Program-made: the position numbers and the translations under genes
In this document: in pieces, positions 1-64,000 of the stretch
How positions within the stretch are numbered: the stretch's first letter is position 1
How the letters are laid out: the number at the start of each line of letters is the position of its first letter
Notes under the pieces: model-generated
Database searches by the model: none
The model's input: the letters and a program-made list of their open reading frames with translations, nothing else
Told to the model about the DNA's origin: nothing
Assembly (NCBI RefSeq): GCF_032854445.1
Contig: NC_088307.1
Span: forward strand, 27,816,547 to 27,880,546
Direction: 5' to 3'
Length of the DNA stretch: 64,000 nucleotides
Source: Liolophura sinensis
Lineage: Eukaryota; Mollusca; Polyplacophora; Chitonida; Chitonidae

Positions 1-111
1 TTCCGAAAGAAGCCAGAGCTGTTATGCTATTCATCTTGCTACTGTCGTTGAACACACAATAATGGATGACATAACCTCTGCAATAGATCGGATCCTTTTG
101 TGGCGGAAAAG

Positions 112-215
112 TTTAAAAGCCCCTGTAATGCGCTCAACAGCCATACAGGACTATGACTGGATTTCAGAACGTAGCAAAATCGGCCGAGCTGAAAGCTGAA
201 GAGGACAAATCTGAG
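112..215 (+). promoter_or_regulatory. Possible core promoter and 5' non-coding exon of the BRICHOS gene
   Basis: A TTTAAA box lies at 112-117, and pyrimidine/A-rich initiator-like bases follow about 30 bases downstream (around 135-146). The sequence then runs to a strong 5' splice site, CTGAG|GTAAGA, with the exon ending at 215. The first coding exon of the BRICHOS gene begins just after an acceptor-like TTTATTGACAG (ending near 2604), six bases before its ATG. A non-coding first exon spliced over about 2.4 kb is therefore the simplest reading. It is inferred from splice-site and box matches only, and transcript data would decide it. Confidence 0.35.
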
Positions 216-1872
216 GTAAGAGTGACTCTATACTTTTTTAGTTCCTCAGTATTTTATGTTAAATGTTCTTTTAGGAATTCGTCTTGCGATTACCGGACTG
301 TCCATCTTGCTTGACCGTTGGCATGCGCATGTCTGTTTCAGCTGAAAAAGTTTTCGTTTGGAATTCAAAACAATAGGTTTTATTTTTGGCCTGATAAAAC
401 TGTGTCTTATTAAAGTGAACATAAAATCAGATAATAAATTTGAATTAATTCCAGTTCAACCTTTGCATAAGCTGGTCTAAAATAATTTTTAAAAATTCTA
501 CGACGCTCATCAGCAGAATAAATAGCAAATGATCGTCACCACATAGCCACTACTTTTGCGACGATATTTTGCTATGCCCGCCATCTAGAGGGACGTCACA
601 TCACCTAAGATCCCTCCCGTATGAGTATAGTGGGTACTAAACAATATCACGCCGTTCTGGAAATAAATCTGCGTCACCGAACCTATACATTTGATATAGA
701 AAAATGGTAACAAAAACGTGAGATATCCCACTGAAGAGATTCAGTTCTGTTCTATTTTCAAGCGACCGAAGTTTGAGGTAGGCAGTTGGGCGAGCCAATT
801 TTCGTGAGCATAGAGTCTTCTTTCAGCGGCCCCTTTTGTCTATGCCTCTGCCTGCTTGGCTGTCAGCCTCAGCCAGCTGTAGACATCAGTGAGTGCACCC
901 AACACAACGGGGTTTGGTCATTTGGAACAAATTCTTCGCTGTCGGTGTTGGGAAGACTTATGGATCTAGTTCAACGTAGCCTTTTGCACTCCACGTCTGT
1001 GGGTTTTTCACTGTATATGTGACAGATGTCATTTTCATTTTTAATTGCGTGAGATATTAAGTTATCTCCGAGAGTCAAATATATCCTATGGCATTATCTG
1101 ATTACATTACTAAGTTTTCCCTTTTCACAGAAACCACTGCATTAATTCTGACCTACAATGTTTGGATTTACACTATCTTCGGTATATTGCCAAAAAACTA
1201 CAGATGGCACACTTTGCTTCTATTTATATGTGCAAAAACGACAACAGTTTCCTGTTCAGTCGATTTTACGACAGGAACGACAGTTTCTTTTTTTAAGTTT
1301 GAAATATGTTATATAAATTTAACATAAATATTGTTTTAGATTAACAGGATATCGTGTTGAATATAACACAACATTATGTCATAATAACACGATACCTTAT
1401 ACTTTCCCTGATATTGTGTAAAAGTGAACAGATTTTTTGAGTGTTCTGATTAAATTCAATTTCTTGCTCCTTACCCTCATTATTCAAATATGTCAACTGC
1501 TTCCTTTACAATTTAGATGGTTATAGATGCGTCCTCACTTTATATAATTTGTGTTTTTAGCGTTCGCTTGAAAAAAACGTTCTGCGATAATTCACCAAGA
1601 AAATCCATTTTGACTGATGGGTTTTGTACGATTTATCAGTATCAAAACTTGGACGACTTTTTGCATGTGGATATAATATACACAGCACATAAAATACGTA
1701 CCACTTCGGGTAGATATATAAGTGAAACCAAAGCGGCGCACATTGGCAGGTATTTTTATGGAGTTTGTTGAAGAATTCTCATTAAGCTTGATGAAAGTTT
1801 GTATAGAAATATAGCAGTCTAGCTTAAATTCTAAACACAAGTCTGCCTTGGTCGCTATATATTGTTTCTTCT
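216..1872. other. No gene seen; probable 5' UTR intron
   Basis: This AT-rich sequence would be the first part of the intron between the non-coding exon and the first coding exon of the BRICHOS gene. Short open frames exist, but none has splice sites or a recognisable domain. Around 1345-1440 there are short inverted motifs (CGTGTT / AACACG) that may be the remnant of an inverted-repeat element. Confidence 0.4.
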
Positions 1873-2131
1873 GGGCCCTCCGTGGCTCAGTCGGTTAGCG
1901 CGCTAGCGCAGCGTAATGACCCAGGAACCTCTCACCAATGCGGTCGCTGTGAGTTCAAGTCCAGCTCATGCCGGTATCCTCTCCGGCCGTAAGTGGGAAG
2001 GTCTTCCAGCAACCTGCGGATGGTCGTGGGTGCCCGGTTTCCACCCACCATAATGCTGGCCGCCGTCGAATAAGTGAAATATTCTTGAGTACGGCGTAAA
2101 ACACCAATGAAATAAATAAATAAATAAATAA
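1873..2131 (+). mobile_element. Full-length tRNA-derived SINE (family A)
   Basis: This is the best full copy of the main SINE. It has a tRNA-like head with an A box (TGGCTCAGTCGG) and a B box (GAGTTCAAGTCC). A conserved core follows (CTGCGGATGGTCGTGGG, CCACCATAATGCTGGCCGCC, GTGAAATATTCTTGAGTACG), and it ends in an (AATA)n tail. The tRNA head plus shared core plus short-repeat tail is the standard SINE layout. It probably lies in the 5' UTR intron of the BRICHOS gene. I do not assign it to a named SINE superfamily. Confidence 0.9.
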
Positions 2132-2217
2132 TTTTTTTCTCCTTAATCACCGTCGGTCCATTGATGTCAAAAGATAGGCCAAAACATTACAACATTACAG
2201 CATCTAAAAATTGTAGG

Positions 2218-2477
2218 AGATGCCGTGGATTAGTTGGTTAGCGCGCTAGCACAGCGTAATGACACAGGAGCCTCTCACCAATGCTATCGCTGTGAGCTCA
2301 AGTCTGGCTCACGCTGGCTACCTCTCCGGCCGTACGTGGAAAGTCCCCCACCAATCTTTGGTTGGTTGTGGATTCCCCCCGGGTTCTGTCCCGGTTTCCT
2401 CCGACGATAATGCCGACCGCCGTCGTATCAGTGAAATATTTTGAGTACGGCGTAAAACACCAATCAAATAAATAAAA
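2218..2477 (+). mobile_element. Family A SINE, diverged full-length copy
   Basis: Head, core and AATAAATAAAA tail are all present, but the head is diverged (GTGGATTAGTTGG in place of the A box). It sits about 130 bases upstream of the first coding exon of the BRICHOS gene. It is the second of two same-strand copies within 600 bases. Confidence 0.85.
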
Positions 2478-2610
2478 GGTCAAATCTAAAAAGTGTATGC
2501 TACCTGGCCAAGCAGAACGAATCTAAGAAAGTATTCTCCACGTTCTCCACAGGTTATTTTGAATTACACAATTTTTACATGGTTAAGTTTTCCTTTATTG
2601 ACAGACCACA

Positions 2611-5600
2611 ATGGACAGACAGAACACAAGTAACAAACGTGCGATTCTAGCAGCTGGTGGAGCGAGTTTGCTGACAGCATTCGTTGTAATAACCGTGGTT
2701 ATCTCCCTTTACTACGGCACTTACATATGTCAAGCCAGGAATACACCTAAAACCGAGGTAAGAGATGTTCTGATGGGATAAATATTTTCAAAACAAAAAG
2801 GTAACACACTTTCGCCTCTATTAATATCAATAACGTTTTGAGCTAGTTTAGTTAACCTCTACACCTCGGATTGACTAGCCTCTAGTCTTGGATTTAGGGG
2901 GAATTTACCAAGGAAACTCCTTCACCAGCTGCGCTTTCCCGATACACACCATGGAAACTCCTTCACCAACTGCGCTTTCCCGTTACACACGAAGGAAACT
3001 CCTTCACCAGGAAGGATTTCCCATTACACTCTTTCACAAACGTCAAGCTGTCTTAATAAAACGTACGTAGTATGTGTTTTACAAATCATTCAGGTAGTAA
3101 GGCCAAAGAGACTTTCGAGTTCTCTAGTGTCTTAAGTCCAGTGGAATGCCTGAGTTTACAGTTGACACGGCTGAACGTGTTATTTCAGATAGCAATAGCT
3201 AGAGATAATCTCAAACTTCACATCAGTTTGATCCAGAACCCTGTAGGACATTCCAAGTCAACCAAGTTACAGTAATTTGCTGGATGACGTCCTCGGCGAG
3301 GGTCGATATTTTTTCTATAGTCAAGGACCGATGTAATCACCCTGATGTCTGGAGACTGTCTCCTGTCGAACGGCAAACGAGCTCATGGAACTGGGTCCAA
3401 GACTTGCCTACGAACTGAAGACTGAAGTGTATATCATAGAAGTCATGATTTCAGACAAGAAATCGCCGACCGTTGCGTAAATGAAATTGATTTCAGTTAT
3501 TTGTTTGCTATATTCGAATTGATATAAAATATTTCATTTAAATGATGACTACAGCAGAAACTTAAATCCCATTAACATTCCCTAAAAACAGTAGGATCAA
3601 AGGCATGGTTCGGGTTCCAAATTTTGAGTGCAAGCTATTCACCCATATGTTTTAATACAGATTTTTAAATCCGTCGTATTAAGAGGACATTTTTTCTATT
3701 TTATCAATTATCTTGGGTTCATTTACTTTCAGAAATTCTTCTTGATTATTTCGGAGTCCCAATCCACGGGAAAGGTCGAGGTGAAGGACACCGAGAGGGT
3801 GATCATAACGGAAACAAGGACACCCAATCAGACACTCCATGACACCGTGGCTCTACAGGACTTCAACAGGGTAAAGTGTCTTGTAATAAGAAGCACGTCC
3901 TACCATAATTCTCTTGAGTTCAAATCAAGGCCCTCGTCGCTCGGCTGTAGCTTGTTGGGAGGCTTGTTAGACTTCTTTTGTAGGTAAATTAAACAAAGGT
4001 TATATCCGTAAATTCAACATTTACCTCCGTAGTCCGTTAAAAACGTATATCATAGAATGCACACCGGACGATTTCTTTATGGCCATACTAATGAATGCAC
4101 GCCGGACTGGTTTTTTTTATGGCCATACTAATGAATGCACACCTGACGGTTTTTTTGTGGCCATACCAATGAATGCGCACCGGACGATTTCTATAAGGCC
4201 ATACCAATGAATGAACACTGGAAGATTTCTTTATTGCCCTACCAATGAATGCACACCGGACGATTTCTATAAGGCCATACCAATGAATGCACACCGGACG
4301 ATTTCTTTATGGCCATACCAATGATTGCAAACTGTAACATCGAAACCACTATTAGTTCATGTTTAAGGACTGAATGTATTTAATTTTCTCTCCCAGAAAT
4401 TACAAGCCATAAAAGACCTTGGCAGGAACGAGTGTTTCATCTTCACTCTGGATATCCAGTTCGAGGAGGCTAAGGCAACGGCCCAGAGCAACGAAGTAAG
4501 TGTAAATAAATAAGATCGTATAATATTAAAGAAATTACTTAAATATAAGCGTCAAGTTAGACATTTGAAAGGTATTTGGAAACCTCGACCGAGAGAAACG
4601 TTTTTCTATGGCGGCGGTCATTTGTGCTTGTAAGTAGCAAGCGTAGAGAGCGGAACATACGCTGCCATGTCTATGTCTCGGGATAAAACACTCTGTATTA
4701 TGCACATATGTATATTGGTTTGATTTCCAGACAGCGTTTGACCTTGAAAACTACGACACTCGGACTACAGTGAGATCAAAGGAGACTATCCCTTTTCAAC
4801 TTGCCGAGCTAGCCCTAGGTTCTCAGGTGGTGGAATTCTGCAGAAATCTGCCTATATACTGGCTGACGGACGCCAAAGGCTCAGGTGCGTTTTCCACAGT
4901 CATCGAATTGCCAGTACATATCCCACCCGTGTGACAAACCTGTGTGAATTTATCCAAAGTGAATGAATTGAATGAAAACAAAGGCTAAAAATATTGTTCC
5001 CTTATAGATAAAAAATACAAACAAAAAACATATTTTTAAGAAACACTACCTGTTTCTCATTTTGCATTTCCAAAACTTGAAGATTGACTACGTTCAAGAA
5101 AGTGTTAAATTTTGAGGACAAAGACAATCTCAACTATGGAACAGAAGCGCAATTTTCTGCCCTATGCTTTCTTGGTTATTGTGACACCACAATAAAAGAC
5201 CTAACCATCACTCGTGATTCTTTCATATAATTTTGATCAATTCAGTTTGTATCTTATTAACTAGTTTCAGTTGCCATCGTTAGATGGACAGATGTTTATT
5301 CGAATTCTCTCATGCACTATCACACTTCTTCTTACCAAGATAAAGCTGAGGGCAACCCATGCAAATAAATATCTAAATAAATAACACGTGAGATTCCCCA
5401 ACAAGGAGTTCCAGCTGTGACTGAAGATGACAGCTGTTGAAACCAGGACTGAAACTTAATATATATGAAAATCACAAAAACAGTCAATCAGTTCATTCTT
5501 TCTTTCATCTAACAGTCCAGACATGATAATCCATCTACATGTGTTCATTTATTTCATTAGTGTTTTATCATTTTAAAATTACATGCATATGTTTAGAAAT

Positions 5601-6217
5601 ATTTACTTATTTCATTGGTGTTTAACGGTGTATTCAAGAATAGCTTGTAAAAATAATCCAAGTTTTGTGTGAATACGGTGTAAAATTCGATGAATACGAT
5701 GAAAGGATATTTTCACTAACCGTTCATGGTCACCGACAATGTAAGCGCCTTTACTTATGGAGGTGACTTACAACGTTGCGATTACTAGACAATCTTGAGG
5801 TTTTCATCCAGTGTATGAAAACAGTACTGTTAAAGTTTAGCCTCATCCCCCCCCCCCCCCCCCATTGGTCCTTTCACACTTTCATAAGTCTGGGTCAGCA
5901 TTTATCACAATGCTTGAAACTTTTAGAATCAACCTATGAATTCATTGAAAGAAAAGGGAAGCTGACATGAACAAGTTGAATTAAAGGTTTTAGCTTGACA
6001 TTTACATGACAAAGTTTAACTTCAAGATTTTCTGTCCAAAATTTGAGCTGAGCAAGTGCTGTTTGGTAGTATGGAAACGAGGGCACAACCAACCAGCTGT
6101 AAACCTTATTCATTGTGAACTCTTGTTGTATCATCCACAGACAATGTACGAGTACGAAGACAAAAGATCAAGATCAAGATCAAGAAGGACAAAATCAAAA
6201 TAAAGGTTAAATTCTAG
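2611..6217 (+). CDS. BRICHOS-domain precursor with cationic C-terminal peptide; candidate antimicrobial peptide gene
   Basis: I assemble five coding exons: 2611-2757, 3733-3870 (or from 3757, same frame), 4397-4495, 4731-4884 and 6141-6217. All introns are GT-AG with matching phases (0,0,0,1), giving 204 aa. Residues 12-36 are a hydrophobic signal-anchor after KR, so a type II membrane or secretory precursor is expected. A BRICHOS domain spans about 64-175 and shows the family's hallmark Asp (D92, in LQDFNR) and two Cys (C108 in NECFIF, C165 in EFCRNLPIYWL). Exon 5 then gives a furin-like RVRR (183-186) and the 18-residue end QKIKIKIKKDKIKIKVKF, with nine Lys and one Asp. In known BRICHOS precursors the domain chaperones a beta-prone C-terminal segment that is released by cleavage. 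Annelid arenicin-type antimicrobial precursors of about 200 aa have this layout. The antimicrobial function is inferred. The peptide has no cysteines, unlike arenicin. Confidence 0.8.
2911..3035. repeat. Three 41-bp tandem units in intron of the BRICHOS gene
   Basis: Units start near 2912, 2953 and 2994 and each carries GGAAACTCCTTCACCA. The third unit decays after about 20 bases. The array lies in the intron after the signal-anchor exon. Confidence 0.7.
4051..4330. repeat. 39-bp minisatellite, about 7 units
   Basis: Repeats of GGCCATACCAATGAATGCAC followed by ACCGGACGATTTCTTT run just upstream of BRICHOS exon 3. Because 39 is a multiple of three, the minus strand stays open as a repetitive reading frame, which I do not take as a gene. 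Confidence 0.8.
6141..6217 (+). CDS. Last coding exon of the BRICHOS gene: cleavage site and KI-repeat peptide
   Basis: The acceptor is TTGTATCATCCACAG. The exon joins in phase 1 to the exon ending at 4884, and the split codon gives Asp180. It encodes DNV, the RVRR cleavage motif, the 18-residue lysine/isoleucine peptide and a TAG stop. The strand regularity rests partly on a 6-base direct repeat (ATCAAG x3). Reading the exon one frame off gives an RS-rich string, but only the phase-1 join continues the BRICHOS frame and ends cleanly. Confidence 0.75.
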
Positions 6218-6374
6218 TTGCCCTTGATGAACATCTGATGCCATCGAAGATAAACCGTCAAACTGGCTTACCTGTAATAACCGAAGTATGTGTCTACGTA
6301 CCGAGCGAACAATCCTCTAAAGTCTTCACGCCTTAACTAACTGTTTTACCTGGTTTTGTATTCAACCAACGACA

Positions 6375-6380
6375 AATAAA
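6375..6380 (+). terminator. Polyadenylation signal AATAAA, BRICHOS gene
   Basis: This canonical AATAAA lies about 160 bases after the TAG stop of the BRICHOS gene. It is the first good signal downstream and fits a short 3' UTR. Confidence 0.5.
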
Positions 6381-6399
6381 TATCAGCCATTGACACATT

Positions 6400-8018
6400 T
6401 TTTGTTATACATCTAGTTCGTCTTTGTTGCGTGTGTAGAACATTTTCATTGGGTTATTTATATGCTTGTTATCAGTCCTAGTTGATTATTAGATTGCCCT
6501 TTGACGGTATATTACCCTCCCAAAGGAATTTTCCCCGTTGACGGATTATTACCTTCCCAAAGGGATTACCCTTTGGCGGATTATTACCCTCAGCAGATTA
6601 TACAGCAGGGGAAAGCAGCTAAAGTAACACGTTGGTGACCCTTGCTGTTTGCCACCAATATGCCGTGCAAGTTTATACTTTGTATATAGGAGAGTTTGCT
6701 AGTAATTCATCAAAGGCAACTCATTACTCCGGCCACCTTGGGTTTTCTCCAGGTTTAAAACTGACCGCCAGCGTGTCTGTTAAAAATAAGTGATTAATGG
6801 AGTGAATGGTGCTTTACGGAAATGTCTTCACTGGGGTGATAGCTATGCACATACGTGGGCTCATGGTGACCTAATACACTCATTCTTTTCATGACACAAT
6901 AGCCATGGTAAAGCAGTTCAGAAATGTTCCCTGTTAAATAAATACTCATTCATCTCGCTTAACATACAAGGTGACGTCATTCTTTGTTCGTGGAGGCTTG
7001 TAGAGGCCCAAGCACTGGACTGCGCAAGTGAGGCCTTTATCGGGTCGAGTGCCAAAGGTCGGTGGCTAACCCCGGGCACCTCGGTTTCGTGTACAAGTTA
7101 AACATATTTGGGTATAATGTAAAAACGAAATATAATAAATGCACTACAAGCCGATCTGAGTTTATAAAACAGGTGTACTAACACTCAAAATGTTCATTTC
7201 TATCCAATTCAAACAAAATTTGGATATATTTTAAGTAAGAACAAGACAGCAGTGTAGAATTTTATAGTGTGCCAACAACCCATTAAGTTTGTGTGGCATT
7301 ATTATCCAGTCAGTGCCCCTTGACTCGTCAGTTCGGGGGCAAATCTTGGATCCAATTGCACCAATTGCCCATGTGTAGCCTCCAATGTAATATCACTCAA
7401 TGTACCTATGTGGTATAAGGATGCACGGCACATTAAAGATTGACGCCAAAGAAGAAAAATACAGTCACAGGGATTATTTTGTTGTATTTATTTGATTGAT
7501 GATTAACGCCAACCTGAAGGACATTTTACTTACGATGATACCTTGTTAGCGATCTTTACTATAACCTAAGCGGCTACAGTGTTATTTGACGTACTTGGTA
7601 ACTCTATCAATCAATATTTAATCAGCAAGTCGTATGGGTCCGTGGGACGTGCCGTGTTAACGGCACTAATATCACCATGCCGAGCCACTCGTACCCTAAG
7701 CTCTTCAGGCCGCGTCACTGGAACGCTAAGCTCTTCAGTCTAGGGGAAAAAAACATAGCAGGGCTCGTGTGACGTCACACCGGAAACAAAAGCCACATAG
7801 GGTTGTAGAAAATAATAACATAGAGGAACTCTCTGATGGTGGGCTTTTGAAACTTTGAGTAGGATATTTTATCGATCACTATATATAGATCTATTTGGTC
7901 ACGTGTTGTTATTTTCTGCTAATACTGATCATAACTTTAAACCAAAACAGCATTTTTGTGCCCATACTGCTAACACAGGGTAAGTTTAAGGGGAGACTGA
8001 AGTTGGCAGTGGGTTAGT
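6400..8018. other. Intergenic; no gene seen, old repeat fragments
   Basis: I find no supported exon here. Three short related units with CCCTTTG/GGATTATTACC occur at about 6490-6600. Old SINE-like scraps occur near 6720-6830 (CTGACCGCC) and 7480-7515 (TTTATTTGATTGATG, minus strand). A direct repeat of CTAAGCTCTTCAG lies near 7700-7740. Confidence 0.4.
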
Positions 8019-8405
8019 TATTAGATATTCGAATAGCTTATAACTAACACAGCAGCGGATTAGTTATTCCAACCAGTAGCTGGTTAGTTATTCGAATAAC
8101 CAATGACTAAGCCAGCACCGGTTTAGTTATTTGAATAACTAATAACTAACTAGCAGCGGATTAGTTATTCGAATAACTAACCCGTTGCTGGCTAGTTATT
8201 TGTTATTTAAATAACTGATTTGGAATAACTAAAAGCAGCAATTTTGTTATTAAGTAATCGAATAACTAACCCTCTGTTGTCTTAGTTATTAGTTTTTCAA
8301 ATAACTGATTTCGAATAACTAGCCCCCGTTGGTTAGTTATCAGTTATTCAAATAACTATCCTACCGCTGGCTAGTTATTGGTTATTTGAATAAGTAATAA
8401 CTACC
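8019..8405. repeat. Array of palindromic units built on GTTATTCGAATAAC
   Basis: Some ten variants of the self-complementary core TTAGTTATTCGAATAACTAA recur. They are spaced by short GC-rich linkers such as CAGCAGCGG and CCGTTGCTGG. Each core can fold on itself, and neighbouring cores can pair with each other, so the block can form many alternative hairpins. I see no coding potential. Confidence 0.75.
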
Positions 8406-8539
8406 CGCTGCTAACTTCAGTGGACTAAGTCTAAAGCGGTAGCTATTAAGTATATTCATGGTATAAGCCATACACGTATCTAACTTGTTGTCCGACAAGA
8501 ACAACCATGAGTATCCATATTTTGATACTATATATAATA

Positions 8540-8998
8540 AATTGCTGTATATACTGGTACTGATAAAAGTACCGTCAAGCACGGTGTACAAGAATGGGTT
8601 GTATATACTGGTACTGATAAAAGTGCCGTCAAGCACGGTGTACAAAAATGGGTTGTATATACTGGTACTGATAGAAGTGCCCCCAAGCACGGTGCACAAA
8701 AATGGGTTGTATATACTGGTACTGATAGAAGTGCCGTCAAGCACGGTGTACAAAAATGGGTTGTATATACTGGTACTGATAGAAGTGCCCCCAAGCACGG
8801 TGCACAGAAATGGGTTATATATACTGGTACTGATAGAAGTGGAGCCAAGCACGGTGTAGAAAAATTGGTTGTATATACTGGTACTGATAGAAGTGCCGTC
8901 AAGCACGGTGTACAAGAATTTGTTGTATGTACTGGAACTGATAGAAGTGCCCCCAAGCACACTGTACAGAAATGGGTTGTATATACTGGTACTGACAG
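8540..8998. repeat. 54-bp minisatellite, about 8.5 units
   Basis: The unit contains TTGTATATACTGGTACTGAT and AAGCACGGTGTACAAAAATG and repeats with few changes. The period is 18 codons, which keeps repetitive frames open on both strands. I treat it as a satellite. Confidence 0.9.
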
Positions 8999-9247
8999 TA
9001 GCATGAAATATTGATCTGGAACAGTGTTTAATTTAATAAAATTAAAACAAGCAACATTATGTTTAAATTTCCAGTGTAACTGTGTATTTTCTAGACTTTT
9101 CCCTCAAAAGCCAGAATATTTCAAAACCTGATGTTGGAAAAACTCCGATGCAGTGTTCATAGGCCACAGACAGTTTCATTACTCTCTGCTCAATAATACG
9201 GTAAAATTGTCGTGTAGAGAAATGAACTTCTGGTCGACAGGAATTTT

Positions 9248-9395
9248 TTTATTTATTTGATTGGTGTTTCACGCCGTTCCTAAAAATATTTCATTTACAC
9301 GACGGCGGCCAACTTTATAGTTGGAGTCTGGTGGAAACTCACAACCATCCGCAGGGTGCACACAGACCTTCCTGGGTATTGGCAGGCAGGAAGCA
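9248..9395 (-). mobile_element. Family A SINE, 5'-truncated, minus strand
   Basis: The (AATA)n tail reads as TTTATTTATTTGATTGGTG, followed by the core in reverse complement. The core has decayed beyond the CCGCAGG motif, and the tRNA-like head is missing. Confidence 0.75.
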
Positions 9396-9705
9396 AGCAT
9401 CAACTAGAATTCATCTAACTTGGTTAAATGTTATTTATAAAAATAGGTTGACACACTAATTGTTTTGGTTTGTGTACATTGACATTCAGGTGGTAGGGTA
9501 ATCCTGTCCAAGCCACGAAAAGCTCCACGCAAAATTCAGGCAGAGAGTTTAAAAACACATATTATCAAAAGAATAATGTAGAATAGTTCCATCTCTGAGG
9601 AAGAATACAAAAATAATCTTTCCACACAGCTTTGTGAGAATCATCACAAAAACCGTCCCAGAATTTTCAAATTAAATGCTTTGATTTACGTTTGATGTTA
9701 GGAAT

Positions 9706-10245
9706 GTCAAATCCCCATCAACAACCCTGGTCTCAGTTACTGTCTAATCCCCATCAACAACCCTCATCACAGTTACTGTCTAATCCCCATCAACAACCCT
9801 GGTCTCAGTTACTGTCTAATCCCCATCAACAACCCTTTTCACAGTTACTGTCTAATCCCCATGAACAACCCTGGTCACAGTTACTGTCTAATCCCCATCA
9901 ACAACCCTGGTCACAGTTACTGTCTAATCCCCATCAACAACCCAGGTCTAAATTACTGCCTAATCCCCATCAACAACTCTGGTCACAGTTACTGTCTAAT
10001 CCCCATCAACAACCCTGGTCACAGTTACTGTCTAATCCCCATCAACAACCCTGGTCACAGTTACTGTCTAATCCCCATCAACAACCCTGGTCACAGTTAC
10101 TGTCTAATCCCCATCAACAACCCTAGTCTCAGTTACTGTCTAATCCCCATCAACAACCCTGGTCACAGTTACTGTCTTATCCCCATCAACAACCCTGGTC
10201 ACAGTTGCTGTCTAATCCCCAGCAACAACCTTGGTTACAGTTACT
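9706..10245. repeat. 36-bp minisatellite, about 15 units
   Basis: The repeated unit has the form CCCCATCAACAACCCTGGTC / ACAGTTACTGTCTAAT. Units adjoin directly with no unique spacers, so it is not a CRISPR array. The 12-codon period gives two long open frames (PHQQPWSQLLSN and a frame-shifted version). Neither has a start context, splice site or unique sequence that would support a gene. Confidence 0.92.
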
Positions 10246-10494
10246 CATACACAGCCAAGCGGCATTTCGTCACTGCCGTTATCACTTGCATTTAATGAGC
10301 CGATTAAATTCCGATTTTCCTTTGTTCTTTTGATTTTCTTCTTTGTTTTCTACTTTTTTGTTTTCTTAATTAATCAAAATCACATCGTTTAAATTATTTT
10401 GAGGGTTAAACATTTGAAAGCATATATATGATTATATACCTGATTTTACTTAACAATTTGTCAGTCATGAGAGGACTTTAGTTGTGTACACACC

Positions 10495-10715
10495 CTGTGG
10501 CAGGGCGAGTCCACGTCGCCTCGGACGTGTGATGAAGAAGCTAGACACTACACAACACCCCGCCATGTCACATTATACTAACACCGGGCCAACCAGTCGT
10601 GTTTCCTCGTTCTGACCTCTCAGAGCTGCGCTCCAAACGAGGCAGCGACAAGTACCATTCTTGGAGTCTTTGGCTTGACCCAACCCTGGAGTTTGATCCC
10701 AGTCTCCCGATTTTA
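10495..10715 (-). mobile_element. Family B SINE (second tRNA-derived family), minus strand
   Basis: In reverse complement it begins with a tRNA-like head, TCGGGAGACTGGGATCAAAC (B box GGATCAAAC). It then continues with a body shared with the copies at 38190-38530, 53478-53850 and 54640-54992, for example GGCCAACCA and CTTGGCGCT-type motifs. The 3' tail is unclear. Confidence 0.6.
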
Positions 10716-11366
10716 CCTTATGGAGATAAAATGTAGATAGCATATGTTCACACAGATAAGGTTCCTGTAGCCTATATCTTTTGGAGAGTCGCCTATATTG
10801 ATCTGTCTGTGAAATAAGTCATACTCGCTACCAAAATTGTCTTTAGCCAGTCCCATGTGACAACCCTTGTTCTACTGGACAATGGGAATGAAAAGTAATT
10901 TATTTCAAAACGGCGGCACCAACAAGCTGTTGTAATAAACTCCATCCAGTAACACAGCCTACATTACCATATCTGGGCATAAACTACACGGCTTTAATTT
11001 CCTAACATCCAGCTTTAAAACCACACTGCCGTGAAATCATACTCTACAAAAGATGAAATAAAATTCATTTATTAAGGTTCTAATATACTAATTATTTACC
11101 TGCAAAATGTCTTCCAGTCTTGCAACAGTCAGATTTTCTCATCAACCAAAACAATGTGAAATGGGCACTGGCGACAACTTGAAAGTAGACAGGCATCGCG
11201 TAAAATGTGATGTATCAAGCCGATCAGCTTTTGAAAAATCTGAGTTGTTATCTTTTATTATTTGTATAGGAATTGCTTACTTTCAAGATTGCACAGATTT
11301 TCTGTTTTTTTTTTTTTTTTTTTGTTAACATTACAATGATTGTTTTACAGCACAACATGTACAAAG

Positions 11367-11609
11367 TAATCTGTTTTAATTTTAACAGAATGTCTGGCTA
11401 TGTGAGTGATGCTAGAAACAATGTACTCTGTTATTATAACACAATATTCTGTCATATCCAAGATAATATCTTGTCAGTCTAACAGAATCTTCATGTTGAA
11501 GTAATTGAATATGTGTGTTATATTTACCTGAACAATCTGCTGCAGTAACAAACTATATTCTAGCATCACTCAGACAACAGATATTCTAGCTGTTAAAATT
11601 AACAGATTA
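11367..11609. mobile_element. MITE-like element with about 50-bp terminal inverted repeats
   Basis: The left arm (11367-11417) begins TAATCTGTTTTAATTTTAAC and ends TGAGTGATGCTAGAA. The right arm (about 11558-11609) contains TTCTAGCATCACTCA and ends TTAAAATTAACAGATTA, the reverse complement with small gaps. The centre of about 140 bases is AT-rich and non-coding. Small size, long inverted ends and no coding capacity fit a MITE; no autonomous partner is visible. Confidence 0.65.
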
Positions 11610-12031
11610 ATTATTTGAGTGTATATATAGGCAGTGCGCTTAGTTGACGAAGTGCAGCATGAGCCGAAATAAAGACAGCATTGTATCAAAATTAGACGAG
11701 AATCCTAGGCTTGTGATTGGTCAATCCGTCTTTGATTTCACCGGAAAAACATTCGCCGAAAAGACGAGCAATACAGCCTCGATCATTGGATATTTTTGCG
11801 GTATACCCACGGACGCACATGCCGGCCGATAGCAACGCTTGTCAACAATGTACTAGTCATAACTTTTCTTGCCTTCATTTTCAAAAGAGTTCTAAATATT
11901 TAGCAGCATATGGGGAAAAAAACTGTTCGTAACATCTTCGCCAGACAATTCAATTGGATACAGTCGCAAATCGGGTAAAAAATAAACATTTCACCTAAAG
12001 CAAGCATTTTCTCTCAGCTGAACTAAGGTCT

Positions 12032-12279
12032 GGAGGCCTTCGTGACCGACGGAGTTAGCACACCAACACGGGGCGATGACCGAGGAGCCTCTCACCAATG
12101 CGGTCGCTGTGAGTTCAAGTCCAGCTCATTCTGGCTTACTTTCCGGCTGTAAGCGGGAAGGTCTTCCAGCAACCTGTGGATGGTCGTGGGATTCCCCTGG
12201 GTTTTCCCCGGTTTCCTTCCACCATAATGCTCAACAAGAAATATTCTTGAGTACGGCTTCAAACACAAATCAAATAAAT
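12032..12279 (+). mobile_element. Family A SINE, near full length
   Basis: The head is diverged (GGAGGCCTTCGTGACCGACG), but the B box GAGTTCAAGTCC is intact. There is a small deletion in the core near the CCGCCGTCG segment, and the tail is a short CAAATAAATC. Confidence 0.85.
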
Positions 12280-12711
12280 CAGCGAAGGCCCCGTCCTTGT
12301 CGATCTTCTTGTGATGGTGTGACGCCACACAGCGTCCCAGCGTTCAAGTGTTCAAACAGTTGTCCCTAATTTTCTTCATTGTGATAAACTCGTGCAGGTG
12401 AAAGGCAATTTTAGAGATTTTTCATCTTTGAGATAAAATATCATTCCGTTTTTCAATGCAACATGCTGATGTAACATTACTGAATGAGCCATTTAAACCT
12501 CACAGGATCAGTTCCTGCGATGAAGTAAGATTTTCCCATAAATCATTTTTAGTTTTCATGCCGCTAAGATCTTCACTAAGTGAAATATTGACTCATAACT
12601 TCTGCATGTATTTCAAACATTATATTTATATCTATTTTAGGGCACAACACTCAATCTCCGGCCTCTGAAGGAAGATGAGGCACAGTTTCCTTACTGTTGT
12701 GAGAGTTTATA

Positions 12712-12905
12712 CTTGTTTGATTGGTGTTTTACGCCGAACTCAAGAATATTTCACTTATACGACGATGGCCATCATTATGGTGGGAGAATACCAGGCAAAG
12801 CACGAGGGAAACCCACGACCATCCGTAGGTTGCTGCAACACCTTCCCACATACGATCGGAGAAGCAGCCAGCATGAACTTGAACTCACAGCGAGCGCATT
12901 GGTAA
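12712..12905 (-). mobile_element. Family A SINE, minus strand
   Basis: Reading on the minus strand, this copy runs from the B-box region (around 12880-12905) through the core to TGAAATATTCTTGAGTTCGG and a very short tail. It lies 430 bases from an opposite-strand copy. Confidence 0.85.
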
Positions 12906-13104
12906 GAAGCTCTTGGCTACCTCGACAACGGAAGAATTTTCCGTAGGAATTTATACCAATCTTTGCAAAAGGTGATGAAATCCTTAACTATCCTGTTAAT
13001 TTCTAGATGGTCCTATTTTCGATTTTTACATGAAGACCCTCTGTCAGAAGTATAGTATTAAGTGTAGTATATGAACACCTGAGAGTGTCATCTGTGACAG
13101 AGGG

Positions 13105-13335
13105 TTAACATCCTAGTGCAACACAATTACCCAGGAGCTTCTCGCCAACTGAGTTCAAGTCCAGCTCATCCCGGCTTCCTCTCTAGTCGTAAGTGGGAAG
13201 GTCTGCCAACAGCATGCGGATGGTCGTCAGCTTTCCCGGTTTCCTCCCATCATAATGCTTGCCGCCCTCGTATAAGTGAAATATTCTTGAACACGGATTG
13301 AAAAACCAAGCAAATAACCCAATCAGCCAAATAAA
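13105..13335 (+). mobile_element. Family A SINE, degraded
   Basis: The head is eroded and the AATGCGGTCGCTG segment has been lost. GAGTTCAAGTCCAGCTCATC, the core, and AAGTGAAATATTCTTGAACA remain. The tail is decayed. Confidence 0.75.
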
Positions 13336-13339
13336 TCAA

Positions 13340-15280
13340 CGTAAGCACGTCCTATAACACAATTAATAAACAAATCCCGTCCACATCTGGCCTACATAAA
13401 TGTAGCCGTGTACAACGGTTTACGTGTTCGCCTGGCGGTTAAGATAACTGTCGTTCACTTGAGGTGAGGGTTTAATACCATCTTTGAGCAAACTGCGCGG
13501 CATCCAATATTCTTGTGGCCTGTTAATGTCGAGGGACGGTTGTTGGAAGTATGCACTCTGCGCTTCTCTGCATCCATGTTCTAGTAGAAGCAAAATGGCC
13601 TAAAGTTTTAGATACAAAAAAAAAACACAGCGTGGAGGGTTAAACCATAGCATCCACGACAGTTTGCTAGTTGACAAATGATCACACGTAACCGGTGAAA
13701 TACGTCCTCTGGTCAGTTTACCTCAGTCAGGTTTGTATTCCAACTGTTCATCTTAAATAGTAGCGACAATTGAGTCCATAACCTTATCTCCTTGTACATC
13801 ATTTTACAATTCGATAATATATTTTGTTATTTTGTCTACGTATATTTTTGTTATATGCCACTTTCCATTTCCAAATATTTGTGTTTTACTTACTTGCGTG
13901 TGTGCTTCCGATTCGCAATTATTGGAGATGAAACAAAAGATAATGAGCATATTCCCTCTATTGTGTAGATTTTGTTTGCATATCAAGAAGAGCTCCAAAT
14001 TGTCGTGAACTAAAATAGTTAAAATATATTAAACAAAAAAGCGTAAGCGTAAGCTCATTTGTGGTGATTGCTAGACAAAGGACTCCACTACTCTGATGAA
14101 ACTTCAAATACGCGGCATGCCGGATGAATTCCAAGCACAAAGAGGAGTTCCTTAAAATAAAAGAAGGCTAAAATATTAAATAACGCTTTTCAAACAGGCA
14201 ACCTCTAAACTATGCGTAAAAATACTTTCATCTATTTTTTCAGATTTTTTAAAAGGCATTCAAATACTTGAAAACTATGGTGGGCTTTATGAGCCATACT
14301 GATGGTACCTAGGAACTCACCTACTTTTCCTGATGTTCACCAGCAGGAAGGAATTTTTGGGAACATTATTTCGGTAATCTTTCACTGATGGATAAAAAGA
14401 GCTATTCCAACAGTCAGTGATTAGAGTTGAAAAAGTCGTCATTGCATCGGAATGTATTCAAAGGGAGATAACTGTCTCGTAACTCGAACACTTGCTGAAA
14501 TTGGGTTTTTTGTGAGACCAGCCTGCGTCGTTCATGTTTAATGCTTATTAAAGCTCTCTTTTGTAAAGAGTGTTTCGTGAGCGTGTTATAATTCTGTAAA
14601 ACACACATGTATTTAACTGGACTATTAGAATTAAGTTTTCACAGCGGATAATCGTATTTTTTCTATATTCATATAAATTTTAAGAAAATTGCAAGTGTTC
14701 TAAAAATCCTTTCCTTATTCATTTACTTGATTTCTGTTACCGCCATGAACATGAGCCTTTCAGTTCATTGACCCAAATGATTGCTGAAACACGATGAACT
14801 GTCCAGATCGCTTCGTAATTTGGAGAAATGTTTAAATCCAGTGTTGGATTCTGTCTTTGGTGCCAAACTCGGTAATAGGTAAAACGTAAATAGGTAGTAT
14901 CACGATCAGCGTCATCCCAAGTGCCATCGCCGCTATCACCTCTGGCATCATGTCTAGTGCCATTTTCTGGTGTTACGGCTGGCACCACGCAGGAAGTTTT
15001 CTGTCAGATGTCACGGTCAGACAGCAGTGTAGATAAGTAAGTATAGGGACCGATGGGGGTCAAGGAGATAACGGCGTTATGGGAACACCACACTGATGTT
15101 AACAACGACGGGGAAAACCCCTTTAACAAAACAGAAACGCAGGCCTCTTGCATAAGGGCAAAGAAATATTATTAGAAATTTAAAAAGAAAAATGCACGAG
15201 AAATGTTCTCCTTTTTTTCTTTTTGGTTTTTACTTTGAAATGGGAGCCAAATCACGCACGTATCGGGGTTTGAAAGTTAC
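13340..15280. other. Intergenic; no gene seen
   Basis: The short open frames here lack plausible splice sites and domains. An AT-rich stretch fills 13800-14700. Between 14860 and 15000 there is a GC-richer patch with short GCCATC/GGCATC motifs but no gene. Confidence 0.4.
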
Positions 15281-15286
15281 ACACTG

Positions 15287-15447
15287 TAACCTGTGGATGG
15301 TCGTGGGTTTTCCCCGGGCGCTGCCCGGTTTCCTCCCATTATAATGATAGACGCCGTCGTATACGTGAAACATACGGCGTAAAACAGCAATCGAATAAAT
15401 AGACAAATAAATAAATAAATAAATAAATAAATAAAGAAATAAATAAG
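15287..15447 (+). mobile_element. Family A SINE, 5'-truncated, with long AATA tail
   Basis: The copy starts at AACCTGTGGATGG and has lost its tRNA-like head. It ends in an expanded (AATA)n tail of about 45 bases. The long tail suggests a rather recent insertion or tail slippage. Confidence 0.85.
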
Positions 15448-15921
15448 ACTGAGATGAAATTGTGGCAATGAATAATGAATGTTAGTCCTATTTACATAAG
15501 TGGATAATCTGAACAAAAAGCATGTGTAATTTCTCATTCTTGTTAAACACCCAGAATGTGATATCCTCATTAGATATCCTCAGGTAACCCGCTAAATAAT
15601 ACAATTACACAAGTGGAAGGTTAAAGGGATATACCCAACGAATTTATTTTCACAATAACTGTTCCTCGAACACAAAATTTCTGCTATGTTAGTCTGTAAA
15701 CTGGATCAAACAAATATTATGTTAACTAATTCCATTAACAAAAAAAAAACAATAAAGTTGAACCCTCCGCCTATCTTGTCGACCACGAAGCCCTGGCCGG
15801 GTGACGTCATGTCAGCAAGACCTGTCGGGATTATGTTTTGAAAAGCCCCGCAAAGTATTGCGGAATCCATGCATTAGGTGTACCCACTTTGTGCTTTTCC
15901 AGAAGCCATCGTGTGGCTTAA

Positions 15922-15966
15922 TCTATAATAACCACTACGTGCACACCTCTTAGTGGTTATTATAGA
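15922..15966. repeat. Perfect 16-bp inverted repeat with 13-base loop
   Basis: TCTATAATAACCACTA (15922-15937) is matched exactly in reverse complement by TAGTGGTTATTATAGA (15951-15966). The loop is CGTGCACACCTCT. No gene adjoins it, so it may be a hairpin or the remnant ends of a small inverted-repeat element. Confidence 0.7.
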
Positions 15967-17224
15967 CACCCTAAACACCACATAAGTAAAACAGTTTTAC
16001 ACCAGATATTTTGAAAGATAGGCTACTGGCGTTGTATTAGATCCTGGAAAAGTATGTACAGCGTAGGCACTGGGCGATACGATGACCAATTTTTGCTCAC
16101 ACAGTGGCCAACGTAGATGACGCAAACACTCTTCGGTCTGGTTTGTCTGACACGTATTGGACATGCATGGAATCATTGTAGTACCCCTTGGGGAATTTCT
16201 CACTGTTGATCTATTTTAAGAACCATGTTGTCCCAAGTCCAAGGTGATGTGTGAAGCGTGTTATAGTATACAATGGCAATTTCATGACAAAAACCGAAGG
16301 CAAACGCCAGTTACTCGGCGTGAGCGGATGTTGGACACGCATTTTAGGATATTGCTGTTTAAGTGTTGTACTAAGACAGCTGTTTGCACCTCAAATGTTT
16401 GCAATTACCCCGAAAGTTGCTTTCAATTTTAATTCTAACTGGTCTCGCTGTAAGCGCTTAAATCGTAGCATCGTACATGGCCATAGCACCACGATTTAAA
16501 GAGTCATGTGAGAGGGGAAAATTACAGTGACGTTTATTGCAAATTATTTGACGGTTATAGCTTCATTGGCCGACAGAAAATAGTATTCTCCCAAATATTA
16601 TGATAAAACAAACCATTTATGTTGTATAGACCAACAGCCTGAAAATGGTCTATAAAACATTACTTTTTACTGTGTTGCCACGTACTCACAGTTTCTTATC
16701 CACTGGGTCTCCTTGGTAACAGACAGCAAATACCATTGTTTTAGAGTCTAAAGATGCGAATGCTGTTCTGTATGTAGCCGAGACAGACAACACAGACGAA
16801 GCCGCAGAGGGACTATAATTACAAATGCCAGTTGTGAGAAAAGCCCAAGTATCAGGTCATATATCAAGATAAGCACACTCCGTGTACTGTCATCTGCAAA
16901 CATTTAGAATACTCCTATCCTGGCTTAACTGGGAGATTACAGAACAAGGCCTATTCAGACATTACCATGACGCCGGAAAGACCTTTAGCAAAGAACAAAT
17001 CCACGCTCACTCCACAACCTGGTTAGTCGGTACAGTGTCTAGCTTCAAGACGATGAGGGTGATACGTGACAGAACCGATACTACGTGTAGCTCCCAGACT
17101 ATGAGGGTGATTCTTGACAGAACCTTACTTCAACCTCAAATCTTTGTATAACTAAATAGGAGAAGTGACTAATAACTTCTAACTACCGTTTTTCCACCGC
17201 CTATTTACAGCATGTCGCTTATAT

Positions 17225-18968
17225 ACCCTGTGAGCTCTCTGGCCCATATACACCATGTCCTCTACAGCCTACATACACTATGTCCTCTTCCGCCTATATA
17301 CACTGTCCCCTTCACCCTGTATAACTTGTGACCTCTACCGCTTATACACCGTGTCCTCTACAGCCAATTTACGCAGTGTCCTCTACCGTCTATATACACT
17401 GTGTCCTCTACAGCATATATAACCTGTGACCTCTATCGCCCATATACACCGTATCCTCTACAGCTTATATGCACTGTGTCCTCTGCCGCCTATATACTCT
17501 GCACCCTGTGTCCTCTGCCGCCTATATACACTGTACCCTGTGTCCTCTACAGCCTATATACACTCTATCCTCTACAACCTATATACACTCTATCCTCTAC
17601 AGCCTGTATACCCAGCGTCCTCTACAACCTATATACTCGGTGTCCTCTACCGCCTATGTACAGCATGTCCTCTACAGCCTATATACATTGTGTCCTCTAC
17701 CTTGTATGTACCCAGTATCCTCTACATCGTATAAACGCTATGTCCTCTACAGCCTACGATTTATTCATTTATTTAGTTATTTATTTATTTATTTATTTGA
17801 TTAGTGTTTTACGCGGTACTCAAGAATATTTCACTTATTCGACGGCGGCCAGCGTTATGGTGGGTGGAAACCGGGCAAAGCCCGGAGAAAACCCACCACC
17901 ATCCGCAGGTTGCTGTCAGACCTTCCCACGTACGGCCGGAGAGGAAGTCAGCAATATACACTGTGTCCGTTACTGTCTCTATACCGCCTATATACACTGT
18001 ACCCTGTGTCCTCTACTGACCCGTCCTCTCCATACCGCCTATATACACTGTACCCCGTGTCCTCTACTGCCCTGTCCTCTCCATACCGCCTATATACACT
18101 GTACCCCGTGTCCTTTACTGCCGTGTCCTCTCTATACCGCCTATATACACTGTACCCCGTGTCCTCTACTGCCGTGTCCTCTCTATACCGCCGATATACA
18201 CTGTACCCCGTGTCCTTTACTGCCATGTTCTCTCTATACCGCCGATATACACTGTACCCCGTGTCCTTTACTGCCGTGTCCTCTCTATACCGCCTATATA
18301 CACTGTACCCCGTGTCCTCTACTGACCCGTCCTCTCTATACCACCTATATACACTGTACCGCGTGCCCTCTACTGCCCTGCCCTCTCCATACCGCCTATA
18401 TACACTGTACCCCGTGTACTTTACTTCCGTGTCCTCTCCATACCGCCTATATACACTGTACCCCGTGTCCTTTACTGCCGTGTCCTCTCTATACCGCCTA
18501 TATACACTGTACCCCCGTGTCCTCTACTGACCCGTCCTCTCTATACCGCCTATATACACTGTACCCCGTGTCCTCTACTGCCCTGTCCTCTCCATACCGC
18601 CTATATACACTGTACCCCGTGTCCTTTACAGCCGTGTCCTCTCTATACCGCCTATATACACTGTACCCCGTGTCCTCTACTGACCCGTCCTCTCTATACC
18701 GCCTATATACACTGTACCCCGTGTCCTCTACTGCCGTGTCCTCTCCATACCGCCTATATACACTGTACCCCGTGTCCTTTACTGCCCTGTCCTCTCCATA
18801 CCGCCTATATACACTGTACCCCGTGTCCTTTACTGCCGTGTCCTCTCTATACCGCCTATATACACTGTACCCCGTGTCCTTTACTGCCGTGTCCTCTCTA
18901 TACCGCCTATATACACTGTACCCCGTGTCCTGTAATGCCGTGTCCTCTCTATCCCGCCTATATACAGT
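17225..18968. repeat. Large minisatellite: irregular part plus about 19 units of 51 bp
   Basis: The distal part (about 17960-18968) repeats a 51-bp unit with CTATACCGCCTATATACACT and GTACCCCGTGTCCTCTACTG. The proximal part (17225-17757) consists of shorter, older variants. A family A SINE interrupts it at 17760-17955. The 17-codon period leaves a 526-codon open frame across array and SINE. Because the frame runs through a transposon and has matching open frames on the other strand, I reject it as a protein. Confidence 0.92.
17760..17955 (-). mobile_element. Family A SINE inserted in the 51-bp array, minus strand
   Basis: TTTATTTATTTATTTGATTA is followed by the core in reverse complement, as far as the GTACGGCCGGAGAGGAAG segment. 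The head is missing. Different repeat architecture on either side suggests the homogenised array expanded only on the distal side of the insertion. Confidence 0.88.
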
Positions 18969-21280
18969 GTGGCCATGGTGATCCTCCATCACCATGTAAT
19001 CTAAGGTTCGAATCCAGCTCACAATGCTTCAAGACCGATTTTATGTCGACAGTTTTGCCAGCTGTACTTTTTTTCATCCATCTCAGTGTCGCCGTGTTAT
19101 CGAAATATGCTTTATTCAGTTACTGATTTTTAATTTTACTTAAGATTAAATTTAAAGAACTTAAATGTTAGATTACACTGCAGCGTAGATGTCATAAGAT
19201 TTGTTTTCCCCGTTTTCTTGCTCCACACATGTCATTGTAGAAATGAGTACGACATGAAAGGCCAGTGAATTAAAATAAATCAAGAAATCAGTCTTTCTTC
19301 AGACATTTGCTTTATGTTGGAATGCTCGTGGCCGCAATCGTCATTTGTTCCAGGCTCGTACGGATTTGCGTTAAAACTTGGTTCTACCATTGTTTTCCCG
19401 AATTATTAATTTACAAACATCCGATTTCCCTGCAAATATTAACTTTATTCAGCGCCTTTATGTGCAGTATATATACGTGGAATAATTGAGACAACAAATT
19501 TACGGCAGTTACATTGAAACATAGGATTGGTCAATGCTCTCCTTAACGTTGAAAGCCAAGTCGACTGATACACGCTGGGTTATAGAGCCCTTAAACTGTG
19601 CCGTAAAATCGATGCGAGTAACAACTAGAAATGACAAACACAGACAGATACCGAAATGTGGCCAATTGCATTTTGATGTGAAACTAATACCGCTGATGTC
19701 CTCCTTCAGGAATTCATGTCAACTAATACCTAAAGGGCAAATAACAAGCCCATCCTATCTGACAATCTCTTGTCCATGAACATTCATGAGCCGACCAATT
19801 CAATATTTCGACGATATCAGTCTCTTAGCTGTATTGGATAGTACGTGAAAATCGAATTTAGCTGGGACTGATAACTACTTAACAGTCCACAGGCTGTTAG
19901 CTAAACGCCAAACTATTATGCAGATTTGCAGAACGGCTCTTGTCCTAACGGTCGGCACAGTCACTGGTAAAACTCTGGAAACATCGTTCTCGCGGAGTCC
20001 TCAGCTCGTTCTTCGGTAACTAATTTCTCTTCTGTCATCATATTTTGGCATTGGTTGTATGGCCTGCCGACGGCACACTAATAGAGTTGGCTTTGTTTCT
20101 GGTTTATGCTCTCGTTGACGACTATTGTATTCTACCAGCCAGGCGCATTTGTGGACATAAGCATCGGATGACCGAAGTAGTCATGGACTAACTAAAGTGC
20201 TGGCTATGGTTTGTAATGAACTATGGAAACATTTCAAAGACATTGCTTGGAAACCACTTTATTTGGATAGACGAGATTGTGTTTATTGCTCTCTTAATTT
20301 GATGCGGGGAAAGCGCTGTTGCAAATGGTGGAATGTTTCTTTAAGGTTTATGCCCCTGGTGAGGGCTTGCCATTAAATCGCTACTAACGGTGGACGAAGT
20401 TTCTCGTAGCCTGTGTTCTGTTCCTAGCGCTGCGAGTTCTGGAGATAATGAACTTAAAGTGAAGGTCAGCGTGTTTTTCTGTTACGGGTTTTGGCATCCG
20501 AAGTCAGTGTCTGTCGTGTGGAATACGAAATATACACTGAAGAGGAATGTTACGATGAAGCGGCTTTATGTTCAGCTCTTGTCGGCGTTTGCCCTACGAG
20601 AACTGAAGCTTACCGGGTAAACCTGATTAGCAAGATGTCACTTCGCCTGACACAAAAGAGACAAATGAGTTTTGACTAGGTGGGTGTTCTAACCGTGTAG
20701 AATGGACTTTGGTGGCTTCGTTGATGGACAAACGGGTTTTCTGCTTCCCATAGATATTCTCCACTCAGCTGTCACAACTCATTCGATCATTCGCTACAGA
20801 GACGCGCACAGATATAACATGGAGTTGGACGATTTATGAACCTTGCCTTATTTTGTGGGGTTTTCTGACCTAAATGTAAATTAGTGTAAAGCACCACAGG
20901 ATTTTTTGCGAGACTCTTTTCTCCGTAAAGAAAGCATACTGTACTGCTACCGTATCCTTCCTCTAACAATCTTTACTTAAGGCGAAGTGCTTTCCAGAAT
21001 TCATAATTCCATATTTATTTACTCAACCGAACTGTTGTAGAATCATTGTAATGTAGATGGTGGACATGTAACGTTTCAGAGGCTTTGGATTGATCTAAAG
21101 CCGTGTCTTGCTGGAAAGACGTTGGAAACCATTGTGAAATTGTATACATTTGAAACTTAGTGTTTATCGCTAACCCTGCATGAGTGAAACTTTGGACCTG
21201 TATGAAATGTTATATGCATGTGAAACGTTTGGACGTTTAAATTCGACAGAAAATCAACCATTATTTGAACAGTAGCAGAC
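18969..21280. other. Upstream region of the potassium channel gene; no gene seen
   Basis: A tRNA-like B box, GGTTCGAATCC at 19005-19015, marks an old SINE scrap at the end of the minisatellite. Several frames of 60-80 codons occur at 19300-20680, but none has a clear start plus splice sites. The promoter of the channel gene should lie here or further upstream, and I cannot place it. Confidence 0.35.
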
Positions 21281-24200
21281 ATGGATAGCAAGTACTTTTG
21301 GGTTTTATTGGCCTGGGTTTTCCTGTATTTGTTGGCCGGCGGGGCGGTATTCCAGAAGCTAGAGGAACAGAACGAGGAAGATGTCCAGTTGGCCGTATCT
21401 GACAAAATTGACCGGTTCTTAGGTAAGTACTTGTACAAAGTCTAACGTCCGACATTAGTGTACTTAGCTGTAACTTACATGTTGTGACTGCCGATTATCG
21501 ATGCTACGCCAGAAGGTTGTCTGGTGGAATAATGCGGCTTTTTGCCATCGGTACATTTTTGTTATAATTTGACTTGTTTACATAATTCTGCCGCATCCGT
21601 GTTGCTCCTGGCAGTTCTCAGTGGAAATTCCTCTCACGATTAGATTCAACAAAACACGAGCTGAGGAAAATCTCATCGCGGTCCGTTTCACTGTTAATGT
21701 TAGCCAGCTAATCAGTGCTGCTGCTACGGACATGGTATAATTCTGAACATAACAAATATATTGGAGCCTACCTGTAGCAAATTGTAGGGACAGAGTTCTG
21801 GTGGTTGTGGTGTAGGTACAATATCACTAGGTAAACTGTATTCTCCAATGTTACTTTGATGTAACTGGATAGTGTGTCTTATCTGGTGTCAGTTTTATGT
21901 AACTGGATAGCGTGTCTTATGTGGTGTCAATTTTATGTAACTGGATAGCGTGTCTTATGTGGTGTCAGTTTTATGTAACTGGATAGCGTGTCTTATGTGG
22001 TTTAAGATTAATGTAACTGGTATCGGTGTCTTATGTGGTTTCAGATTAATGTAACTGGTGTGGGTGTCTTATCCCGTGTCAACTTTATGTAACTAGTCAA
22101 GGTGTCCTATGTAGTGTCAGTTTGATCCAACTAGATGGGGTGTATTTCTGCTGTCAGTTTGATGTAACCGTGTGCGGTGTTTTGTCTAATGCCAGATTCA
22201 TGTAACAGTGGGGGCGTTTTATCTAATGTCAGTTCGATGGAACAGGGCAGTGTGTTTTATCCGAAGTCAGTTTGATGTACCTGGATAGTGTGTCTCACCT
22301 GATGTCGGTTTGACGTAACTGTGTGGGGTGTTTTGTCTGATGTCAGTTTGACGTACCTGGAGGGTGTGTCACATTTGATGTCAGTTTGACGTAACTGTGT
22401 GGGGTGTTTTGTCTGATGTCAGATTGATGTAACTGTGTGGGTTTTTTTCTCTGATGTCAATTTGATGTAAGGGTTTGCGGTGCTTTGTCTCATATCAGTT
22501 TGATGTACCTGGTTAGTGTGTATTATCTAATGTCGGATAGATGTACTTAAATGGTGTGTTTTATCTGATATCAGTTTGATGTAACCGTGTGCAGCGTTTT
22601 GTCTCATATGAGTTTGATGTACCTGTATTGTATTTTATATTTGATGTAAGTTTGATGTACCTGGACGGTGTGTGTTATGTGATGTCAGTTTGATGTACCT
22701 GTATGGTGTGTCCCATTCGATGTTTGTTTGATGGACCTGGGTGGTGTGTTTCATCTCATGTCAGTTTGATCGACTTGGATAGTGTCTTTTTTTGTCTCAT
22801 GTCAGTTTGATGTATGGTGTGTCACATACAATGTCGTTTTGATGAGCTTGAATGGTGTGTTTCTTCAGATGTCAGTTTGATGTACCTGTAAGGTGTGTTT
22901 AGTCTGATGTCAGTTTGGTGTACCTGTAAGGTGGGTTTGATCTGATGTCAGTTTGGTGTACCTGGATGGTGTGTTTGATCTGATGTCAGTTTGATGTACC
23001 TGGATGGTGTGTCTCATCTGATGTCAGTTTGGTGTACCTGTATTGTGTGTTTGATCTGATGTCAGTTTGGTGTACCTGTAAGGTGTGTTTAGTCTGATGT
23101 CAGTTTGGTGTACCTGGATGATGTGTCTCATCTGATGTCAGTTTGGTGTACCTGGATGATGTGTTTGATCTGATTTCAGTTTGATGTACCTGGATGGTGT
23201 GTCTCATCTGATGTCAGTTTGATGTACCTGTAAGGTGTGTTTGATCTGATGTCAGTTTGATGTACCTGTATGGTGTGTCTCATCTGATGTCAGTTTGGTG
23301 TACCTGTAAGGTGTGTCTCATCTGATGTCAGTTTGATGTACCTGGATGGTGTGTCTCATCTGATGTCAGTTTGGTGTACCTGGATGGTGTGTCTCATCTG
23401 ATGTCAGTTTGGTGTACCTGTATGGTGTGTTTGATCTGATGTCAGTTTGATGTACCTGGATGGTGTGTCTCATCTGATGTCAGTTTGGTGTACCTGTGAG
23501 GTGTGTCTCATCTGATGTCAGTTTGGTGTACCTGTAAGGTGTGTTTAGTCTGATGTCAGTTTGGTGTACCTGGATGGTGTGTCTCATCTGATGTCAGTTT
23601 GGTGTACCTGGATGATGTGTTTGATCTGATTTCAGTTTGATGTACCTGGATGGTGTGTCTCATCTGATGTCAGTTTGATGTACCTGTAAGGTGTGTTTGA
23701 TCTGATGTCAGTTTGATGTACCTGTATGGTGTGTCTCATCTGATGTCAGTTTGGTGTACCTGTAAGGTGTGTCTCATCTGATGTCAGTTTGATGTACCTG
23801 GATGGTGTGTCTCATCTGATGTCAGTTTGGTGTACCTGGATGGTGTGTCTCATCTGATGTCAGTTTGGTGTACCTGTATGGTGTGTTTGATCTGATGTCA
23901 GTTTGGTGTACCTGTATGGTGTGTCTCATCTGATGTCAGTTTGGTGTACCTGTGAGGTGTGTCTCATCTGATGTCAGTTTGGTGTACCTGTGTGGTGTGT
24001 TTGATCTGATGTCAGTTTGATGTACCTGTATGGTGTGTTTGATCTGATGTCAGTTTGATGTACCTGGATGGTGTGTCTCATCTAATGTCAGTTTGGTGTA
24101 CCTGAATGGTGTGTCTCATCTGATATGAGTTTGGTGTACCTGTGAGGTGTGTCTCATCTGATGTCAGTTTGGTGTACCTGGATGGTGTGTCTCATCTGAT

Positions 24201-27200
24201 GTCAGTTTGGTGTACCTGGATGGTGTGTCTCATCTGATGTCAGTTTGGTGTACCTCTATGGTGTGTCTCATCTGATGTCAGTTTGGTGTACCTGGATGGT
24301 GTGTCTCATCTGATGTCAGATTGATGTACCAGGATAGTGTGACTAATCTCATGTTAGTTTGATGTGACTATGTGAAGTGCAGTTTTTGATATAACCTCAT
24401 GGGGTGTCACGTTTGGTGTCAGTATATTGTAAGTGAGTCCGGTATATTAGTTTGATACACCTGTCCGTCATGTCATGTATGCTGGAATTTTAAGTACTTC
24501 TTAACAAGTGATATGTAGGAAATTTTAGTTCATGTTACTGCATTTCTCTAGCCTGATTCTGCTTAAGCTGTTGTGCTTTGGGGAATGTCATCTAGTACTG
24601 GTTAAGAATAGATAAAATCAAACCCTGACTGAGGGAAATTGGCAAGAGATTACGAGTGACCATTTGCCAACTACCACATCGTCGTCATTGCTCTGGTTTT
24701 ACTCTTTATGCAAGTCTTTTATTGTAATGTACATGGTCCGAACAGAACGAAAGTTTGGGACACCAAATTTAGTGTCATTGACTGAGTGGAGTGTCATGTC
24801 TGCTGCCGGCTTATACTGTGACCGGAGTGGGTGTTTGGTTTAAGTAGATTGTGTCTATGTCTGTATATTGTACCAGATTGGGTGGTATGTTTGGTGCAGT
24901 TGTACTTTGGGTGGGATGTAACGACCATGTCAGTGTACCATGAACAGATGGATGTCATCTAAGGTGTACATAATTATTAATTTATTTACTTATTTATTTA
25001 TTTATTTATTTGAATGGTGTTTTAAGCCATACTCAAGAATATTTCACTTATACGACATCGGTCAGCATTAAGGTGGGAGAAAACCCAGGATTATCCGCAG
25101 GTTTTTGGCAAACCTTCGCGCGTACGGATGTGTAGACACATTGTGCTTGTATTTTCTCTAATAAATAAAAACATTTGCACATTTTTTTCAGGCGACCACC
25201 CATCCGTAAACGACTCAGCACTCATAGATTTTTTAAAGATAATAATCAAGAACTGCAACGTAATGGAGAGGATACTGAGGGATGATGTCGACTCGTCTTG
25301 GGGATTCCTTCAGTCTTTGTGCTTTTGTGCGTCCGTTCTTACAACAATAGGCAAGTATGTCATGACGTAGCACGTGATGAAGAGGATACTTAGGGATAAT
25401 GTCGACTCGTTCCGGGGATTCCTCTAGTCTTTGTGCTTCTGTGCTTCCGTTCTAACAACAATAGGTAAGTATGTCATGACGTACAATGTGATGGAGAGGA
25501 TACTGAGGGATGATGTCGACTTGTCCTGGGGATTCCTCTAGTCTTTGTGCTTTTGTGCGTCCGTTCTTACAACAATAGGTAAGTATGTCATGACGTACAA
25601 TGTGATGGAGAGGATACTGAGGGATAATGTCGACTCGTCCCGGGGATTCCTCTAGTCTTTGTGCTTCTGTGCTTCCGTTCTAACAACAATAGGTAAGTAT
25701 GTCATGACGTAAAACGTGATGGAGAGGATCCTGAGGGATGATGTCGACTCTTCCTGGGGATTCCTCCAGTCTTTGTACTTCTGTGCGTCCGTTCCTACAA
25801 CAATAGGTAAGTATGTCATGACGTACAATGTGATGGAGAGGATACTGAGGGATGATGTCGACTTGTCCTGGGGATTCCTCTAGTCTTTGTGCTTTTCTGC
25901 GTCCGTTCCTACAACAATAGGTAAGTATGTCATGACGTAGCACGTGATGGAGAGGATACTGAGGGATAATGTCGACTCGTCCCGGGGATTCCTCTAGTCT
26001 TTGTGCTTCTGTGCTTCCGTTCTAACAACAATAGGTAAGTATGTCATGACGTAAAACGTAATGGAGAGGATACTGAGGGATGATGTCGACTCTTCCTGGG
26101 GATTCCTCCAGTCTTTGTACTTCTGTGCTTCCGTTCCTACAACAATAGGTAAGTATGTCATGACGTAAAACCTAATGGAGAGGATACTGAGGGATGATGT
26201 CGACTCTTCCTGGGGATTTCTCTAGTCTTTGTGCTTCTGTGCGTCCGTTCTTACAACAATAGGTAAGTCTGTCAAGACGTAGAACGTGATGGAGAGGATA
26301 CTGAGGAATGATGTCGAATCTTCCTGGGGATTCCTTCAGTCTTTGTGCTTCTGTGCGTCCGTTCTTTCAACAATAGGTAATTATGTCATGACGTACAATG
26401 TGATGGAGAGGATACTGAGGGATAATGTCGACTCGCCCCGGGGATTCCTCCAGTTTTTGTGCTTCTGTGCGTCCGTTCTTACAACAATAGGTAAGTATGT
26501 CATGACGTAAAACGTAATGGAGAGGATACTGAGGGATGATGTGGGCTCGTCTTGTGGATTCCTCCAGCCTTTGTACTTCTGTGCTTCCGTTCTTACAACA
26601 ATAGGTAAGTATGTCCTGACGAAGAACTTGATGGAGAGGATACTGAGGGATGCTGTCGACTCGTCTTGGGGATTACTCCAGCCTTTGTACTTCTGTGCTT
26701 CCGTTCTTACAACAATAGGTAAGTATGTCATGACGTAGAACGTGATGGAGAGGATACTGAGGGACGATGTCGACTCGTCTTGGGGATTCTTCAAGCCTGC
26801 GTGCTTCTGTGCTTCCGTTTTTACAACAATAGGTAAGTATGTCATGACGTAGAACCTTTCTGATGAGGATGAGGGTGGAGAATCCTCCAGTCCCTCTGCT
26901 TCTGTGCCTTCGTTCTACATGAGTGATTCAATGTTGTGTGACGTAGACTACATGTAGACAATAAGGCTCAATCTAACATAGTCTATAATATTAATGCATA
27001 TTGTTTAGTGTAATTGTACCCTGCTCATGTCACTGTATATTGTTCAGTGTAATTGTACAGTGCTCGCTGCTACTGTATATTGTGCCTTTACTGTTCATTG
27101 TTACTGTCTGTTGTTCAGTGTACTTGTATCGTGCTCACTCTTACAGTATATTGTACATTGTAATTGTACAGTACTCTCTGTTACTGGATATTGCGCCTTT

Positions 27201-30200
27201 ATACTTCAGTGTTATTGTACTTTACGCAGTATTGCTATTCATTTTGCAGTGTTAAACTATATTGTTCACTGCTACTCTTTGCTATCCAGTGCTGTTGTGT
27301 ATTGTATACCCTCTGTTTGGTCTTTGGCTGTTTGATTAGAAAGTTTACTGTGTGTGTGGAAAAGCAGAAAAAATCTACGGATCGTTTCACTGTCCCTCAG
27401 TAGTCAGTAGGAATTAATTAATTAAGTGTGAGTGTAACGCGATTGAATCCGGTGTAATATTTGGTGTCATGTATTAGTCTAGGGCAATTTCTAGTGTCAT
27501 GTCTGGTGTTATACATGATGCCATGTCTATTGTCATAAGAGGTGTCCATCTTGAATTATGTCTAGCGTCACGTTTGATATCTTGTATGGTGTCTTTAGCG
27601 AACCAGCTTTGTAAATGTGACGGAAGCTACACTGCATTTCTAGTCGAAGTTGCGACATAAAATTCATATGTTTAAGACATTTTGTGTAGTATTGGGAGGG
27701 GGTGGGGGGCTCGGTGGCTCAGTTGGTCAGCGCAGCATAATGACCCAGGAGCCTCTCACCATTGCGGTCGTTGTGAGGTTCAAGTCCAGTTCACGCTGGC
27801 TTCCTTTTCGGCCGTACGTGGGAAGGTCTGCTGATGGTCGTTGGTTTCCCCCTAGCTGTGCCCGGATTCCATCCACCATAGCGCTGGTCGCCGTCGTATA
27901 TGTGAAATATTATTGAATATGGCGTAAAACACAATCAAATAAATAAATAATAATAAATTGTGTAGCATTGGAGGTGCAGCCTGTTAACAGAAAACACAAA
28001 ATACAATAAAGGCTTCTGTCTACCAATTTTGTTTTGCATTTACATTGTTTTGATGCATCAAAGTAACCTTATTTTTATGTATAAAAAGCATTCATATTGA
28101 CGCAAGTGTTAGTTTCTATGAACATCGGGTTGTGGGGATTTATAGCCGTGCACCCCATCACTGACTTCTCTCTAATTGAGCAAAAACAAGGAAATATTTG
28201 AGGTCTGACAATCTACATTAACGTCACAAAAACTTCATAGCTTTATTGGACACGCGGTAATAGCGTGTAAAACTGTTATTGATGTGGATGCTATTCGATT
28301 ACATTTTTGAAGGCTAGAGCGTTTAATAGACAATTCGTCGTACTAAGGATTAAACAGATCACCTGATCATATCAAAGTTTGCTGGCCTGAGGCATTTAGG
28401 TGCAGAAGCGTTTTTTTTTTTTTTACTGCGTACATTTTTCAAATATTACGCCTGGCGATCGTCAATGGTTTTTCGGGGACCTGGCGATCGTCGATGGTTT
28501 TTCGGGGACATGGCGATCGTGGATGGTTTTTCCGGGGCTTGGCGATCGTGGATGCTTTGTCGGGGACCTGGCGATCGTCGATGCATTGCTCAGGATACCC
28601 CATTTCCCTCTATTCGTAACCCTGACCGTCACTGGAAGAAGGCAATAAAACAATCCTCTGACCCTATCCGCTATGGAAACTATGGAATAAAAACTTCTAC
28701 ACAACGACCGCCATCTTCTGAATCATTGAGCCTCTCGTTGACTTGGCGCTATATTGCAGTGTAACAGCGATCCACTGACTGCTAACCAATGAGGTCACAG
28801 ATTTGAATTCAGCAGAAAGTTAGCGGGATCTGTTCGGTTTAACAATGGGTAGGGCTTTGCTAGGCTCGGTTTCTTCACCAATCAGGTAGCCCGCAGTGTC
28901 GTTAAATAAGTAATGCAAAGTATCATGTGTTCGACGTCAAAAAACATTCATGCAAATAAATGAACAAAATTTCCACAGCAATGTTTTCAATTTCTGCTTA
29001 AGGGTACGGCCATCGGGCTCCTGGGACGAGCATGGGAAGGATTGTTTGTGTTTTTTACGCTCTCTTTGGAATTCCTCTCATGGTTCTACTGCTAGACGAA
29101 CTTTCCAAGAAACTCCAAGGTATATATTTAGTGATGGAGGCGGTAAAGTTGTGCAGAGGACGTCCGCGAGCCAATCGTCTGCTCAGCTGTTTCCTGGTTA
29201 TCTCCCTTGGAGTACTTCTCATGTTTATTGTGCCGGCGACTGTATTTTCCCGGGCGGAGGGCTGGTCGTTTGTGGAGGGAGTTTACTTCTGCTTTATCAC
29301 TCTGAGTACGATCGGATTTGGAGACTATCTAGTAGGTAAGAATATCACCATGGCTAACGCCTGGTTTGCCAGAATCTCGTTGGAGGTACGGGATCATAGA
29401 TTAACATTTTCTGTGTTTGTTTGTTTGTTTGTTTGTTTGTTTGTTTTTCACAATGACTAATATTGATCATAGCCTAGCTATATTTAGTCATATATCTCTG
29501 CATTTGATTCTTGTTTTTCTCTATTTAACTTCGTCTTACGGACAATATGAAGGCCAAGCACATAACACAGTACCACATATATCCCTTCTTCTGGTACTTG
29601 ACAAACCTACTGATGTAAATCCTCAGGCCAGCTTGTAAAATCTGGATTTCTACACCTCAATGGTCCATAAACACGCTTTAACCTATTAAAGTTGTCTGGT
29701 TTGGATGGAAAGAAATACCAACATGGTTACAGCAATCCATAGTTGATTCTCGAAATAACGGCCTTTTCACCGTAGGGAGAAAACAATGACCATGATAATC
29801 CAGAAAGACCATGGGGTCAAATGCTGACTCAGTTGGCATCAGCCTGGGAGAGTTCATTCACCGAGCATAATAATAAAATGTTCACAACGTATCACATACG
29901 TCACAACATGGGTGACTAGTCAAGTCAAGCTTCCGGTTGTAGCCATTTATTTCCATGGACAAGTGCTTAGACAGTCTTTGTGTTTAGTTTTGTTAGTATC
30001 TAGTGTGTTTATTAAACACAAATGTATCGTCTGTTACGGCACAGTAGACACTGCTTGCAATGGAAACTAAAACAGGGTGGTACTTGTAGGAATACGGACG
30101 CCTGGGAAGCTCACAGCCTGGTGGATTGAGGTCTATAAGATAGGCATGTTCGTCTGGATGTTGTTTGGACTGGCCTACCTCGCTTTGATTATCAAATCAC

Positions 30201-33200
30201 TTATGCTCTTCATTGATGACTGCATCCATCCTGGTTTTATGGCCACGCGTGTGGATATGGAGGTAAATCACAGTTGTCCACTATGAGATAGTGTACCATA
30301 ACAACAGCAATACGCTCTAATTTACGGCAAATTCGTCAGAATATTCGTCTAACTACATTCAGTCGCATCTACACGGTGCCATTTTACACATATATAAATA
30401 TGTTTTTTAACTGGACCTACAAAAAATGAAATGAAACTAGTCTTCAGCAAGGTTTTGATTTCACACAGAACATTTTCAATCTGAACGTGGGATATTTGTA
30501 AATCTACCAATATCGGCGTGTGGGCTAGCAGCACCAGCTCTCATACTTGGTAAAGCGTGCCTGTATTATCTTAACCCAGTACTTGACACAGTCGATTGCA
30601 GTGGAACAGTACAATGGGTACCAACCACACTCCTCAAGGTTGTCATTCGGGATAATTTGCCCAGTTCTAAGCCACCGTTTACAGGCCATGTACTGGACCT
30701 GCTCTAGTTGTTCGCATCTTTGGAACCCTCACATCTCTACATAAGTATAGGTTTCACTTTGGCATCAAACAGCTTTAAAAAGCTACTCAAGGGCATATCA
30801 CCAATGTACCACATAGTAGGCCTACGAAGTATTTCTGTCAATACACGCTTGGCAGAATCAACAAGAATGGAAGTTGGAGACTAAGTTTAGAAGTAAAAGT
30901 TAATAGTAAATATTTGTAATAACTCATTACCTCCAGAGTGTCGTGTTTTAGTACTCATTTTTCGGAAGCACATAACCTACCACCCCTTCTAAATACAACA
31001 ACTTGTGTTTTAGAAATATTGACACTGAGATCCCATGTTTTACAATAGTCAGGGAGAATACACAACCGGTTCTGGAGGCAAATCGGTGATCTCAGTCGGT
31101 TTTTATACAATGACAATTTACGCCTCTGTGGTTCAGCGGGTTAGAACGCTAGCGCGGCGTAATGACCCAGGAGCCCCTCACTAATGCGGTCGCTGTGAGT
31201 TCAAGTCCAGTTCATGCTGGCTTCCTCTCCGGCCATACGTGGGAAGGTTTTCAGCAAACTGCGGATGGTCGTGGGTTTCCCTCCGGTTTCCTCACACCAT
31301 AATGCTGGTCACCGTCGCATAAGTAAAATATTCCTGAGTACGGCGCAAAACACCAATCAAATAAATAAATAAATACAGAGTATAAATATATATATAATAT
31401 ATATAATAAATAAATAAATAAATGAGAATAATAAAGGGTTTAACACACATCCTTGTCTTACTCCCACTGGGCATAAAAAATCGTTTTGTAAATTCTGCCC
31501 CTCTTCGTGCACATGTTTTCACCTCATTGTAAATTGTTCCCCACTGCGTACACATATTTTCACCTCTTTGTAAATTCTGCCCCACTGGGTACACATGTTT
31601 TCACCTCATTGCAAATTCCTCTGAGTCAATTCCCCAATTCTCCGTTCAATCCATAGCTAGAGGTAAGGAAAGGGAGCTTATTTACATTGACAGAATCAAA
31701 CACTTTCTTATAGTCGACAAAAGCTACATACATACATACAAGTTGCCCCATGCGTTTACATAGAGGTTTCTATATGCATGCATATAGTACGAAAATGTTG
31801 TCGGTTGTGCTATAACCTGTACTAAACCCTGCTTGAGATTCCGATATCAAATGTGAATTATCTGACCGGGTTGTCAACCGCTTGTTAATAATGCTTGTAA
31901 ATATTCTACCTAATATGCTTAGTAGGGCTATCCCCATGTAGTTCCCGGGATCAGTTTTGTCGCCGGTTTTAAATAAAGGGACAAGTATAGCAACTTCCCA
32001 TTCTTCAGGGAATTGACCATTTTGAAAAACATGATTGAACAACTTTATTATGTAGTCGTTTACTACTGTTGGTGCATTTTTGGTAGTATTCTCATAGCAG
32101 ATTATCTATGCCATGTGCTTTATTTGGTTTTAAGTTATGGATGACCTGGTTTAATTCCTCTTCTGGTATAGGGGCATCAAATAGAGCCTTTGTATAATTA
32201 TCGTGTACATAGTTGAAATTTGCGTCTGCTCCACTCAACCAGCCCTCAGCTGTGCTTGATGGCGATCGGAAAAAGTTGGTAAAGCAATCGTACCAACAGT
32301 CGATTGATGTGACCCTGGTTGTTTTTTTTACTCCGTGTATTTTTGATTACACTCCAAAACGTGTTAGAGTCAGTATTTAGCAGCAATTCAGTCAGGTAAT
32401 TCTGATAAGACTGTTGTTTGGAACGAGGTAATTCCTTGTCCTGTTTGCGTATATTACTGTACGCAGAGTAGTTATTGTCGCTTCTGTTTCTTCTGTACAC
32501 TTTCAAAACATATCTAGATTTGCTTTTTAGTGCTCTAAAATCTTTGCCCCACCAACTATTTTTCGAAACGATTTTCACTCTCTGCTGCACTGCCAATAGC
32601 CATCCCTATTCGCCTCTTGACCTGCCACAGAGTTCAGTTTCTCCTGAAATTCGTCTTGGCTGGTTGCCTCCCATTTATAACGTACGGGAGCTTTAATGGT
32701 GACCTTATGAAGATTCTGGTCTGATCTTCATGTCGATTCTAATAGACAGGTGCTTGGATTCAGCCCTATTATCTACTTCAACCTGACTTACACACGTGCG
32801 TACATTCTGGGATATAACACATTAGTCATTCACACTGGTCCCGTTGTAGCATAAATATATGAAGGTGTCAATAGGATCACCAGAATAATCACCATTTAGA
32901 ATTTCTTAGGTTTAAATTTTGCACAATCCAAGAAATGTTTTCCCGAATAAATTAATAGTTGTCTCCTGTGATGCCCTGTGACAGTCTGATGCATCCTCTA
33001 AAATAATGTATTTTAACCTAAAAGCGTTTGTACGGTGCACTGGTTGTCTGTTAACTTTTCCGGCGCTGAAGTCACCCAAAAGTAGGATGGCTGGTTCAGA
33101 ATCTATGTCATTCAAAATATTTGATTGGCGTTTTACACTCAATAACGTTTGTCTCCTAAAAGTTATCATGGCAGCTTGCGCCTTGAGGTGAGACATACAC

Positions 33201-34907
33201 TGAACCCGACGAGGAAAAAAAATACACAGAGAGTGCCTGAAAAGCGGCCTTTCTTGCAGGTGCGTGTCGCAGGCACGCTGTGCACATCATAGTCTGTTAA
33301 ATAGCTACCTCACTCCTCATCAGATTTAGTGCACCACGTCTCAGAAAAACATAGTATGTGATGTCTTGAAATGTAAGTGATAACGTCAGGTTAGCGAATT
33401 CTGTCAGTAGCCCTTCATTGTTCCAAAATATACACTGCCAGTCTGTTCTAACGTGGTTCCTCGACGACAACAAGCTTTCCTCCCCATGTAGCACCCGGGA
33501 CTTGCCCTCCTTCTTTAAACCCCAAGGTTTATCCATCTGTCGGTGTGTCGGATCAGTAGAGACTCCAATATTTCTTTCCTTCGACTAGGGCTTCCATTTT
33601 GTCATCCCAGGGGAGAAACTTGCAAATCAAAGGTCTGTTTTTACTGCTTGGATTTTCTACCTAGTCTGTGCGCCCGAATTGTCACGCTCAGTGCAGGCTT
33701 TGTCAGAAAGCTCATCATTGAGGGTATCTACGATTAACCTCTTATACACAGTAGATAGATTGTCACGACGCGAGTAGGCTTCGAGTTTGTCCAACTCGTC
33801 TCGGAATTCATCTAGACCATCACTTTCCTCTAGTGAGGCTCCCTTTTCGCTTAAATGGTCCACATCGAGGCGATGAAATTCCTGTGTGTTTTTTTTGACG
33901 TACCACAAGCTCTCTTTGACTTCAGACAGTGATACGGACATTGATCTTACTTCGCGTTTCAATTCCGCCGTGTCCCTGGTGATATCTTCTCTAAGTTTCC
34001 GAATTTTCATCTAACACAGTTTTCTGGAAATCACTTGACGAGTTTACGAGGGTCCCGGATTAGCCTCAACATCCCCACGCGAGGTGAGGCCTAGACAGGC
34101 ATAGAGCATGGGTGGATTGTCAACAGGTGGACAAGTGGTTACGTAACAGTCTGGACACAGGTGTATGTTATGCTGACAAAACTTACACCAAGACAACCAA
34201 GTGGCGAAAAGTTAGGACCTACAAAAGATCACCACCTCAGCCTATGCACATGCGCACTATCCATGCCTTATATGTGCCCTTAACATGAACATGTTTTGAT
34301 AATTTCTGTTGTGTTACCTTAAATAGATATACTCCACATCTACAATGACCATACAGGGGAGGGTCTGCCTGCAACCTGCGGATGGTGGTGGGTTTTCCTC
34401 AGGGCTCTGCCCGGTTTCCTCCCATCATAATGCTGGCCGCCGTCGTATAAGTGAAATATTCTTGAGTACGGCGTTAAAACACCAATCAAATAAATAAATA
34501 AATACGATGGGCTTTTAATAGCTACGTGTGATGGAATTGTTTAATGCTGAACTTGTGCTATTGTATCATCTAAATTGGTCTTTTATCTTCTGCAGAGAGA
34601 AATCGAGGAATTGGAGGCCACAATCAAAGTGAAGAGACAGAATTTACAAGAAAGTCAGGCCGATTTGACGCTGCTGAGAAACGGATCAAACGGAGAAAAG
34701 ATTCCCCTCTGTACCCCTTGTTTTCTGCTAGAGCGCCAACGTAGAATGTCAGAGTTGAAAACAACCAATCAGAATGCACCTTCTTTGACAGAAGGCAGAC
34801 AGTCAGAAGAAGTGCATTGGGAGAGACGTCGACCAGCAGAAGTTATTGGCAATGGGAGAATGTGGACAGCCATGTTAAATGAGCAAACACGACTGCAATG
34901 TTTGTAA
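21281..34907 (+). CDS. Two-pore-domain potassium (K2P) channel subunit
   Basis: Five exons are assembled: 21281-21422, 25192-25350, 29003-29335, 30090-30262 and 34596-34907. Phases match (1,1,1,0), giving 372 aa. TM1 is at about 6-25. A cap region follows with C69, the same number as the TWIK-1 inter-subunit cysteine, and an NDS sequon at 54-56. Pore loop 1 ends in the filter TIGYG (99-103), split by an intron. TM2 is at about 111-131 (YALFGIPLMVLLL) and TM3 at about 160-182. Pore loop 2 has the filter TIGFGD (203-208), and TM4 is at about 229-252 (FGLAYLALIIK). The cytoplasmic tail starts with a coiled-coil-like REIEELEATIKVKRQNLQ. Order TM-P-TM-TM-P-TM and both filters are diagnostic of K2P background K+ channels, which act as plasma-membrane dimers. 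The TM4 region resembles the TALK/TASK-2 group, but I do not assign a subfamily. Introns hold large satellites, SINEs and a LINE. The second intron starts with GC rather than GT. Confidence 0.92.
21845..24370. repeat. 38-bp minisatellite, over 60 units, in channel intron 1
   Basis: The unit is close to GTGTGTCTCATCTGATGTCAG followed by TTTGGTGTACCTGGATG. The centre (about 22900-24330) is highly uniform and both flanks are progressively diverged, as expected for an array that grows and homogenises from the middle. Two alternating variants (GTACCTGGATGG and GTACCTGTAAGG, with TCTCATCTG or TTTGATCTG) form higher-order blocks: the stretch near 23080-23460 recurs almost unchanged near 23540-23920. 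Confidence 0.93.
24371..24974. other. Rest of channel intron 1; diverged satellite and unique sequence
   Basis: The first part holds decayed units of the 38-bp satellite (GTTTGGTGTCAG). Afterwards comes unique AT-rich sequence, then weak satellite-like phrases again (GGTGTTTGG, GGTGGTATG) near 24780-24960. I see no exon. Confidence 0.4.
24976..25132 (-). mobile_element. Family A SINE, minus strand, just upstream of channel exon 2
   Basis: TTTATTTATTTATTTATTTG and the reverse-complement core run to CGCGTACGG. The copy ends about 60 bases before exon 2 and so leaves little of the original intron end, but the exon keeps its own TTTTTTTCAG acceptor. Confidence 0.88.
25192..25350 (+). CDS. Channel exon 2: cap helix and first pore loop, GC donor
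   Basis: The acceptor is ATTTTTTTCAG|G. The exon encodes GDHPSVNDS, the cap, and SLCFCASVLTTI plus the first base of the filter glycine. It must be spliced at AATAG|GCAAGT, a GC-type 5' splice site, because reading on gives GKYVMT and then a TAG stop. Exon 3 at 29003 supplies the remaining GG of that codon and YGHRAPGTS. This is the only copy in the local array that has an acceptor. Confidence 0.85.
25260..26860. repeat. 114-bp tandem array duplicating the 3' half of the pore exon and its donor (14 units)
   Basis: Fourteen units are marked by GATACTGAGGGATGATGTCG-type segments, starting near 25272 and recurring about every 114 bases to about 26752. A decayed fifteenth part follows to about 26917. 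Each unit holds about 91 bases matching exon 2 (from VMERILRDD to TTIG) and 23 bases of intron start. The first unit is the real exon. Most later units have the canonical donor AATAG|GTAAGT, and many carry a TAG in place of the Gln codon before SLCF. Later units have no acceptor, so they cannot act as exons by themselves. Confidence 0.9.
27000..27310. repeat. Degenerate repeats of about 40-50 bp in channel intron 2
   Basis: Phrases such as TGTTCAGTGTAATTGTAC and CTGTTACTGTATATTG alternate six or seven times with much divergence. I see no exon or domain. Confidence 0.6.
27704..27955 (+). mobile_element. Family A SINE with shortened head
   Basis: GGGGCTCGGTGGCTCAGTTG leads into GTCAGCGCAGCATAATGACC, so the GCGCTAGC part of the head is deleted. 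Core and AATAAATAAATAAT tail follow. A G-rich run (GGGAGGGGGTGGGGGG) sits directly at its 5' end. Confidence 0.87.
28447..28590. repeat. 29-bp tandem repeat, 5 units
   Basis: CTGGCGATCGTCGATGGTTT plus TTCGGGGAC repeats five times with small changes. It is in channel intron 2, about 410 bases before exon 3. Confidence 0.85.
29414..29444. repeat. (GTTT)n microsatellite
   Basis: Seven units of GTTT lie in the channel intron that follows exon 3. Confidence 0.85.
31121..31376 (+). mobile_element. Family A SINE, full length
   Basis: GCCTCTGTGGTTCAGCGGGT, the B box GAGTTCAAGTCC, the complete core and an AATAAATAAATA tail are all present. AT-rich microsatellite sequence follows to about 31425. It lies in channel intron 4, opposite in orientation to the LINE remains next to it. 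Confidence 0.9.
31490..31615. repeat. Three tandem units of about 42 bp inside the LINE remnant
   Basis: TTTTCACCTC / TTGTAAATTCTGCCCC / CACATG phrases repeat three times. On the minus strand each unit reads like GEVKTCVPSGAEFTK, the segment following the FVDYKK motif of the reverse transcriptase. The LINE copy therefore acquired a local triplication after insertion. Confidence 0.65.
31490..34020 (-). mobile_element. Decayed non-LTR retrotransposon (LINE), minus strand
   Basis: Read on the minus strand, pieces occur in the expected LINE order. First comes a coiled-coil segment with EAYSRRDNL (33657-34010). A stretch with AILLLGDFSAG (32912-33196) resembles the endonuclease domain. Then comes a linker (32246-32596) and reverse transcriptase (31770-32042) with FPEEWEVAILVPLFKTGDK, NYMGIALLSILGRIF and SQAGFSTGYSTTDNIF. 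Further on is FVDYKKVFDS, which matches the first catalytic-Asp motif. Frames are broken by shifts and stops, so it is dead. The motif style fits the I/Jockey/CR1 assemblage; I do not assign a clade. Confidence 0.82.
34354..34505 (+). mobile_element. Family A SINE, head missing
   Basis: It starts at GGGAGGGTCTGCCTGCAACC and has a well-preserved core and AATAAATAAATAC tail. It ends about 90 bases before the last exon of the channel gene. Confidence 0.9.
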
Positions 34908-35996
34908 ACAATGTGAGCTTCTATAACTTTTCTTAGAGTACTAAATATAAAGATCACTTTAGGGCTTACGTGTACAATTCAAGAGTTTGCTGATAACAGA
35001 CTAAGAATCAAATCATTATATAAGTACAGTACAACATCTTGTTGCGGATGTTCAATAGCGTACCCTTCATCTTATGTTTTGTGAGAACTTGTTACGCAAT
35101 GTCACTCTTCGCAGAGAGGACTTAAGGTTTCTACGATTGCGTAATGGCCGTGAAAAGAGATAAATCTTGTCCTTCGTGACGTTTAGTCATGCTTAATGAC
35201 ACATTGTTCGGTTTGTCGTGACACATTGTTCGGTTTGTTCGTGACACATTGTTCGGTTTGTCGTGAAACATTGTCTCGTAGGAAAGGGAAGTTGCTGTTA
35301 CTGTCGTAATATGAAACCTTTTCACGCGCAACATTGTAAATTGTGACACATTCTACCCGTACATTAACACACACTCTTCCGTACCCGGTGGTTACAGAAT
35401 GTGGTATATTATGACACATTGCTTTGGTACAGTCTGACAAATTCACCTGTACGTTGTACTACATTATGCTGTACTGTAGAATACTGTGGTGTATTGTAAC
35501 ACGCTGTGTACATTATGACACATTCCTCTGTACATCGTGACATATTGTGACACAGATTGAGGTGCATTGTGACACGCTGTGCACGTTATGAAACAGTTCT
35601 CCGTTATATTGTGACTTATGATGACAAGGTCTGGCGAGTATTTGTAACACGCTATGTACGTTATTACACATTTCTCTGAACATTGTGACACATTATGACA
35701 CAGTCTGTGGTGTATTGTTAAGCGCTGTGCACGTTATGACACATTTCTTTGTAAACTGTGGCATGGCGACACAGTCTGGGTGCATTGTGTCACGCTGGTT
35801 ACATCTGCACATTGTGACATATTGTGACACAGTCTGAGGTGTACTGTGACACGGTATTAATGATATGACACATTCCTCTGTACATTGTGACATATTCTGC
35901 TGTGTATTGTGAACAGCCTGTGTTGTATTGTGACGCGTATTGTTGGGGATTCTGCCACATTTAAGCAACAAGGTATTCTTCTATACATTATCACGT

Positions 35997-36150
35997 ACGT
36001 GGGAAGGTATGCTAGCTACCTGCGGATGGTTGTGGGTTTTTTCCCCGGACTGTGCCTGGTTTCTACCAGCAAAGGCTGGTCGTTGTTGTATAAGTGAAAT
36101 ATTCTTGAGTACGGCGTAAAACACGAATCAAATAAATAAAAAAATAAACA
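35997..36150 (+). mobile_element. Family A SINE, head missing, within satellite
   Basis: It starts at CGTACGTGGGAAGGTATGC and carries a core with small changes (GGCTGGTCGTTGTTGTATAA). The tail is AATAAATAAAAAAATAAA. Confidence 0.87.
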
Positions 36151-36895
36151 TTTTCACTCATCCCACTGTACATTTTTGTACATTGTGCTGTATAACTTGA
36201 TAAATTCTGCTCCACACTTCTCCCCTTACAATGTGACACTATTTCCTTCACCTTATGACACAATCTGTTGTGCATTGTAACACATTCTGCGATACAGTCC
36301 GACGCATTATGCTGTATCGTGTGACAAATTTGCTTAAGTCTGACGTACATTGTGGCACATTATACGTTGTAATATGTTACCGTCGGCTCCTGCGCTGTGA
36401 CACTAATTGATAAGTTCGTTGTGACACAGTCCAATGTTCTTTCCGGCATAGGTCAATTTGTAAAAGGAACTACATTTTGGCTCACTATATATTGTGAGAG
36501 ATACCGACGTACATTTTGCAACTTCTGTTGTGTATTGTGACACATTCCGCTGTGTATTGTTACACATTCTGTTGCACATTGTGACTGATTTGGGTCTACA
36601 TTTTTTGACACATGCTGTTGTACATATTGGAACAGTTTTTTTGTAATTTTTTCTTCTTCACAATTTTTCTTCTTCACAATTTGAGACGTTGTGCTGAACA
36701 TTTACATGTATTTTTTGACATTCTGCTGTGCATTGTGACACATTCCGCTGTGCATTGTGACACACTCCACTGTCCATTGTGACACATTCCACATTGTACT
36801 GTACATTATCACACACTCTTCCGTACCCGGTGGTACAGAATGTGGTATATTATGACATATTCCTTTGTACAGCCTGACAAATTCACCTGTACGTT

Positions 36896-37048
36896 ATACT
36901 ACATTCTGCAACCTGCGGATGGTCGTGGGTTTCCCCGAGCTGTGCCCGGTTTCCACCCACCATAATGCTGGCCGCCGTCGTATAAGTGAAATATTCTTGA
37001 GTAAGGCGTAAAAAACCAATCAAATAAATAAATAAATACTACATTCTG
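36896..37048 (+). mobile_element. Family A SINE fragment with 13-bp target-site duplication
   Basis: A 5'-truncated SINE (about 36909-37035) is flanked by ATACTACATTCTG at 36896-36908 and again at 37036-37048. The duplicated satellite segment at about 35455 has the same surroundings with no SINE, so the pre-insertion state is still present in this window. Confidence 0.9.
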
Positions 37049-38189
37049 CTGTACTGTAGAATACTGTGGTGTATTGTGACACGCTATGTACATTATGATA
37101 CATTCCTCTGTACATCGTGACATATTGTGACACAGATTGAGGTGCATTGTGACACGCTGTGCACGTTCTGACACACTTCTCTGTACATTGTGACTTATGG
37201 TGACACAGTCTGGGTATATTGTGACACGCTATGTACGTAATTACACATTTCTCTGTACATTGTGACACATTATGACACATTCTGGGGTGTATTGCTAAGC
37301 GCTGTGCACGTTATGACACATTTCTTTGTAGCCTGTGACATTGTGACACAGTCTGGGGTGTGTTGTGTCACGCTGGGTAGATTAGGAAACGTTTTTCTGT
37401 ACATTGTGACATACTGTGACACAGTCTGAGGTGTATTGTGACACGCTGTTAACGATATGACATATTCTGTTGTAGATTATGACATATTCCGCTGTACATT
37501 GTGACACATTCCGCTGTACATTGTCACACATTTTTTTGTACAGTGTGACACATTTTTGTTGTACACAGTGACACATTCCGCTGTACACTGTGACATATTC
37601 CGTTGTACATTGTAGCACAAAGTGCTGTCCATTTTGACACATTCTGCTGCACATTGTGACACATTTTACTGTGCAGTGTGACACATTCCGCTGTACATTG
37701 TGGCACATTGTGCTGTCCATCCTGACACATTCCGCTGCACACTGTGACACAGTTTATTGTGCAGTGTGACACATCGTTTTCGTGTTTATTTTGAAATTTT
37801 ATGCTGAATAGCTCAATGCCGTCTGAGATACAGTGTGACACGTTCTGTGGTAAGGTGTAACACACTGTGCTGTTTTCTGTGGTAAACTTTTTTGCTGAAT
37901 ATTGTAACACATTCTACAGCATTTTGCTGTACATTATACGGTACAGTGTGACACATTCTTGCACACACTGTGACATAATCTGTTGTGTAATGTGAAATAC
38001 TGTGCTTTGTGACAATGTGGCACATCTCATATTTGATCCCCTTTTTCACGCAGCTCATTCGTAATTTGCTCGAATACGAACAGTAGCTCATGATAGGCCT
38101 TGGGTTTAATGCAGGCCTTGGGTGGGGAATTAACCCATTTTGCTTAGCACACAGGCGTACTGACAATAATCATACGACATACCTCATGA

Positions 38190-38530
38190 AGTAGCGAGCT
38201 TCGGGAGCGGTAGATCCAGGGTCAGTCCTGGGTCGGGTCACATCTAAAACCTTAAAAGAGGAAGTTGTAACTTCCTCGCTTGGCCTTCAGCACGTAGGAG
38301 ATAGTGCAACGACTGGTTGACCCGCATCAGTAAAATAGCTTGGGCGGGGCGGCTTACTTGCCTTCGGTAAGGCGTCTCAGTGAAGCAGCACTAGATAAAA
38401 GAGCGCTGGAAATCCGTCCTGCAACAAGGAGACACATTACATGCACTCCAAGGATTCCTTCATCGTCATATGACTGAAAAATTGTTAAGTACGACGTTAA
38501 ACCCCGGGCACTCACTCACTCACTCATGTA
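38190..38530 (+). mobile_element. Family B SINE, ending in CACTCACT tail
   Basis: GAGCGGTAGATCCAGGGTCA forms a diverged tRNA-like start. The 3' end reads ATATGACTGAAAAATTGTTA, then AGTACGACGTTAAACCCC and (ACTC)n. The body shares motifs with the copies at 53478-53850 and 54640-54992. Confidence 0.75.
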
Positions 38531-39782
38531 GTCGCTTACGCAATCTAGTAATTGGTAAGCTCTCTGGTCGTTCACAAACATGATGTGCAAGTTTCTACGT
38601 CAATGAGCCTCTTCGTTGTAAATGTCGTGAGAGCTGACAAGTCTTTGATTGCTTGATGAGAAAAATATACACGTGCTAAGGAAGTTTTACAAAAACGTTT
38701 GAACGGCGCTCAAAAGGACATGTCACAATTTGTTTAATTTGACATCATGTTACACATTTAGATGGGTTCTTTTGGTCAAGATTTTTAACGTTTTAAAAAA
38801 TCTTTTAACCAAATATTTATATTGTTCACTCCTGTCTCCACGTTTTCTACATCATCATTCATTCACATCACTTGGGATTGCCGTGACGCAAGGCGAAATA
38901 GAAACAGAAATTGGCTGTTATAAATCGTGTAGGAGATTCCATCTTATTTCGCTAAGTGCGCAGCATTAAAGCTTTAGACAGAAAGTCAGCTATAATGGTG
39001 TGATTTTCATGTTCGAGGCTATTAATATTTCAGGCCAGCTACAGCAAAGATATTGATTGTCTCAGTTAATAATGAAAGAGATTAATATGTTTCCATTACC
39101 CACTGTCCTAATCGCTTAAAATGTGCGCGGATCTGCAAATAAAGAAAAAAGCGTTATTGATTCTGGTTCTGAAAATATCAAACGTAAACCGTTAAATGGA
39201 TATTTTTTGGTAACATTTTAAAAATAACCATATAATCAACCCCCGTCGGTATTACAAATCTGTGTCGTTAATTTGTCTCTGTACAGTATGTGTGTGTTTG
39301 TGTGTTGCGTTATAATTGTAAAAAAAATGTTAAATGAGGCATTATGGGTAAAATACAACCACAATTTATTTTCTGTCATCTACTTTTTACATTCTCCAAA
39401 GTGGAATATTTTAATTTTCCTCCACAGGTCACGTCAGTTCATGGCGTCAAAGTATACTCACCTGCGTTATTCATTATATTAAAGCCATATGTCATTGGTA
39501 TTCGGCATACAAGTGGTTTAATGAATAGTCGATAGTTGAGTTTATACTGGGCTTATGGACTTTACTGTAATAGCCCATCTCAAATAAATTGTAATTCATG
39601 GAATGGAAAAAAAACAGAGCTGGGTTGATGATATTTATGAAGCTTCATTCTGACCCATGCTATACGGTACCAATATGCGTCCTTACCACAAAGGTTTGTC
39701 TTAGACTATGTTGATTGTAACTGCAATACCTACATATTTTTACAGCGTATGTTGCTTAGTAGTTTCAGTTAATAGAGCCTAT
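38531..39782. other. Intergenic; no gene seen
   Basis: This is AT-rich unique sequence after the family B SINE. Reading frames of 60-80 codons occur by chance, and I find no splice-site pair or domain. Confidence 0.4.
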
Positions 39783-39915
39783 ATTTATTTATGTATTTAT
39801 TTATTTGATTGATGTTTTACGCTGTACTCAAGAATATTTCCCTTATACGACGGCCGCCGGCTATATAATGGGTGGAAAACGGGCAGAGCGCGCGGGAAAC
39901 CCACGACCGCAGCGC
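39783..39915 (-). mobile_element. Family A SINE, minus strand, truncated
   Basis: A TTTATTTATTTGATTGATG tail is followed by the reverse-complement core as far as CCCACGACC. Beyond it, two related stretches (near 39915-39990 and 40055-40140, with GGAACAGGGATCTGG) form a local duplication of about 140 bases. Confidence 0.85.
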
Positions 39916-39989
39916 AGAGCCTGCAATTGTGGAACAGGGATCTGGGCCGTATAAAACAACTTGATTTCTAAGTCTTAAGTTGTTTCTAA

Positions 39990-42430
39990 CTGCTATGGTT
40001 ACATAAGTATAGGTCGTTAGCATGTCTTTGGTTAGTAGGTATAATCAGTTAGCCTGCAGCACAGTTATGGAACAGGGATCTGGTTCGTGTAAAACAAAGC
40101 TGTCGTAGTCTGAGTTAATTGTAACTACAGTGGTTACACAAGCATACATGTGTGTCGTTAATGGTAGTTACGATCAATTAGCCTGCAATACAATTCTGGA
40201 CTGGCCATGCAATGCCCTTTTAGGTTTTAATTCTCTAGTTATAGATATGTCCAAAAGATTTGTACAAAGGATGTAAAATAAATTTAAATAAATCATGCAT
40301 TTGTAAAATGTTACATACATGTGCATTTCTCTTGTAACAAATCTGTTTGTCATATGCTCAAAGCATTTGTGCTTGTGACCAAACATTCTCAGCTTTTGTT
40401 TAGATAAAGCGCAACGTTTAGACACGTGTTCAAATGTTCATACAAATGTGTAAAAGAGTTATTAATGAGAGTATTAGAGAATTAAAGAATACGTAGCGAA
40501 ATCGGTTGTCATAAACATGTCTGAATTATCCCAATAAAGTGAAGGTTTCCTCACAAATATTTGCAAAGAAAGGGGATCGTTAACTGCTTACTAAACACTA
40601 AAGCCTACAGCATGGAAAATGTAGTAGATGGGGTCCTGGAAGTCCTAGATGAGGGACGACAGTGTGATAGTTTGCATGCAATCCGGGAAATCCAGCTTCT
40701 TATCAGTTTATCTCAGTTAAGGTTCTTTTCCAACTCTTCCTGTAAATGCTAATCCTCGTCATCACATGACTGAAAAAGCGCACGACGTAAAACCCCATGC
40801 GTACATATATATTTAAATGCTTAATGAGTAGAAACTTATATACGCCACTAGCGTCATGTATTAAGCAGAGCTGGGCAACAAACCATGCAACCATGCAGCG
40901 ATGTTAATTGCATTTGTTAGGCTTTATTGGTTTAGAATTGTTTAAAATACTGTGTTGTCACTACATTTAATATGTATTACACGAAAACAATTCAAGGGGA
41001 CCAGGCCATGTAGACCCCCAAGTCCACCAGCAGAATCCTGATTTATCCAGGTGAACATATTAAGAAACAGTGCCATAGGTCATTCTCACGAGACCCATTT
41101 GCAAACAGTTTCTACTCCATCTTAAACAAAGCCCCTTGAGAGATTGAAACTGTCGTTCATTCCTGAGAGACTAGGTTTAGTTGGCATACATAGATAGCGC
41201 ATTCTCTGCTAGCTATCGACCTGTGTGACATGACAGTCAAAGAGTTTGAAATATCTTTCAAAAAACGACTGGCGTGGTTTTTATTGTAATGATTACAACG
41301 GTTATTTGATTAATGGATAAACAGCAAAACACACTACATTACTTTATGTACAGCTGTTAGAATTTATCCAGGGATTTTAATAAATGATTCATTACTTTAT
41401 CGAAAGGGATCAAACACTTCTACATGTACCGTAAATTACCTAAAATTTCGCCCATCATTATGTTTCACACTTTTCCTAGATCTAAGAGCTCAATTGATCT
41501 TGGAAAGATGATGTGGGGTTAATTTGTGTGTTGCCGGATTAAAAATAACATTTAATGACTTTTTTTCCCATATTTGACCCTAACCTGCACTGTTTTTTTT
41601 TGGATGAAGGTTTATATTAACTAGCGTAAATGTGCTAGTTTTTACCCAATCAGATGGCTGAAAACAAAAAGGCTATCGCAAAATGTCAAGTCATAAAAAC
41701 ACACTTCAAAAGAATACTGTTTCCTTGTCGGCTTTTATTAAAACAGCTGGGTGGAGACCGTGGAATTGCTGCTACTTCAGAGGTCAGATGCCAAGGGTGA
41801 TCCGTTCTCAGCACGATCGCTTAAACTCCCCTTATATGATACGACAGAGGAGGGGAGGGGATAACCTTACTGGTGTGTTATTCTAATTCCCGTTAAGTTC
41901 ATCAGATAAAAACTACCAGACTTGACGTACTGCATGCAGCTCAGAAGGGAAAAGAAGAGATGGCCACGGACACAAAGCTCGAAATCCTAGTTCCAATCCA
42001 ACACTCGTTTGGTCGTCCGTGCCTTTAAGCAAAGAGCTTTGTAAAGAAATTGGTGAAGGGTAATGGTTTATTCCATCCGTAAACCTGAGCATCTTTATGT
42101 ATCTGGAGAGATACCAGGTACGGCGTTATACCTCAATTAATCTATTAAATATATAAATGTATTAATTGATTTGATTACCTGTTGCCAGTCATGTGGTTGA
42201 TTCGTCAGGGGGGAGATTTCAGTCTTAGTTTTTTATGATTTATTTATTAAGGATATCAGCATCTGCGTGAGTAAACAAAGATAACCCTGAAATGTCAAGA
42301 GATTGCTTGTGGTAGAGTTCGCCTGCGTGCTGGGCGCACTGCGCCTGCGCATGCCACCTCTTGGCTTGGTGCCTTAGCTGTGTTTGTCGTTAACGAAACA
42401 CTTTATCAAAACTACTTCGGCCGACACTCT
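39990..42430. other. Intergenic; no gene seen upstream of the hexosaminidase gene
   Basis: At 40738-40800 lies a tail fragment of a family B SINE (CATCACATGACTGAAAAAGC, CGACGTAAAACCCC). The stretch 41930-42160 looks like an old SINE ending in TACGGCGTTATACCTCAATT. The core promoter of the next gene may include CATATAT at 42436-42442, about 60 bases before its ATG. Confidence 0.35.
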
Positions 42431-42499
42431 CTCTGCATATATCACCCTGTGTTATACGCCCGCGTGGAAGTAGAAGGCTAAGAAGAAGAACGCAGGATA

Positions 42500-45400
42500 A
42501 TGGCCGTTAAAATAACCTGGCTCATCTGGATCACCATTCTTGTGTCCTGTGAGCTTTACGTTGAAGCCGATATAACATATATCTCGGCTCGCATTCCCCT
42601 TCAGGTCAGTGTGTTCTGTTTTTTCTTTGGTCTCAATCGTAAATGCACAGTGACCGAGGAGGATAAAAAGCTACATCTACCATTCAAAATTATATTCAAA
42701 TTAATACCTTAATTTTAATCATTTATCAAAGTTTTATAATCTGGAACTGGAAATTACGTTTTCTTTGGAGGCCTTTACCTGAAACAAAGTGTGCATTATT
42801 CATTTTTTCATCACACGAATGGCAGGGTCAACGTTGGCCACCAGGATCACCATGGCCTCTACCGTTACAGTGGAGACACAGCCCCCTACTTCTTACAATA
42901 AACCCTTCCAACTTTCCCATGGTAACGGACTTGGAGAGCTGTGACGTCATCGACAAAGCGTTGCATCGATACCGAGGCTTGTTGTTCCAGAATCCCAATG
43001 TCACCGAGGACAAGAACCTGCCAGTTTTACCTAAACTTCGTGTTCATATTTCAAGTCGAGTTTGTGGACTTTATCCCAAACAAGACACAGACGAGCAGTG
43101 TAAGTTATATTCTCAAAACTTAGTTGCAATGCTTTATATCACTTACTGCTAGAGTGTCCTTGGGTATAAGAGAATGTATTTCAGTGTATTTTAAACTCCA
43201 TACTCAAGAACTGTTCGTTTATTAAATGGTGATCTGTTTTATTTAGTGTCGAGAAGCGGTGTCCACTATGTTATATTTTGCAATTTACTGACAAGCTTTT
43301 TCACGTGAAGTGAAAAAATATGCAGGTTTTTTGAAGTTATCAACGAACACAAAGAGAACTCCCCCACCCCTTACCCCACCCACACCCCCGCGGAGTCAGA
43401 GTCAGTGCGTCCGCTGGGAAAGGCCGTGATTGGACCATGGTCTGAGATTCATTTCATTAGATGAATACAAAATTCTTGTCTTAACGAGAATTTTCGTTGA
43501 CATTACAGGGAGATAAAGATGTGGTTAGTGGTCATTTTCGTTAGTGCGGGTTCAGTGCGGGTTTAGAGTAAAAGACTACACCATAGAGGATTATAAAACA
43601 AACGGCAATGGACGCTTGTGCCGTATACTTGTGAGAAAGTTAGTCAGTAAATTGCCAATGTTACGCCGTTTACCTCCGTCATTCCGGTTTTATCAAAACT
43701 GACCGCTATCGTATAAGTTAAAGTTTTCAGTGTGACTTTAAACAACAATCAATCAGTCAATCAGTTTTCAAAATAATTGGACTGACGCTACCCGATAACA
43801 ATCAATCGCACATAGAAAATGAGGCATCTTAATCCCGCATCCTTTGACTACAGGCATCACTCGTGTATGCAAAAAAAAGCACGTGTGTCTACACGTAAAA
43901 TCTTCTCATCTGTCATCTGATATCAGAATCCTAGAAGCGATAAACCTTTGAATACAATGCTGACAGAAATGGCTTCCCTCATGGGATCTGGCTGTATCCA
44001 CTTTAATCATACAGCCTCAAAGCGCTCTCTATTACAATAAAGTACTTAACGGCCTTGTCGATCGGTGCGTCTCAAGTACCTCCATTTGCATTAAAAATCT
44101 TTATATCGCCTATTAGGGCCTCGAGACTAAAATCTGATTTGTATCAGTGCAGCTTGACTATCCATACGTTTTGCCTGGTATCATGGAAAAACGATGACTG
44201 TTTTCGTTTTGCATGTAAATTAGCCATCATTATTTTCCGTGTATGGTTTTTTTTGGCTATACCGTGCTTGAAGCCGTGTTAATGGATGGGTCAGAAATCA
44301 GCCCAGATATTATCGATTCCAAATGTCCTGTTTCCGTTGACGAATGATATGTTAGATTTGATTACTTGAAATGAGAATCCAAAGTTGCTCGTTTCAGCTG
44401 ACCTTCACGCCAAAACAATCCCTGAATATTTTGTCAACAAACCTCGCTTTTCTTCCAATAGATGGCCGCAAAAAATCATTTCTATCATCTCTCAACGCGA
44501 CAATTAAGAGATATCTTGGAGTTTTAAGTGGTCATATCAATGCACAGTAGATGTTACAGGCTCTAACAGCACAGCAAAGCTCTTATCACGTGTTTTAATA
44601 TCCCATGTTTCAAATACAGCCTACTTAATGACATACAGTATACCATATTCTCTAAACTTTGACATGTTCTAAGGTACCAACTGTTTTTTCTTTAGCCCTT
44701 TGCGCTTGACATATGCAATAGATCTAAGGTTGTGGGGCTGTGGGTTCGTATCTCCAGATAGAGATAAAGATGGGTTCCAGAATTTGCCCTGGCGCCCGAT
44801 ATGTTTACGGTAAAAGTCCGACGTCAGACCTCTCCCATCGATGATGTACCACTTACTGTCTCATTGCTGTTTTAGTACATGCCGCCTCCTAGCTGTTGTT
44901 TTGTATGTGACTTCATTGCTGTTATTGTTTAGGCTGCCTCAATACTGTGGTTGCTTCATTACTGCTTTTTGGGATGCTGCCTCATTGCTGTTGACGCGAA
45001 TGTTGCTTCATTACTCTTGTTGCGTACACTGTCTCATTGCTGTTGTTTTGTACGCCGCCTCATTAATGTTGACGCGCATGTTACCTATACTGCCGTTGCC
45101 TACACCGCCTCATGGTAATTGATACCTCAGTACTGTCGTTGCGCATGCTGCCTCATTGTTGTTGTTTCGTGCGCCGCCTCACTGGTGTTGTTTTGTGCGC
45201 CGCCTCATTGCTGTTGTTTCGTACTCGGCCTCTCTGCTGTTGTTTCGTATGTCGCCTCATTGCTGTGGTAACGTACACCGCCTCATTGCTGTTGTAGCGT
45301 AACCTGCCTCATTGCTGTTTTTCCAAAGTTGCATTATTGTTGTTGTTGCGTATATTGCCTCACTGTTATTGTTGCGTATGTTGCCTCATTGCTGTTCTTT

Positions 45401-48400
45401 TGTACGCCGCCTTAACGCTGTTGTTTTGTACGCCAGCTCATTGCTGTTGTTTCGTACGCCGCCTCATTGTTGTTGTAGCGTAACCTGCCTCATAGCTATT
45501 GTGTGTATGCGTTCTGAACTGCCAAATTCAAAGTCGACATCTTGTCAAACTACATGTAACTTATAGATATCGATAACGGTTTCTGGTGTCTGAGTCATGT
45601 TCCAAGAACCTTTATGCTTACAACAAGTCAAGTGTTTCTTCACATTTCTTTTTGTTACAGATGAACTGGATATTCACAGCGAAAATGGCGTGACGGTAAC
45701 CGCACGTGAGGTGTGGGGGGCTCTCAGAGGTGAGGGAACCTTAAGGTTTTATGTGCATATATTGCAAACCTTTACAGCGCTCGAATTTTGGGTAGTAAAA
45801 GGCAAACACGCACAAACCCAAAATTCGTAACCATTGTATTGTATTATATTATTTATATCTTCGCTGTATACTCATGGTTATGTCATTTACGTAATGACTG
45901 TTAGATTTATGGGTAGGGACTGTGGACAGAACCTGAAGAGATCATCCCATCTCACCGTTACACAGCAAAGCCTTCACTTCGCTCACCGGGTGATACTGTT
46001 CGCTTAACGGCCCGTACTTTTTGTGCCCTGACACCATGCTTCTTAACCTCACAGTTTCCCCCGCTCGCCGCACATAACCATTTGCCAACCGCATGGTAGC
46101 ATTTGATTGCAAAGAAAGATTTCGCACAGTACAGTTGTTTAAAAGTCTTAAAACTTGTGGTATTGCGGTCACATATGTCTGCTTCATGGGACTATGTGGG
46201 TCACAACCGCATATCACTGTCTCTAGTGCAGTTCTGTCAACTTTATTTCATTTATTTACTTATCTGATTGGTGTTTTACACCGTATTCAAGAATATTTCA
46301 CTTATACTAAGGCGACCAGCATTATGGTGGGAGGACACCGGGCACAGTCCAGGGGAAACCCACGATCATCCGCATGTTGCTGGCAGACCTTCCTATTCTG
46401 TAAGGTCCATGGCCTCACTACAGTATGGTTGTGTGATGCAGGCCTGAATATTTCACACAGTATTGAACAGGGTTCGTCGTTTTAATATTAGGGGGCTAAT
46501 TATTTATGTGTGTGTACTTAGCAATCGTGTCGTCCGTATACATACATGTAGAGGATTAAAGTGTATCAGACGAGCTTTAGAAGATAAAATATTCCTGAGT
46601 ATTGCGTAAAGCACTAATGAATGAAATAAATAAATACATAATTATATTTTATTATAATTTTATTTTACTGTTATATAGAATTGCAAGGTACACAGATCTC
46701 TACTTCCACATGAATGATAGATAAGCCAAACAAACGAAGAGGAAAAAAGGAGAGAAAACAGTTTTGTGAATAAAATAATATTCTATGCAATAACCCGAGA
46801 TGAATAAGTTGGACAGATCATCTATCATATCTAAGACGATTTTGAATCAATAACGTCATGAGGTCTAAAATCATAGCAAAAAACAGTCGTATGTGGAGTG
46901 ATGCATGCATATGAAAGTCATTCTCTGCAGCACATGTCAAGTAAAAAACAAACAAATATGTTCAACATACAATATGGGATTAGATTTCCGGTGGCCAGAT
47001 ATTGAAATATCATCTGTATTTCCTACACAATGTAGTTTGACTTTTACTTTTTAGATTTTAAGGCATGACAAGTTTTACAAAATGTGTGTTTTAGTTGATC
47101 GTAGGCCTTTCAATGAGCAATTTCCTGCACCTCTTTGGTGCACGTTGTATACATACAATTTTTAAAAAAAAGCCTTCTGAACTTTTGTACCGCAATATTT
47201 CAACTGCAGCCTCGAACTTTCTGTCCCGTCACGATATTGTGTGTTACGATGTAAAACAATGGTTATGTACACAGGATGGTTCGTGTGTATCTGACAAAAA
47301 TGGTCGCGTGACAACAGAGAAACAGACGCGGCGAGTACAGATTTCAATTTAATACGGCAGGCTACAACAATGGGGAAAACATGCTCACGTATATTAAAAC
47401 GGCACGTGCAAAACAGCTTATTGGCCTGGTAAACATGTTTTTATGTAAGTATTTTACATAAAACATTGCCAAGAAGGGGATAGGATAATCGTACTACAAT
47501 AGAATATAGAATGACACCTGGTTGATATGGCAAACAGACTTTAGGAAGTTTTGTGCACACATTTAGTGATATATGTCTGTACGACTGAAGCTGCGTATAC
47601 AGCTCTTTCTCGATCATTCTATCCCGTTGTACTAAAGAAGGCAAATGACCCATGATCTCATATCATTGTCATATGCGTTCATCTCGCGCGACCCCTGGCG
47701 GCTTACAATGAATACAAATGAATCAATGGAGCCTCAGACTATAAATCAGCTCAACTCATGCTTTTAAGGCAGGAGGTTTGCCAGGTACTTGTCAAAGGGA
47801 CGGTTGTTTTCTTTGTGCTCTGTCTGAGTTCATTTCCCTATAAAACCTGGCTACCGCCGTAAGAGTGTAAAGAAATTTAGTTCGATGCTCAGTCACAATC
47901 AAATAAGTAAATCATAAATAAATGCTGAATTATTCCTAAGTAAGCAAAACTATATATGCAATCATGACATTTATTTATTTATATCCCCCCGGGCTCTGCC
48001 CTGTTTCCCTCCCACTGTAATGCTGGCCGCCGTCGTACAAGTGAAATATTCTTGAGTACGGCGTAAAACAACAATCAAATAAATAAATTTATTTATTGGG
48101 GCCTCTGTGGCTCTGCTGGTTAGCGCGCTAGCTCAGCGTCGAATAACTGAAACATTCTTGAGTACGACGTAACACACCAATCAAATAAATAAATAAATTT
48201 TTTTTTTCATGGTGTGTTACGCCGTACTCTAAAACCTGGGAAACCCACGGCCATTCCCAGGTTGCTGTCAGACCTTCCTACGAACAAATGGAGAGGAAGA
48301 CGGCATGAGCTGGGAACGCTTACATAAGGAGATTGTAGCATGATCGATTGTAGATCGTACAAATGAGTTTACGATTGATTGTAAACATAAGTTGCACCGC

Positions 48401-51400
48401 TTGCACAAAGGAATTGTAAGGCGATTGTAAATGTTTGAAGTTACAGTCGTGATCGTAGGCCCGATTTGGCTCGTGTGACGTGTTTAAATCGACAATGTAC
48501 CAGTCAGTAACTTTTCTTGCCTTCATTTTCAAAAGAGTTCTACACCATAATGATTCAGCAACTGACGACAACATGTGAACAAAATGCTCCTAACATCGTT
48601 TTGCGACAATTTCATTTTGCACATCTTTACGAACCGAGTGGAAAATTATCTAACTACCAGTTTACCTAAGGCAAGTATTTATTATTAACGTTAATTTTGG
48701 GGCGATTGTGAATATTTACACCAGGCTACAATCGAGAACTCACCGATTAACAATCAACTTAACTTTCAATTCGTTTGTGCAAGCGGCCTCTGGACTTGAA
48801 CTCTCATCGATCGGGTTGGTAAAACGGTCTTGGTTGTTGTGCTGCCCTAACACTATAAGCACTTGGCCGTGGTGACCCCTCCCCCCCCTTTCCCCCTTGT
48901 TCACACACACGCTAACAATATTTAATGATTCAGCATCCAGGCTGATATGTACATGTAAATATTCCCTATAAAAAGGTGAGTCATTGGAGGGTTATAAGCA
49001 GCAGGTATTCGCGCCAAATTGTAAATAACGTAACAAGCTTTGCTTTGCTTTTCAGGGTTGGAAACGTTTAGCCAGTTAGTGTACACAAGCAACAACGTGG
49101 TAAGATTTTAGCACTACAACTTTATACCATCACAAGCAACAATGTGGCAACACTTAAGCACTACAGCCTTATACCATCACCCAGCATAGTGACACAGGAA
49201 CTTCTCACCAATGCAGTCGCTCTGTCTAGCTCATGCTGACTTCCTCTCCGGCCGTACGTGGGAATGTCTGTCAGCAACCTGCGGATGATCATGGGTTTCC
49301 CCAGGCTGTTCCCGGTTTCCTCCCATCATAGTGCTGGCCGCCGCCATGTAAGTGAAATATTCTTCAGTACGGCGTAAAACACCAATCAAATAAAATAAAT
49401 AAATATACCGTCGCAAACAACGATGTGGTAAGGTCTTAGCACTACAGTTTTATACCATCATAAGCATAATGTGGTAAGATTTTAGCGCTATAACTTCACA
49501 CCATCACAAGGATCAATGTGGTAAGATTTCAACACTACAATTTTATACTATTCTTTAAGTATGCGAAGGCAGCAATACATGAATGTTCTATTCTACAATA
49601 GGTCGGTCGCATTACATCAGTGTCCTATAGTGGCAAAGTAGTCTTTTCGGAGTCATATTCATTGTGTTATCTCTGATAGATAACAGCTAGGATTTGACAC
49701 TTTGCCAAGCCTCGGTGTAAAGTACGGGCCCCTGGCAATTATACTGCACGGCTGTTTTATCAAGCACACTCCTTCTCCAGAGTGCAAAAGAGAGCAATTG
49801 GCAACACTTTACGTATAAAACAGGTCGGCCCAAGCGGTGTAAACTTTTGTTGGTATATATTACACATCACAGTTTGCGTGTAGTTGTGATCGTAACGTCA
49901 GGCGACAGTTCTAAAACACTTCAGTGTCACAGGAAGTGATGTGTTTTCGCACAGCTTGAAATCTGCTTCTTTTGGGGGGTTTTCTCATTCATCCGTCACA
50001 TCTGCAGTCAGATTTGGTATCCCTTTTAATGATAGTCATTCGACTTGATAGTGTTTTTCTGTGGTGGAAACAAAAGAAAAAAAATGAAAGTCAACCAATG
50101 TCTCATTACCCTGTTTACGCCGGTGTAGGAGTAAAATAGAACAGCCCTTCTATCCGATCGCATTATACATGGATGAGCCGGTCTTCGTGATATTTAGCTA
50201 GACAAAACATGTACGCATGGTGCTAATCTATTATATCACTCAGTTTGCTGCCCAGATCCGACGAGTAAGCAAAAGTCTTCCAACCGGAAAAAATTTCTAC
50301 CCTAACTACCCGTATATGAAAGAACAATTTTCAGGGCAATTTATGCACATAAATGATTTGACTTTCGAGACAAAACCACATTTGTTGAATTGGCCATTTT
50401 CAGGGCTTTACAAAAAGTATAACTTTACCCATCTACACAGAATAATGCCTTCAGAATATACCTGAATAAACTCCTTGCAAGCAGGCGAAAAGGTTGAGGA
50501 ATTACAGTAGCTCAGAAAGGATTTATGCAAATTTAACGCTTTAGACATGCCAGTCACATGCACTGGTTACTGAAGACACATAAATACACCTATCCGGCCG
50601 TACGTGGGAAAGTCTGCCGGCAACCGGCGCACGGTCGTGGGTTTCCCCCGGGTTCTGCCAGGTTTCCTCCTACCATAATGCTGGCGGCCGACGTATACTT
50701 GAAATATTCTTGAGTACAGCGTAAAATACCGATCAAATAAATACATATGTATGGGGTATATCACGTCTACTACTGTATGCCAACAGCGATATATATTTCT
50801 TTATGTACTTTCTTGATTGGTGATTACATTTATACCACGGCAGCCAGAATTATGGTGGGTGGGAGCCGGACAAAGCCTGGGGAAACCCCACGACCAGTTG
50901 CAGGTTGCTGCAGACCTTCAAACGCACAGCAGCTATGGGTGGGTGTGTCTGTTTCGCTGTTTGAAGAAAGAGTTGAAATTACTTGCTTGTATTTTCAGAT
51001 TTTACCTGCTATCGGTCGTATATGCGAATAACTTGTTTATGTTGTTGTTGTTTTTGGTCTTTACTGTGCATCATTAAGGACACTGCAATTTGTTAATAAT
51101 TCGTGTAGATATGCATCACTTATGGAAAGGTGGACGGATATTTTTGCCTATTGGATCAAGGCAACAAACATAGCCATATCTGTATACACGAACGGCTGAC
51201 TTGTTCAAATGAAGATAGGTTAACCCTCTGAGAGCAGAGGCGACGAGATGTCTGTCAGGGTTTTTACTTGGCCAATATTTCCCCACACAAACTAAACCCA
51301 TATCTTCAATAAACACATGGCCTCGGTAACAATCCGATTCTCGTTTTTCACCATGTTTTATGCTCCATTTCAGAATTTGTATGGCAGTCTATCCGGCTTT

Positions 51401-54400
51401 CAATCTGTGCTTTTTTTTGTTTGGTTCTATCAGTATCGAGTAAATGATACGAGAATCCGAGATTGGCCGCGATTCAACTACCGCGGCTTGCTGGTGGACA
51501 CAGCGAGGCATTACATCCGGGTGCCTGTGATCTTAACGGTTCTGGTAAGGATTTATCTCCCTTTGATTGCTTGTGCGCACAAAAGCGATCCCCAAACACA
51601 GGATAACGCAACGCAGATCGCTGCAAATGCTGTGTTTTGCGGAATTTTGGTACAAAAGATCAAGAAAAAGGACATCATGCAGAAAGATGTAATAGTCTAT
51701 TTTTATTAGAGTTTTTCGCTCTTATCAAAAATATTACATTTAAACGATGACCCTCATCGTTGCCGCAGCTATTCGCCAGGTATATGTGATAAACCTCCTG
51801 ATTGAAAATTCACTGTTGAGCCAGACAGGGCTGGATTCGAACAAGCGACCTATTTCACCATGGGCCTGTCGTCTGCGGCATTTGAAGTATGACAAATACC
51901 TTATTTCATATCATCCATCCAACAACGCGCGTGATGAAAGTATTCAGAAACAAGCCATAACGCCGTTGTGTATAAGCATGGCATCAGTATTGTTCACATA
52001 AAACCTGAACAGGATAGTTTACTTGGTTATCTTTGAAACAATCACTTTAAAAATTTCTGTGGTTTTCAAATTTCAGTGTTTAAATTCAAATTTATCAGGA
52101 TAATCCTGAATGGGCATTCAATCGCTAGGACAAACGAGGTGTGGTTTAACACTTAGCCTTGAAGAAGCAGTATGTGTATTCTCTCGCTATCACTGAATGT
52201 GGCATAAGTGGAAGTTGCCAGTGGGAAAGTTAGTTAACAAAGCTTGGTTATTTAATCCGAACACTCTGAATTTCCCCACACAAACAGTGACAACCATTGT
52301 GAAAAAAAAATTGTTAAACATTGTTAAATCAAACATACAGATAAATAATCCTGCCTGTATGTTGTTTGTTTGCTTACAGGAAGCCATGTCTTACAACAAG
52401 CTGAACGTCTTCCACTGGCATATAGTGGATGACCAATCTTTTCCCTACGTCAGCAAGAAGTTCCCGGAGCTCTCCAATAAGGTTTTGTTGACAGCTGCTT
52501 ACTTCATCGCTGATATCTCGCTTGAAATCCCTTTTTCCTTTACGGTAGTTTTAATCTGTAATCTTACTGTTAATAATTTGTAATATAAAAGCGGAAAGAG
52601 AGTATAAACAAGTTTAAATTATTGGCTGACCTTGCCTTATATAATAAACAACAGTTAAAAAGTCAATGCCTCTATCTCACTTTTTAGAAAATACTTTTTG
52701 TTAATGTGATATAAGTTTTTCTCATTCAGTCATCGCCTGTCCAATTTCTTACAACCGTACAGTTCATCACTTTAGTTTTGTGGCGTATTGATAATTAGCG
52801 CTGTCGTCTGACTGACCACTGTTCGACGTTCCAGAAATCACCCAGAAACAAAATGGATGGGAATTGCGTAATAGGATTTTTTTCCAATAGTGAGGCGGTC
52901 AATCATTATGTTCTAAACTGTGGGAATCTAAACTTGGTTAATGCGAGCATTCCAGGCTACCAACATAACGTTCGCATTTCTCTTAATGGCTTGATCCTCT
53001 ACAGGAAAAAAACGTAGATCCTTTAGCAGTGTAGCTTGCTAATTCAGAGAAAACATGTTTTGGGAAAGCCACCGATTTTTTTTCACGAGGCTAGGTCCAT
53101 GCGGCTTCTAGAATGAAAGCTCCGTAGTTGGTTTAGCAGTTTGTGAACAGGATATATCGCTCACTACGCACTAATTATAATTATTTTCTGCAGATTAAGA
53201 CTTGCTATCTTATAGGGTGCGTACAGTCCCCACCATGTGTACACGCAAGCCGATGTTGCCAAAGTCATTGAGTTCGCCAGATTACGGGGTATTCGGGTGA
53301 TTCCGGAATTTGACACGCCGGGTCACACACAGTCCTGGGGGAAGGCATATCCGGGTAAGATTGTTTTGTGAGGAATATTTATTTATTCACTTGATGGCGG
53401 AGGCACTCATGAATATTAATTTTTATAGCGGGTTTGTATATTATAAGGCAAACTCGCGATCAACTGTCAAGCCTAACGACAACGCTTCAGTAGTCTAATA
53501 GTTAGAGCATCCGAATCGAAGTCGGGAGACACCGGGATCAAATCCGGGTCTGGTCATACCAAAGACTTTAAAAATGGTACTTGATGCTGCCTCGCTTGGC
53601 GCTAATCGCTGAGACGTCAGAGCAAGAAAGCATGAATGGTTGGCCCGGTGTTTTTATAATGTGGCTGGCTGGGGTGTCATGTCTGGTGTCTTCGGGATGA
53701 TACTTCAGTGTCGACAGCAATTTGACCGCATGGATTCGCCCTGCCGCAAGAAGACACATTATATGCACACACACTTAGTGACTCCTCGTCGTATTAGGCC
53801 TTTGGGTGAAAAAGTGTTAAGCACGACTTTAAACCCCAAGTATAGATACATATACATTCAAACCTAACGTTTTTGATTAAAAATCACGTGGTGAAGCGAG
53901 ATTTCGCATTGCAAGAACTTTACACGACGGACCGTAAAGTTTTGAAGGTGGGGAGAACTTCTTGACTGTTTTCTGGTGAAATACATCTCGTCGTTATGTC
54001 GATCGGTCTGCTACAAAGGAACACCGCCGTGATATGAAGGATTCGAGTTGATTGACTCTTTGTTTTTCTGTTTTGTTTCTTCTGCTAACAGAGTTACTCA
54101 CGCCGTGTTGGGTTGACAATCAACCCTTTCGTGACTTGTACGGGCTCGAAGGTCACGCAAGGTCAGAAAACATGGACCCCACCAAAAATCAAACCTTCGA
54201 GTTCATGAGGGATTTCTTCAGCGAAATCATCGAAGTGTTTAAGGATGAGTATATTGACCTGGGGATGGATGAGGCACACTATTACTGCTGGTAACATAAA
54301 TATGTCATAATTCATTTCCTTCATGCTCTGTCTGGTTTCTTCCCACCATAATGCTGACCGCCTTCGTATAAATAAATTGTCTTTAGGATGACCTTAAACA

Positions 54401-57400
54401 CCAATCAAACAAATCAGTAAATAACGGCAGTACGATCTTGGTAAAACTCCTGGTTTGATATCACATGTTTGCATAAACCATTCAGTAAGGCGCTGAAACG
54501 GAATCAGATATGAAGTAACTAAGTAAAGGAAGTGACATGACCAAGATTATGGATTTAAACAGTCGGTCAATCCATATGCAAATCAAAACCAAAAAATTCT
54601 CTGGCATGATCACGATGGTAACTTTTAGCGTGCATGTATGTATGGTTGGGGTTTAACTTCCTACTTAGCAATTTTTCATTCATGTGACCACGAGGAGTCA
54701 TTAGATGTGTGTACATATAGTGTATCTTCTTGTGGCATCGCCAGTCCAGGCCACCAAAGTGCTGTCGCTATTGAAATAGCATGCTGGAGACACCAGACAT
54801 GACTCCCTGTCACATTTACTGATACCAGGCCAACCATTCCTGTTTCCTTGCGCTATCCTCTCAGTTTTCAGCGCCAAGCGAGACAGCAGCAAGTATTATT
54901 TTTAATGTCTTTGGTATGACTCGACCCGCGTTTGATCCCAGGGCCTTCCGACTTCGAAGCGGATACTATAACTATTAGACCAATAACATTCAGTAATTGG
55001 AAGTGTGAATTCAACAGCTGATCTTTTTGTTTCACATCACAATGTCCATTTTGCTTTGTCTCAGAATGTGCGTTTTGCTTTGTCTCAGAATGTCCATATT
55101 GCTTTACTTCAACATCTCCATATCAGCACAGGTACATCGCTGTAATGTTATAACTGAATTCCGCCCCTGTTTCTGCCTTGACAGGCAATCCAGTCCGAAC
55201 ATCTCCCAGTTTATGGCAGATAGAGGTTATGAGCCTGACGAATATTACAAACTGGAGGAGTACTACGACACCAAGGTCATCAATATCGTCCGTTCTCTTG
55301 GTGCTAAGGTGTTCATTTACCAAGATCCCATTGAACACGGAGCTAAGGTTGGCATTAACATCTCTATTGATACAAAAGACAACAAGATAGAGAGTAAATT
55401 CTGAGTAGCTACGACAGTGTGACGGCGGGCAAATGATCACACGTTAAATCCTACGTTGCCGGTTTTATTCTAACTGTTGAATGTTAATATAAACGTAAAA
55501 CACATTTCTGTTTAGTCCTGAGATTTCGCTTCACACAAAGAAAGGCAGTGGAGGAAGCGGCCATTACATCCCGGCCGATTCCACAAATTTCCTTTCTGAC
55601 TTAAGTCCAAATTTAAAATCTCATTCTGCGCGTTGTTTCTGGTACTTGATGTTGTAAGTTTGACATTAGTCTACAGATAACATTCATGAGGAGGTGAAAC
55701 TTTTTGGGTCCTAAAATCACATCTAAAATCGTATTTCTGATTGTGACTGAAGTCAGAATTGGCCCTCTGGAATCGAGCACTGACTCTAGCGAGGATTATC
55801 TAAAGCAATCTGTCTCGTATTATTTGTGTAAACGTCCAGATATCGCGACATGGCTCAATCGACAATGCAAACGTTTGTTTAAAGCGATTTTGAATCCCTC
55901 ACCTAGCCACCTTTCGGGAAATGTTCTTGAGTTCAGCGTTGAAGGCTAATCACTTTAAAATATCAATCACTTTGAAACATTGTGCAAAGGTGCCAACTGT
56001 AAAAGTGGTAACTCTGCTAAGATGGTTAGCGTACCCGCGCGGCGTAATGATGGAGGAGCCTCTTATCAGTGCGATCGCTGTGAATTGAAGTCCAGCTCAA
56101 GCTGGCTTCCGGTCCCGCCGTACTTGGGCAGGTCTTAAATCAACCTGCGGATGGTCGAGGGTTTCCCCGGGTTCTGCCGACTAATCAAACGAAAAATAAA
56201 TACAGAAATAATCTCCATAAATCTGTGATGTCTCTCCAGGTTGACAAAAACACAATCGTGAGGGTGTGGAAAGGCAAGGGCCAGTGGCAAGACTACGCAT
56301 ACACAATCACCGATCTGGGCTATAACGTCACTATCACATCTTGCTACTATCTGAATTACATCAGTTACGGGGAAGATTGGCGGAAATACTACCTGTGTGA
56401 TCCTCAGCAATTTAATGGTATAACCCACTTAGCCCCATCTTAGGTATAAAAGCCCAATCCCACCCATCAACCCCTAGGTATGCACAATTACACATCACAC
56501 ATGTGGAAGCACAACAGTAACTTTCCAAATGGATTACACACCGATTTCTTTCATTCATAAAACTGACTGCCATAATATTAATATGTGAAAAATCTTTAAT
56601 TATTCCCTTAAGCAGCAATCAAAGGTAAATAAAAATAAATTCAATATAATTCCCAAATGAAAGAGAATGTCTAGTTGTCGATGATACTAAATTTTTTTTG
56701 TTTGTTTTGTTTTGATTTTTTTATCATTTAATTTGTATCTCATCAATCAGGCACACAAAAACAGAAAGACCGTATTCTCGGGGGAGAAGCCAGTATTTGG
56801 ACAGAATATGTGGACGAAACGAACCTTCTTAGTCGTCTCTGGTAAACACATTGTGAATGTCCCACTGAATCCGTAATGAAAATATTCACCGTCGTCTCAT
56901 TAGAAATGATGTTAACTGACGGCCAAAAGAAACTTTACAAAGAGTTGAAATAAAAAAACAGGATGACTGATTTAATATATTGAAAAGACCAATGACGTTA
57001 GATATTTAAAATCTTGAGTAAGAATGGACAACGCCGCCCTCAAATCATTTTACAAGTGAACAAACAGAGCAAGGGTAGTAAAAGTGGCCACCCCTTGCTT
57101 CTATGCATTGAAAAACTCTCCGACGCATAGAAAAAGTCAGTCGTCTGATGAGATGACGTGGGATTCGTTGCCATTCAGATTGGGAGCGAACGCCAGTTCT
57201 TGTCGGTTGGCTGCAAGGTTTGGCCGTCTTACTCGACGACCCATGATATGCCAAAGGTGTTCTATGGGGGACATATCTGGGGGACGTGCAGGCAACGGCA
57301 AGACGTTGACGTCGGTGACGTCCAGGAAGTTCTGCACAACTCGAGCTGTAAGGGGCCTGGAGTTGTCATGCTGATACAGTACGTCACGTGGCAGGACGAA

Positions 57401-59493
57401 GAATTTCATCCACGTAACTTTGAGCTGTTACGTTCCCAAGGATAATGACGAGTGGTGTCCGTTCCTCTCCACAAATCCCACCCCACACCACGCTGCCGCC
57501 ACAAAACGGTACCGCCTCCTGGACGCAGCCGTTCGTTCGCCTCTTCGACGGTAAACTCGCTGTCTGCCATCGGCTCGGAACAAGCAGAAGCGGCTTTCAC
57601 CCGTGAAAACAACACGTTGCCAATGATGTCCCTGCCAACACCGTACAATTGGAGCCCATCGCAACCTCTGGCGACGATGTTCGGCTGTCAACAATTGCCC
57701 ACTGAATAGTCGATAGGCCCTAATTCCTTGAGTCATGAGTCTCCTGGACACAGCCTGCCGACTGACCGGGTGACCTGAGGCATTGATTGACATTGACGTC
57801 ACTGCCAAGAAACGGTTCCCCAGGACTAAGGTGTGCAGGTACCCGTCTTCTCTGGGCGTAGTTACCCAAGGCCTGTCTGTTCTTGGCCTGTCCTATGTCT
57901 GCCCTGTCTATCTGTAACGTTGCATCAAGTTTGACACAGTTACACGAGAGTAGCCGAAGATCCTTGCAATGTGGGCATGAGTGGCTCCCATGGATACTAT
58001 ACCCAGGGCCCTCTCGCGTTATTCTGGAGTCAATCGAGGCATTACTTTGGTGGTTTCTAGTCAGTGTGCAAGTCCAGCACACACTTATACACTTATTACA
58101 TGTGCAGCTGCAGCCATCCATGGGTCACGCGATTTTTCAACTTTCTTCGTTGCCTCAAAACAAGTTCGTGTGGGCCTATATGACGCTTGTCGCACATGGC
58201 TTCGTACGATGTTTTCCTACAATAAATTGGTATTAATTTTCTGAAAAGGCTGGTTAAATTTAACTCACGGGGTCGTAAAGTCTTTTTTTGGCCGTCAGTT
58301 TATATTCATGTACCCATTCTATACGTAATCAATCCTGATATACTTTCGTACTATACAGTTAGCTTGAATAAAGTCATACATGGAGCTATTACAAGATCAG
58401 AGAGCTCACTGGGCTCTAAGCAATGGGTTGTCTTTTCCAAGCGATAATACTTGGTACTTCCGACTGGTGTAACTTTATTACCGCTTTAGATACAGCTTCC
58501 TGGTAATACAACAGTTCTAAAAACGTCGACATGGCCGCCTATTGCATTTTAGAGCATATGCAGATTTAGAGCTAGTATTTTGAGGGAAAAAGATTACTAG
58601 TTTAAAGTGTTAGGTACATGTATGTTGTTAACTTTTAAAACTTGATTTCAATTCTGCTATTAAGTCATAATCAGAACTTGTGTAGAGTATGTGTAATGTT
58701 ATGTATACGCACTCAGGCCTCGTGGCTCGGCTGTTGCGGAAAGGCTGTGGAGTGACGCGGACGTCAACGACACTGATAGTGCTGCATTCCGATTGGACGA
58801 ACATAGATGTAGAATGAGAAGGTGGGTTTAAAATGACGTCGTGAAAATATCTAACAGTAGTCCATTGTTTTAGCTGTGCGATGATTTTGGAACTCTCGCT
58901 CTTTTCGTACATAAGTCAATTATCCAGTATACGGCGTAAAACACCAATCAGACCAAAAAAACAAATATAACTTTAAATCCTGAATACAGTTACATACACG
59001 ACCCTTAGTGTCCATATGTAAATATATATGAACTGCGTTAAAACAGATGTGAAAAATCCATTATGAAGTTGTTGAGCTGAGTATACAGAAAACTACATTT
59101 ATGTACATTGATTCTGCAAAATCAGGTTTAAATAACGACATTGTAACTATAGAATAAATATAAAGATCATGTCTAAGCTAAAAGCTTTAGTTCACAAATG
59201 AACCCAAGTAATCGTAAATGAAAGTTTCCTTTACCTGATATATTAACCGTGAAACTTACAATTCGTCGTAGTTTCTTAACAATGTCATAAAGGTCCTTTA
59301 ACTCTTGATTTTCACTTCTTGTAGACGAGGAATCCCTGCCCAGCCTGTACTTCCAGGTAATTGTGGTGACCTTGACCTTAAACCCGTGGCGGACGTTATC
59401 ATGACAACCCCGTGCAAGACTTCATCAGCAAAGACATCAACAACTTCCGTCTGTGTATGGCTAATTGGATTTTTAATGTATGCTGTCTTCTAG
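42500..59493 (+). CDS. GH20 beta-N-acetylhexosaminidase (HEXA/HEXB-like) with altered active site and hydrophobic C-terminal tail
   Basis: Thirteen exons with consistent phases encode 582 aa: 42500-42604, 42826-43099, 45661-45729, 49056-49099, 51434-51544, 52380-52481, 53216-53354, 54092-54290, 55185-55347, 56240-56417, 56751-56841, 58717-58821 and 59325-59493. Residues 1 to about 23 form a signal peptide. GH20 landmarks are [22 protein letters not shown] (substrate Arg189), [24 protein letters not shown] (His272), the catalytic pair D341-E342, [12 protein letters not shown], and AVAERLW. The family removes terminal GlcNAc or GalNAc from glycans, in lysosomes or outside the cell. Three changes are odd: GGDEV is GMDEA, the WQE motif is YQD (393-395), and the Trp of the WYL motif is Tyr438. 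Residues 560-582 form a small-residue patch, spacer and 14-residue hydrophobic end, like a GPI signal. Several donors are weak (GTTTTG, GTTGGC). Confidence 0.93.
43100..45660. other. Hexosaminidase intron 2; C-rich patch and old SINE
   Basis: Sequence at 43361-43389 consists of five C-runs (CCCCCACCCCTTACCCCACC and on), which gives a G-quadruplex-type motif on the minus strand. An old family A SINE tail lies at about 43660-43770 (CTGACCGCTATCGTATAAGT). A tRNA-like B box (GGTTCGTATCTCC) lies near 44747. The remaining unique sequence shows no exon. Confidence 0.5.
44855..45505. repeat. 26-bp minisatellite, about 24 units, in intron 2 of the hexosaminidase gene
   Basis: Variants of GCCTCATTGCTGTTGTTTCG plus TACGCC repeat with considerable divergence up to about 150 bases before exon 3. 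Plus-strand frames read as [11 protein letters not shown] repeats, which I take as satellite. Confidence 0.85.
46235..46400 (-). mobile_element. Family A SINE, minus strand, head missing
   Basis: TTATTTACTTATCTGATTGG and the reverse-complement core run to TGGCAGACCTTCC. A separate 55-base scrap of a plus-strand copy (AAAATATTCCTGAGTATTGC) lies at 46585-46640. Confidence 0.83.
46641..47980. other. Hexosaminidase intron 3, unique sequence
   Basis: No exon is seen. An old SINE-like tail occurs at about 47830-47925 (CTGGCTACCGCCGTAAGAGT, then CACAATCAAATAAGTAAATC). Confidence 0.4.
47981..48312. mobile_element. Cluster of three family A SINE pieces
   Basis: Three pieces adjoin. The first, 47985-48090 (+), is the second half of a core with its tail. 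The second, 48098-48200 (+), is a copy whose whole middle is deleted: the head (CTCTGCTGGTTAGCGCGCTA) jumps directly to GAATAACTGAAACATTCTTG. The third, 48205-48312 (-), is a truncated core. Nested insertion next to A/T-rich tails explains the cluster. Confidence 0.8.
48394..48790. mobile_element. MITE-like element with inverted ends CCGCTTGCACAAA..GAATTG
   Basis: CCGCTTGCACAAAGGAATTG near 48397 is mirrored by CAATTCGTTTGTGCAAGCGG near 48767, with one mismatch. The inside has no coding capacity. A 33-base stretch inside (ACTTTTCTTGCCTTCATTTT and following bases) recurs exactly at about 11855, where no inverted ends are visible. The interior is thus a dispersed repeat in its own right. Confidence 0.6.
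49056..49099 (+). CDS. Hexosaminidase exon 4, with its donor region tandemly repeated downstream
   Basis: The exon encodes [15 protein letters not shown] and ends AACAACGTG|GTAAGA. The last bases of the exon plus about 35 bases of intron (CACAAGCAACAACGTGGTAA, then GATTTTAGCACTACAACTTT, then ATACCAT) recur about five times in a period near 48-50 bases to about 49555. A SINE splits the series. Only the first copy continues the reading frame; reading on past the donor meets TAG after three codons. Confidence 0.85.
49084..49555. repeat. 48-50-bp tandem repeats carrying copies of the exon 4 5' splice site
   Basis: Units begin near 49084, 49132, 49408, 49460 and 49505. Copies 3-5 still have ATGTGGTAAGR, a usable donor, while copy 2 reads ATGTGGCAACA. 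A family A SINE (49178-49410) lies between units 2 and 3. Confidence 0.8.
49178..49410 (+). mobile_element. Family A SINE inserted in the exon 4 donor repeats
   Basis: The copy starts at CAGCATAGTGACACAGGAAC, has lost the first half of the head, and carries a GAGTTCAAGTC deletion. Core and AATAAAATAAATAAAT tail are present. Similar TATACC(A/G)TC on both sides could be a target-site duplication or simply the satellite unit. Confidence 0.87.
49560..50586. other. Hexosaminidase intron 4, unique sequence
   Basis: I see no exon and no clear repeat family in this AT-rich stretch. An 82-codon frame at 50217-50465 has no domain or splice signals that I can support. Confidence 0.4.
50588..50745 (+). 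mobile_element. Family A SINE, head missing
   Basis: TATCCGGCCGTACGTGGGAA starts the copy; core and CAAATAAATACAT tail follow. Confidence 0.87.
50808..50935 (-). mobile_element. Family A SINE, minus strand, degraded
   Basis: TTCTTGATTGGTGATTACAT stands where the tail and TTTTACGCC motif are expected, so a segment has been lost. GGCAGCCAGAATTATGGTGG to TTGCAGGTTGCTGCAGACCT is still readable. Confidence 0.75.
53478..53850 (+). mobile_element. Family B SINE, full length
   Basis: The tRNA-like head is clear: AGTCTAATAGTTAGAGCATC (A-box region), then GGGATCAAATCCGGGTC (B box). The body includes GCCTCGCTTGGCGCTAATCG and TTGGCCCGGTG. The 3' end reads GTGTTAAGCACGACTTTAAA and CCCCAAG. It lies in the hexosaminidase intron after exon 7. 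Confidence 0.82.
54310..54425 (+). mobile_element. Family A SINE, 3' half
   Basis: TGCTCTGTCTGGTTTCTTCC to CACCAATCAAACAAATCAGT is readable; the AAGTGAAATATTCTT motif is degraded. It begins only about 20 bases after the exon 8 donor. Confidence 0.78.
54640..54992 (-). mobile_element. Family B SINE, minus strand
   Basis: In reverse complement the head reads GGTCTAATAGTTATAGTATC and TGGGATCAAACGCGGGTC. The body carries CGCTTGGCGCTGAAAACTGA and GGAATGGTTGGCCTGG, and the end is near GTTAAACCCCAACC. It forms an opposite-strand pair with the copy at 53478. Confidence 0.8.
56018..56207 (+). mobile_element. Family A SINE, 3' end lost
   Basis: Head GATGGTTAGCGTACCCGCGC and core to GGGTTTCCCCGGGTTCTGCC are present. 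The element then jumps to a CTAATCAAACGAAAAATAAA tail, missing about 80 bases of core. It ends about 30 bases before exon 10. Confidence 0.82.
56914..58301 (-). mobile_element. Dead Tc1/mariner-type DNA transposon
   Basis: Inverted ends match: AACTGACGGCCAAAAGAAAC at the left and the reverse complement of TCTTTTTTTGGCCGTCAGTT at the right, next to TA. Between them the minus strand encodes broken transposase pieces. One (57428-57808) has [15 protein letters not shown] and VVFTGESRF; the next (57137-57409) has [18 protein letters not shown] and [12 protein letters not shown]. The second Asp and the Glu are 34 residues apart, as in DD34E Tc1 elements. The first catalytic Asp (normally FTDES) is Gly, and frames are shifted. 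It sits in the hexosaminidase intron between exons 11 and 12. Confidence 0.88.
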
Positions 59494-59661
59494 CAAAGAC
59501 TGTCAGTATATTTATGAGTTTTTTAATCTAATATTTTTGAGGAGCAATACTATGTAACACATATCGCCATACCTAATAATTCCCATTTGATCAACCGTCA
59601 ACCGTCAACCGTCAACCGTCTGGATGTGTTGGATTGATCTGAATATTGTCCCATAGCAGAA

Positions 59662-59667
59662 AATAAA
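59662..59667 (+). terminator. Polyadenylation signal AATAAA, hexosaminidase gene
   Basis: This AATAAA lies about 170 bases after the TAG stop and is the first canonical signal in the 3' flank. Confidence 0.5.
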
Positions 59668-59844
59668 CGTCAAAATATGTAAAACTTTTCCTTTGCTGGT
59701 AACCGATATATTTTAAGACAGGGAGGGTGGAGGATGGACAGCGGTCTAGGTCAGTTGGAGAAACCATTTGAGCTTCCCAAAACTTACAAAATACGAACAT
59801 GGTGAGGTGTAAGAAACATATTTCAACACATAACAATGCCCTCA

Positions 59845-60490
59845 TGGGAGAGTATGTGACCCCCTCACGTGAGGGTATGTGACCCCCTCATGGGAGAGTA
59901 TGTGACCCCCTCATGGAAGAGTATGTGACCCCCTCACGTGAGGGTATGTGACCCCCTCATGTGAGGGTACGTGACCCCCTCATGTGAGGGTACGTGACCC
60001 CCTCATGTGAGGTATGTGACCGCCTCATGTGGGGGTATACATGTGATCCCCTCATGTGAGAGTATGTGACCCCCTCACGTGAGGGTATGTGACCCCCTCA
60101 TGTGAGGGTACGTGACCCCCTCATGTGAGGGTACGTGACCCCCTCATGTGAGGTACGTGACCGCCTCATGTGAGGGTATGTGACCCCCTCATGTGAGGTA
60201 CGTGACCCCCTCATGTGAGGTATGTGATCCCTTCATATGAGAGTACGTAACCCCCTCACGTGAGGGTATGTGACCCCCTCATGTGAGGTACGTGACCCCC
60301 TCATGTGAGGTATGTGATCCCTTCATATGAGAGTATGTGACCCCCTCACGTGAGGGTATGTGACCCCCTCATGTGAGGTACGTGACCCCCTCATGTGAGG
60401 TATGTGATCCCTTCATATGAGAATACGTGACCGCCTCATGTGGGGGTATACATGTGATCCCCTCATGTGGGAGTATGTGACCGCCTTATG
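59845..60490. repeat. 22-bp minisatellite with CATGTGAG/CACGTGAG units
   Basis: About 29 units of GTATGTGACCCCCTCATGTG with AG/AGG joins occur. They form higher-order blocks of about 66 bases in the second half (CCCTTCATATGAGA marker). CACGTG E-box-like palindromes recur as part of the unit; this is most simply a property of the satellite. Confidence 0.9.
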
Positions 60491-60639
60491 TGCACACGTA
60501 CTTTCTATAACCAATCCAACTTATTATAATGTTTTGAAGATCTTCAGAAAAGAATTGAAGCTTTACAAATCATTATTTTTATTTCATATAGTTTATTTAA
60601 TATTTTTTCTTGGTGTTTTACATCGTACATAAGAATATT

Positions 60640-61090
60640 TCACTCAGGTGGGACGAAGGTGGGGCTCTGGGTGGAAGAAACCGAGAAATGTAAGGAGAAT
60701 CCCGAACAGGTTCTGGCAGAAACTGAGCGGAACCGAACAGGCGCCTCGGACTCCTGCCAAACACAGGAGGAAACCGAAAAGGACCCGCACGAAACCAAGC
60801 AGGACACAGAGACATGAAACGGAGAAAAGTTCGAATGAAAACGACCAAGTCTCTGAGGAAAGCGAATATGTACCGCCGGACACCGGCCAAATAATAGATG
60901 AAACCAAACAGAATACGGAGAAAACCGATAGGGCCTGAGAGAAACTGACCAGGGCCTAACTAATCTGACCAGGGATTGGAGGAAACCGACAAGAGCCTGA
61001 AGGAAGTCGACCAAGGCTTGAAGGAAACCGATCAGAGCCTGAAGGAAACGACCAGGGCCTACAGTAAACCAAGCGAAGCCTTGAGAAACC
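60640..61090. repeat. Degenerate array of about 22-24-bp units (GAAACCGACCAGGGCCTGAAGG)
   Basis: Phrases such as GGAAACCGAACAGG and GCCTGAAGGAAACCGA recur about 18 times, becoming more regular to the right. A family A SINE scrap (GGTGTTTTACATCGTACATA, 60600-60645) lies just before it. Open frames on both strands through this block reflect the repeat and are not accepted as genes. Confidence 0.75.
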
Positions 61091-62050
61091 ACAACGTCTC
61101 GTTAGCCGGGCGCACCCGCAGCTGGATACGAACACGTGATATCATAAGTTAACTACTTGTCAATCTCAAGGTTTAGCCACTGAGGACCAAATCCTCGCTG
61201 AATGAAGAAATCAAAACTAAATGTAACAGACACACCAATAGCACATATGTTTATATACGGAAGAACATATTATGTACAAACATGAATATTTTCTGTTCAT
61301 AATAAAGTTATGTGCAAAAGATTCACCACTTCATCCTACACATAATCACCAGGATATCAATTTCCCGTAATGCATATAAATGAGAATTAAGAAATAAAAC
61401 GTACATGTTAGTTTGCCATGCTCAGATCTCCAAGATAATATACAGCAGACAGGAATGGTAAACTGTTTGAGAACGAGGGGCCGCAAGCCTGACGAAAATT
61501 GACCAGGTTTCATGAGCGGATGGAAACTGACAATTCACACACCGGGGTTAAACGATTACAATAGCAAAGACAATTAATAACAGTGCATATATTCTATGGA
61601 TTAGGATTTAAACACGCACAAATATGCAGTGGATGCGACATCCTGCAAAGGTTATGTCATCGTGCACTCGAATTCTCGTTTGTTATGAGGATGGCCCGTG
61701 TTATGAAAATCGGATGTCTAACATTTCACCCACCGACCGAAAGACGGACATACCTACTAAAACAGCTACATGCTTGTAACGGCTAGAAAAAAACCCATCA
61801 AAACGTGTTCTCAGAAAAAGAAGATTTTTGAAGACAACAGAAGCTTATAGCTGATGATTACGTTTCCTAACGTGTAATTGTCTGTACATTTTAGTCATTT
61901 TTATACACACAGTGACAAAATGGTATCAAAATTATTTTGAGAATATATGTTTACTGACAATATAGTTGACATTATGTACCTGTTCCCCAAAACAGTACTG
62001 ATAACAGTGCCTTATTGTCATGAAAATATCATGAGAAAACCAAGATCAAA
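61091..62050. other. Intergenic; no gene seen
   Basis: This is AT-rich unique sequence. I find no exon or repeat family that I can support. Confidence 0.4.
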
Positions 62051-62051
62051 A

Positions 62052-62215
62052 TCTTCTTTTATTTAATCATGCGGGATACTCAACAAATATTCCACTTTTA
62101 TACAACGGCGGCCAGCTTTGCGACAGGAAGAAACCAGGCAAGACCCCTGTTGGAGCCCACGATCCTCTACAGGTTGGTGGAAGACCTTTCCAGATACGAC
62201 AGGAGAGAACATATT
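62052..62215 (-). mobile_element. Family A SINE, minus strand, strongly diverged
   Basis: TTTTATTTAATCATGCGGG, then ATATTCCACTTTTATACAAC and GGCGGCCAGC, then GGTTGGTGGAAGACC follow the reverse-complement core order. Only about two thirds of bases agree, so this is an old copy. Confidence 0.65.
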
Positions 62216-62694
62216 CAGCCCATATATGTCTTTACCAGATTTGTAACTGATCTGCTCTTTGATGAGCGATATTTCACTAACTAACCCATTCGAATTTTGG
62301 ATATTTGAAACCAAACATCCACTGTGTCTTTTCTGTAAGGGGTCGCTTCGGTAAAGGTAATATTCAAATTTAAATGTAAAAGTATATACTGGACAATAGT
62401 GAAATATATTAATCAGTTATATTAAATCTCGATTGTATCACTAATACCAACAGTCTACTGTGTATAAACTATGTGGAGTAAGGGTAGTGTTTTAACATCC
62501 ATGAAATGTTCTATTTTCTAACAAGAATTCGTGGACAAGTGGTAGAAAGGTTTATTTCAAATTTCAAACTGATTACAATTGATTACCGCTAATTAGCATT
62601 TCAAAGAAAAGTCGGTTCGTCCGAATTTTTGGACATTCGTTGAATTTTGTGCGCCGAATAAATGTTTTTCATTAAAGTATAAACAAAACTCTAA

Positions 62695-62970
62695 ATGACA
62701 CTAGTGAAATCCATTCAAAGAGAACAGCTTGAGAAGGACAGTGGGAGATTTCGGAAGTATAATCGTGGAAGGAGAGAGGCGGAAGACGATGATGTCAGCG
62801 GAGTGAAGGAGGAGGTCGCCATGTTGTTTGTCAAACAGCGCGAGCAACAGTGCCCGGATTCTGTGGCCAGTCTTTTTGCTCCTGGGCAGTCTTTCTCGTC
62901 ACATACGTGATTTCTGAGTTGCTCGGCCCTCATGGCGGCTGTCGTCTGCCGCTTCCATTTTGTCCTATGA
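62695..62970. other. CpG-richer patch with short frames on both strands
   Basis: This stretch is richer in GC and CpG than its surroundings and holds ATG codons in good context on both strands: ATGGCGGCTGTC at 62932 (+), and a minus-strand ATGGCGACCTCC near 62822. It could be a promoter or first exon of a gene that lies further to the right, or a piece of an unknown repeat. I see no domain and make no call on a product. Confidence 0.25.
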
Positions 62971-63316
62971 AGGGAAAAGGGTTGAAAATATAATTTTAAA
63001 GTTTATAGACGAATAAGGCGACTGACCTAAGATTACATCCACGACCTAGTTACAGTTCTTCCTAATTCTCATTGAGGGTTCAGCTGATCTTAGAAAGGTG
63101 TTTTGTGGTTTGTTTGGAAGATAGCACGATATTTTTTGGATAAAAAGAAACTTTGAATACCAATAGTAATAATTTATGACATTTTCTGGCCTCTACAAAT
63201 GCAACTTCTAAAGAAATTTAGGTTATTTAGTGCATTTACCTTTTGCATTTAGTACATTTTTACCTTAGTCTCATTACCTTTTTTCAGTTTTGCTTTGAAT
63301 TTGCCATTTTTCACAG

Positions 63317-63392
63317 AACAACTTGGTGTCAACTTGACAATAGATATAGTAACCTGCACACCTGACTCTGAACCGATGCAGACAGTTTATAG
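63317..63392 (+). CDS. Possible orphan internal exon of a gene extending past the right edge
   Basis: A good acceptor (CATTTTTCACAG) and donor (ATAG|GTAAAG) enclose 76 bases. Of the three frames, only one is open; it reads QLGVNLTIDIVTCTPDSEPM and then QTVY. The composition is protein-like compared with the AT-rich flanks. No partner exon is identified in this window and I do not recognise the family. A chance match is quite possible. Confidence 0.3.
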
Positions 63393-64000
63393 GTAAAGAG
63401 AGTTCTAACCACGTACAAAAACAGTAATATAAGCACTTCAACAAGTCTAGTATTCTGAAATGGCAAACTAAGATTTTTGCAAAAGGATGCCTTTATGTCA
63501 AGGAATTATTTTGATGCAGTAAATTCAATCAATGGCTCATATTATTTTCTGGAAGACCTAAAAAAAAGTCATCGAGTAATTTATTAGGCATTTTCAAATG
63601 GTTCTAGAACGTATGAACATGTATGTTATGTGTAGTTCTGGCTATGCGGTCAAAGCTCTTATGTGTTTCACATTCAAGCCACCCTGTAGGCGTAGACCCT
63701 GGCTAATGTGGCCTGTTAAGGAACAATTCGCCTTGACGGGCAACTATTAACTTTCAATATCGGCGTTGAGGTTTGCGACATTCCCCTAAAGCGAGGGACG
63801 GGCTAGTCATTGTCTGGACAGGAAAATCCGCATATGGTGAGATTGTCCCGTAAACTGTAGCCGTGAGCTTGTATTCACGTTATTATAGAGAGATTATATG
63901 GCCATAACGTTCATCCGTAACCTACGGCCATGGTTGCCTCGTTGTATACATGAGGCCTCCGTGGTCTGTAGTGGCCTGTTTCCTAGAGTAGCCCAGAATC
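63393..64000. other. No gene seen to the right edge
   Basis: This is AT-rich sequence. The last 60 bases (GAGGCCTCCGTGGTCTGTAG) could be the beginning of another SINE head cut by the window edge. Confidence 0.3.

Follow-up and report, generated by a model that had tools for sequence, protein, structure and literature searches.

The genome of the chiton Liolophura sinensis encodes, at positions 2611-6217 (+) of the 64,000-nucleotide stretch analysed here (hereafter the window), a BRICHOS-domain precursor that ends in a furin-type site followed by a short Lys/Ile tail without cysteine. The gene is a member of a family that shares the gene plan, the BRICHOS domain and the cut-site motif, and in which the tail changes fast. 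The explanation that we favour, with modest confidence, is a family of BRICHOS-chaperoned, furin-released peptides that probably serve in host defence, the 18-residue tail of the window gene being an amphipathic antibacterial hairpin. An initial annotation, made from the letters of this DNA alone, had described a single gene of this kind; the exon plan, the cut site and the tail were confirmed, and the gene proved to be not a lone one but one of four tandem copies with further relatives.

Mechanistically, the precursor would be anchored in the membrane and followed, in order, by a linker, the BRICHOS chaperone domain, the furin-type site and a cysteine-free, beta-prone peptide carried on its own last exon. 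In the secretory pathway, the BRICHOS domain would keep the tail, which is prone to aggregate, in solution; cleavage behind RVRR by a furin-like convertase would then release the 18-mer. This peptide is proposed to fold on bacterial membranes as an amphipathic hairpin with its turn at KKDK and to kill or agglutinate the bacteria. Chaperoning and furin release of the tail are drawn here by analogy: in BRI2 a BRICHOS domain is described as holding a beta-prone client until its release by a convertase, and the like has been proposed for annelid peptides (PMC6780910, PMC9714404; here and below, papers on BRICHOS and on designed peptides are cited from the accessible parts of their texts).

The host is a marine mollusc, as the initial annotation had allowed for, and the assembly searched comprises 609,464,459 bases in 632 contigs; the species of this Liolophura genome was renamed L. 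sinensis by a correction (PMC12441733). In a splice model built from genomic DNA, five coding exons join in frame, as first annotated, into a protein of 204 amino acids plus stop, with GT/AG borders at all four introns and intron phases 0,0,0,1. Coding exon 1 (2611-2757, +) is in frame up to its GT donor and provides a short basic N-terminus and a hydrophobic stretch (about 2641-2730) that, judged by eye, agrees with the membrane anchor claimed earlier. Exon 2 (3733-3870, +), which recurs in all five related loci (L016 to L020), codes for the linker and the start of the BRICHOS domain, with D92 at 3859-3861. The BRICHOS core follows on exon 3 (4397-4495, +; C108 at 4433-4435), which measures 99 nt in 6/6 loci modelled, and the domain ends on exon 4 (4731-4884, +; C165 at 4839-4841, then LPIYWL), which closes in phase 1. 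Exons 2 to 4 are all bordered by AG and GT. Behind an AG acceptor in phase 1, the last exon (6141-6217, +) codes for DNV, the furin-type site RVRR (amino acids 183-186, 6149-6160), the predicted released 18-mer QKIKIKIKKDKIKIKVKF (6161-6214) and the stop codon; it has homologous counterparts in L016, L017 and L018 and a similar one in L020.

A likely splice acceptor, ...TTTATTGACAG (2597-2610, +), precedes the start codon, and its AG stands exactly 6 bases 5' of the ATG in 5/5 loci compared. This suggests that a first exon without coding sequence lies upstream. A likely polyadenylation signal, AATAAA (6375-6380, +), lies 158 bases 3' of the stop; AATAAA or ATTAAA is also found at +128 to +155 in L016, L017 and L018, and at +39 and +162 in L020. 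Read on without splicing, exon 4 (open reading frame 4647-4934) gives a tail devoid of any dibasic site. Between 4884 and 9000, three candidate last exons passed the filter (at 5007, 5926 and 6140), and only the one at 6140 carries a furin-type site. Since the exon plan recurs in relatives, the model is more than a chance assembly of open frames, and the gene is confirmed as real at the level of genomic sequence.

The predicted 204-residue protein matches the Pfam BRICHOS profile PF04089 with 33.1 bits against a cut-off of 25 bits (E 6.5e-8; amino acids 88-172, profile positions 6-91 of 91), the check that the initial annotation had proposed. D92, C108 and C165 stand at the positions it gave and are invariant in the four aligned intact proteins. 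With this profile match and the conserved Asp and Cys pair, the product is assigned to the BRICHOS superfamily. A Pfam BRICHOS search of the whole assembly returned no match, nor did it in 14 control genomes; as the domain is spread across three exons and the controls are equally silent, this result says nothing about absence.

Around the gene, two copies of a dispersed repeat, which resembles a tRNA-derived SINE, lie just upstream (1873-2129 and 2223-2476) and match several places of the L017 region in both orientations. Minisatellite arrays with units of 36 to 114 bases occupy 4055-4329, 8546-8995, 9705-10245, 17976-18970, 21848-24365 and 25257-26855, the first of them inside the BRICHOS gene, in the intron territory between exons 2 and 3. 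Further along the window are a potassium channel exon (29002-29460, +; Pfam Ion_trans_2 in two stretches, E 5.6e-19), which we read from its sequence as of the two-pore type, and an exon matching glycosyl hydrolase family 20 (52197-52583, +; beta-hexosaminidase-like, E 3.1e-11). Remains of mobile elements include a Tc3-type transposase helix (57428-57892, -; E 3e-8) and, below the Pfam cut-off, a weak match to reverse transcriptase (31770-32105, -; E 5e-4). Rfam gave no matches in the 64 kb.

A protein search of the whole genome yielded 25 exon-level matches among the best candidates scored; as only these are scored, more distant relatives may exist. The matches define four tandem copies on scaffold C13, namely the window gene and, upstream of it, L016, L017 and L018, together with a more distant BRICHOS locus about 1.5 Mb from the window gene (L019, C13:29345000-29354000) and a gene on another scaffold, C8 (L020). 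One match on C6 (E 0.65, inside an open frame of 2794 amino acids) was taken as chance. Searching again with L020 gave 19 matches among the best candidates scored, all in loci already found, and when the last exon with its flanking sequence (window 6101-6300) was searched for at the DNA level, the four places hit were the four tandem copies.

Intact models were obtained for the window gene (204 amino acids), L017 (203), L016 (209) and L020 (201), all four with phases 0,0,0,1. The BRICHOS profile scores above the Pfam cut-off in 5/5 proteins scanned, that is, these four and the partial L019. An R-X-[RK]-R motif precedes the tail in every intact model: RVRR in the window gene and L017, RGRR in L016 (and also in L018), and RKKR in L020. 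The last exon measures 77 nt in the window gene, 71 in L017, 89 in both L016 and L018, and 74 in L020, and all the differences are multiples of three. The stop codons of the window gene and L017 line up with each other immediately ahead of a 3' UTR that can also be aligned, and L016 and L018 each have a stop directly before a similar 3' UTR. L018 (C13:27783700-27792500) is probably a pseudogene, unless the assembly is in error, because it lacks the AG before exon 2 and its exon 4 is one base shorter, causing a frameshift. L019 retains exons 2-4 and a BRICHOS match; a search for a first exon as far as exon 2 and for a last exon downstream gave no last-exon candidate, a wider one for both within 25 kb listed 10 candidates, none of them convincing, and the locus looks incomplete.

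The window gene and L017 are 90-98% identical in exons 1-4 and 83-93% in introns, and the tail stands out against this background. Exon 5 has 53 identical bases out of 68 aligned (78%), and the first 150 bases of the 3' UTR have 115 out of 120 (60 gapped). In a 3-kb alignment the tail shows 13 mismatches over 45 aligned bases, with 9 gapped, and is the most diverged 54-base stretch: none of 452 windows of that size reached its divergence, those with fewer than 40 aligned bases having been dropped. Its flanks are far closer, with 1/20 mismatches in the first 20 bases of exon 5, 5/123 in the 3' UTR (30 gapped) and 20/199 in the last 200 bases of intron 4. Aligned alone, the tail is identical at 34/51 positions (stop codon included), against 1098/1230 in intron 4 (Fisher p 2.4e-5) and 115/120 in the 3' UTR (p 1e-6). 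In the comparison with L016, alignable sequence stops within intron 4 at 5401 and restarts at 6236, 19 bases after the stop; inside this otherwise unalignable region, an island of 38 alignable bases covers the acceptor and the cut site. The fast tail is not seen in every pair, as exon 5 is identical at 86/89 bases between L016 and L018.

Ahead of the tail, the window gene and L017, its closest relative, differ by 15 replacement changes over 428 sites and 11 silent changes over 130 (p 0.030), and the same contrast holds between the window gene and L016 (p 0.009); from these comparisons the precursor is under purifying selection. Nei-Gojobori values for the tails were discarded as unreliable, given the few sites and the uncertain alignment. 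The tail divergence fits diversifying selection; recombination replacing the tail or its exon, or slippage in the AAGATC repeat, could produce a similar divergence.

It is highly improbable, in our judgement, that the last exon simply drifts or decays, the Lys/Ile run being a functionless product of hexamer slippage. This would accommodate the three AAGATC units that code for the first strand of the window tail, the already broken L018 and the seemingly incomplete L019. However, the window gene, L017 and L016 all preserve the reading frame, the stop, the cut site and the splice sites, the precursor is constrained as described above, and the tail diverges faster than the introns rather than at their rate; moreover, the window gene and L017 retain alternating patterns built from different residues.

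The predicted tails themselves are QKIKIKIKKDKIKIKVKF in the window gene, QWHVKITISISITFQL in L017, DYIRIKGKIFGVRFVITIEW in L016 and GTIIIQYKNVLIVIRY in L020. None contains Cys, and their charges are +8, +1 (with one His), +2 and +2, respectively, behind proregions of -6, -4, -2 and -4. The window 18-mer begins with Gln and holds 9 Lys and 1 Asp, so the cysteine-free tail after RVRR and its charge are as initially annotated; the low charge of the other intact tails speaks against a simple new antimicrobial family. The best seven-residue hydrophobic moment at 170 degrees was equalled by 60/5000 shuffles for the window tail, 134/5000 for L017, 84/5000 for L016 and 2643/5000 for L020, and the alternation of polar and non-polar residues had shuffle p values of 0.017, 0.00025, 0.11 and 0.71 in the same order. 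Three of the four tails thus look like amphipathic strands by moment and two by alternation; L020 does so by neither, and has the highest mean strand score of the four (1.33). For the window tail the mean helix score (1.12) slightly exceeds the strand score (1.08), and the beta-hairpin that a released 18-mer may form is a prediction. As read from these translations, what is common to the family is a furin-type site followed by a short cysteine-free, hydrophobic or alternating tail; high charge is not a family trait, because the other intact tails carry only +1 to +2.

These properties bear on a self-assembling secreted peptide, whose tails would form beta-sheet fibres or a gel in mucus, cuticle, adhesive or radular matrix; antibacterial effects, if any, would come from the surface of the fibres. 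The low charge of the other tails leaves room for such a structural role, which we consider unlikely. The L017 tail, whose charge is just +1, alternates at 15/15 steps, BRICHOS domains often have clients that tend to aggregate (PMC9714404), and the window tail is close to the designed gel-forming hairpins MAX1I8 and M(Ile), of the form IKIKIKIK-turn-KIKIKIKI (PMC12940918). A structural role alone, however, predicts no such rapid change of the tail between tandem copies, and the alternation in L020 is no greater than its composition gives.

The likeness to designed hairpins, which the initial annotation had pointed out, was borne out for these isoleucine analogues of MAX1. In MAX1, MAX1I8 and M(Ile), Lys alternates with Val or Ile in two strands around a turn, as is predicted for the window tail, and antibacterial surfaces of MAX1 gels are reported (PMC12940918). 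The designed peptides are synthetic and amidated, count 20 residues and turn on D-Pro-Pro, whereas the chiton tail is gene-encoded, starts with Gln and has KKDK at the putative turn. A bolder version, to our mind quite unlikely, would make the tail an independent, MAX1-like chiton hairpin, solubilised by BRICHOS, freed by a protease and assembling in sea-water salt into an antibacterial gel or film; the tail would then be a fast-changing cassette, arising partly by hexamer slippage, behind a conserved chaperone.

The closest natural parallels are the BRICHOS peptides of annelids (arenicins, alvinellacin, capitellacin, abarenicins and UuBRI-21), whose precursors share the layout of the chiton gene, and spoon worms have membrane-anchored precursors of this kind (PMC9410094). 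The layout expected of BRICHOS-related antimicrobial peptides (hydrophobic N-terminus, here recognised by eye, BRICHOS proregion, basic convertase site and C-terminal peptide) is found in the chiton precursor, and the window tail, at +8, agrees with the cationic mature peptide also expected. The disulfide-stabilised hairpin of the older definition is absent, with no Cys in 4/4 tails; this element was dropped for HfBRI-20/-23/-28 (PMC10745061).

The likeness to the annelid peptides, as first suggested, holds for the precursor layout; the tails come from a mollusc, lack Cys and cannot be aligned to those of annelids. Among 12 comparisons with arenicin-1, arenicin-3 and alvinellacin, the best (L016 with arenicin-1) was equalled by 44/2000 shuffles, which is not significant after correction, and the window tail was equalled by 357-1136 of 2000. 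Preproalvinellacin of Alvinella is encoded by at least six genes, with five introns and the peptide on the last exon, and diversification there affects the chaperone and spares the peptide (PMC5431198); the chiton family is the reverse, with a varying tail and a kept BRICHOS domain. The absence of Cys, put forward earlier as a novelty, is real in the tail and yet not new in kind, because HfBRI-20 and HfBRI-23 of the annelid Heteromastus filiformis are predicted cysteine-free amphiphilic beta-hairpins that their authors compare to designed (VR)n peptides (PMC10745061). Like the chiton tail they stand behind a BRICHOS domain and a dibasic site; the comparison is one of descriptions.

The same layout recalls ITM2B (BRI2), a type II membrane protein with a BRICHOS domain and a furin-released C-terminal peptide, as proposed for the chiton precursor (PMC6780910, PMC9714404). 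A BRI2/ITM2-like membrane protein whose tail, like Bri23, is cut off in housekeeping or signalling with no antimicrobial role is in our view very unlikely. Its type II layout, BRICHOS domain and furin-type site are those of ITM2B, and no other BRICHOS chain turned up among the PDB matches. No PDB match was significant, however: the ITM2B match is weak and partial (27 residues; E 0.13 with the profile and 1.1 with the single protein), and similarity to ITM2/BRI among the PDB chains compared was confined to part of the BRICHOS core. The chiton tail lacks the Cys pair, and tandem expansion with a tail hypervariable between copies is unexpected for a conserved signalling peptide.

Host defence was judged the most likely role of the predicted released peptide because of the tandem copies, the fast-changing tail behind a constrained precursor, the pairing of an acidic proregion with a tail of +8, and the parallel in annelids. 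Against it count the +1 to +2 charges of the other tails, the moment of L020, which is no better than that of its shuffles, and the non-significant alternation in L016 and L020. NF-kappaB-like sites in five upstream stretches amounted to one, at the window gene only and inside a repeated element, and gave no support.

Two reviews describe BRICHOS antimicrobial peptides as restricted to polychaetes (PMC9756803, PMC6780910). A BRICHOS domain-containing protein is among the up-regulated transcripts of a mussel (PMC4203926), and molluscs are named, with no molluscan example in the text consulted, as one of several groups in which BRICHOS-domain and other peptides came to light (PMC12466427). In the texts consulted, no molluscan BRICHOS peptide was found described; other papers, subscription ones among them, may hold more. 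What appears new is that the host is a mollusc, that the tail is hypervariable and that it resembles designed hydrogel peptides of the MAX1 type. Should the tail be released and active, peptide defence based on BRICHOS would extend to molluscs, and a single chaperone scaffold with very different tails would offer a natural test of the range of BRICHOS clients. As a natural peptide without disulfides, the 18-mer would be the counterpart of gel-forming hairpins made by design, which makes both gel formation and antibacterial action directly testable.
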